Shown: piece after piece, positions 1 through 37,162 of the stretch
Layout: every line of letters begins with the position of its first letter
Numbering within the stretch: position 1 is the first letter of the stretch
From: Clostridia bacterium
GTDB taxonomy: Bacteria > Bacillota > Clostridia > Oscillospirales > Acutalibacteraceae
Assembly: GCA_017517665.1 (NCBI GenBank)
Contig: JAFWYP010000017.1
Span: 1-37,162, forward strand
DNA: 37,162 bases
Direction: 5' to 3'
Notes under the pieces: generated by a model
Databases searched by the model: none
What the model was told of the DNA's origin: nothing
The model's input: only the letters and a program-made list of their open reading frames with translations
Translations under genes and position numbers: made by a program

Positions 1-8
1 AAAATAAA

Positions 9-30
9 ACAGCCGCTCGGGAGCGGCTGC
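9..30 (-). terminator. Intrinsic terminator of the aromatic operon
   Basis: Read on the minus strand, a GC-rich hairpin (AGCCGCTC paired with GAGCGGCT) is followed directly by TTTTATTTT. It lies downstream of the last gene of the minus-strand operon and is the best candidate for its end. Confidence 0.75.
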
Positions 31-62
31 CAGTGAATGTAATGCGCTGCTAAACCTTCAAA

Positions 63-105
63 GCCCCTTTCAGGGGCAAAGCCAGCAATCGCCCCTTGAA
101 GGGGC
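63..105. repeat. Pair of short CCCCTT/AAGGGG palindromes
   Basis: Two near-identical palindromes, GCCCCTTTCAGGGGC (63-77) and GCCCCTTGAAGGGGC (91-105), are separated by 13 nt. They lie between the last gene and its terminator. They may be part of a dispersed intergenic repeat; no function can be read from the sequence. Confidence 0.5.
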
Positions 106-113
106 AGTGCAAA

Positions 114-148
114 CCCCCGGCTCAGCCGGGGGTTTTGATTTGATTTTT
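114..148 (+). terminator. GC hairpin with plus-strand T-tract
   Basis: CCCCCGGC and GCCGGGGG form an 8-bp stem with a 3-nt loop, followed on the plus strand by TTTTGATTTGATTTTT. The T-rich tail suits plus-strand transcription better than minus, although no plus-strand gene is visible upstream. It may be bidirectional or act only as a 3'-end hairpin for the minus-strand operon. Confidence 0.5.
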
Positions 149-638
149 AATTTGCGGAAGATGCCGCGGCAGCCGAAGCCGCCATAACGCAGTCGATTGT
201 CAGAACAACCGCAAGCGCAACGATTTCATCGCGGGGGTCGGCGATATCAAGCTCATAGCTGTCGCCCCATGTCATCCACTCCTTGCGGATGGTGACGATT
301 GTTTTTCCGTTTTTGGTTATCTCATAATCATGCGCCCAGAAATTGCCGTTGATATCCCAGTCAAGACCTTCAATCCTGTATTTAGGTTTTAAAAAAGTAA
401 ACTCCTTGACGATTTCGGCAATCTGTTCGCCGTTTACAAAAACAAAATATTTGGGGAGAAAACTGAAAACCTTCTGCTGAATGAACGCTGCTTCGTTTCC
501 GCCCATATCATTCACATGGAGCTTCTTACCCCATGAAAAAAACTCGCCCTCAACGAAATATTTATCCTGACCTGCTTCATCCTTGACCGTGAATTTATCT
601 TTCCACGAAAAAACCTTTTGCTTTATGTAGAGCTTCAT
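147..638 (-). CDS. LURP-one-related (YxjI-like) protein
   Basis: The 163-residue protein is built from repeated short beta-strand motifs: 'KQKVFSWKDKFTV', 'QQKVFSFLPKYFV' and later 'YEITKNGKTIVTIRKEW'. It ends in a hydrophobic helix and an Ala/Ser-rich tail (about 138-163). That is the pattern of the LURP-one-related/Tubby C-terminal-like family, whose biochemical role in bacteria is not settled. It is the last gene of the aromatic operon, starting 12 nt after aroQ, with a GGTGAT-type ribosome site before ATG. No link of this family to aromatic metabolism is known to me, so it may be a passenger or a stress gene. Family assignment is fairly secure; function is open. Confidence 0.75.
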   Translation of the reverse strand: MKLYIKQKVFSWKDKFTVKDEAGQDKYFVEGEFFSWGKKLHVNDMGGNEAAFIQQKVFSFLPKYFVFVNGEQIAEIVKEFTFLKPKYRIEGLDWDINGNFWAHDYEITKNGKTIVTIRKEWMTWGDSYELDIADPRDEIVALAVVLTIDCVMAASAAAASSAN

Positions 639-650
639 GAAATCACCTTC

Positions 651-1076
651 TTATTTATTAATAAGATATTCTATACCTTTTATATATCCGTCAAAACCCA
701 GACCGACAAAGGATTTTTCGCACGCCATGCCTGCATATGAAATCTGCCTGAAATCCTCTCTTGCCGTCACATCGGAAATATGAACTTCAACGGCAGGAAT
801 TCCGACGGATTTGAGTGCATCGAGAATTGCGATGCTTGTGTGAGTATATGCGGCAGGATTTATTACGATTCCGTCAAATTTCCCGTATGCCGCCTGAATT
901 TCGTCAACGATGCTTCCCTCGTGATTAGACTGAAAGAGCTTTACCTCAATGCCTCTTTCGGCGGCATGGGCTTCAATCATTCCGCAAAGGTCGGCATAGG
1001 TGTTTTTGCCGTAGATATCGGGTTCTCTTATTCCGAGCATATTGATATTCGGACCGTTTATTATAAGGATACGCAT
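651..1076 (-). CDS. aroQ: Type II 3-dehydroquinate dehydratase
   Basis: Step 3 of the shikimate pathway: cytoplasmic dehydration of 3-dehydroquinate to 3-dehydroshikimate. At 141 residues it has normal type II length. Diagnostic segments are 'INGPNINMLGIREPDIYG' near the N-terminus with the catalytic Tyr, 'NPAAYTHTS' in the middle, and 'EVHISDVTARE' carrying the catalytic His region. The ATG has an AAGGAGG site 8 nt upstream and overlaps the 3' end of the aroE-aroK fusion by 16 nt, implying translational coupling. It supplies the dehydratase that the fusion gene lacks. Confidence 0.97.
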   Translation of the reverse strand: MRILIINGPNINMLGIREPDIYGKNTYADLCGMIEAHAAERGIEVKLFQSNHEGSIVDEIQAAYGKFDGIVINPAAYTHTSIAILDALKSVGIPAVEVHISDVTAREDFRQISYAGMACEKSFVGLGFDGYIKGIEYLINK

Positions 1077-2281
1077 TCAAGAATCCTCCTTACTGTTATT
1101 TCAGGGTCAGGGTCAACGTCAACCGTGAAATCCGCTGTTTCAAGATAGAGGGGCTGACGGACTTCAAGCATTTTCGCAAGAGCTTCGGCATCCTTTGAGA
1201 GGGGTCTGCCATCGGTTGCAAGGTTGTTTATATCTGATTTAAGAAAAATCACCGTTGAATTTTCCTTAAATGCAATTCTGTTTTCTTCACGCAGTATTGC
1301 GCCGCCACCCGTAGCAATAATTCTGCCCGCAAGCTTGCAGACGGATTTCACAGCCTCGGTTTCTCTGTTTCTGAACTCGTTTTCGCCATATTTTGCAAAT
1401 ATATCGGGTATTATTTCGCCCGATTTTTCAACTTCCGCATCGGTATCAACACATTCTCTTCCCGTTTTTTCTTTGAGAAGCGAAGCACAGGTTGATTTTC
1501 CGCAACCCGGCATACCGATAAGAACAAGATTTTTCTGTCTGCCGATAATAATATCGTAAATTCTGTCAATTTCGGAAAGAGGAATTTTGTTGCCCGTGAA
1601 GATTTCGGCGGCACGGAGCGCCTGCGCAACGAGCATATACAGACCGTTTATGCAGTCGATTCCGAGCTTTTCGGCATCAAGAAGAAAAACCGTGCGTGCA
1701 GGGTTATAAATCAAATCCAGAGCCTTTTTACATTTTTTGAACTTTGAAAGGTCAATAAGTCTTTCACCGTTATTCGGATACATTCCGACGGGAGTTGTGT
1801 TTACTATTATATCCGCATCATAGTGACAGCTTATGTTTTCATAATTATCATCGCCCGTGCGTGAAACAACAACAATTTCTTTTGCGCCTTTATCCGCCGC
1901 AACCTGGCGGACGGTAAGGCTTGCACCGCCGTTTCCGAGAATAAGAACCTTTTTGCCTTCAAAATCGCATCCGCATTTTTCCGCCATATAAGAAAAACCG
2001 AAATAATCCGTGTTATCGCCGTAAAGAGTGCCGTCAGATCTGCGGATAACGGTATTAACACTTCCGACCTTTGCGGCTGTTCCGCTTATTTCGTCACAAC
2101 GGTTATAGGCTTCGATTTTATAAGGAATAGTGACGTTAAAACCCTTTAAAAGGGTATCGGAAAAGAAGCCGTCAAGACCCTCGGGTTCTGTCGGATAAAG
2201 CTTATATTCATAATCGCAGAGCAGGGAATGTATCTCGGGTGAAAGGGAATGACCGAGCTTTCTGCCTAATAATCCAAACAT
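1061..2281 (-). CDS. aroE-aroK: Shikimate dehydrogenase-shikimate kinase fusion
   Basis: The 406-residue protein joins two consecutive shikimate-pathway enzymes. Residues about 1-245 are AroE: 'KLGHSLSPEIH' and 'NVTIPYK' at the substrate site, 'LYGDNTDYFGF', and an NADP-binding turn 'LGNGGASLTV'. Residues about 250-406 are AroK: Walker A 'GMPGCGKST', 'DTDAEVEK', 'GGGAILREENR' and the lid 'DGRPL'. The junction is a short segment around 'DIIIGRQKNLVLIG' with no frame break, so this is one polypeptide. It would channel 3-dehydroshikimate through shikimate to shikimate 3-phosphate. The start lies 3 nt after the pheA stop. AroE-AroK fusions are reported in some bacteria but separate genes are usual. 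Confidence 0.95.
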   Translation of the reverse strand: MFGLLGRKLGHSLSPEIHSLLCDYEYKLYPTEPEGLDGFFSDTLLKGFNVTIPYKIEAYNRCDEISGTAAKVGSVNTVIRRSDGTLYGDNTDYFGFSYMAEKCGCDFEGKKVLILGNGGASLTVRQVAADKGAKEIVVVSRTGDDNYENISCHYDADIIVNTTPVGMYPNNGERLIDLSKFKKCKKALDLIYNPARTVFLLDAEKLGIDCINGLYMLVAQALRAAEIFTGNKIPLSEIDRIYDIIIGRQKNLVLIGMPGCGKSTCASLLKEKTGRECVDTDAEVEKSGEIIPDIFAKYGENEFRNRETEAVKSVCKLAGRIIATGGGAILREENRIAFKENSTVIFLKSDINNLATDGRPLSKDAEALAKMLEVRQPLYLETADFTVDVDPDPEITVRRILECVSL

Positions 2282-2284
2282 AAT

Positions 2285-3421
2285 TCAGTCCTCTGTATAG
2301 CTTCCCAGATAAACAAATTTTTCCGCATCGTTTTCCAACTCGCTGAAAAGAGCCTTGAGATTTTCGGAATAAACCGATGCATCAATATCAAAATAGAACA
2401 TAAATTCAAAGTTACTGCCGGGGATGGGTCGGCTTTCAAGCTTCGTCATATTAAGACCGAGGGCAGCAAATCTTGAAAGAATATTATAAAGCGAACCGGG
2501 CTCATGGGGAATTGTCATCATGAAGCTCGTTTTCTTTGCGCCGGGATAAATTTCGGGGGTTTTGGAAATGCAGATAAAACGGGTATAGTTGTTATCGGTA
2601 TTCTGTATGCCAGTTTTAAGAACATTAAGACCGTAAAGCGCCGCGCCGTCCTTTGAACCGATTGAAGCGCAGTCTTTTCTTCCGCTTTCGGCAACCATTT
2701 TTGCCGCAACAGCTGTATTTTCGCATATTGTGACCTTGACTCCGAGAGAATTTATGAATTCGGAGCATTGGTTAATTGCCTGTTCATGGGAAAAAATTTC
2801 TTTGATATCGCCGAGCTGAACACCGTCGGGCGCAAGAATTGAGTGACGGATAAAGAGCTTCAGACTGCGTGTTATGTAGAACTTATACTTTTCCATAAGG
2901 TCATAAACCTTGTTGACCGTACCCGCTGTGCTGTTTTCAACGGGAAGAATACCGTAGCGGCAGAAACCGCTGTCAACAGCCCTGAAAACATCCTCAAATC
3001 CTCTGCAATAGAAAATCGTGGGATAAGCAAACATCTTGTCGCATGCAAGCTGTGAATAAGCACCCTCAACGCCTTGGCACGCAACCATTGCTCTGTCGGG
3101 TTGCTCGCAAGGGGTGTTTTTTGTTACTTCCTCAATCATCTTTGAAACGGGAGAACGAGGCTTTATAAGCTTTTTCTGATAAGAACGGCTGAGGTTAAAA
3201 AGCGTTTCATAAAGAGTTTTTGTGTAACCTTCAAGCTCATGAGGCACAGAGGAAGTAACCTTATTTATCACTTCTCTTTCTCTTTCGCGGTTGAAAACAG
3301 GCAGATTGTTTTCCTGCTTATATTCAGCAATCTTCGCCGCCGTTTCCATGCGCTCCTGAAAGAGCTTTGTAAGCTCGGCATCTATTCTGTCTATATTATC
3401 TCTTAAATCCTTGATTTCCAT
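2285..3421 (-). CDS. pheA: Bifunctional chorismate mutase/prephenate dehydratase
   Basis: Converts chorismate to prephenate and then to phenylpyruvate, committing carbon to Phe. The 378 residues contain an AroQ-class chorismate mutase helix bundle (about 1-85, beginning 'EIKDLRDNIDRIDAEL'), a prephenate dehydratase domain (about 105-290, with 'GVEGAYSQLA' and 'ENSTAGTV'), and a C-terminal ACT domain (about 297-375) with the ESRP Phe-binding motif. The ACT domain predicts feedback inhibition by Phe, adding to the attenuator at the operon start. An AGG site lies 8 nt before ATG and the gene starts 10 nt after aroC. Confidence 0.97.
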   Translation of the reverse strand: MEIKDLRDNIDRIDAELTKLFQERMETAAKIAEYKQENNLPVFNREREREVINKVTSSVPHELEGYTKTLYETLFNLSRSYQKKLIKPRSPVSKMIEEVTKNTPCEQPDRAMVACQGVEGAYSQLACDKMFAYPTIFYCRGFEDVFRAVDSGFCRYGILPVENSTAGTVNKVYDLMEKYKFYITRSLKLFIRHSILAPDGVQLGDIKEIFSHEQAINQCSEFINSLGVKVTICENTAVAAKMVAESGRKDCASIGSKDGAALYGLNVLKTGIQNTDNNYTRFICISKTPEIYPGAKKTSFMMTIPHEPGSLYNILSRFAALGLNMTKLESRPIPGSNFEFMFYFDIDASVYSENLKALFSELENDAEKFVYLGSYTED

Positions 3422-3431
3422 GGGAATTACC

Positions 3432-4499
3432 TCATTTTAAAATAAAATCTGCAATCACGACTGCCGCCGCAGCTTCAATGCACGGCACGGCACGGGGCAC
3501 GATGCAGGGGTCGTGTCTGCCGCCGATAACAAGCTCTTCTTTTTCGAGCGATTCAACATTGACCGACTGCTGTTTTTTGCCGATTGAGGGGGTCGGTTTG
3601 ACCGCAACACGGAAAACAATCGGCATTCCCGATGAAATTCCGCCGAGAATTCCGCCGTGATTATTTGTGACGGTGCGGATATCTCCGTTTTCACAGATGA
3701 AATCATCGTTGTTTTCGCTTCCGAAAAGCTCGCTTCCCCCAAATCCCGAACCGAATTCGATACCCTTGATTGCGGGAATTCCAAAAACCGCCGAGCTTAT
3801 TCTGTTTTCAATTCCGTCAAAAATCGGGTCGCCGATACCGACGGGCATACCGACTATTGCACACTCGATTGTGCCGCCGACGGAATCCGCATTTTCTTTT
3901 GCGTCGAGTATCGTATTAATCATCATTTCTCCCTTTTCGTCATCAATAACGGGGAATGATTTTGACTGAACATCAGCGAAATCAACGGCAACGGGATTGA
4001 ATTTCTTGTCCTTCACCTTGCCGATTGAAGCGATATGAGCACCGATTTTAATGCCCTTTTCTTCGAGCATCTGCATACAGACTGCGCCTGCAAAACAAAG
4101 GGGTGCGGTCATTCTGCCGCTGAAATTTCCGCCGCCGCGGATATCGTTGAAGCCTTCATGCTTCGCCCATGCGGCAAAATCGCTGTGTGAAGGTCGGGGG
4201 ATGAATTTCAGTTTATCGTAGTCACCCGAACGGGTATTTTTATTTTCTATAATCGCACAAAGAGGCGCACCGCAGGTTATGTTGTCAACAACACCCGAAA
4301 TGATTTTGAATTCATCCGCCTCTTTCCGGGGAGTTGAAATGCTGTTCTGACCGGGCGCACGCCTTGCCATAAATTCGGCAATTTTTTCCATATTGATTTC
4401 AAAGCCTGCAGGCAGACCGTCAATCACAACTCCGATTGCCTCGGAATGCGACTGACCGAAAATTGTTATTTTTATGTTGTTTCCGAAATTACAGGACAC
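3432..4499 (-). CDS. aroC: Chorismate synthase
   Basis: Last common step: 5-enolpyruvylshikimate 3-phosphate to chorismate with reduced FMN. Seen are the N-terminal 'FGNNIKITIFGQSH' (the family normally has FGESH, so Gln replaces Glu), 'GGGNFSGRMTA', 'NNHGGILGGISSGMP' and a C-terminal 'HDPCIVPRAVPCIEAAAA'. A longer reading frame exists upstream, but I chose the GTG giving M-S-C-N-F-G: it places GGAGG (4508-4512) 8 nt upstream and matches the compact family N-terminus, whereas the ATG 6 nt earlier is only 2 nt from GGAGG. The product is 355 residues and overlaps the aroA end by 11 nt. Confidence 0.93.
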   Translation of the reverse strand: MSCNFGNNIKITIFGQSHSEAIGVVIDGLPAGFEINMEKIAEFMARRAPGQNSISTPRKEADEFKIISGVVDNITCGAPLCAIIENKNTRSGDYDKLKFIPRPSHSDFAAWAKHEGFNDIRGGGNFSGRMTAPLCFAGAVCMQMLEEKGIKIGAHIASIGKVKDKKFNPVAVDFADVQSKSFPVIDDEKGEMMINTILDAKENADSVGGTIECAIVGMPVGIGDPIFDGIENRISSAVFGIPAIKGIEFGSGFGGSELFGSENNDDFICENGDIRTVTNNHGGILGGISSGMPIVFRVAVKPTPSIGKKQQSVNVESLEKEELVIGGRHDPCIVPRAVPCIEAAAAVVIADFILK

Positions 4500-5718
4500 G
4501 CACATTACCTCCAAGCTTTTTGTAGTCATCCCAGAAGTCGGGATATGATTTATTGACGGCATCGGCACGATGTATTATAACGGAATTTTTGCATCTTACC
4601 GCCGCAACAGCCGCCGCCATTGCAATTCTGTGGTCATTGAAAGAATCAACCTCGCCGCCCGAAAGGGATTTTTTGCCGTTAATTACCATTCCGTCATCGG
4701 TTCCGGAGATATCCGCACCGAGTGCACCAAGCATTGTGCAGACCGATTCTATTCTGTCGCTTTCTTTCAGACGGAGTCTGCCTGCGTTATATATCACCGT
4801 TTTTCCGTCGGCGACTGCCGCAACTGCGGCAATAACGGGCACGGCATCGGGAATATCCGAAGCATCGATTTCACAGCCGTGAAGAGATGAAACATCCGCT
4901 TTGAAAGTGCCGTTATTTTCAAAAACATCGGCACCCATTTTTTTGAGAACATCAATTATCGCCTTGTCACCTTGAACGGAATCGGGGTCAAGTCCCGTAA
5001 CCTCTGCACCCATGCAAAGAGGAAATGCGGCATTCGACCAGTCGCCTTCAACGGTGAAATCACAACCGATAAGGGGAGAATTATTTATATAAAAAGTATT
5101 GTTTTCTTCTTTGATATCCGCCCCGAATTGCCTCAGAACCCGAATGGTCATGTCGATATAGGGACGGGATTCAACGGGGGGAATAAGACGGATTTTTCCT
5201 CCGCCGAGATATGAAAGAGCCATGAGCAGACCCGTTACAAACTGTGAACTGACATCGCCTTTCAGGGTGAATTCGCCCGATTCAATCCTGCCCGAAACGG
5301 AGAGAGGAAAGGAGTCGGAAATTTTTGCACCCATGCGGATAAGCTCTTCCTTTAACGGAGAAAGGGGTCTTTCGGGAAGTCTGCCCGAAGCGTTTATAAC
5401 GGCATTTGTACCGCAGGCACAGATTACGGGAAGCAGAAAACGAAGAGTTGAGCCGCTTTCGCCGCAGTCAATCTCCGCATTTTTGCACGGAAATTCAGAC
5501 GGTCTGACGGTATAAACCGAGCCGTTTTTCTCAATAACCGCACCGAGCGAACAAAGACAGGAAACCGTTGCTTCAATGTCGGCGGAGGTCGTATTTATTT
5601 TTATTCTGCTTTCGCCCCTTGAAAGGCAGGCACAAATCAGCGCACGGTGCGCAAATGATTTTGAGGATATCGCCTCAATGCTGCCGGATATCGGGGACGG
5701 AGTGATTTTTATATCCAT
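4489..5718 (-). CDS. aroA: EPSP synthase (3-phosphoshikimate 1-carboxyvinyltransferase)
   Basis: Transfers the enolpyruvyl group of PEP to shikimate 3-phosphate. The 409-residue length is slightly short but normal. Typical motifs are 'SKSFAHRALI' near the N-terminus, 'DCGESGSTLRFLLPV' around residue 85, 'DVSSQFVTGLLMA' and the C-terminal 'RLRLKESDRI' plus 'FNDHRIAMA'. The ATG shares one base with the aroB stop (TAATG), a classic coupled arrangement. Glyphosate sensitivity class cannot be decided safely by eye. Confidence 0.97.
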   Translation of the reverse strand: MDIKITPSPISGSIEAISSKSFAHRALICACLSRGESRIKINTTSADIEATVSCLCSLGAVIEKNGSVYTVRPSEFPCKNAEIDCGESGSTLRFLLPVICACGTNAVINASGRLPERPLSPLKEELIRMGAKISDSFPLSVSGRIESGEFTLKGDVSSQFVTGLLMALSYLGGGKIRLIPPVESRPYIDMTIRVLRQFGADIKEENNTFYINNSPLIGCDFTVEGDWSNAAFPLCMGAEVTGLDPDSVQGDKAIIDVLKKMGADVFENNGTFKADVSSLHGCEIDASDIPDAVPVIAAVAAVADGKTVIYNAGRLRLKESDRIESVCTMLGALGADISGTDDGMVINGKKSLSGGEVDSFNDHRIAMAAAVAAVRCKNSVIIHRADAVNKSYPDFWDDYKKLGGNVRVL

Positions 5719-6767
5719 TATTTATACTCCGCAATTTTATAGAGTTCATCAACGGGAATTTTCTTTAAAACGCATTTACCCAATGTTTCGGGGACAACAA
5801 AATTTATTGTGCCGCCCGTGCGTTTTTTGTCGGAAAGTGCCGCATCGGCAAGGTTTTCGGGTGAAAAAACGCATTCGGTGGGGAGGTTGCTGTTTTTGTT
5901 TGCCTCAACAATTGCCGCTGTGCAGTCTTCTTTACTCCAGCCGAGAGCAAATGAAGCTTTTGCCGCGATAACCATTCCGATTGCAACGGCACTGCCGTGA
6001 GGAATTTCAAAATTGCTGCATTTTTCAATCGAATGCGCCATGGTGTGACCGAAATTGAGAAGCTGTCTTTCGCCCGTGTCGAATTCATCCTTCATAACAA
6101 CATCCCGTTTGAGTTCAACGCAGCGTGCAATGATATTTTCCAAATCGGATTTTACATCACCCGATTTTACTTTGTCAAACAGTTCTTTATCAAAAATAAC
6201 TCCGTATTTTATAACCTCCGCCATACCGTTTGCAAACTCGGTTTCGGGAAGGGTTGAAAGTGTGTTTATATCGCAAAGCACGAGTGACGGCTGACAGAAT
6301 GCACCCATGAGATTTTTGCCTGATTTAAGGTTTACCGCCGTTTTTCCTCCGACGGAGGAATCAACCGCCGCAAGCAGAGTTGTGGGCACCTGAACAAAGG
6401 GGATTCCTCTTAAATAAAGTGATGCCGCAAGTCCCGTCATATCGCCCGTAACGCCGCCGCCGAGTGCAACGAGAAAATCGCTTCTGGTGATTTTGTTTTC
6501 AGCCGCAAATTCGAGAAGCTCAAAGAGAGTTTCGGGATTTTTCGAGTCCTCTCCTGCAGCAAAAACAAACTCGGCGGTTTTGATTCCCGAATCATTGAGG
6601 CTCTTTTTTGTTTCGGCAAGCCAATGCTCTTTAACATTGCTGTCGGTTACGATTACTGCCTTGCTTTTTCCGAAAAGGGACAGGCATTTTTTGCCGAGAG
6701 AAGAAAGAATCCTCTCACCGATAATCACATCATATTTTTTTGAAGCGTCAACATTGATTATTTTCAT
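5718..6767 (-). CDS. aroB: 3-dehydroquinate synthase
   Basis: NAD- and metal-dependent cyclisation of DAHP to 3-dehydroquinate. Motifs include 'GGGVTGDMTG', 'TTLLAAVDSSVGGKTAVN', metal ligands within 'GERQLLNFGHTMAHSIE' and 'HGSAVAIGM'. The frame stays open another 24 residues upstream inside tyrA, but I start at 'MKIINVDASKKYDV': this gives 349 residues, a family-like N-terminus, and an AGGG site 5 nt away overlapping the tyrA stop. It lies 7 nt after tyrA. Confidence 0.95.
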   Translation of the reverse strand: MKIINVDASKKYDVIIGERILSSLGKKCLSLFGKSKAVIVTDSNVKEHWLAETKKSLNDSGIKTAEFVFAAGEDSKNPETLFELLEFAAENKITRSDFLVALGGGVTGDMTGLAASLYLRGIPFVQVPTTLLAAVDSSVGGKTAVNLKSGKNLMGAFCQPSLVLCDINTLSTLPETEFANGMAEVIKYGVIFDKELFDKVKSGDVKSDLENIIARCVELKRDVVMKDEFDTGERQLLNFGHTMAHSIEKCSNFEIPHGSAVAIGMVIAAKASFALGWSKEDCTAAIVEANKNSNLPTECVFSPENLADAALSDKKRTGGTINFVVPETLGKCVLKKIPVDELYKIAEYK

Positions 6768-6774
6768 TTTATCC

Positions 6775-7605
6775 CTACTTTGCCTGTTTTTTGCTGTCTG
6801 TACCCTCTCTGAGAAGCTCAACAAGACCTTCTTTGTCATCGTTTTTGAGTGCGGTGCTGTATTCGCTGAGTCTTTCGACCAGAAAATCTATTTCCGCGCA
6901 AAGATTATCCTTGTTTTCAAAGAAAAGCTCGGACCACATTGTTTCGTTCAGCTTTGAAACACGGGTTAAATCCCTGTAGCTTCCTGCCGAAAAGCCTTTC
7001 TGTTTAACCGCCGTGTGACTTTTGACATAAGCGTTTGAAATGATGTGTGGAAGCTGTGAGGTGAACGCAATCACCCTGTCATGCTCCTCGGGTGAGGTGA
7101 AATTAATTTCGCCGAAGCCTGCATCTGTAAGCACGTCACGGAATTTCTGAAGAATTCTGATGTCCGTGTTATCCTTCGGAGTTATAATCATCGTTGCGTT
7201 TTTGAAAAGGTTTGCCCTTGTATGGCCGAAACCCGAAAACTGCGTGCCTGCCATGGGATGCGCACCGATGAAAGTAAAGCCGTTTTCTTCCGCAAGCTTT
7301 TCACACGGAGCACAAATCAGTCTTTTGACACCGCCGCAGTCCGCAACGATTGCACCTTTTTTGAATTTATCCGCATATTTTTCAACAAATTCAACCGTTG
7401 CCTGCGGATAGAGGGCAATGAGTATCATATCGCACTGACCGATATTTTCATCGGTCAGTTCATCATTTATAGCTTCAACCATTTTTGCGGCAAGAAGCGA
7501 GCTTCTGTTTCTGTCAAGACCGAAAACCTCATGTTTTCCGCTTTCGGAAAGTGCCCTCGCAAGAGAACCGCCGATAAGTCCGAGACCTGCAATTCCTATT
7601 TTCAT
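6775..7605 (-). CDS. tyrA: Prephenate dehydrogenase
   Basis: Oxidative decarboxylation of prephenate to 4-hydroxyphenylpyruvate, the Tyr branch. The 276 residues comprise an N-terminal Rossmann fold ('IGIAGLGLIGGSLA') and a helical dimerisation domain with 'GAHPMAGTQFSGF' and 'TSQLPHIISNAYV'. There is no C-terminal ACT domain, unlike many Bacillus TyrA proteins, so allosteric control of this step is not obvious here and may rest on AroF and transcription. It begins 9 nt after aroF. Confidence 0.95.
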   Translation of the reverse strand: MKIGIAGLGLIGGSLARALSESGKHEVFGLDRNRSSLLAAKMVEAINDELTDENIGQCDMILIALYPQATVEFVEKYADKFKKGAIVADCGGVKRLICAPCEKLAEENGFTFIGAHPMAGTQFSGFGHTRANLFKNATMIITPKDNTDIRILQKFRDVLTDAGFGEINFTSPEEHDRVIAFTSQLPHIISNAYVKSHTAVKQKGFSAGSYRDLTRVSKLNETMWSELFFENKDNLCAEIDFLVERLSEYSTALKNDDKEGLVELLREGTDSKKQAK

Positions 7606-7614
7606 AACGTCACC

Positions 7615-8622
7615 TTAAAACTTGTTTATAATTTCTCTTATCGCATTTACTTCGCCGACGATTTGTTTGAATTCCTCGGGTCTGAGTGCCTGAGGTCCGT
7701 CACAAAGAGCGTGTGCGGGGTCGTTATGCACTTCAATCATAAGTCCGTCTGCGCCTGCCGCAACAGCCGCAAGAGCAAGAGGTCTGACCATTCTTGCTAT
7801 GCCTGCCGCATGGCTCGGGTCTGCGATTATGGGAAGATGTGTTTTTTCCTTGAGAAGCGCAATTGCCGAGATATCCATGGTGTTTCTTGTATAGTGTTCA
7901 AAGGTGCGTATGCCTCTTTCGCAGAGCATAACCTTGCTGTTGCCGCCTGCCATGATGTATTCGGCGCTCATAAGAAGTTCTTCCATTGTTGCGGCAAGAC
8001 CTCTTTTGAGAAGAATGGGTTTATCGGTTTTTCCGAGTTCCTTGAGAAGCTCGAAATTCTGCATATTTCTTGCGCCGACCTGAATAACGTCAACATCCTC
8101 GAAAAGCGGAAGATGTGATAAATCCATGATTTCGGTAACAATCGGTGCGCCCGTTGCCTTTCTTGCTTCGCGCAGAAGCTCAAGACCCTCGGCACGCATA
8201 CCCTGGAAAGCGTAGGGTGAAGTTCTGGGCTTGAACGCACCGCCGCGCAGAAGATTTGCGCCTGCAGCCTTTATATCGTTTGCAATTGAACAAATCTGTT
8301 CGGGTGACTCAACGGAACAGGGTCCCGCGATAAACTGGAAATTTCCGCCGCCGATTTTGTGGCCGCCAACATCAATAACGGTATCATCGGGATGGAATTT
8401 TCTGTTGGCACTCTTATAGGGCTCGCTGATTCGTGCAACGTTTGCAACTATGTTAAGACCGCTGATAAGGTCGATATCAACACGGCTTGTGTCACCTACA
8501 AGACCGAGAACCGTGTCATACATACCGTTACTGCGGTGGATTTCGAGATTGAGGCTTCTGAGCCATTCAATAAGGTTACTTATCTGAGCTTCATCTGTTC
8601 CTTTTTTAATTGATACAATCAT
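7615..8622 (-). CDS. aroF: 3-deoxy-7-phosphoheptulonate (DAHP) synthase, AroA-beta/KdsA-like type
   Basis: First committed step: PEP plus erythrose 4-phosphate to DAHP. The 335 residues have an N-terminal ferredoxin-like regulatory domain (about 1-70, '[19 protein letters not shown]'), as in the Thermotoga-type enzyme, then a TIM-barrel with '[10 protein letters not shown]', '[17 protein letters not shown]', '[10 protein letters not shown]' and 'ADPSHAAG'. In relatives, this N-terminal domain mediates Tyr/Phe feedback. It is the first full-length gene after the Tyr/Phe leader, and its AGGAGG-like site is GGAGGTCATCAAA before ATG. Confidence 0.96.
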
Positions 8623-8661
8623 TTTGATGACCTCCGTATATTATAATATATTATTTCAAAA

Positions 8662-8698
8662 AACAAAAGACCCCACAGTGTAAATTTCACTGTGGGGT
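8662..8698 (-). terminator. Attenuator terminator upstream of aroF
   Basis: On the minus strand, ACCCCACAGTG and CACTGTGGGGT form a perfect 11-bp stem (8698-8688 with 8680-8670) around a 7-nt loop, followed by CTTTTGTTTTTT. It stands between the leader peptide and aroF, downstream of a good promoter, so a default stop here would silence the operon. Confidence 0.88.
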
Positions 8699-8790
8699 AA
8701 AAATCTTATTATCCGTTTTCAGCAAAACCTACCTAAACCCTATCAAATTACTTGATAAAGTAAAAGTAAAAGTATGCAGCTGTGAAAACG
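8682..8790 (-). promoter_or_regulatory. Alternative RNA pairings of the aromatic attenuator
   Basis: Segment 1 (8790-8779, CGTTTTCACAGC, inside the leader ORF) pairs with segment 2 (8723-8714, GCTGAAAACG): 10 bp with a 2-nt bulge. Segment 2 extended (8730-8720, AGGTTTTGCTG) can also pair with segment 3 (8692-8682, CAGTGAAATTT), which is part of the terminator 5' arm and loop; that pairing has 11 positions including 4 G-U pairs. Stalling at the Tyr/Phe run would cover segment 1, free segment 2 and favour antitermination. Pairings were found by eye; no folding energy was computed. Confidence 0.6.
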
Positions 8791-8801
8791 TTTTTAGTCA
8801 T
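8748..8801 (-). CDS. Tyr/Phe-rich leader peptide of the aromatic operon
   Basis: A 17-codon frame encodes MTKNVFTAAYFYFYFIK. Seven of its 17 residues are aromatic (4 Phe, 3 Tyr), six of them consecutive and alternating. AGAGG lies 8 nt before the ATG. It begins about 25 nt after the predicted transcription start and ends 50 nt before the terminator stem. In role it resembles the enterobacterial PheL leader: slow translation when charged tRNA-Phe or tRNA-Tyr is scarce should let RNA polymerase pass the terminator. The peptide itself probably has no other function. Confidence 0.85.
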   Translation of the reverse strand: MTKNVFTAAYFYFYFIK

Positions 8802-8832
8802 TGAGAAAACCTCTGATTGATTTATTGACTAC

Positions 8833-8861
8833 ACAATAGCACTTTGAATAGCGTTTGTCAA
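8833..8861 (-). promoter_or_regulatory. Sigma-A promoter of the aromatic operon
   Basis: Consensus -35 TTGACA (8861-8856), exactly 17 nt spacer, -10 TATTGT (8838-8833). It reads toward the leader peptide and starts within 20 nt of the end of the preceding hydrolase gene. Expected transcription start is near 8826. Confidence 0.85.
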
Positions 8862-8880
8862 TAGTTTTTGGCAAAAAGTT

Positions 8881-9405
8881 TTAGCGATTTAAAGCGGTTA
8901 TCTGGCAAACTGCCATGGAATCAAGTGCACGCTCATGGCTTTCGGGTGTAACTCCCGCACAGCAGGCGGCATCAACAAAAAGCGGAGTTTCGGGGAGATA
9001 TGCCTTGATAATCATTGCATTTGAGATAACGCAGATATCCGTGCAAAGACCGATGAGGGTAATTTCCTCGATTTTTTCCTCATAGGTATCATAGGCTTTG
9101 AGAAGCTGGGCAAGACCGACGCTTCCGAATGAAGGCTTGTCAATCGGAGTTTCCTTGCGGAGTGCTTCAAGCTCGGGATGAATCTGCCAGCCGTCGGTGT
9201 CTTTTATGCAATGCTCAACGGGAAGATTTCTGCCTTCCTGCGTTGTGAGATAGTCTGCCTCGTGCGTGTCACGGGTAAAAAGCACTCTGCCGTCAAAATT
9301 CTCGATTTTTGCTTTTACTGCGGGAAGAATCGCAACGGCTTCCTTTGTGCCGAGTGCGCCGTCGATAAAATCGTTCTGCATATCAACAACAATGAGAAAT
9401 TTCAT
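8881..9405 (-). CDS. Isochorismatase-family cysteine hydrolase, probable nicotinamidase
   Basis: Cytoplasmic hydrolase of 174 residues. 'FLIVVDMQNDFIDGALG' holds the catalytic Asp, 'FTRDTHEADY' the metal-site region, and 'ITLIGLCTDICVISNAM' the nucleophilic Cys. This set fits PncA-like nicotinamidases, which convert nicotinamide to nicotinate for NAD salvage, although related hydrolases share the fold. The start chosen is 'MKFLIVVDM', preceded by GAGGTG; 13 more in-frame residues upstream are unlikely to be translated. It lies upstream of, and probably separate from, the aromatic operon. Confidence 0.88.
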   Translation of the reverse strand: MKFLIVVDMQNDFIDGALGTKEAVAILPAVKAKIENFDGRVLFTRDTHEADYLTTQEGRNLPVEHCIKDTDGWQIHPELEALRKETPIDKPSFGSVGLAQLLKAYDTYEEKIEEITLIGLCTDICVISNAMIIKAYLPETPLFVDAACCAGVTPESHERALDSMAVCQITALNR

Positions 9406-9428
9406 TTTTTTCACCTCAAAAATTTTCA

Positions 9429-9450
9429 GGGACGATGTGGGCATCGTCCC
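9429..9450. repeat. GGGACGATG palindrome (REP-like)
   Basis: GGGACGATG and CATCGTCCC form a perfect 9-bp stem with a 4-nt loop, just upstream of the hydrolase ribosome site. From memory, similar 'GGGGACGAT...ATCGTCCC' palindromes recur between genes in Clostridia; this was not checked by search. Without a clean T-tract it is a weak terminator for the preceding gene. Confidence 0.55.
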
Positions 9451-9535
9451 CTACAATTTTAATTTTATAATTCCGTTTGTTTTCCATTGATTTAGATTTT
9501 TGATTTAATATGGTTGGTGAGAACGGTGACGGATG

Positions 9536-9588
9536 GCGTTTTTCTCGCATGAAGGCGTATCGTGTATACGTCGATTGCGAAAAAGCGT
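9536..9588. repeat. Nested palindromic intergenic repeat
   Basis: Outer arms CGTTTTTCTCGCA and TGCGAAAAAGCG enclose an inner near-palindrome AGGCGTATCGTGTATACGTCG. The inner segment resembles AGGCGTACTTGATGTACGTCG at 18248-18268. It lies between htrA and the hydrolase gene. Structure and recurrence suggest a MITE- or REP-type dispersed repeat. Confidence 0.6.
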
Positions 9589-9637
9589 CAAGCAAACTCC
9601 GATTGCGCTCCGTTGCCTTTATCGACAATCAGAATAA

Positions 9638-11173
9638 TCAAAAACCGAATTGGTCGTAGAAATATTCAAACGGGTCAATATACTGCGGCTGGGTTGTTGT
9701 CATCGGTTCGGAGCTGCTCTTATCCTCGATAAGGGTGATATCAACATCAAATTCCTCGAAGGTGTAGTTGCTGTTGACTCTGCAAATCGAAAGAGTGAAC
9801 TTGTCGCCGACCTTGCCACCGTCGATGAGTTCAAGAAGAACATCCGCCGTTGTGAGAGGCTTGCCGTTGACTGCTGTAATCATATCGTACTGTCTTACGT
9901 TGGTGTTTGCAAGAGAGCTGTCGGGGTCAATTTCGTTGATGATAAGTGTGCCTGCGGGCAGACCCTTAATCTGTGCAATCATGCTGTACTGTGCGCTTGC
10001 GCTGACGGGATAATAGGTGATGCCGAGCTTGGGTCTGTCGGGAACATAGCCGAACTGAATAAGATTTTCAATAATTTCCTTTGCGGAAGAAATGGGAATT
10101 GCAAAGCCCATGCCTTCATATTCGGTTGCAGCGATTTTCTGTGAATTGATGCCGATAACCTGACCGTAAGCATTGACAAGCATACCGCCCGAGTTACCGG
10201 GATTGATTGCGGCATCGTGCTGGATACATTTCATCGTGTAGCCGATTTCACTGCTGACGGGTCTGTCGATAGCGGAAATGAAGCCTGTTGTCTGTGTTCC
10301 GAAGAACTCAATACCGCCGGGATTGCCTATGGCATAAACGGGATCGCCCACAACGAGCGAATTTGAATCGCCGAATTCGGCTGCGGGAAGACCGTTTGCC
10401 TTGATTCGGAGCACACCGATATCGGTTCTTGTGTCAAAGCCTGCAATTTCGGCTTCGTAGGTTGTGCCGTCTTCTGTCTGAACGCTGACATTGACACCTG
10501 CATCGTTGATAACGTGGGCGCAGGTGATGATGTAGGTATAAGTTCCCGTTTTATCCTCGCCCATGATAATGCCCGAGCCTTCGCCTGCGGAAGAATTGGT
10601 GTTGCGTGCATAAACAACAATACCGACGTTGCTTTTTGCAAGCTTTGCATGAATCTGCGCACCCGAAAGAACTCCGCCGCTTGAAAGCTTTGTGGGAGTA
10701 ATCGGAGATTCGTTGATATCAAGCTCGGGAAGGTCTTCGTTGACGGGTTTATCACCCGTTGATGTCTGAGGTTTTTTATCCGCGGACTTTGAAATCGAAG
10801 CCGCACCGAAGCCGAGAGCAAAAACTATCACAACGGCAATAATCGCAAAGAAAATCTTTTTGCCCTTGCCCGATTTCTGAGGCTGAGGGGGATTATAGTT
10901 CTGCTGATTATAATAATACGGCTGCTGCGTATTGTTCGGCTGAGCATAATAACCGTTGAAAGGCGCAGAATAATTCTGCTGATATGAGGGATTTTCGGGC
11001 GGCTGAGGAGCAGCCTTGGGTTCCTCAACAACCTCTGCCTCAACTGCAGGCACATCGTTTACCTCGGCAGAAAAGAACGGCATATCGTTTGCCGAAGGCT
11101 TAGGCTCTGTGTTTTCCGTCGGGGAAGCGGAAACTTCGTTGTTTTCGTAGTTGTTTCTGAATTCTTCGTTCAT
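9638..11173 (-). CDS. htrA: HtrA/DegP-like membrane-anchored serine protease with PDZ domain
   Basis: Envelope quality-control protease of 511 residues. A Pro/Gln/Asn/Tyr-rich cytoplasmic N-terminus (1-100) precedes one membrane helix (about 106-126). A trypsin-like domain follows with the triad in 'TCAHVIN' (H220), 'TRTDIGVL' (D251) and 'NPGNSGG' (S328), then one PDZ domain (about 380-470) and a short acidic tail. This is the usual Gram-positive HtrA layout. GGAGG is 7 nt before the ATG. It lies 67 nt downstream of a histidine kinase and response regulator on the same strand, matching the common pairing in which an envelope-stress two-component system controls htrA. Confidence 0.95.
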   Translation of the reverse strand: MNEEFRNNYENNEVSASPTENTEPKPSANDMPFFSAEVNDVPAVEAEVVEEPKAAPQPPENPSYQQNYSAPFNGYYAQPNNTQQPYYYNQQNYNPPQPQKSGKGKKIFFAIIAVVIVFALGFGAASISKSADKKPQTSTGDKPVNEDLPELDINESPITPTKLSSGGVLSGAQIHAKLAKSNVGIVVYARNTNSSAGEGSGIIMGEDKTGTYTYIITCAHVINDAGVNVSVQTEDGTTYEAEIAGFDTRTDIGVLRIKANGLPAAEFGDSNSLVVGDPVYAIGNPGGIEFFGTQTTGFISAIDRPVSSEIGYTMKCIQHDAAINPGNSGGMLVNAYGQVIGINSQKIAATEYEGMGFAIPISSAKEIIENLIQFGYVPDRPKLGITYYPVSASAQYSMIAQIKGLPAGTLIINEIDPDSSLANTNVRQYDMITAVNGKPLTTADVLLELIDGGKVGDKFTLSICRVNSNYTFEEFDVDITLIEDKSSSEPMTTTQPQYIDPFEYFYDQFGF

Positions 11174-11240
11174 GTGAATTCCTCCGTGGGGAAATTTTAT
11201 GATGTAATAATAACCTATTGTTATTAAATAAGTTTGAACA

Positions 11241-12734
11241 TTAATTTAAAGGTAATTGAACAATAAACTCCGCATATTCGCCGTATTCGCTTCTTGCGGA
11301 AATATTGCCGCCGTGAAGCTCAACAATCGTTTTGATGATGTAAAGACCCATGCCTGCACCCTTGACATCATAGCTTCTCGATTTATCGACCTTATAGAAT
11401 CTCTCAAATATTTTTTCGATTTCCTCGCCGGGTATACCCTTGCCGCTGTTTTTAATTTTAAGGATGACTTTTTCGGAATCCGCCTTTGAGCTGACTTCGA
11501 TATATCCCGAGTCGGGCGTGAACTTAACGGCATTGTCAACAAGATTATAAACAACCTGATTTATCATATCCTTATCGGCGATAATATGATTGGGATTCAT
11601 TGTGTCCAGACCGCGGATTTCAATATGTTTGTTTTCGATAACCTGTTCAAAGCTCAGGAGCGTCATGAACAGCATTTCGGAAATATCAAATTTCTGCGGC
11701 TTGAGGTCAAGCTCGCCCGCTTCGATTTTGCTCATGTTGAGCATTCCCGTAACAAGTCTTGCAAGACGTTTCACTTCGTTTGAAACTATCTCAAGATACT
11801 GCTTTTCCTTGTCCTCGCTTATTGTTCCGTCAAGAATGCCGTCAATAAAACCGCCGATGGTTGTCATGGGAGTTTTCAGCTCATGCGAAACATTTGCAAC
11901 GAAGCTTCTGCGCGACATTTCGAGCGTTGCAAGTGCCTGCGCCATGGTGTTGAATGCAAGAACAAGCTCGTCAACCTCGTCATGACCGAAAAGACGGATT
12001 CTTCCGCGTTTTATGGCAACACGGGTTGAGAAATCGCCTGTTGCGTATTGCTTTGCCGCCGCAGACATCTGCTGCAGGGGTTTTGCAAGACGGCGCGAAA
12101 CGAGATAAACAATAATAAACGTGAGTGCAAGCGCAAAGAGCGCCGCAATGAAGAACATTCTGAAAATACCTGCAATGTAGGGCGTAAGTCCGCCGACAAT
12201 GGGCTGGGTTGAGAAAACATATCCCGCAATAACTCCGTGCACTTCAACAGGCACGGCAACGATGAAATGAATATCGCTCAGCGAGCCTCCGAGGTTGCCC
12301 GTTGACCTGTATAATCCCTTTGAAGCCTGCGAAAGTATATCCTCAGGCACTTTGTAATTATTGTGAATAAGGCAGTTGCCCGTATAAAGAGCCATGTTGG
12401 ACTGCAGAATTTCTTTGCAGTAAACAACCTCGCCGCCGAGATTTGTGATGAAAATATCGCAGTCAACAGCATTTGAAATCTGCATAAGGGAGTTACAGAT
12501 AACAATAACCGAGCCTCTGCTGCTCTCGCCCAGATAATCCGATTCAAGAACATCGCTTGTATTCTGCGCAACGCTCATGGTGTTTTCAACAAGAAGAGCG
12601 TTTTTGTCATCCATCCAGAGCTTTGAAACCAAAAGAAGCAAAGCCCCGCCTATAAAGACGAAGCTTGCAAGAATTATTGAAATGGTAACAATGAAGTATT
12701 TGCGGAAAATACCCGAATACTTTTTGCCGCGCAT
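11241..12734 (-). CDS. Membrane sensor histidine kinase
   Basis: The 497-residue protein has a membrane helix at about 12-36, an extracytoplasmic sensor region of roughly 150 residues, a second helix at about 188-212, a HAMP linker, a HisKA domain with 'NVSHELKTPM' (phosphorylated H284), and an ATPase domain with 'NLVDNAVKFT', 'KNSGKGIP' and 'GAGMGLYI'. It should autophosphorylate and donate phosphate to the OmpR-type regulator encoded 6 nt upstream. The sensor region gives no clue to its ligand. With htrA downstream, envelope stress is a reasonable inferred input. Confidence 0.95.
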   Translation of the reverse strand: MRGKKYSGIFRKYFIVTISIILASFVFIGGALLLLVSKLWMDDKNALLVENTMSVAQNTSDVLESDYLGESSRGSVIVICNSLMQISNAVDCDIFITNLGGEVVYCKEILQSNMALYTGNCLIHNNYKVPEDILSQASKGLYRSTGNLGGSLSDIHFIVAVPVEVHGVIAGYVFSTQPIVGGLTPYIAGIFRMFFIAALFALALTFIIVYLVSRRLAKPLQQMSAAAKQYATGDFSTRVAIKRGRIRLFGHDEVDELVLAFNTMAQALATLEMSRRSFVANVSHELKTPMTTIGGFIDGILDGTISEDKEKQYLEIVSNEVKRLARLVTGMLNMSKIEAGELDLKPQKFDISEMLFMTLLSFEQVIENKHIEIRGLDTMNPNHIIADKDMINQVVYNLVDNAVKFTPDSGYIEVSSKADSEKVILKIKNSGKGIPGEEIEKIFERFYKVDKSRSYDVKGAGMGLYIIKTIVELHGGNISARSEYGEYAEFIVQLPLN

Positions 12735-12740
12735 TCATTC

Positions 12741-13433
12741 TCAATCCTTTGTTTCAAACTTATAGCCTACACTCCACACGGTTTTAAGCTCCCATTTTTC
12801 AGAAACACCCTCAAGCTTTTCGCGAAGACGCTTGACATGAACGTCAACCGTTCTTGAATCTCCGTAGTAATCAAAGCCCCATACCTCGTCAAGAAGCTGG
12901 TCTCTTGTGAAAACTCTGTTGGGATTGCTTGCAAGGTGATAAATAAGCTCAAGCTCTTTGGGAGGTGTGTCAACCTTTTTGCCGTCAACACGAAGCTCAT
13001 AGTTTGTGAGGTTTATGGAAAGCTTATCATAACGGACTTCCTTGATATCTGCCTGAGCCGCGGAAGAACCGCTTCTGCGCAGAACTGCCTTGACTCTTGC
13101 CATAACCTCTTTTGCATCAAAGGGTTTAACAACATAGTCATCCGCACCGAGCTCAAAGCCGAGAACCTTATCAAAGGTTTCGCCCTTGGCGGTGAGCATG
13201 ATAATGGGTTTATCGGAGAATTTTCTCACTTCTCTGCATACCTGCCAGCCGTCAAGCACGGGAAGCATGATATCAAGAAGCATAAGACTCGGTGAAAGCT
13301 CGCGGAAAGCGGTAACGGCATCCGAGCCGTTGTGGGCAAGAGCCACTTCATAGCCTTCCTTTTCAAGATAGAGTCTTAAAAGCTCGCAAATATTGGTATC
13401 GTCATCAACAACAAGTATTCTTTCTGCTGCCAT
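12741..13433 (-). CDS. OmpR/PhoB-family response regulator
   Basis: A receiver domain (about 1-118) has the acidic pocket 'VVDDDTN', phosphoacceptor D54 in 'LLDIMLP' and the conserved Lys in 'VVKPFDAKE'. It is joined to a winged-helix DNA-binding domain (about 135-228, 'RTVDVHVKRLREKLE'). I start at 'MAAERILVVDDD' because GGAGGGGG lies 8 nt upstream; an earlier TTG would sit on that ribosome site. The product is 230 residues. It heads a three-gene cluster with the kinase and htrA. Confidence 0.95.
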   Translation of the reverse strand: MAAERILVVDDDTNICELLRLYLEKEGYEVALAHNGSDAVTAFRELSPSLMLLDIMLPVLDGWQVCREVRKFSDKPIIMLTAKGETFDKVLGFELGADDYVVKPFDAKEVMARVKAVLRRSGSSAAQADIKEVRYDKLSINLTNYELRVDGKKVDTPPKELELIYHLASNPNRVFTRDQLLDEVWGFDYYGDSRTVDVHVKRLREKLEGVSEKWELKTVWSVGYKFETKD

Positions 13434-13470
13434 AACTTTATCCCCCTCCAACTAATTAATTTAGTTTACA

Positions 13471-13482
13471 ATTATAATTATA
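13471..13482 (-). promoter_or_regulatory. Possible -10 region for the regulator operon
   Basis: Two tandem TATAAT hexamers on the minus strand lie about 40 nt upstream of the response regulator ATG. No convincing -35 element stands at the right distance, so the promoter may need an activator, perhaps the regulator itself. Confidence 0.4.
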
Positions 13483-13571
13483 CTCCGTTTTTTAACGAAT
13501 TTATGAATAGCGCAAAAATAATCTGTTACATTTAGCCGCATAAATTAACAAATTATGAAATAAGTGTGGAA

Positions 13572-14603
13572 TTATTTAACCGAAAATCTGAAAACAGTGC
13601 AGGATGTGAATTTTTCACCCGCATTGACTGTGCACTGCGGAAATTCAGGCATATTGGGTGTGTTGGGATAATACTGCGTTTCAAGGCAGAAACCTGCATT
13701 CTTTATAATCTTTTCGCCCTTCTTGCCGGGATTTGTGCCGTCAAGGAAGTTGCCCGTATAAAGCTGAACGCCGCAAAGGTCGGTGAAAACCTCGAGCATT
13801 CTGCCGCTTTCGGGGTCATATGCAACAGCCGCAGGACCGTCGCCCTCGTTGAGACAGAAGTTGTGGTCGTAGCCCTTGCCGATAACAAGCTGGTCATCAT
13901 CCGCACCGATATCTCTGCCGATGGGTTTCGACACTCTGAAATCAAAGGGTGTGCCCTCAACGGGTCTGATTTCGCCCGTGGGAATGCTGTCCTCATCAAC
14001 GGGAGTATAAGCATCGGCGTTAATCATAAGCTCGTGATTAAGAATATCGCCCTTGCCTGCAAGGTTGAAATATGCGTGGTTTGTCATATTGATAACGGTT
14101 TTCTTATCGCTCACTGCAAAATAATCAACCTTGAGCGAGTTATCCTCAAAAAGAGTGAAGGTTACCTTGAAATCAACCTTGCCGGGGAATCCCATTGCGC
14201 CGTCGGGGCTTGTGTAGCTCATTTCAAGGGAGCAATCGTCAATGATGATTGCCTTCCAGACAGCCTTTGAAAGCTCTGCGCCGCCGTGAAGGCAGGTTTT
14301 TTCTCTTTCGTTCTTTTCAACGTTATATTCAACGCCGTCGATGGTGAATTTTCCGCCTGCAATGCGGTTTGCATATCTGCCGACGGTCATGCCCTGATAA
14401 TCCGAATATTTTTCGTGACCCTCAACGGAGTCAAATCCGATAAGAACATCGGCAAAAACGCCGTTTTTGTCAGCAGCATAAATGCTGTTGATTGTTGCGC
14501 CATAGGTGATGATATCAACGGCGGTTTCCTTTGTGTTTTTTATTGTGTAGCAGTCAACATCTCTGCCGTCTGCAGTTGTTCCGAAATAATTTTTAACTAT
14601 CAT
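13572..14603 (-). CDS. galM: Aldose 1-epimerase (galactose mutarotase)
   Basis: Interconverts alpha and beta anomers of aldoses such as galactose or glucose. The 343-residue length is typical. Motifs are 'GMTVGRYANRIAGGKF', 'CLHGG' with the first catalytic His, 'INMTNHAYFNLAGKGDI' with the second, 'VEGTPFDFR' and C-terminal 'FCLETQYYPNTPNMPEFP' with the catalytic Glu. Its ATG overlaps the stop of the EFR1-type gene by 4 nt, so the two are probably co-translated, though no biochemical link is apparent. Confidence 0.96.
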   Translation of the reverse strand: MIVKNYFGTTADGRDVDCYTIKNTKETAVDIITYGATINSIYAADKNGVFADVLIGFDSVEGHEKYSDYQGMTVGRYANRIAGGKFTIDGVEYNVEKNEREKTCLHGGAELSKAVWKAIIIDDCSLEMSYTSPDGAMGFPGKVDFKVTFTLFEDNSLKVDYFAVSDKKTVINMTNHAYFNLAGKGDILNHELMINADAYTPVDEDSIPTGEIRPVEGTPFDFRVSKPIGRDIGADDDQLVIGKGYDHNFCLNEGDGPAAVAYDPESGRMLEVFTDLCGVQLYTGNFLDGTNPGKKGEKIIKNAGFCLETQYYPNTPNMPEFPQCTVNAGEKFTSCTVFRFSVK

Positions 14604-15349
14604 TTGTTTTCATCCTTTACATTATAATAAGAATATCTGCCTCTGTCGGCAGTCTTTTTCCCGTACTGAATCGCCTTTGCGGGGCAGCGGTTTATGCAAG
14701 CCGTGCAATGCTGACACTTGCTTTTTATCCACTTGGGTCTGCCGTTTTCAATGACAATCGCACCCTCGGGACAGATTTTTTCGCAGAATCCGCACGATGT
14801 GCATTTGTCATCGGCAAAAAATTTTTTTGTTTTTCTGAACGGATTATAGAGCTTTGAAACGATGAAGCTGTTGAGCTCTCCGCCCGAAGCACCGCTTTTT
14901 TTATTTTCTTTCCTTCCGATTTCACCGCAGACTGTTTCAAGCTCCTTATCGGCATGGCGCAGATATTTTTTTGCCTTTTCTTTTTCGCACGGGTCATACA
15001 TCACAACGTAATTATCGGGCATTTTAAGAGAAAAGCTGTAGTTCATTTTTCTGCCGAGTGCCTTTTCAAGCATCTTATCCGCCGTACCCGTGCTTGCGCC
15101 GCAGGTGATAACGCAGAAAACGTAGCTTCCGAGCGAGTTTTTAACCTCGGGCATTGAAGCGAATCGCTTGATTATTTCGGGCAGTCCCCAGAAATACACA
15201 GGGAAAACAAAACCCGTTTTGTCCGTTTTGTTTTCGGGAATGCCGTTTTTCAGAACATCAACAATATCAACCGCTTTGTCGCCCGTTTTTTCGGCAATAA
15301 CCTCGGCGGCATGCTTTGAATTTCCTGTTGCGGAGAAATAAAAAATCAT
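14600..15349 (-). CDS. EFR1-family flavodoxin-ferredoxin fusion protein
   Basis: Putative cytoplasmic electron-transfer protein of 249 residues. The N-terminal flavodoxin-like domain begins 'MIFYFSATGNSKHAAEVIA', the FMN phosphate loop. The C-terminal region carries two 4Fe-4S motifs, 'CTSCGFCEKICPEG' and 'CQHCTACINRCPA'. This is the EFR1 arrangement, common in anaerobic Firmicutes, with unknown redox partners. The frame extends about 65 residues upstream, but that part is hydrophobic noise antisense to an Asn/Gln-rich gene; the chosen ATG has GGTGA 5 nt upstream and a family-like start. Confidence 0.9.
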   Translation of the reverse strand: MIFYFSATGNSKHAAEVIAEKTGDKAVDIVDVLKNGIPENKTDKTGFVFPVYFWGLPEIIKRFASMPEVKNSLGSYVFCVITCGASTGTADKMLEKALGRKMNYSFSLKMPDNYVVMYDPCEKEKAKKYLRHADKELETVCGEIGRKENKKSGASGGELNSFIVSKLYNPFRKTKKFFADDKCTSCGFCEKICPEGAIVIENGRPKWIKSKCQHCTACINRCPAKAIQYGKKTADRGRYSYYNVKDENK

Positions 15350-15380
15350 ATAAATCACCATTTTAAATTTATCATATTTA

Positions 15381-15408
15381 ATTTTATCATACGAAAAAAT
15401 TTTGTCAA
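15381..15408 (-). promoter_or_regulatory. Promoter of the EFR1-galM pair
   Basis: -35 TTGACA (15408-15403), 16-nt spacer, extended -10 TGATAAAAT with hexamer TAAAAT at 15386-15381. It lies about 32 nt upstream of the EFR1 ATG. Confidence 0.75.
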
Positions 15409-15485
15409 TAAGTATTAAACAGCATAAAGGCGGCATAATAGAAATGAACCGAGTGTTCAAAAATTTTTTAGGAGAGATTCTCACC

Positions 15486-15602
15486 ATGGAAAACAACAAC
15501 AAGAACCAGCAGAACAACAACCAGAACAACCAGCAGAATAACAAGAATCAGCAGAACAAGGCACAGAATCAGAAAAATCAGAAAAACAGAGAAAACTTCT
15601 GA
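15486..15602 (+). CDS. Asn/Gln-rich microprotein
   Basis: A 38-residue protein made almost entirely of Asn, Gln and Lys, starting 'MENNNKNQQNNNQNNQQ' and ending 'KNRENF'. AGGAGAG lies about 9 nt before the ATG, and a hairpin terminator begins 11 nt after the stop, so it looks like a self-contained gene rather than noise. It is the only plus-strand gene in the first 18 kb. No known family is recognised. The composition suggests a disordered, prion-like or spore-related protein, but that is a guess. Confidence 0.65.
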   Translation: MENNNKNQQNNNQNNQQNNKNQQNKAQNQKNQKNRENF

Positions 15603-15606
15603 GTAA

Positions 15607-15650
15607 AAAAAGAACGGCTGAGCAAAAAGCTCAGCCGTAAGTTTTATATA
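15607..15650. terminator. Convergent bidirectional terminator
   Basis: ACGGCTGAGC and GCTCAGCCGT (15614-15623 and 15629-15638) form a 10-bp stem with an AAAAA/TTTTT loop. On the minus strand it is followed by TCTTTTTTTAC, a strong tail for the PHP gene. On the plus strand the tail is AAGTTTTATAT, weaker, serving the Asn/Gln-rich gene. Confidence 0.85.
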
Positions 15651-17020
15651 GCTCTTATGATTTCCTGAACAATTACAACAATGCGAAGGCTTGAAAGCAA
15701 GGTAAGAATATCTTCCCAAAGTGCTTCGATGCCTGTTTTCTTAACAAATTCAAGTTTTTCTGCACCGTTGTCAATTGTAAGCGCCTGAGTGAGAGTCATT
15801 CCGCCTTCACCGAGAAGTTCTGCTCTTACATAGAGATAATCTTCTGCGCCTTCGATTGTGTCAAGGTCGAGAGTTATTTCGCCCTCACCGATATCGTACT
15901 TTGCGATAACCTTGCCGTTTGCAATGAACTGAAGTTTATCAGCATCTCTTGCGGAAACAGTGATTTTGTGTCCGTCAACAGAAACCTTTGTAAACATAGG
16001 ATAAGGCATACCGATTTCATCAATAACATCAAATTCCTTATCAGGTCCGATATCATTAACAACATTCTTGCGGAGATTTCTTGTTACCATGAAGAAGTTA
16101 CCGTTCTGCATTGTTTCCTTGATGTTTTCAACATTGTTTTCTTCCATCATGAAAATGCTGAATGATGAGTTAACCATGCTCTTGGTGTGAGCGTCGGTAT
16201 TGCTGAAACCGATAACGTTCTTGCCATAGGGAAGAGTGTACATAAGAAGGTTATCCCAGAGAACTCTGTCATAGCCTGTTGTGCCGTTCTTTTCGTTGAA
16301 AACTTCGGTGCCGAGGCATGAATCATATTTAAGAATGATATCACCGAACTGCTTTATCATCTCGGGATCGTTTACAACCTCGGGATTTGCATTGGAATTA
16401 AGCCAGTCACCGGGATGGTTGATGTGTGAAAGACCGCCGTTTGCATCAGCAAAAGCAACTGCATCTTCATATCCTGACATACCTTCAAAGCTCTGGAAGC
16501 CCATGCCTGTAGCCCCGTCAAGGAAATAACCGTTTACATGGTTCTTTGAGAGAGCAATGAAGTTGAATTCATTTGCACCGAGAACGGGAACCATCTTCTT
16601 GTTTCTGATGGTGACACCGTCATAGAGAGGATATGTGCCGTTCTGAATTGCGGTGTATTCCTCTGTGGTGAGATGCTCATACTTGCAGCCGATGATGGGC
16701 TGATAGAGGTAGAGAGGAGGAAACATGGGAGCCTTGTCCCAATCAACGCCTGTGACGCCGTGGTCTGCGTTTGCAACGAAATCGTAATCCTGATTATAAT
16801 ATTCTTTTATCATAACGCTGAGAGATTCGCTTGCATCGCTGTAGGTTGTGTGAGTGTGGAGAGTGCCTTTGTATGCACCCCATGCGTTGTCGCCTTCCCA
16901 TACAACATCCTTGTAGGGTGAAACGATAACATAGTCTCCGCCTTCGGCGCTTGCACCGATAATTCCGACGGAAAGAACGAGCATAACGCTCAGAACTGCG
17001 CAAAGAATTTTCTTAAGCAT
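15644..17020 (-). CDS. Secreted PHP-domain metal-dependent phosphoesterase-like protein
   Basis: The 458-residue product starts with a signal peptide ('MLKKILCAVLSVMLVLS', likely cut after ASA near residue 25). The PHP fold follows: 'LHTHTTYSDAS' with H55 and H57, 'NADHGVTGVDW', and later 'LSHINHPGDWLN' and 'FSNTDAHTKSM' as further metal ligands. A beta-rich C-terminal domain (about 345-440) is probably a substrate- or wall-binding module. Secreted PHP proteins may act on phosphodiesters outside the cell; the substrate is unknown. The start was chosen for its signal peptide and the GGAGG 7 nt upstream. It follows the acyltransferase by 53 nt on the same strand. Confidence 0.88.
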   Translation of the reverse strand: MLKKILCAVLSVMLVLSVGIIGASAEGGDYVIVSPYKDVVWEGDNAWGAYKGTLHTHTTYSDASESLSVMIKEYYNQDYDFVANADHGVTGVDWDKAPMFPPLYLYQPIIGCKYEHLTTEEYTAIQNGTYPLYDGVTIRNKKMVPVLGANEFNFIALSKNHVNGYFLDGATGMGFQSFEGMSGYEDAVAFADANGGLSHINHPGDWLNSNANPEVVNDPEMIKQFGDIILKYDSCLGTEVFNEKNGTTGYDRVLWDNLLMYTLPYGKNVIGFSNTDAHTKSMVNSSFSIFMMEENNVENIKETMQNGNFFMVTRNLRKNVVNDIGPDKEFDVIDEIGMPYPMFTKVSVDGHKITVSARDADKLQFIANGKVIAKYDIGEGEITLDLDTIEGAEDYLYVRAELLGEGGMTLTQALTIDNGAEKLEFVKKTGIEALWEDILTLLSSLRIVVIVQEIIRAI

Positions 17021-17073
17021 TTTAAAGCCTCCTTGATTTGATGAATATATTAAACCACTTTTTGAAAAAGATG

Positions 17074-18087
17074 TCAATTATGTTTTGCAGGAACATTTGC
17101 TGCAAGGTTTATAATCTTATTGAATAATCCGTTTGCGGAAAAAAGAGTAACCGCCAATGCAAGCGGCAGAGAAAACCATTCCCAATGAACAGGCGAAAGC
17201 TTTTCGAGCATCGGCTGAATTCCGATATTATAGTAAAGTATATATAAAATTATATAGTGGAAAGCATAGACGGGAAGAGTGCGCCTGCCGATTTTTGCGG
17301 CAATTCCGAGGGGTGTTTTCGACGGAGTGAGAACGATAACCGCATAGCACAATGCCGCCGCAACCGCATAATATCCCAGACGAATCAGAAAACCGTATTC
17401 CTCACAGGTGTTGAGGGATGCAAAGGGATTTGCGCCCGTCACAAGGGGTCTGAGCCAATAATATCTTTCGCCGAAGAAAACCGCTGTCAGAACAAAGGCG
17501 GTGATGATAATAACGGAAAGAATTTTCGGCAAAGCTTTTCTGCAATGCGTTTCGATTTTCTTTGTATCGAAAAGATAGCCTGCATAATAAAACGGGAAGA
17601 AAACGATTATTCTTGAAAGCGCAAGAAAGCTGTTGATGTTTTTGTCGTATCCCGCAAGGCAGGCAACGAGAACTCCGAAAACCATGACATATTTCGGCGA
17701 AAAATCCTTAACGGCAATCGTTATCAGCGAATGCGCAAAAAGCGCAAGCATGAACCACGGCAAACCCGTTTCGGTGAAAACACTGAACGAGGTTTTTCCT
17801 GCCGAAATCCAAAAATAAAGGAAATTTATGAATTTCAGAACAAAATACATGACGAGATAGCCAAAAATCTTGTCTTTTCTCTTTTCGTTGACCGTCTTTT
17901 TTGCGAAAAGTCCCGAAACGAATATAAAAAGGGGCATATGGAAGGTGTAAATTGCGAGATACAGCGTTCGCATATACTCATTGCTTCGGGTGGAAAAATC
18001 GGCTATGTGACCGAGAACAACAAGAAAAATGAGAATGAATTTCAGAATATCCCATTTCTCAAGTCTTGAGGAAATTTCTTTTTTCAT
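17074..18087 (-). CDS. Acyltransferase family 3 membrane protein
   Basis: A 337-residue integral membrane protein with about ten hydrophobic helices. The N-terminal 'RLEKWDILKFILIFLVVLGHIADF' carries the conserved His of acyltransferase-3 (OafA/WecH-like) proteins, and 'FHMPLFIFVSGLFAKK' is the next family signature. Such enzymes transfer acetyl or other acyl groups to extracellular glycans or lipids. The start 'MKKEISSRLEKWD' has GGTGA 5 nt upstream; a longer frame begins inside the promoter. It is probably co-transcribed with the secreted PHP gene, which suggests a cell-surface job for both. Confidence 0.9.
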   Translation of the reverse strand: MKKEISSRLEKWDILKFILIFLVVLGHIADFSTRSNEYMRTLYLAIYTFHMPLFIFVSGLFAKKTVNEKRKDKIFGYLVMYFVLKFINFLYFWISAGKTSFSVFTETGLPWFMLALFAHSLITIAVKDFSPKYVMVFGVLVACLAGYDKNINSFLALSRIIVFFPFYYAGYLFDTKKIETHCRKALPKILSVIIITAFVLTAVFFGERYYWLRPLVTGANPFASLNTCEEYGFLIRLGYYAVAAALCYAVIVLTPSKTPLGIAAKIGRRTLPVYAFHYIILYILYYNIGIQPMLEKLSPVHWEWFSLPLALAVTLFSANGLFNKIINLAANVPAKHN

Positions 18088-18103
18088 AATAATCACCTGT
18101 AAA

Positions 18104-18133
18104 ATATTATCATGTGCGGACAATCCGTGTCAA
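18104..18133 (-). promoter_or_regulatory. Promoter of the acyltransferase-PHP pair
   Basis: -35 TTGACA (18133-18128), 18-nt spacer, -10 TAATAT (18109-18104) preceded by TGA as an extended -10. It lies 17 nt from the acyltransferase ATG, giving a very short leader. Confidence 0.7.
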
Positions 18134-18145
18134 GAGATACGGTAA

Positions 18146-18348
18146 GAAAGAAAGTCTGGCGGCGTTTTCTTCGACCGAAGGTGTATAAACTTCCGTTTCT
18201 GTTTCTGATGGTTAAGAAGCTCGAAAGACAAGGAACAACCGCTTTTCAGGCGTACTTGATGTACGTCGGAACGGGTGTGGTAAAGTAACACTTTCGGTTG
18301 TCTGTTGAGAAAGGAAGTCAGACGGCGTTTTCTTCGACCGCAGGTGTA
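18146..18348. repeat. Direct repeat pair with internal palindrome
   Basis: GGCGTTTTCTTCGACCG occurs at 18161-18177 and again at 18324-18340. Each copy continues as [A/C]AGGTGTA, giving 25 nt with one mismatch, and both are preceded by similar GAAAG(A/G)AAGTC. Between them lie AGGCGTAC...GTACGTCG (18248-18268), related to the repeat at 9553-9573, and an ACAACCG/CGGTTGT inverted pair (18235-18241, 18294-18300). This 300-nt stretch has no gene and marks the change from housekeeping to accessory genes. Confidence 0.65.
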
Positions 18349-18363
18349 GGTCTATATGAATTA

Positions 18364-18429
18364 AGGATACCAAAACAAAAACAACCCACGCTGATATGCT
18401 TTCAAAAAAATAATTTTTGGAGGTATCCT
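18364..18429 (+). promoter_or_regulatory. 5'-UTR hairpin covering the DUF6061-like ribosome site
   Basis: AGGATACC (18364-18371) is a perfect complement of GGTATCCT (18422-18429), and flanking A and T runs extend the pairing. The right arm overlaps the GGAGG at 18419-18423 and ends one base before the ATG. In the folded RNA the ribosome site would be largely hidden, which suggests translational control by an antisense RNA, protein or temperature. Confidence 0.6.
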
Positions 18430-18430
18430 A

Positions 18431-18685
18431 ATGAACTATATTAAATCTTGTGAATTCAACATTGACATTGCTTGCGTTGAGGTGAAGTTAACCGACGGTT
18501 CTATGGTGTCAATCGACTGCATTGCCGTCGAAAATGAATATGCAAACAATATGTACGAAGTATCGGAACTTGATTATCTTATCTATAATGAACCAATTAG
18601 TTATGTCACATTATTGCTTAGTGGCAAAATGAAAGAATATCTGCGGAGCAGCACTGATTACACGCCGTTATCAGATTTGAGATAA
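18431..18685 (+). CDS. DUF6061-like small protein
   Basis: An 84-residue cytoplasmic protein with no signal or membrane segment, rich in acidic residues and short beta strands: 'CVEVKLTDGSMVSIDCIAVEN' then a Tyr-rich middle and a helical end 'GKMKEYLRSST'. The look matches DUF6061 proteins often found on Clostridial conjugative elements; I rely on memory for that. GGAGG is 7 nt from ATG. Function unknown. It is the first gene of the accessory segment. Confidence 0.8.
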   Translation: MNYIKSCEFNIDIACVEVKLTDGSMVSIDCIAVENEYANNMYEVSELDYLIYNEPISYVTLLLSGKMKEYLRSSTDYTPLSDLR

Positions 18686-18899
18686 ACCAAATCACCAAAA
18701 ATTCAGATTTCTAAACCTTAAAAATTCGCCCATAATGTGCATTATACGTAAAAGTTGAGGTATAGGACAAATTATACGCATCTCTCAATTACCGTACTTT
18801 GAAACTGTTGATATACAAGGGCTTCAGACCCCTCAGAACGCTTACTTTTCCATCCTTTCATTTTGTTTCCGCTTTTCTCACAAATAGCACATTTTTATC

Positions 18900-18932
18900 A
18901 CAATATTCGATATAATATAAAAGGAATATTGT
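18900..18932. promoter_or_regulatory. Palindrome around a TATAAT box, likely XRE operator
   Basis: ACAATATTC (18900-18908) and GAATATTGT (18924-18932) form a perfect 9+9 inverted repeat, spaced 15 nt. The spacer contains TATAAT (18911-18916) reading toward the XRE gene about 190 nt away. No good -35 is visible. A dimeric regulator bound here would block the -10. The rest of the 420-nt gene-free stretch holds only a small AGCGGA/TCCGCT hairpin near 19030. Confidence 0.5.
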
Positions 18933-19105
18933 AAGATATTATGTTTGAGATAATACAAAAATCAGTTTTGTTACAATTTTATCTATTTCCATTACCTGAT
19001 TGAGAAGTTTAGCCTGAAAGTCCAAGCGGAAAGTCCGCTAAATCCTGAATATTTATTACCTGTTATGTTAAGATTATGATAGTAATTATAGATTCAGGTG
19101 ATGGA

Positions 19106-19330
19106 ATGTTATATCAACGTATCAGGGATTTGCGTGAGGATAAAAATCTGACGCAAAAACAGATGGGAGAAATTCTCTCGTGTAGCCAGCGTGTTTACAG
19201 CAACTATGAAAGAGGAGAGCTTGATATTCCCACAGATATACTTATAAAACTTGCAGATTTCCATGGTGTTTCCGTAGATTATTTGTTAAACAGAACAAAT
19301 AAACTCCGTTTTGATAAAAGCGATTATTAA
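19106..19330 (+). CDS. XRE-family helix-turn-helix regulator
   Basis: A 74-residue Cro/CI-type DNA-binding protein consisting only of the HTH domain: 'LYQRIRDLREDKNLTQKQMGEILSCSQRVYSNYERGELDIPTD' is broken here as segments 'LTQKQMGEIL' (helices 1-2), 'SQRVYSNYERGE' (recognition helix) and 'DYLLNR' (last helix). I start at the second in-frame ATG, which has AGGTGATGG before it and the family's N-terminus. It is likely to control itself or the neighbouring accessory genes, and an inverted repeat upstream is a candidate operator. Confidence 0.88.
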   Translation: MLYQRIRDLREDKNLTQKQMGEILSCSQRVYSNYERGELDIPTDILIKLADFHGVSVDYLLNRTNKLRFDKSDY

Positions 19331-19367
19331 CATTGATATGTTTTACAAGACATATCGGTGTTTTTTT
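19331..19367 (+). terminator. Terminator of the XRE gene
   Basis: CATTGATATGT pairs with ACATATCGGTG (11 bp, 2 G-U) and is followed by TTTTTTT. The stem begins directly after the XRE stop, and the T-run reaches the 3' end of the convergent clpP-like gene. Confidence 0.85.
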
Positions 19368-19938
19368 ATATGATTTTATCTATCAGACCAAATGACAGAG
19401 CATCTTCCGAAAACATAAAGTTGTCTCTATCGGTAGCATCAAGTATTTCTTCAATGTTTTTGTTTGTGTTCAGAGCGAGTATGTTGTTCAGTCTGTTTTT
19501 TACTTTTTGTATTCGTTTTGAAGCGATTTCGATATCAGATGCCTGACCTGATATTCCGCTAAGCGGCTGATGAAGCATAATTTCACTGTTGGTAAGAGCA
19601 TATCTTTTTCCTTTTGTTCCTCCTGCTAACAAGAATGCTGCCATAGAGTAACACGAACCGACACAAACCGTTGATATATCCGGTTTTATTTTGCACATAA
19701 CATCATAAATTGCAAAGCCTGCTGAAACCGAACCGCCGGAAGAATTGATATATAATTGAATATCTTTTTCATTGTCAACACTTTCAAGATACATAAGCTG
19801 AGCGGTTATTGATGCAGATTGATTTTCATCAATTTCTCCGAACAAATAAATAATTCTGTCTTGCAATAACCTGTCATAAAGACTGTAAATACATTCTTTG
19901 TTTTTTTCTTTTACAATAAGATTTGGTGTTATTAACAT
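19366..19938 (-). CDS. ClpP-family serine protease (accessory copy)
   Basis: A 190-residue caseinolytic peptidase subunit. The triad occupies canonical ClpP positions: S98 in 'GSCYSMAAFLLAGG', H123 in 'EIMLHQPLSG' and D172 in 'DATDRDNFMFS'. 'LYINSSGGSV' is the substrate strand. It should form the barrel protease and needs a Clp ATPase, not encoded here. The nucleophile surroundings (SCYSM rather than QAASM) differ from housekeeping ClpP, fitting an accessory paralogue. The ATG was chosen over an upstream GTG because GAGGAG is 8 nt away. It is the last gene of the minus-strand exonuclease/VirD4 operon. Confidence 0.93.
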   Translation of the reverse strand: MLITPNLIVKEKNKECIYSLYDRLLQDRIIYLFGEIDENQSASITAQLMYLESVDNEKDIQLYINSSGGSVSAGFAIYDVMCKIKPDISTVCVGSCYSMAAFLLAGGTKGKRYALTNSEIMLHQPLSGISGQASDIEIASKRIQKVKNRLNNILALNTNKNIEEILDATDRDNFMFSEDALSFGLIDKII

Positions 19939-19943
19939 CGTTA

Positions 19944-20030
19944 TCACTCCTCGTTTTTATCATTTGAAAACGGAATCGGTATACACCCTTCCTCAATATC
20001 TCTAAGTAATGCGGCTGTATTTAAAACCAT
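19944..20030 (-). CDS. Possible 28-residue linker ORF between virD4-like and clpP-like genes
   Basis: An ATG overlapping the last codons of the VirD4-like gene by 10 nt opens a 28-codon frame, 'MVLNTAALLRDIEEGCIPIP' followed by a charged Asn/Asp/Glu tail. It fills nearly the whole gap to clpP and contains the clpP ribosome site. Its own ribosome site is poor. It may be a translational coupler or a real microprotein. Confidence 0.35.
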   Translation of the reverse strand: MVLNTAALLRDIEEGCIPIPFSNDKNEE

Positions 20031-21430
20031 TGCATAGCCATTTTTTCTTTAACCGACATAACAGCCGGCGGAAACCGAGGAAATTGATATTCTTCAATAT
20101 CCGGTAATTCAGTTATAAAGGGATAGCATCTGCTATGGAGCAAAAGCATTTCTCCTTTTGTTTTAGAAAAACGCATCAGTTCTGAAGGTGATATTAATGG
20201 ATGACGAATTCCTGACAAGTCAGTTTGTGTTCCGCATAAATCACTCAGATCTTTAACAAGCTCAAGTTCTCTTCCTGACAGATAAAACAAATTCGTACAA
20301 TTTGAAATAATTGTCTGTGCATTATCTTTTCCGTATTTTGAGTAAAACTGTCTGAGCGATTGAACCACCAGATGAAAACGAATATCTCTTGCTCTCGCTG
20401 CTGTCAACATCGTTTCGGCTTGGCGTAAAGGTGGTATGTTGCAAAATTCATCTAAAACAAAATTAAAACGTATCGGAAGTTTTCCGTTATCAGTTTTTTT
20501 CGTTGCTGAGATCAAATACTGATAAAGCTGCTGTACAAACATAGATACAACAAAATTGTATCTGGTGCTTTCATCGGGAGTTATCATATAAACAATCGTT
20601 TTTTTGTATGGTATTTCATCAAAGTTAATGCCGACAGATGACATCAGACTCGATAAATTAGGTGATGTTATAAACCTGTTTATCATTGCAAATGCAGAAA
20701 TCATTATTGAACATAACGTTTTCTCACTCGCAGAGAAAAGGCAACCGTAATTAATTGATGCCAAACAGTTCAAAGGAAGCTTGGAAGCAATTTTTATTAA
20801 CGTTTCTGCACTTTCCAAAGAACACATTTTTGCCAAAGAATTAATATTAACCTTTGAACGAGATGAACAAGTCTCAAACATCAGAAGGATATTTGCCAAA
20901 AGCAAATTAGCTGCCGTTTCGTGCCAGAAAGGGTCAGCACGGCTGTTTCTCTGCTCATCGGCAACAATTTCAATAAAATCATTTATCATATTTATTGCAG
21001 CTTCCTTTTCGCCTGAACGATAAAGCTTCCACGGTGTACCCAACGGATTCCACCTGTGACTTGCTTTCGGATTTCTGAGATTGAGTATAAAAATCCTATA
21101 TCCCATTTTTTCTGCGATACCGGAAGTTCGGTTAAAAAGCTCTCCCTTCGGATCAGCAACAAACAGATTTTCACCGCTTGAAATAAGATAATTAATCAAA
21201 GGCATTATAAGACGTCTTGTCTTCATTGATCCGCTTGAACCGAATATTATACTGTGATTATCTCCAGAGTCCACAAAAACCCTTCCCGCTTTGGCAACCA
21301 ACGGTATACCGCCCTTTTCGGATTTGTCAAGCGTACATTCAAACGCGTCCTCTGTTATTTCTTCCTCGTATGCAAATCTTGAATCACCGAATGAGAATGA
21401 TTCGTTAAGATATTTTTCATATAGCTTCAT
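20021..21430 (-). CDS. VirD4/TraG-like ATPase lacking membrane anchor, altered Walker A
   Basis: A 469-residue protein of the type IV coupling protein family, the ATPases that feed DNA or protein into conjugative channels. 'VADPKGELF', 'RWNPLG', Walker B region 'FNFVLDEFCNIPPL' and 'ARARDIRFHLVVQSLRQF' are all family signatures. Two oddities stand out. There is no N-terminal membrane segment. The Walker A reads GSSGSMKT (about 64-71), with Met where the invariant Gly of GxxxxGK[ST] should be; the ATG codon is clear in the DNA. ATR: start chosen at 'MKLYEKYLN' with GAGAGG 9 nt upstream, overlapping the preceding gene by 14 nt. No relaxase or other secretion gene is nearby. Confidence 0.88.
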   Translation of the reverse strand: MKLYEKYLNESFSFGDSRFAYEEEITEDAFECTLDKSEKGGIPLVAKAGRVFVDSGDNHSIIFGSSGSMKTRRLIMPLINYLISSGENLFVADPKGELFNRTSGIAEKMGYRIFILNLRNPKASHRWNPLGTPWKLYRSGEKEAAINMINDFIEIVADEQRNSRADPFWHETAANLLLANILLMFETCSSRSKVNINSLAKMCSLESAETLIKIASKLPLNCLASINYGCLFSASEKTLCSIMISAFAMINRFITSPNLSSLMSSVGINFDEIPYKKTIVYMITPDESTRYNFVVSMFVQQLYQYLISATKKTDNGKLPIRFNFVLDEFCNIPPLRQAETMLTAARARDIRFHLVVQSLRQFYSKYGKDNAQTIISNCTNLFYLSGRELELVKDLSDLCGTQTDLSGIRHPLISPSELMRFSKTKGEMLLLHSRCYPFITELPDIEEYQFPRFPPAVMSVKEKMAMQWF

Positions 21431-21905
21431 TTTCATTTTCCTCTCGTATAAGACTGATTTTGCTTGATACTCTTTTTCTTTTTTCATTAACCCTTGCGTT
21501 ATCTTCCATAACGGAAGTTTTCATCGAACATGTTTTGATTTTCTGAATTAATGTTTCAGCTTTCTCTCTATCGCCTGTTCTTATGATAAAAGCAAAGACT
21601 GCCGCATTCCTTTCTGAATAGTCGAGCAATGCCGCAAATCTGTCATCATCCTCACAGCCTGTCCACTCACTTATATCAACCTCAACCAAACCGTAAAAAT
21701 GATTTTTAAACCTTTTGTTTGCGTTTATTATATTGTGCAGTATTGTCAGCTCACGAAACGAATCATCGCAAGGGTAATGCAGACTGAATGAGATTGTCGG
21801 TGTTTTTCCGTGAAAATTATATCCGCTTGTTCTCATAGCTTTCAATATTTGAACAGTCTTAGTGGTTGTATCCGAGTTCGGATAAGTTAAAATAACATAA
21901 TTCAT
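21417..21905 (-). CDS. Hypothetical protein in the exonuclease/VirD4 operon
   Basis: A 162-residue soluble protein that I do not recognise. It begins with a strand-helix unit, 'MNYVILTYPNSDTTTKTVQI', has an acidic centre ('WTGCEDDDRFAALLDYSER'), a strand 'AAVFAFIIRTGDREKAETL' and a Lys/Arg-rich C-terminal third. The alternating alpha/beta pattern suggests a small Rossmann-like fold, without a Walker motif. GGAGG is 7 nt from ATG. It sits 13 nt after the exonuclease and overlaps the VirD4-like start, so it probably works with one of them. Confidence 0.75.
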   Translation of the reverse strand: MNYVILTYPNSDTTTKTVQILKAMRTSGYNFHGKTPTISFSLHYPCDDSFRELTILHNIINANKRFKNHFYGLVEVDISEWTGCEDDDRFAALLDYSERNAAVFAFIIRTGDREKAETLIQKIKTCSMKTSVMEDNARVNEKRKRVSSKISLIREENENEAI

Positions 21906-21918
21906 AAAGGCACCTCCC

Positions 21919-22587
21919 TCAAACAGCCAAATCATAAAGTAAATCAAGCTTATCTGAGAATAAATCGCCTAATGTTGAACTGCAAGTGTTGAAAGATATT
22001 TCAAGCTTTCTGCTTGATGAGATGCGTTCTTCAAACTCATTGCCGTTTTCCATAATCTGAAGTATTCTCGCCGTGTTAAGAGCGTCATCACAAGCTCTGT
22101 GTGCTTGACCTTCGAAAAACAAATTTAATTTGCTGAGTGCGTCTTGAAGGTTGACTGCAGACTTGATTTTTGATTTTACTGAAAACTCTTTCTGCAGATC
22201 TATCCATTCTTTCGTACATAAAACTTCAAACCTGTCTTTACAGTTTTTCAGCTTACATTCTCCAAAAAATTGATGTTTATCACTGTTGCTCCACTCATAA
22301 ATTTTAAAATCGTCAGTTCCTATCCATTCATATAAAGCGGAAATTGCCCCCGCAAACTTCGGTGCCCCTGCCAAATGGCGGTTTGTTATTCCGGTCAAGA
22401 AGGAGCAATACTCATCAAGTGTGCTGTAAATCGGATGAACATAACTTGAAAAGCTGTCAATCAATTGATAGTCATCGTTCAATTTAACGGCACCTATTTC
22501 AATTATTTCATACTGCAATTTTTTTCTGTCAACAAACCTCGATGTAACAGGTGTGAATTCAAAATCAATAATAATATGATGGTTCAT
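21919..22587 (-). CDS. DEDDh-type 3'-5' exonuclease
   Basis: A 222-residue DnaQ/ERI1-like exonuclease. Motif ExoI is 'IIIDFEFTPV' (D8, E10), ExoII lies in 'FKIYEWSNSDKHQF', and ExoIIIh is 'AHRACDDALNTARIL' with the His and final Asp. These residues bind two metal ions for removing 3' nucleotides from DNA or RNA. The long insert after ExoI and 'IIEIGAVKL' resemble ERI1/KapD-like enzymes, which often act on RNA. A C-terminal extension of about 45 residues follows. It is the first gene of the operon, with GGAGG 6 nt before ATG and its own promoter. Confidence 0.92.
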   Translation of the reverse strand: MNHHIIIDFEFTPVTSRFVDRKKLQYEIIEIGAVKLNDDYQLIDSFSSYVHPIYSTLDEYCSFLTGITNRHLAGAPKFAGAISALYEWIGTDDFKIYEWSNSDKHQFFGECKLKNCKDRFEVLCTKEWIDLQKEFSVKSKIKSAVNLQDALSKLNLFFEGQAHRACDDALNTARILQIMENGNEFEERISSSRKLEISFNTCSSTLGDLFSDKLDLLYDLAV

Positions 22588-22616
22588 AATATACCTCCGT
22601 GATTTATTTCGGTAAG

Positions 22617-22645
22617 TATATATTACAAAACTTTACGTTGTTCAA
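22617..22645 (-). promoter_or_regulatory. Promoter of the exonuclease/VirD4/ClpP operon
   Basis: -35 TTGAAC (22645-22640), 17-nt spacer, -10 TATATA (22622-22617), ending 30 nt before the exonuclease ATG. The -35 box starts right at the T-tract of the terminator that ends the upstream kinase gene. Confidence 0.6.
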
Positions 22646-22698
22646 ATAAAAAAGATGATGCCGAACAGTTTCGGGGAATATCCCGGAAACTGTTCGGC
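22646..22698 (-). terminator. Terminator of the kinase/NTPase gene
   Basis: On the minus strand GCCGAACAGTTTC and GAAACTGTTCGGC form a perfect 13-bp stem (22698-22686 with 22672-22660), extended by GGG/CCC after one mismatch, and followed by ATCATCTTTTTTATTT. Confidence 0.88.
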
Positions 22699-22722
22699 GT
22701 ATGTGCTTTATTAAATTTAATC

Positions 22723-25700
22723 TTATTCTTCTACATAGAATATGTTTTTGGTTACAAAGGCTGATTCCAAACCGTTTATATCATGACCTTTTATTTGAAG
22801 AGTAAATACATTGCAATCATCAGGAACCTTTAAATATAAAGTGTCACCGGTGGAGCTTTTGACATCATCGGCATCCAGCTTATATTCTATACGCTCTATT
22901 TCTGCACCGGTTGTTTTTGAAGGATAAACTTTAACTTTAATATAGTCATTTCTTTTAACCGTTGCCTCTTCCAAATCTGGAACGATTTTTCCGTTTACAG
23001 ATATTTCTATTGTCGGAGGAACGGGCGGAAGAACAACTACAGAGTACCATACCCAATAATTTCTGGCAAGATCTTTTTCTGTTCTGGCAAACACCTGCAA
23101 TGAAAACTCCTCAAGATTATTTGGTACAATGAACTCCGTATATCCTTCTTCTACGGTAACAACATCACCTGTTCCGAACTTATATTTAATATATGATATA
23201 GAATCACCTTCGGGAGCGATAGCTTCTATACCTATCACGTCGCCTTCTTGCACGCAAACATATCCCGGCTCCACTTTTTCGCCGTTAACGCTTACACCGA
23301 TAACAGGTGTTTGCGTGTTAGGTACAGCATCCATGGCAAGCATCACTTTTCCTTCATTACCTTCAACAACATTGAAACTTCCTATTGATTCAAGAACGCC
23401 TTCTTTCAGAATAACAAAGCAATGCTCATCGGTAATTTTGTCAACCTTGATTCTCATCGTGGCAGTATTTGCATCAATAATTTCATCCAAGACTATTTCA
23501 CCGCTGAATCCGATAATATCAAAGGCATTGTTAAGATATGGTGCTGCTCTTGACACGGCACTTGTCTGATTGACATCAACAATTGTGAATGTATGCTCGC
23601 TCCAATCAGTCAATGTTTCGGGACTGGGATGCAGTGCCGAAACACCTACATCGGGAGGCGAAATCAGAAGATGCGGAACGGCATAGAACACAAGAAAAAG
23701 TATAAGCGCCGCGGAACCGAGTGGGAGAAGAAATCTTTTAAGAAACACTGAACTGAACGAATCGTCTTTGAACATATAACTCATTTCGCCATAATAGTCT
23801 TTTGCAAAATCTGCTGTTTTGACAACCGAGAAATCCGCATTCAGCTTATGAGTTTTAAGATAATCCGTTTTTTCTTCAATAAAAAACGCACCGTTTCGGG
23901 CAATCTGCATTGCCTTAAGAATATTTATTGCCGCCATCGCTTTGAATTGCTTATATTTGACGTTGTGGATTTTTATGAATGCAAAAGTAAGAAGATAATG
24001 TGGATTATGTTCAAGACTGATATCCTGATTCTTTTTTATGCAATCAAAAAAGCTGATATATGAATCCGAAATAATTCTTCCGTTTTCTCCATCTGCAAGA
24101 AATTTCTTTTCTGATGTCAACTCGCTCAAATAAGTCAATGTGTTGATATTAAAGCTGCGCGAACCGATAAGAAAATCATTGTCGGGAGAAATATCGCAGG
24201 TTGCATTGCAGATTTTTTCAAGCTCCGATTTGAGGGCTTTGGCAACAATAAAATCATGCATTGTGGAACCCATAACAACTCTCTTTTTCCCGTCATTACG
24301 AAAAATACCGCATTTTGAAAACTCTTCAAACAAAACATCTGCAGATATTTTCAAATTGTTTGATTTTACAATTTCTTCAAAGTCGGATTCGAATGTTATG
24401 TTTGTATTACGATCAAGCATTTTTTTGCAAATTTGCTCAAAAATCATATCAACATCGATTTCTTCTATACTGTTACTTTCTTTTTTCAGTTTAATCCGAA
24501 GAAGTTCCGCTATGTTACTTAAATGGTATTTTATGATATCTGTTTCGGAGTCGACCGCCTCAATATTATTGAGTTCCGCAAGCATTTTTACAATTCTAAT
24601 ATTATTGCCCAAAATTTTATATAATGAGCGTTCTTCAAGTATTTCTGCGCAAGCGGGATTTGTATACATCATATATTCCCTGATTTGTGCCTGAGAAAGA
24701 CTTTTAAGCTTTATTTCAACAAAACTGCCGGGATTATTTGATATTTCTTCGGCAGATTTTGCCGTTTTCAAATCCTTTTCCAAATCTGTTGACGAGATAA
24801 TAATGCAAAGATTTTTGAATTCTGAAAACGCATTCAATTCTTCGGCAAGAAGTTTTCTTTTGCGTAAAGAAGCATCATTAAGTCCGTCAATCAGCAAAAT
24901 GTATGCAGGAAAGCCATAGCATTTATCAGTAGCCGAAAATGCTTTTCTCAACTGCATTCTTTTGGATTCAACGCCCGATACATTACCGAATTTAAAGTAT
25001 TCGTTAAGAATTCTGTCTGTAAAGGATTCGTTTTCTTTAAGTTTATTGACTGAAATATAGATAGGTGCTGAGTTCACCCTTTTTTCTCTTATGTCATTGT
25101 AAAACTTTTTTAAAGCAAAGCTTTTTCCGCTATCTTTTGATCCAGTAAGAATAAAGCGACCGTTAATCGCTGAAGAGCGAATGAAGTTCTGTGTTTCTTG
25201 ATAAAACTCCAAGTTTTCCAGCTTATCCAAAGATAGTGACAAGGGATCGGAAGAATATGCCTTTCGAAAGAAACTCAACAAATCTTTTTCAACAAAACTT
25301 AACCCCTTGTTGTATTCTACTTCCATAGACGGATACAGTATTTCGCTCGCCAACTCACCTGATTCATCAACAAGAACACATTCGTCACAAAAACAATCCA
25401 AAACTTTTTCTGTGCTGGCACTCGCACGGTTTTCCGCAAGTGAAATCAGCTTTTCAACAGATTTCATCACAGTATCGCCGTCACCGATACAACTGTCAAA
25501 CCTGTTATCGGGGTTGCAGCAAATGGTTTTCTTGAAAAAGCGTGCAAGTTCATCAAAAAAACAAACATTCACTCCCAAAAACAGCTCGTTGTCAGTATCA
25601 AAATCATACTCCGCATCGGTTTCCATTTCGTTAAACGATGGAAGATAGCCGAAAATTCTTTCAAACAGAATCGCACCTATTGAAAAAATATCCGTTTTTT

Positions 25701-26391
25701 CGCTGAATTCATCAAGGTTAAACTGCTTTTGCTCGGGTGCAGAATATCCTTCGGAATACGAAAAATCAACATCATTGCTGCGTATATTTTCTTTTTTAAC
25801 AACAGTATCCAGATCCAAAAACTTCAGAATTCTTGTGTTCCTTTGCTCATAAGAATGCTCAATGCAGAGAAGATTTGAGGGCTTGATATCAAGATGAAGA
25901 TAACCCGCCTCGTGCAAAGCGCCTGTAATAGCACATATATCGCAAGTCGCTTTAAGCATTTCTGCAAGGCTTTCGTTTTTTATATCCTCATATGTTTGGT
26001 ATGATTCCACCGGAATTTCCGCATAGGAAGTTCCGTTACCCTCAAAAAAATCGTTATTATGGCAAACAGAGAACGTTCCGTTTATATCATCCGAAGCAGA
26101 AATATTGTTTATCTGGCGATTTTTGTTGAGAAAATCATTTTTGTGTTTCTCAAATTTTTCGGCATCTTCGGGTATTATTTTTCCGTCAGGGTCTCTTGAA
26201 AGCCTTAGTCTTTCGGGATAAAACTCTTTCAGAATGCATCGCTTTGCATTACCGAAGTTATCTTCTTTTTCTGCGGTATAGACCAAAGTGTTGGCTCCCG
26301 AGCCGATGTGCGAAACAATTCGGTATTCAGTTTCCTGAGTGCTGCTTTTCAGTTTATAGCAGCAATCATTTTTTAAGGGTATTCTTGTCAT
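22723..26391 (-). CDS. Transmembrane Ser/Thr kinase-NACHT-like NTPase receptor with Ig-like ectodomain
   Basis: A 1222-residue multidomain protein. Residues about 20-315 are a eukaryotic-type protein kinase: Gly loop 'GSGANTLVY', Lys in 'CILKEF' (K55), catalytic 'HLDIKPSN' (D168, K170, N173), 'DLD' in place of DFG (D193) and 'SAPEQ'. Residues about 400-650 are a STAND/NACHT-like NTPase: Walker A 'GSKDSGKS' (K423) and Walker B 'YILLIDGLND' (D502). A helical stretch follows, then one membrane helix (about 882-904) with Lys/Arg on the N-side. Two tandem beta-sandwich repeats after it open with 'PVIGVSVNGEKVEPG' and 'PTIEISVNGKIVPD'. N-in topology resembles PrkC, but with an NTPase inserted. It lies 76 nt after the 755-residue gene. 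I know of no described protein with this exact order. Confidence 0.9.
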   Translation of the reverse strand: MTRIPLKNDCCYKLKSSTQETEYRIVSHIGSGANTLVYTAEKEDNFGNAKRCILKEFYPERLRLSRDPDGKIIPEDAEKFEKHKNDFLNKNRQINNISASDDINGTFSVCHNNDFFEGNGTSYAEIPVESYQTYEDIKNESLAEMLKATCDICAITGALHEAGYLHLDIKPSNLLCIEHSYEQRNTRILKFLDLDTVVKKENIRSNDVDFSYSEGYSAPEQKQFNLDEFSEKTDIFSIGAILFERIFGYLPSFNEMETDAEYDFDTDNELFLGVNVCFFDELARFFKKTICCNPDNRFDSCIGDGDTVMKSVEKLISLAENRASASTEKVLDCFCDECVLVDESGELASEILYPSMEVEYNKGLSFVEKDLLSFFRKAYSSDPLSLSLDKLENLEFYQETQNFIRSSAINGRFILTGSKDSGKSFALKKFYNDIREKRVNSAPIYISVNKLKENESFTDRILNEYFKFGNVSGVESKRMQLRKAFSATDKCYGFPAYILLIDGLNDASLRKRKLLAEELNAFSEFKNLCIIISSTDLEKDLKTAKSAEEISNNPGSFVEIKLKSLSQAQIREYMMYTNPACAEILEERSLYKILGNNIRIVKMLAELNNIEAVDSETDIIKYHLSNIAELLRIKLKKESNSIEEIDVDMIFEQICKKMLDRNTNITFESDFEEIVKSNNLKISADVLFEEFSKCGIFRNDGKKRVVMGSTMHDFIVAKALKSELEKICNATCDISPDNDFLIGSRSFNINTLTYLSELTSEKKFLADGENGRIISDSYISFFDCIKKNQDISLEHNPHYLLTFAFIKIHNVKYKQFKAMAAINILKAMQIARNGAFFIEEKTDYLKTHKLNADFSVVKTADFAKDYYGEMSYMFKDDSFSSVFLKRFLLPLGSAALILFLVFYAVPHLLISPPDVGVSALHPSPETLTDWSEHTFTIVDVNQTSAVSRAAPYLNNAFDIIGFSGEIVLDEIIDANTATMRIKVDKITDEHCFVILKEGVLESIGSFNVVEGNEGKVMLAMDAVPNTQTPVIGVSVNGEKVEPGYVCVQEGDVIGIEAIAPEGDSISYIKYKFGTGDVVTVEEGYTEFIVPNNLEEFSLQVFARTEKDLARNYWVWYSVVVLPPVPPTIEISVNGKIVPDLEEATVKRNDYIKVKVYPSKTTGAEIERIEYKLDADDVKSSTGDTLYLKVPDDCNVFTLQIKGHDINGLESAFVTKNIFYVEE

Positions 26392-26467
26392 GGCATTTCC
26401 TCCTTAAGGTTGTTGCCAATATGTTATCATCGCATAACGATAAAAAAATAGAAAAGATCTTTCCAAA

Positions 26468-28735
26468 TCAATTGTTTAGGGCAAGATTCCATAATACAGA
26501 GAAACTTTTTACAGGAGAATCTGACTGTGCGCAGGTCAAAAACACAAAATCCAACGGTTCTTTGGAATAGAGCGTTGCAAACCCGCATTCTGTCAGTAAT
26601 GTGTTAATTTCGAATTTATAATCTTTAAATGTTTTTTCTTTTGACTTGTGAAAAACAAAAAAGTGAAGAAAGATGAGCAGAGAACGAAGCTGTTCATATG
26701 TATTCATATTGCCTTTTCCGGCTTCGAAATGATTTCCTTCAGCAAATGACGGCGACGGCATATTTTTAAAAGCCGAGCAAAGAAAATGTTTGTAATTTTC
26801 CAAGTTTTCGTTATTTTCAATTTTTTTTAACACAGAAACCAGGTCTTTTTTATACAAATCCAGGATTTCATTATCGCAATAATCGATAAAAGTGTCCTTT
26901 GCAACTGTGTTCATTATCAACGAGATATCTTCGCACTCTTCCTTGTTTTCTTTAAAACCCGAGTCAGCAACTGCTTCTTGAAAATTTGCAAACTGAATAG
27001 AACCCTCTTTGAAATATTCTGAATCTTTGTTTAACTCAGAATACGGAATGTTACAAGTTTTAATAAGCCAATCTTTATAAAATTTGTTTCCGGTATTTAA
27101 CTTGCACCAAGGTTCGTTTTCAATTTCGTTCAAAGCCGCAACGGAAGCGTTTCTGAAAATATCGGTTATTCTTTTTGTGTTACCAAAACCATATGTAACA
27201 GAAACCCAAAACCACGGAAAATAAGATGAAGACAAAACATTATCTTGTAATTTGGTTAAATCTGACAGATGTTTTGTTGCAGTGTTAATCCAGAAGTCAT
27301 GTTTAATTGAGTATCCGATAGCGTTATCTTCATATTCGGCAAAATGTGTATTATTTAGTGCAGACATCAAAAACTTTTCACCGCTTTTTGTTTCTGACAA
27401 ATATTTTATATATTTTAATACTTGCTCTTTTGCCCGAACATTATTCACTGAGAATTCCAGGCGAATTTTAATTAATTCATTGATAAAATCTTCAGGTTCA
27501 AGTTCAAACAAACTTTCAATTGAATTTGCTCCGTGAGTATTAAGAAAATCTTCTTTTGCGGAGTTAATATCGATTTTTTTGCCCAAATAGAGACAACTGA
27601 AAATTTCAATGTCTTCAGCGCAGGCCGCAGGCAAAGACGGATCTTTTTTCGTTTCGATATAATCTTTGATTGAGTCTATTGGCGATTCATCATTATATCC
27701 TTTACCGCCAAACCGCTTTGCTTTACTGTGTGCTGATAAAAGTATTAAATCAAAAATCTGTTTTTTGTCGAGTTCAAGTTTTTTGATAAGTGCATACATC
27801 AGAATCCTGTCTGAAAAAGAGTCCGTAAGTTCAGGGGTTCCCTTACCTTCTCTCCAGTATTTAATTCTGGTGTTGTCTTTGCTTTCACGTCGAATATACT
27901 TGTTTTGCAAACCCTTTGAAGAAACAAGTGATAAGGCTGTTTCTTCAAGTTCTTTTCTGTTAAGCTCTGTGCCGCTTTTGTTTTCATAGTCTTTAATAAG
28001 AAAACTCAAATACGAACTTAAATCGTTTGTTTGCAAAAATTCTTCGGCTTGAGCTTCGTCCTCAACAGAATTGATCAGATAATTAAATAAAGAAACACAA
28101 CCGCCGTTGCAATTCATTGCACTGGCATAAAAATGAGAGTGATTTTTATTTTCGTTGCTGTAAGCATTCTGAAATGCCTTTTCATATTCGCTTGATATAA
28201 GGTCCTCGTAGTTTTCAAGCATCAAAACGGCATCTTTGAAACTCTTTTTGTTAACGAAACAATATTCAAAAATCAAATCAACGGGATTCCTTGTGAACGC
28301 AGGTACACCGCCAAAAAGTTTTGCAAAAAACACTCTGACTTCATCACGATTAAGACCGAGTGCAAAGGCAACCTGAAAAAAGGCAATTTTCGAGTTTTGT
28401 TTGGTCATGGAATATTCGGAATATGCGAACCAATTTCTTACGGTTCTTGATGAAACCTGCCATTTTTTATCTAATCCCTCAGAGGTTTTTGAGAGAAGTT
28501 CGAATAATCCGTTCGCTTCATTTTTTTCGGTAAATCCGTACTCGGAGTTGTTTTTTATATAGTTTAAATAATAGGTTCTCAGAGTTTCTCTGAAAACACT
28601 GCGCTCTTTATTTACTTGTTCTAAATCTTCAAAAACACTGTCAAGAATTTCTTTTGGTTCTTTCTTATTGATGTCGGACAAAATTTCTGAGGTTTCTTGT
28701 GCTTTTTCATCAAAGAAAATTGTATCTTTCTGCAT
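26468..28735 (-). CDS. Large protein with N-terminal HTH-like segment, partner of the kinase/NTPase
   Basis: A 755-residue, mostly helical, acidic protein with no signal peptide or membrane helix. I do not recognise a complete family. Residues about 90-150 look like a helix-turn-helix followed by a helical bundle: 'WQVSSRTVRNWFAY', 'AFFQVAFALGLNRDEVRVFF', 'RNPVDLIFEYCFVNKKSF'. A similar looking pattern recurs around 290-345 ('IKYWREGKGTPELTD', 'YALIKKLELDKKQIFDLILL'), suggesting an internal duplication. The C-terminal half has no visible motif. It is the first gene before the kinase/NTPase gene, 76 nt apart, and is probably co-transcribed, so a regulator or substrate role is inferred. Confidence 0.78.
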   Translation of the reverse strand: MQKDTIFFDEKAQETSEILSDINKKEPKEILDSVFEDLEQVNKERSVFRETLRTYYLNYIKNNSEYGFTEKNEANGLFELLSKTSEGLDKKWQVSSRTVRNWFAYSEYSMTKQNSKIAFFQVAFALGLNRDEVRVFFAKLFGGVPAFTRNPVDLIFEYCFVNKKSFKDAVLMLENYEDLISSEYEKAFQNAYSNENKNHSHFYASAMNCNGGCVSLFNYLINSVEDEAQAEEFLQTNDLSSYLSFLIKDYENKSGTELNRKELEETALSLVSSKGLQNKYIRRESKDNTRIKYWREGKGTPELTDSFSDRILMYALIKKLELDKKQIFDLILLSAHSKAKRFGGKGYNDESPIDSIKDYIETKKDPSLPAACAEDIEIFSCLYLGKKIDINSAKEDFLNTHGANSIESLFELEPEDFINELIKIRLEFSVNNVRAKEQVLKYIKYLSETKSGEKFLMSALNNTHFAEYEDNAIGYSIKHDFWINTATKHLSDLTKLQDNVLSSSYFPWFWVSVTYGFGNTKRITDIFRNASVAALNEIENEPWCKLNTGNKFYKDWLIKTCNIPYSELNKDSEYFKEGSIQFANFQEAVADSGFKENKEECEDISLIMNTVAKDTFIDYCDNEILDLYKKDLVSVLKKIENNENLENYKHFLCSAFKNMPSPSFAEGNHFEAGKGNMNTYEQLRSLLIFLHFFVFHKSKEKTFKDYKFEINTLLTECGFATLYSKEPLDFVFLTCAQSDSPVKSFSVLWNLALNN

Positions 28736-28818
28736 AAAACCATCTCTTTCTTATTTTAAAATTTCAATTAAAGATTATAATTTAGAATTATACCCCAAAG
28801 GAAACAACTTTTTTATTC

Positions 28819-28847
28819 TTTACACGTAACGAATGCTATTATATTCT
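28819..28847 (+). promoter_or_regulatory. Promoter for the transglutaminase-like gene cluster
   Basis: -35 TTTACA (28819-28824), 17-nt spacer, -10 TATTCT (28842-28847), 41 nt before the ATG. The 152-nt gap is divergent. For the opposite direction TATAAT boxes exist near 28775-28795 but no good -35 is visible. Confidence 0.5.
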
Positions 28848-28887
28848 TGCAGCTTATGAAGCGGCAAAAATTCGGAGGTGTTTTAAA

Positions 28888-29817
28888 ATGAAAAAATATG
28901 TTACTGAAAAGTTCTGCGATGTTATGTCTTATCTTACAGTTGCTCTCGGGGTAATACTCATTGCCTTAGTTGTTATGAATTACCCCAAAATCACTTCTCT
29001 TTTGGACAGAACACTTTTTAATCAAAACAAAGCGGTTTCTTCTTCAATTATTGTGGATGACAATACTGAATGGAAAAATCTTGATGAAAGCGAAAGAGTT
29101 CTTAAGGCAATTGAGATGGGAGGCATCACGGACTATCTCAACAGTCGTGAAATTGAGTTATACAATGAAACGGTGAGGTTTATGAATTCGGTTAAAGGTA
29201 AATCGGATTATGAGGTCTGCCTTGCCGCTCATGACTGGATATGTGACAATGTTACATATGACGATGATGCCGCAAAGGAAGACAACGATTTAAGCTATGT
29301 ATACGATAGCACGAGCAGTTATGGCGGAGTGGTAGAAGGCTACACTATTTGCGGGGGCTATGCCGAAAGCTACCAGCTTTTAACAAAATGTTGCGGCATC
29401 GAAACTTATTATGTCGTAGGCAAAGTACCCGAAGGCGGTTACCATGCTTGGAACATTTCGCGCATAAACGACCAGTATTATGCTATAGACTGCACTTACG
29501 ATGACAATGGTACTGACAGATACAAATACTTTATGGTGTCTGATGAGTTTATGAAGAATGTTGGTCGAGAATGGAGTTATGAAGAATTTCCTGCCTGCAC
29601 AGATAAGCAATATGAGTTTGCACGATATACAGAATTTTCTTCACAAAACGAAGTTTTCGATTATGTTGTTGGGTCATTGAACAATGCAGGAACAGCATTT
29701 GTAAAAACGGATTTTGAAATTGACTGTTTTGACGATATATGCGAGTCGGTTGACGCCGGTTTTGCATATTCCAAAACAAATATGGACGGGTTTAATTACT
29801 ATGCAATTAAATTATAA
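28888..29817 (+). CDS. Membrane-anchored transglutaminase-like cysteine protease
   Basis: A 309-residue protein with an N-terminal membrane helix (about 13-31) and an exterior transglutaminase-like domain. The triad is visible as C155 in 'GYTICGGYAESYQLL', H186 in 'GGYHAWNISRI' and D201 in 'YAIDCTYDD'. In bacteria this fold usually acts as a protease or peptide crosslinker at the cell surface. The ATG follows GGAGG by 10 nt. It is divergent from the HTH-like/kinase pair and starts a plus-strand run that also holds two microproteins, a JAMM protease and a secreted protein. Shared surface location with the kinase ectodomain makes a functional link possible but unproven. Confidence 0.88.
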   Translation: MKKYVTEKFCDVMSYLTVALGVILIALVVMNYPKITSLLDRTLFNQNKAVSSSIIVDDNTEWKNLDESERVLKAIEMGGITDYLNSREIELYNETVRFMNSVKGKSDYEVCLAAHDWICDNVTYDDDAAKEDNDLSYVYDSTSSYGGVVEGYTICGGYAESYQLLTKCCGIETYYVVGKVPEGGYHAWNISRINDQYYAIDCTYDDNGTDRYKYFMVSDEFMKNVGREWSYEEFPACTDKQYEFARYTEFSSQNEVFDYVVGSLNNAGTAFVKTDFEIDCFDDICESVDAGFAYSKTNMDGFNYYAIKL

Positions 29818-29968
29818 AACCATATATATTGACTTTAAGAATGTTATCCGCTAAAATTGTTGATATATAGCAAAACTTTATATGTATTATACGAATAGTT
29901 TATCAATATATATAAACTTTGTCAATAAATCTTCACATTCATAGTTATACAAAGAAAAAGGAGCTATC

Positions 29969-30142
29969 ATGAAAAAGATTGACTCGTTTTTAGAAAAGCA
30001 TTTTATCGGTGTTTTGATTTTTCAAATTCTATTAATTGCTTTAGCAATAATCCTTGTTATCAATTTTGATTTTCAAGATCTTGTGCTTTTCAACAATCGT
30101 CTTGCTGATGCTATAGTAAACTTTATTTTTAACGGGTATTAA
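29969..30142 (+). CDS. Single-pass membrane microprotein
   Basis: A 57-residue protein with a polar start 'MKKIDSFLEKHF', one long hydrophobic helix (about 12-32, 'IGVLIFQILLIALAIILVI') and a short exterior tail. AAGGAG lies 6 nt before the ATG. Positive charges at the N-end predict N-in topology. No family is recognised. It follows the transglutaminase-like gene by 151 nt and might be an accessory subunit or toxin-like peptide. Confidence 0.65.
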   Translation: MKKIDSFLEKHFIGVLIFQILLIALAIILVINFDFQDLVLFNNRLADAIVNFIFNGY

Positions 30143-30217
30143 TCATCAAATATATGTCGATATATGACTGTTTCAGCTTTCGCATTGCACAAAAACTTTA
30201 ATCAGGAGGAACATACA

Positions 30218-30403
30218 ATGAAAGAAATAAAAACATTTGAAATACAGAAAGAATTACGCAACAAAATCCCTGAAGGTCACTTTTGCGAGAATGGTCCTTG
30301 TTCCAGTTGCAAACACTCGGTATGGGATCATGGTAGTTTATATTGCAACTACAAGCGCAGATGGGTCTCTCCTAATGAGTGGCATTTTTGCTGCAACGAA
30401 TAA
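30218..30403 (+). CDS. Cysteine-rich small protein, probable metal-binding
   Basis: A 61-residue protein with seven Cys in the pattern 'CENGPCSSCKHS', 'YCNYKRRW', 'FCC', plus His residues, suggesting a zinc ribbon or small metal site. Trp and Arg residues ('KRRWVSPNEWHF') give it a nucleic-acid or protein-binding look. I start at 'MKEIKTFEIQKE', where AGGAGG is 8 nt upstream; 18 residues further upstream in frame lack a ribosome site. No signal peptide. Function unknown. Confidence 0.75.
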   Translation: MKEIKTFEIQKELRNKIPEGHFCENGPCSSCKHSVWDHGSLYCNYKRRWVSPNEWHFCCNE

Positions 30404-30476
30404 ACGCAAAACATCATAAGTTCAACAATTAAATGAAACAAATGTGCAATGCGAAAGCACTCGCGAGGTTATAAAA

Positions 30477-30908
30477 ATGATTGTTTTTAAAGAAAACATA
30501 TATAAAAAAATCCAAAAGGAATTGTCGAAAAACCCGGAATTTGAATGCGGAGGTATCCTCGGCAAATGTGAAAATTGCATTACGGCGTTTGAATACGACA
30601 AAACAGGCTCAAACAAGAGCAAAAATATATATTTTCCCGATGTAGAAACTCTAAATGTAATTCTTAAAACTTGGGAAAAAGAAAACATAAATTTTTGCGG
30701 ATTCGTTCATAATCATCCAAACGGTTCTGCCGAACTTTCAAACGGTGATATCAATTTCGCTTTAAAAATCATTAACAACTTTGATAATATAGATGATTTG
30801 CTGATGGGTATATATGTTGTTACGCCCGACTGCAAAAACAACAACTTGGTATGGTATCTTGTCCGAAAGGATAAGGTTGACAAAATCTATCCGGATATTA
30901 TCAAATGA
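30477..30908 (+). CDS. JAMM/MPN+ metalloprotease-like protein
   Basis: A 143-residue stand-alone JAB domain. The zinc site is complete: E23 in 'EFECGGILGK', H78 and H80 in 'FVHNHPNGSAELSNGD', S88 and D91, fitting HxHPx6Sx2D. Such enzymes remove ubiquitin-like tags or process sulfur-carrier proteins, and in bacteria occur in ubiquitin-like conjugation and defence clusters. No E1, E2 or ubiquitin-like gene is visible here. The start at 'MIVFKENIYKK' has GAGG 8 nt upstream. It is followed closely by the large secreted protein gene. Confidence 0.9.
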   Translation: MIVFKENIYKKIQKELSKNPEFECGGILGKCENCITAFEYDKTGSNKSKNIYFPDVETLNVILKTWEKENINFCGFVHNHPNGSAELSNGDINFALKIINNFDNIDDLLMGIYVVTPDCKNNNLVWYLVRKDKVDKIYPDIIK

Positions 30909-30940
30909 CATATAAAAAATTTATGAAAGAAGGCAAAAAC

Positions 30941-33900
30941 ATGAAAAAGGTACTTTCCTTTGCTCTCGCAGTGATTATGGTTTTCGGTTCTGTTCCTCTT
31001 GCAGCTTTTTCAAATTTTAACTTGAATGGACTTTTTCCGTTGTCTGCAATAACTGCAGAAGCTGCAACAGCTGTTGTTATCACAACATGCGATGCCAATC
31101 CCGGCGATAATAACGCCTGGCTTGATATCGACTCCGATCGGGTAGAATGGACTTGCTCAGCATCGGCAAAATCCTACCGCTACACTGTTGTTGAAGTTGA
31201 TAAAAGCGGACAGAAGATAGCATCTCCTCTTGTTGAGTTAAAACTCACAACAAGTAAGTACTTTAGATTGTCTTCAATAAACGGCATGAATCCCAGCTCT
31301 ATCTATAAGGTTTGGGTAGGCTGCTATACAGATTCTTCAGGTAACACAATCCTTCAGGGTGACGGCGGTTGCGAAGCGTATTTTCGCACGAATTCGACCA
31401 CACCTACGGTTACCACAGGCAAAGCATCGAATATAGGAGATACATATGCCACACTCTCCGGCACCCTTGAAAAGAACGGCGGTGCTTCTATTACTGACCA
31501 TGGTTTTGTTGTAAGCACCTCAAGCTCAAAGCTTACATTGGCAAAAGGTGATGTCTATTCTCTCGGCAGCGCCGGCGCTAACAAAGGAACATTTACAAAA
31601 AAGATTACGGACCTTTCCCGTGCAAAGACATATTATTTTAAGTATTACGCTCAAAATGAGAACGGTGTCGAATACGGCGATTCAGCTTTATTCACTACAA
31701 ATTGTTCCCATTCGGAAACTGATGAAAAAATCTCCACCTCAAACGAAGTAATCTATAAAAGTATTTCTTCAACACAACATCAATTGAAATGTTATTATGA
31801 TAAGTACTGCACTCTATGTTATCAGACCGTTGAGAAAGCTTACAGATATGACACTACAACAGAATCGCACTCGTTTAACAGTGCAGGTATCTGTGAAGAC
31901 TGTAAATATGCCAAAGGCTGTGCTCATGAAAATCAGATTAAGGAATACTATGATGAGCGCTATAACATAACTGACAGCAAAACGCATGAATATGTTAAAT
32001 ATTACAAGCTTGTGTGTTATGACTGTGGTATTGATGTAGATACCAAGGTTATGTGGGATACCACTACTCAGAATCATTCTTTCTTACGCAACGAATGCAC
32101 CAAATGCGGCTATGTAAAAAATCAGGCTTTGAGCGTAACTCTTACAGCAGACTCCGCAAAGGCAAATGTTAACACTAATTTCGGTGCAACGGCACAGGCA
32201 ACAGGCGGTGCGGGCGGATATCAGTATACACACTCTGTTTTCAACGAGAAAAACGAGGAGTTAAGATATCTTTCATATTCTGAGGTTACCCGTTTTTCTT
32301 ACAGCACAACAAAACCCGGCAAATATTATTTCAAGGTAACAGTTAAAGATGCTGACGGCACAACTGCAACAGCAACTTCGGATATGATAACCGTAGTTTG
32401 CCCTCACGAAACATATGATACCGATAAATTCAGAATCACATCTTCACTTGAATATGAGCAGTATAACGATTCTCAACATTATTCAATTTGGTATTATAAC
32501 TGGGATTGTACTGTTTGCAACGACAGATACAAAGAGCATGTTACCGATGCCGAAAACAAATCTTTGGAGAATCATTCATATTCATCCAACAGCAATGTTT
32601 GTAAATGTTGCGGTTATACAAACAGCACAACATATACGATAAACTATGATGCCAACGGCGGTATAGGTGCGCCTGCAAGCCAGACTAAGAAGTATAACGT
32701 TACCTTAAAATTAAGCACGGTTATTCCGTCAAAAAAGGGCTACACTTTCCTTGGTTGGTCAACAAGCGCTACTGCAACAAGTGCTACATATAGTGCAGGC
32801 GGAAATTATACCAAAAACAGCAATTGCACACTATATGCCGTTTGGTCTTCGGCTGTTCCCAAGGTTATTATCGACGGAACTGAAATTGCCCCCGAATATC
32901 TCAGAAAAGAGCAAACCGGAGTTTATGCGGAATTATACAAACTTACCTCTGCATTAAACGGTTCATACACCAAGAACGGTAATAATGCAACGGTAAGGAT
33001 ATATAATGAAAATTATGGCGATTACTTCAGGTTGTTTTATACTTTACCTTCGAATGTTTCAGAAGGATCAACATTCAATGTTGAAGTTTATAATGAAACA
33101 ACGGCTGATAAATTTCTAACACACGGTGTTTATTCCGACGGAATGATTTTCGGTAATGTTGATTTGTTAACAAGAATAGGTAACATGAAACGCTCGACAA
33201 ATTACAACGAAGCAACCAAATGTGAATATGTAAAAGCAAACGCAACACAAGAAGGGTTTACTGATAAAACAAGCACAGTGTCGTTCAGTATACGTGAATC
33301 CGCCTCAAAACCAGAGATTTCTGGATCAACAACAATATCTTTTGAACAAGGCTGGTTGGTAAATGACTCTATAACTTATAATCATGGTCTTGCACAGTTT
33401 TGCTCGCAGTTTTCTATGATAGGTTACAGCGATTGCTATGGTAAAGCGGTTAATGTTAATTCAAAAACACAGCTCAAAACTGCGCTTGAAAGTGTCGGCT
33501 TTGAACTCGTCGATATTAATATGCAAACAGGTAGAGATGAGGTTAACTATTTCATTGCTGCACGACAGGGACTGGATTTGAAAACCGGCAAAGTATATGA
33601 TGTGATATTCGTAGGATTAATCGGTTCTTATAAAGACCAGTGGTATTCTGATTTTGATCCCTACGGCATGGAATCAAATGACGAACAAAAACTCTTGGTT
33701 GACGGAACAACTCATCGCGGTTTTTATCATGCCCAAAAATATGTGTACGGCAAACTTTATAATTATATGTACGGAAAGTACAAAGGAAATTATCCAAAAG
33801 ATAGCATCAAAATCGTTTTAACAGGACACAGCAGAGGTGCGGCAGGAGCCAATTTGATAGGAAAGCAATTGATTGATGAAGGTATATACACCTCAAAAGA

Positions 33901-35509
33901 CAATATATTTACATATGCTTTTGCAACTCCCAACTCCGCACTGACTATGGCAGGCACAGAAAAAAAGGATTACAAAGGAATTTTTAATATAGTAAATCCT
34001 GAAGATTTTGTGACCAAAGTACTTCCGAATGATTGGGGGTTTGCCAGATTCGGCAGAACGTTCAAATTGCCGAGCTGTACGAACGATACAGCGTATAGCA
34101 GTTATAAACGATCTATGCAAAGTGAATATGGAAAAATCAGAAAAGGACAAACTTATTTGTCTTTTAAAGAAGGCGAAAAACCTACCTTTGATGAGGTTAA
34201 GGCTTTTAATGAAATAGGAAATTTATACAATTTCTATTATAAAGAATATAATGATGTTGTTTATGCGGGACGAGGACATGCCCAAATTATTACTACTATC
34301 CCATATAACTATTTCAGAGACACCTTGTGCCGTTATTGTGCAACAGATGGCGATGATAAAATGTGTATGGCAGGTGCTGTGCTTCCCCACTCGAAAATGG
34401 ATTATTTAGCAAATTATTTTTATAAATATCAAAATGAATTTAGAATGGCTCACGAAATGCAAACATACTGTGCCTATATGCTTTCAATGACAGAAAGTCA
34501 GATAAAGGAAGGGGAATTCGGCAGAAAGGAACTCAGTGTCTCCGTAAACTGTCCTGTTGATGTTGATATTTATGACAAGAAGACAGGTGAGCTTGTCGGC
34601 AGAATAAGAAATAATGTTGTTGATGAAACAATTGCCGCAAAAGAAAACTCAGTTGTAATGACTGTTGACGGTGATTCGAAATCATTCTGGCTTCCTTCAA
34701 ACGGCGATTATAAAGTTGTTCTTACCGGTAACGATGACGGTACAATGGATTATATCGTAAGAAGTGTTGATTCAGATACAGGTGAAACTGAACGAATAAA
34801 TTACTTTGATGTTGAAGTTGTAAAAGGCGTATCAATGAACAGCGAGTTTGGTCCCGATAATTCTACCTTGGAAGATTTCGAATTAGAAGATGAATCCGGA
34901 ACCGAAATAGCTCCGACTGAAAAGCTTTATGAAGACGGCTTTAATACCATTGAAATTAAGGTTTCTGCAGATGGCGATGGCTTTGTAACAAACAACCACA
35001 ATGCAACAAAGGGCGACTATGTAACAGTCGATGCAACACCGAACACCTCTAATCTTTTCCTTGGCTGGTACAATGAAAAAGGTGAACTTTTAACCCGTAA
35101 CATAAATTATTCTTTTGTTGCAAAAGAAAATGTTTCGCTTACTGCTAAATTTACGAGTTTTGCAATCATGACACCTTCGACAACCAAAATAAGTTACGGC
35201 GATTCAATTATTCTTCATGCTGATATTAAGGAATCTCTTCCCACGGGCTCAACAATAAGGTGGACTGCCGATAACGACAATTTCGTTTACAGCGCATCAG
35301 CCGACGGTAAAACCTGTACGATTTCGCCAAACAAGAGCGGAGACACTACCTTTACTGTAACTGTTTATGACGAAAACGGAAATGTCATCGGAACAGACAC
35401 ACAGATAATGACCTCAAAAGCAGGTTTCTTTGATAAGATCATTGCATTCTTCAAGAAGTTGTTTGGTTTAACCAAAACAATCCCACAAATTTATAAAGCA
35501 GTTTTCTAA
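30941..35509 (+). CDS. Large secreted multidomain protein with lipase-like GHSRG motif
   Basis: A 1522-residue exported protein. A signal peptide ('MKKVLSFALAVIMVFGS') leads to a likely cleavage after AEA near residue 40. Fibronectin-type segments (about 50-250) follow, then Cys-pair modules of 'NECTKCGY' type (about 255-560) and an InlB/Flg_new beta repeat ('YDANGGIGAP...GYTFLGW', about 564-640). An alpha/beta-hydrolase region has 'IVLTGHSRGAAGANLIG' (Ser near 964), with candidate Asp in 'NPEDFVTK' and His in 'GRGHAQ'. A second beta repeat 'LFLGWYNEKGE' and an Ig-like domain precede a hydrophobic/basic tail 'FFDKIIAFFKKLFG'. Probably a surface or secreted lipase/esterase; substrate unknown. 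GAAGG lies upstream of the chosen ATG. Confidence 0.88.
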   Translation: MKKVLSFALAVIMVFGSVPLAAFSNFNLNGLFPLSAITAEAATAVVITTCDANPGDNNAWLDIDSDRVEWTCSASAKSYRYTVVEVDKSGQKIASPLVELKLTTSKYFRLSSINGMNPSSIYKVWVGCYTDSSGNTILQGDGGCEAYFRTNSTTPTVTTGKASNIGDTYATLSGTLEKNGGASITDHGFVVSTSSSKLTLAKGDVYSLGSAGANKGTFTKKITDLSRAKTYYFKYYAQNENGVEYGDSALFTTNCSHSETDEKISTSNEVIYKSISSTQHQLKCYYDKYCTLCYQTVEKAYRYDTTTESHSFNSAGICEDCKYAKGCAHENQIKEYYDERYNITDSKTHEYVKYYKLVCYDCGIDVDTKVMWDTTTQNHSFLRNECTKCGYVKNQALSVTLTADSAKANVNTNFGATAQATGGAGGYQYTHSVFNEKNEELRYLSYSEVTRFSYSTTKPGKYYFKVTVKDADGTTATATSDMITVVCPHETYDTDKFRITSSLEYEQYNDSQHYSIWYYNWDCTVCNDRYKEHVTDAENKSLENHSYSSNSNVCKCCGYTNSTTYTINYDANGGIGAPASQTKKYNVTLKLSTVIPSKKGYTFLGWSTSATATSATYSAGGNYTKNSNCTLYAVWSSAVPKVIIDGTEIAPEYLRKEQTGVYAELYKLTSALNGSYTKNGNNATVRIYNENYGDYFRLFYTLPSNVSEGSTFNVEVYNETTADKFLTHGVYSDGMIFGNVDLLTRIGNMKRSTNYNEATKCEYVKANATQEGFTDKTSTVSFSIRESASKPEISGSTTISFEQGWLVNDSITYNHGLAQFCSQFSMIGYSDCYGKAVNVNSKTQLKTALESVGFELVDINMQTGRDEVNYFIAARQGLDLKTGKVYDVIFVGLIGSYKDQWYSDFDPYGMESNDEQKLLVDGTTHRGFYHAQKYVYGKLYNYMYGKYKGNYPKDSIKIVLTGHSRGAAGANLIGKQLIDEGIYTSKDNIFTYAFATPNSALTMAGTEKKDYKGIFNIVNPEDFVTKVLPNDWGFARFGRTFKLPSCTNDTAYSSYKRSMQSEYGKIRKGQTYLSFKEGEKPTFDEVKAFNEIGNLYNFYYKEYNDVVYAGRGHAQIITTIPYNYFRDTLCRYCATDGDDKMCMAGAVLPHSKMDYLANYFYKYQNEFRMAHEMQTYCAYMLSMTESQIKEGEFGRKELSVSVNCPVDVDIYDKKTGELVGRIRNNVVDETIAAKENSVVMTVDGDSKSFWLPSNGDYKVVLTGNDDGTMDYIVRSVDSDTGETERINYFDVEVVKGVSMNSEFGPDNSTLEDFELEDESGTEIAPTEKLYEDGFNTIEIKVSADGDGFVTNNHNATKGDYVTVDATPNTSNLFLGWYNEKGELLTRNINYSFVAKENVSLTAKFTSFAIMTPSTTKISYGDSIILHADIKESLPTGSTIRWTADNDNFVYSASADGKTCTISPNKSGDTTFTVTVYDENGNVIGTDTQIMTSKAGFFDKIIAFFKKLFGLTKTIPQIYKAVF

Positions 35510-35555
35510 AGAGAAAACAGTATGTCTTAGGGGTTCCTTCTTTAAGTAAGTTTCC

Positions 35556-35585
35556 TTGACACAGGTTTTGCAGCAAAACTAAATA
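35556..35585 (+). promoter_or_regulatory. Possible promoter just upstream of a terminator
   Basis: TTGACA (35556-35561) and TAAATA (35580-35585) are 18 nt apart. A strong terminator starts only 12 nt later, so if active it would yield a very short RNA. GTTTTGC/GCAAAAC inside the spacer form a hairpin, which may explain the sequence without any promoter. Confidence 0.25.
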
Positions 35586-35597
35586 ATTTTCATTTGG

Positions 35598-35627
35598 ACG
35601 GCATAGTTTCGGCTATGCCGTTTTTTT
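35598..35627 (+). terminator. Terminator of the secreted protein gene
   Basis: ACGGCATAG and CTATGCCGT form a perfect 9-bp stem with a 6-nt loop, followed by a run of seven T. Confidence 0.9.
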
Positions 35628-35795
35628 CGTGTTGTTGGTTGATGTTTCTTCGATTGATTTTGAATTTGATTTAGTCAAAATATGATTATTTGAAATATAA
35701 AGCCCACCTATTGACAACGAAGAAAAACTGATATAAAATATCAACGAACATTTGTTTGCTGTAAAATTTAAATATTTTTATTTTTCGTCAATTTT

Positions 35796-36000
35796 CAGGA
35801 AAAATTTTTGCATTCTCACTCCATAATAAGTGAGAGCAAATATTTTTATTTTTTTGAAAATGCAGGAAAAATATATCCGCTTTCATTCCATATAAAATGA
35901 GTGGGTATCTTCTGAAGCAATAGTTTTTGAACAAACTGTAAATTATTGAAATGTCAGGAAAAATTTGTTCCGTTTCATTCCTTTATAAATGAGAGGATAA
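35796..36000 (+). repeat. Three imperfect repeats, each CAGGAAAAAT plus a covarying hairpin
   Basis: Units start at 35796, 35863 and 35955 with CAGGAAAAAT. About 15 nt later each has a hairpin: CTCACTCC...AAGTGAG, TTTCATTCC...AAATGAG and TTTCATTCC...AAATGAG. In the stem, CACT/AGTG of unit 1 becomes CATT/AATG in units 2 and 3, a compensatory change, and outer arms also change together (TTTGC/GCAAA, ATATCC/GGGTAT). Spacing is irregular (67 and 92 nt). The surrounding 400 nt has no gene. Confidence 0.75.
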
Positions 36001-36020
36001 AAATTCTTCGTAGTGTGGTG

Positions 36021-37015
36021 ATGCAATTATATCGGACAACCCTAATTTCAGTTACATCGTTAAACTCCCGAATCAGATAATTACGATTCCGCAGGACAGT
36101 CATCTTGCGTGGCTTCCGTTGTTTTATGCTCTGCCAAAAGAACTTGTGCGGAAACGAAAGGATTATCTTTATATTCCGAGAAATCCGTATGAAGTTCTTT
36201 ACACAGATAATTACAATCATCTCATCAACGATGATGTATTTCTTCAGCTTATATGGGAATCGTATGCGTGGTCGGTGTGGCAGTTCATTCAGGTTCCCCG
36301 CCGTGACGGTTACGGTAACATCCCCGGCAAGTGGACAGACTATTCGGGTGATTTTCCTTTGTGGCGGTTGTGCTTTGTAATTCATAATTACTTCCGAAAG
36401 AAATTCGAATATGAAATGGAATGGAGTTTTCAGAAACTGTATATGATGCCGAGAGAAATGCAAATCCCGTGGCTTACATATCAGCAGTTCAGCAATCTCA
36501 TCGGCAACCTTACGGATATGATTGTTGCAGAACAGAACTGGCAACCGATGATTGATGAAATATGGAAGAACCGTCAGATGGAAGATTACAGCGAACGTAA
36601 AAGCACATACAAAAGAGATTTCATCAACAAGTGGTATTGCTCGTGGAACAAAAAGAAAAGTCCGATTTTTCTTGATGAAGCAATCAAATCCGGTGAAGAA
36701 ATCAGCGAAGAATTACTCGTTCAGTTGCCGTCACCCCGTGAAGATTTTGAAACAAGAATTCTTTCAAAACACAAAGTCGAAGCATTCTTTGAAACACTCG
36801 ACGGAAAAGACAAACGTATTTTGCAGATGCGAATGGACGGATGCACGCTTGAACATATTGCGGCATTTTTCGGCTACAAAACGCCAAGTGCAATTTACAA
36901 ACGGATTCAAAAAATCGCAACGGCATACGAAGATTTTGTTTCAAGAGAATATGGAGAATTTTTGGACATCCACTCAAAGAAAAATAAACAAGCAGACAAA
37001 GACAGTCACGATTGA
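36021..37015 (+). pseudogene. Sigma-70-like regulator, frameshifted near its start
   Basis: The intact frame encodes a protein ending in a sigma-region-4-like HTH: 'DKRILQMRMDGCTLEHIAAFF' then 'SAIYKRIQKIATAYEDF'. Its middle, 'DYLYIPRNPYEVL' and 'SYAWSVWQFIQVPRRDGYG', is typical of sigma-like proteins on Clostridial mobile elements, recalled without a search. The coding sense continues upstream of the TTG at 36119 as 'NPNFSYIVKLPNQIITIP', but without a start codon. A neighbouring frame supplies 'MQLYRT' from the ATG at 36021. Joining them needs one extra base after ACA at 36036-36038 (ACAACCC for expected ACAAACCC). So a one-base deletion, or an assembly error, separates start and body. No good ribosome site precedes the ATG. 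Confidence 0.75.
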
Positions 37016-37032
37016 TTTCGTGGCTGTTTTTT
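37002..37032 (+). terminator. Terminator at the end of the sigma-like gene
   Basis: ACAGTCACGA and TCGTGGCTGT form a 10-bp stem (one G-U) with a 6-nt loop, followed by TTTTTT. The stop codon lies inside the hairpin loop. Confidence 0.85.
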
Positions 37033-37081
37033 GATGCCCGAAAGGAGATGTTAAGAATTGAAAAATTAGCAAAAAACCGAA

Positions 37082-37158
37082 TTGAAGAACCGCAAATGAC
37101 CAACGCATCGTTTTGAGAAAATCCATTAAATGAAACGATGTTTTTTACGGTTCTTGAA
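37082..37158 (+). promoter_or_regulatory. Nested hairpins resembling a terminator/attenuator at the window edge
   Basis: CATCGTTT (37106-37113) and AAACGATG (37133-37140) form an 8-bp stem followed by TTTTTT. TTGAAGAACCG (37082-37092) and CGGTTCTTGAA (37148-37158) form an outer stem with one mismatch. AAAGGAG at 37041-37047 lies upstream, so a short leader frame (up to TGA at 37114) could be translated. The window ends here, so what is controlled is unseen. Confidence 0.45.
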
Positions 37159-37162
37159 CCGA

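Follow-up and report, generated by a model that had tools for sequence, protein, structure and literature searches.

What does a bacterial protein do that joins a protein kinase, a NACHT-like NTPase, a membrane helix and a repeat-bearing C-terminus in one chain, and does it act alone? The question is raised by gene P0001 in the draft genome of a Clostridia bacterium (assembly GCA_017517665.1), where we analysed a stretch of 37,162 nucleotides of contig JAFWYP010000017.1 (hereafter the window). The open reading frame was confirmed at exactly the coordinates assigned to it by a sequence-only reading of the same DNA, and the order of kinase, NACHT, membrane helix and ectodomain was borne out by domain profiles, a residue table and hydropathy (Table 1).

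Table 1. Features of the P0002-P0001 locus (positions in the window)
Feature	Position	Strand	Remark
P0001, kinase-NACHT-TM-ectodomain protein, 1222 aa	22723..26391	(-)	
Ribosome-binding site AGGAGG of P0001	26399..26404	(-)	7 bases before ATG
Protein kinase domain, residues 22-300	25492..26328	(-)	Pfam Pkinase E 1.8e-12, profile, tree
NACHT NTPase, residues 410-575 (Walker A 417-424, Walker B with D502)	24667..25164	(-)	hhalign
Single membrane helix, residues 887-905	23677..23733	(-)	19-residue hydropathy 2.39
Predicted outside part, residues 906-1222	22726..23676	(-)	without Pfam family
Ectodomain repeat 1, about residues 1025-1122	23026..23319	(-)	homology to repeat 2
Ectodomain repeat 2, about residues 1123-1222	22726..23025	(-)	homology to repeat 1
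Terminator-like stem downstream of P0001	22661..22674	(-)	consensus match only
P0002, long divergent companion, 755 aa	26468..28735	(-)	companion profile E 5.1e-26
Promoter-like site upstream of P0002	28838..28867	(-)	consensus match only

Domain organisation of P0001

The kinase of P0001 is of the Ser/Thr type. Residues K55, D168, K170, N173, D193, E220, D234 and R297 occur in P0001 and, without variation, in 22/22 aligned relatives, and include the VAIK lysine, catalytic aspartate, asparagine and DFG aspartate of Hanks-type kinases (K55, D168, N173 and D193). The catalytic residues had been called complete, which holds for these key positions but not for the HRD arginine (here leucine) or the DFG glycine (here aspartate, giving DLD), both exchanges being common to 22/22 relatives; nor does the alignment of P0001 and its relatives contain an invariant alpha-C glutamate in columns 76-103. 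Against a profile of the system kinases P0001 scores 203.8 bits (110.0 for the best outside kinase), and the tree split between P0001 with 22 relatives and 16 outside kinases has a FastTree support of 1.0. By these measures the kinase groups with a distinct clade of kinase-STAND proteins. Profile, residue table and tree were made with 22 relatives, leaving out L021 and L034 (near-duplicates of L020 and L033) and L019, in which the kinase frame is split; the outside kinases came from a GTDB scan that retained 80 of 206 kinase relatives, 16 of which entered the tree. The earlier comparison with PrkC proved misleading, since profile and tree place the kinase with companion-paired kinase-STAND proteins lacking a membrane helix. 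A PrkC-like origin is not supported by the profile scores or the tree, for which no named PrkC was added to the outside set.

As judged from profile comparison, the NTPase that follows is a NACHT. Residues 410-575 match a NACHT profile with 97.2% over 146 columns in hhalign (at most 1.1% in 100 shuffles), spanning Walker A (GSKDSGKS), Walker B (LLIDGLND) and the beginning of the helical domain, and the NACHT probably continues past this segment. The profile represents eight NACHT loci of the same bacterial family (L107, without a P-loop match, was left out); as controls, a VirD4-type protein reached 0.6%, and the NB-ARC-like P0010 gave 86.4%, though on no more than 27 columns. The Pfam NACHT model gives 15.4, 17.3 and 20.3 bits, all under the cut-off of 26.7 bits. 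Though sub-cut-off in Pfam, a NACHT-like NTPase with Walker A and B motifs was recovered, and the profile match and the motifs together support the STAND-type switch proposed before. NACHT domains typically carry a sensor-1 arginine and a Walker B motif ending in DE; P0001 lacks this arginine (SSTD) and its Walker B ends in ND, so that nucleotide hydrolysis may be weak.

The hydropathy of the single membrane helix (2.39) lies above that of 25 relatives (at most 1.73 beyond the kinase) and of most window controls: eleven window proteins with a soluble-type annotation reach at most 1.60, the exception being a Fer4/flavodoxin protein (14600-15544), which reads 2.42 at residue 1, in a frame with a mechanically assigned TTG start. 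The helix is no extreme case, and a second hydropathy scale makes it intermediate (1.96). Three lysines or arginines are found in the 20 residues before it and none in the 30 after, an asymmetry that fits an inside N-terminus and an outside C-terminus. The claim of two homologous ectodomain repeats likewise holds: a comparison of residues 1021-1122 with 1121-1222 gave 30% identity and 28.1 bits, against 19.6 bits for the best of 300 shuffles. The Ig-like beta-sandwich fold put forward for them is not confirmed: no Pfam family, PASTA included, matches the ectodomain above chance level. A search for similarity between the ectodomain repeats and the giant repeat protein in L017 gave no match.

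It might be argued that P0001 is an assembly artefact or a degenerate, functionless fusion, given that there is one example in a draft genome of 68 contigs (88.67% estimated completeness) and that its NACHT motifs are weak. We consider this highly improbable: 1222 codons are open behind a good ribosome site, third-position GC is similar across kinase (0.38), NACHT (0.33) and ectodomain (0.31), the kinase residues are intact and a divergent companion lies upstream. The terminator-like stem 3' of P0001 is weak evidence because 7 such stems are observed in the region against 4.7 expected, as is the promoter-like site of P0002 (24 observed against 20.9 expected).

A two-gene kinase-STAND family

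P0002 sits 76 bp upstream of P0001 on the same strand. Its conserved blocks, residues 16-187 and 663-748 (iE 1.2e-13 and 1.8e-14), are separated by about 475 extra residues, and the best of 200 shuffles reached 5.6 bits against the companion profile. The companion identity of P0002 was absent from the finding of the sequence-only reading. The companion has no match in PDB and no stable family in Pfam, and an initial helix-turn-helix guess was dropped on these grounds; no relative was found on phage contigs, and none of nine companions scanned has a membrane helix.

In the 25 relatives of P0001, from Ruminococcus, Butyrivibrio and other Clostridia, the part after the kinase is an NB-ARC-like STAND ATPase or more weakly related to one, and there is no membrane helix; a P-loop motif is present in all except L031 (24/25). 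With P0001 included, 24 of the 26 system kinases have the companion upstream at a distance of 14-173 bp; L029 and L035 lack it. It was the companion that led to L014, L015, L016, L018 and L019, so the pairing at these loci carries no independent weight; among L020-L037, which the kinase alone retrieved, the proportion is 16/18. Contig ends truncate four relatives (L023, L027, L029 and L034), which leaves a complete C-terminus in 21/25. TPRs exceed the Pfam cut-off in two of 17 relatives scanned (L014 and L018) and are weak in three (P0008, P0010 and L019); none were seen in the other 12, in a scan that in part listed matches to 0.001 only. The idea that the relatives are mostly TPR proteins was therefore rejected.

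The window pair shares with this family the clade kinase, a companion directly upstream and a STAND ATPase after the kinase, this ATPase being a NACHT where that of the relatives is NB-ARC/AAA-like. Alignment between these two ATPase types is limited to the P-loop (28 columns, 5.7%), and a direct descent of the P0001 NTPase from the relatives' ATPase is not supported. At the sequence level the family is a constant companion directly upstream of a one-clade kinase fused to a STAND ATPase, with NACHT, membrane helix and repeat-bearing C-terminus replacing the usual soluble NB-ARC-like part in P0001.

Outside its own genome, a second protein with the architecture of P0001 was not found in 99 related genomes. 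Residues 316-1222 match in the own genome only among 394 genomes of the order, as does the full query among 45 genomes of the genus, and the survey of homologues for the same domain order, earlier put forward as a check, leaves P0001 as the one protein with NACHT, helix and ectodomain. Pattern scans of IMG/VR and GTDB and a phage search gave no relative; a plasmid search gave two matches, both to the kinase region, which is also the part covered by the PADLOC matches (PD-T4-6, mad6, MkoA and others).

Alternatively, the NACHT could detect a cytosolic trigger, with helix and repeats merely holding P0001 at the envelope or wall, an explanation we hold to be rather unlikely. The relatives, four of them cut at contig ends, have no comparable helix, which means that the module needs no outside part to work; soluble relatives presumably sense a cytosolic trigger, and the ectodomain belongs to no recognised ligand-binding family. 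Nonetheless, P0001 has no recognised inside sensor repeat, which makes the ectodomain the obvious candidate for the sensor that STAND proteins carry at their C-terminus, an argument that is weak because such repeats exceed the cut-off in only 2/17 relatives scanned.

Genomic context and known systems

Two relatives are plasmid-borne, one on pCY186 and the other on pRUMAL01, where brxL, ThiF and Mov34 genes are found at a distance of 1.6-5 kb. At L015 a Cas3c gene lies about 470 bp from the companion, and a VirD4/TraG-type coupling protein is encoded near the window module. The defence context of the system loci is sporadic, and PADLOC gave one match among nine flanking proteins. Plasmid carriage together with the brxL and Cas3 neighbours suggests a role of the family in conflict or defence.

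The same observations, with the rare and patchy distribution, are unlike what a core regulator would show, and we find it unlikely that P0001 is an envelope-stress or regulatory receptor outside defence with a logic comparable to PknK or a PASTA kinase. In favour of such a receptor are PknK, a known regulatory kinase-STAND protein (available part of PMC4381067), and a lipoprotein-like gene no more than 600 bp from the kinase in 5 of the 14 system loci whose downstream side was examined. Those of L028, L032 and L037 are related (48-65% identity); for L020 and L021, which are near-duplicates, the match to L032 is limited to 57 residues. As a third part of the module this gene was rejected, given its presence in only 5/14 loci examined, one a near-duplicate.

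PASTA kinases of the PrkC/PknB type have the kinase inside, one helix and repeats outside, and no STAND domain. P0001 resembles them in a kinase predicted inside, one helix and repeats predicted outside, and differs by its STAND domain and its non-PASTA repeats, which match no Pfam family. PknK reportedly combines its kinase with a MalT-like ATPase, without a membrane helix or ectodomain, and we know of no companion gene for it. Like P0001, it joins a Ser/Thr kinase and a STAND ATPase in one chain, and the protein of Mycobacterium tuberculosis is named a STAND kinase in the part of PMC4381067 available. The pairs WP_013483440 + WP_013483441 (pRUMAL01) and WP_242662283 + WP_013283130 (pCY186) have kinases of the P0001 clade, the same gene order and companions related to P0002; they differ by an NB-ARC/AAA-type ATPase, no membrane helix and only weak TPR matches, and are annotated as hypothetical or NB-ARC proteins.

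P0001 and the bNACHT/Avs proteins have in common a NACHT/STAND switch in the middle, with an effector on one side and a C-terminal sensor position on the other; the effectors described in the available parts of PMC12169576 and PMC10907252 are nucleases, whereas P0001 has a kinase as well as a membrane helix and an ectodomain, and is paired with a second gene. EACC1 'System 4' comprises membrane two-gene conflict systems and, in the part of PMC7159879 available, resembles the window module in its 5' constant component, a 3' gene with a constant N-terminal enzyme and a variable C-terminus, sometimes with a transmembrane segment and an outside domain. There the enzyme is a caspase or cyclase and the transmembrane segment lies in EACC1 itself (PMC7159879); here the enzyme is a kinase and the nine companions scanned have no such segment. 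The statement that the domain combination is undescribed stands insofar as the literature matches listed contain no description of it, nor of a two-gene kinase-STAND signalling family; kinase-STAND fusions as such, however, are known (PknK; available part of PMC4381067).

Proposed signalling and its meaning

Summarizing, we put at about even the chance that the P0002-P0001 pair is a variant, in the form of a membrane receptor, of a two-gene kinase-STAND switch found in Clostridia, with a probable role in conflict or defence. Kinase and NACHT would lie inside the cell and the repeats outside. An envelope stimulus (phage adsorption, conjugation contact or wall damage) would release an autoinhibited, ADP-bound NACHT, which would then exchange nucleotide and cluster. 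Clustering would join the non-RD kinase domains and lead to phosphorylation of the companion and/or another target, the response most likely being a conflict or defence programme and less likely an envelope-stress response. We infer this outside-in signalling against several observations: P0001 is the single protein with this architecture, HRD and DFG are altered, the NACHT motifs are weak and the STAND alignment is confined to the P-loop.

More tentatively, and with chances that we place below even, P0001 could be a transmembrane NLR-like receptor kinase (outside sensor, NACHT oligomerisation switch and non-RD kinase) wired to a dedicated second protein. It would then belong to an undescribed class of bacterial conflict modules whose kinase and companion stay constant while their STAND and sensor parts can be exchanged.

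Overall, P0001 is the odd one out in a small two-gene signalling family. NLR-type switches have been described mainly as sensors that work inside the cell; if the proposed explanation is true, a single chain that runs from an outside part through a NACHT to a kinase would show how such switches can be rebuilt as surface receptors. The family offers a ready test set, since kinase and companion stay the same while the STAND and C-terminal parts vary; exchanging the latter between members could reveal which part determines what is sensed.

Domain make-up of P0001

The frame of P0001, the kinase-NACHT protein under study, has an AGGAGG site seven bases before its ATG, and third-position GC is alike across its parts (kinase 0.38, NACHT 0.33, C-terminal part 0.31). 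The protein kinase is recognised by Pfam (E 1.8e-12), with K55, D168, K170, N173, D193, E220, D234 and R297 as the invariant kinase residues of its group. The sequence-only reading had reported complete catalytic residues; this holds for K55, D168, N173 and D193, but not for the HRD arginine and the DFG glycine, which are replaced by leucine and aspartate in an odd signature common to the whole group (22 of 22).

The Pfam NACHT match is sub-threshold (0.017 with the full-length protein, 0.0044 with fragment 316-886); at 20.3 bits it stays under the cut-off, yet spans positions 4-161 of the 167 in the model. Weak matches to this model are frequent: at E 0.001 they occur in 49 of the 120 same-family genomes searched, and 11 of the 14 control genomes give a match too. 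Of the nine over-cut-off loci of the 120-genome search, eight with a usable P-loop stretch (L102-L106 and L108-L110) went into a profile. Against this profile, residues 316-886 reach 97.2% over 146 columns, an alignment that begins with Walker A, takes in Walker B and extends to the LKSLSQAQIREYM region, compared to at most 1.1% for 100 shuffles and 0.6% for the VirD4-type ATPase of the window. For the STAND parts of the related proteins P0010 and P0008 the values are 86.4% and 48.0%, but these matches are confined to 27 and 29 columns around the P-loop. Despite the absent sensor-1 arginine and a Walker B ending in ND, the NTPase region is taken, on its sequence, as NACHT, in line with the NACHT-like NTPase proposed earlier. 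L106, a NACHT protein of the same family, has two hydrophobic stretches ahead of its P-loop, at positions 37 and 243 of the part that was read; membrane helices may therefore be a recurrent feature of NACHT proteins in this family.

The single membrane helix is borne out: 19-residue hydropathy reaches 2.39 at residues 887-905, against at most 1.60 in eleven soluble-annotated window proteins and 2.3-2.8 in four annotated as membrane or anchored (the exception among the soluble type is a Fer4/flavodoxin frame, with 2.42 at residue 1 and a mechanically set TTG start). On an insertion scale the helix is intermediate, at 1.96 between ClpP (3.79) and the acyltransferase (1.13). The 20 positions ahead of the helix contain three Lys/Arg residues and the 30 that follow contain none; under the positive-inside rule this asymmetry would place the kinase and NTPase inside. 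The two C-terminal repeats are homologous, as had been claimed (30% identity; 28.1 bits against 19.6 for the best of 300 shuffles), and have no family match in Pfam.

The two-gene module and its spread

A plasmid protein search gave two matches, both kinase-STAND proteins, on pCY186 (Butyrivibrio proteoclasticus) and pRUMAL01 (Ruminococcus albus 7). Directly upstream of each lies a gene of 385-431 aa, the companion; both companions are related to P0002, the gene preceding P0001. When the two plasmid companions served as the profile, a companion turned up in 5 of 250 genomes of the family and in 3 of 291 of the class, counting the own genome in both; with a broader profile, the own genome is the one hit among 398 phylum genomes. 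In five of the six other companion genomes a kinase of the P0001 group adjoins; in the sixth, G307, none lies beside the companion (best kinase 63.6 bits). The G307 companion instead follows a 3216-residue repeat-rich protein whose frame lies 94 bp upstream. Hydrophobic stretches occur in that protein at residues 12 and 3187, and its numerous repeats appear Ig-like by eye; this arrangement is either a second link of the companion family to surface repeat proteins or chance.

A GTDB scan with the kinase found 206 relatives; 80 were retained. L020-L037 are set apart by kinase scores of at least 325 bits, the remaining 62 loci having less than 100 or no match. The companion is found upstream in 16 of these 18 loci (not upstream of the kinase in L029 and L035), and companion and kinase are separated by 14-173 bp in 24 pairs. 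In L019 the kinase is split over two overlapping frames, by frameshift or sequencing error. Against a system-kinase profile built without it, the P0001 kinase scores 203.8 bits (best outside kinase 110.0). P0002 matches the companion profile at E 5.1e-26, the match falling into two blocks (residues 16-187 and residues 663-748); 200 shuffles reach no more than 5.6 bits. In a FastTree tree a split with support 1.0 separates P0001 and 22 relatives from the 16 outside kinases. Judged by these profile scores and the tree split, the window pair is firmly assigned to the two-gene kinase-STAND module.

A GxxxxGK[S/T] motif follows the kinase in 24 of 25 relatives (not found in L031). Of 17 relatives scanned with Pfam, 11 have NB-ARC above cut-off and the remaining six show no more than sub-cut-off NB-ARC or AAA-type matches; TPRs are above cut-off in two (L014 and L018), weak in three and not seen in 12. 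L014 has an extra C-terminal stretch past its TPRs (residues ~975-1263) with no Pfam match, which may represent an additional effector or sensor. Beyond the kinase, no hydrophobic stretch exceeds 1.73 in the 25 relatives (21 with a complete C-terminus); the survey of homologues for the kinase-NACHT-helix-ectodomain order found no comparable helix, and P0001 alone in the group combines NACHT, helix and repeats. P0002 holds ~475 residues between its two blocks, against 374-431 aa in total for other companions (that of L023 is cut). Since both features set the pair apart, both genes of the window locus are, at the sequence level, remodelled.

Genomic surroundings

The window is an entire contig from a 68-contig genome, with a cluster of aromatic amino-acid genes making up its left part. 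Downstream of the module lie a DEDDh-type exonuclease, a VirD4/TraG-type coupling protein and ClpP; upstream are a transglutaminase, a JAB-like gene and a lipase-domain protein. No other conjugation genes were recognised among the window proteins scanned. Two relatives are plasmid-borne: pRUMAL01 has brxL 1.6 kb downstream of the module, followed by ThiF and Mov34 genes, and pCY186 a caspase-family gene 3.4 kb downstream. In L015 a Cas3c-matching gene lies ~470 bp from the companion in divergent orientation; from the name of the best model this neighbour is probably a type I-C CRISPR-Cas locus. More same-strand ORFs lie behind the Cas3c-matching gene. A PADLOC test of nine flanking proteins matched one. 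Such surroundings favour a conflict role of the module but fall short of proof.

At some Ruminococcus-type loci, lipoprotein-like genes follow the kinase-STAND gene at a distance of 244-598 bp; those of L028, L037 and L032 are clearly related, that of L020 only over 57 residues. They are possibly a loosely linked envelope partner.

Coordinates of genes and frames in the window and at related loci
Feature	Position	Strand	Remark
P0001	22723-26391	minus	1222 residues
VirD4/TraG-type coupling protein	20021-21487	minus	
JAB-like gene	30444-30908		upstream of the 1534-residue lipase-domain protein
1534-residue protein	30905-35509	+	Lipase_3, List_Bact and InlB-type repeats
Fer4/flavodoxin frame	14600-15544		
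L014 kinase-STAND gene	L014:6015-9806	minus	
Region of the module and the Cas3c-matching gene	L015:10840-19309		
G307 companion	L017:8726-9997	minus	
G307 giant frame	L017:10092-19742	minus	3216 residues
L019 kinase frames	L019:2816-3247 and 3193-6105		
Lipoprotein-like gene	L028:11538-12656		
Lipoprotein-like gene	L037:4363-5187		
Lipoprotein-like gene	L032:12941-14038		
Lipoprotein-like gene	L020:12186-13634		

Possible signalling and precedents

On its sequence, P0001 presents the kinase-NACHT-helix-ectodomain order with intact kinase residues, NACHT homology, a membrane helix and operon-like pairing. In STAND proteins an inducer turns the ADP-bound closed form into an ATP-bound open, multimerising form (PMC4381067, PMC6468293). 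By analogy with STAND biology, the ectodomain or an envelope event would release the NACHT, clustering of which would activate the kinase; the companion could serve as substrate, adaptor or inhibitor. In the main rival reading, the ectodomain does no more than anchor an inside sensor.

As to precedents, PMC4381067 refers to PknK as a STAND kinase, a Thiohalocapsa NACHT is predicted to be periplasmic together with a diversified lectin domain (PMC10907252), and PMC7159879 describes two-gene membrane conflict systems in which the enzyme is constant and the C-termini vary. Neither a kinase-NACHT-membrane protein nor this two-gene family appeared in openly accessible titles and abstract starts, among the matches listed; subscription journals fall mostly outside this scope, so the agreement with the earlier view of an undescribed combination falls short of proof of novelty. 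P0001 is a real, unusual protein, a variant of the kinase-STAND proteins represented by a single example, and the small family that contains it appears unnamed.
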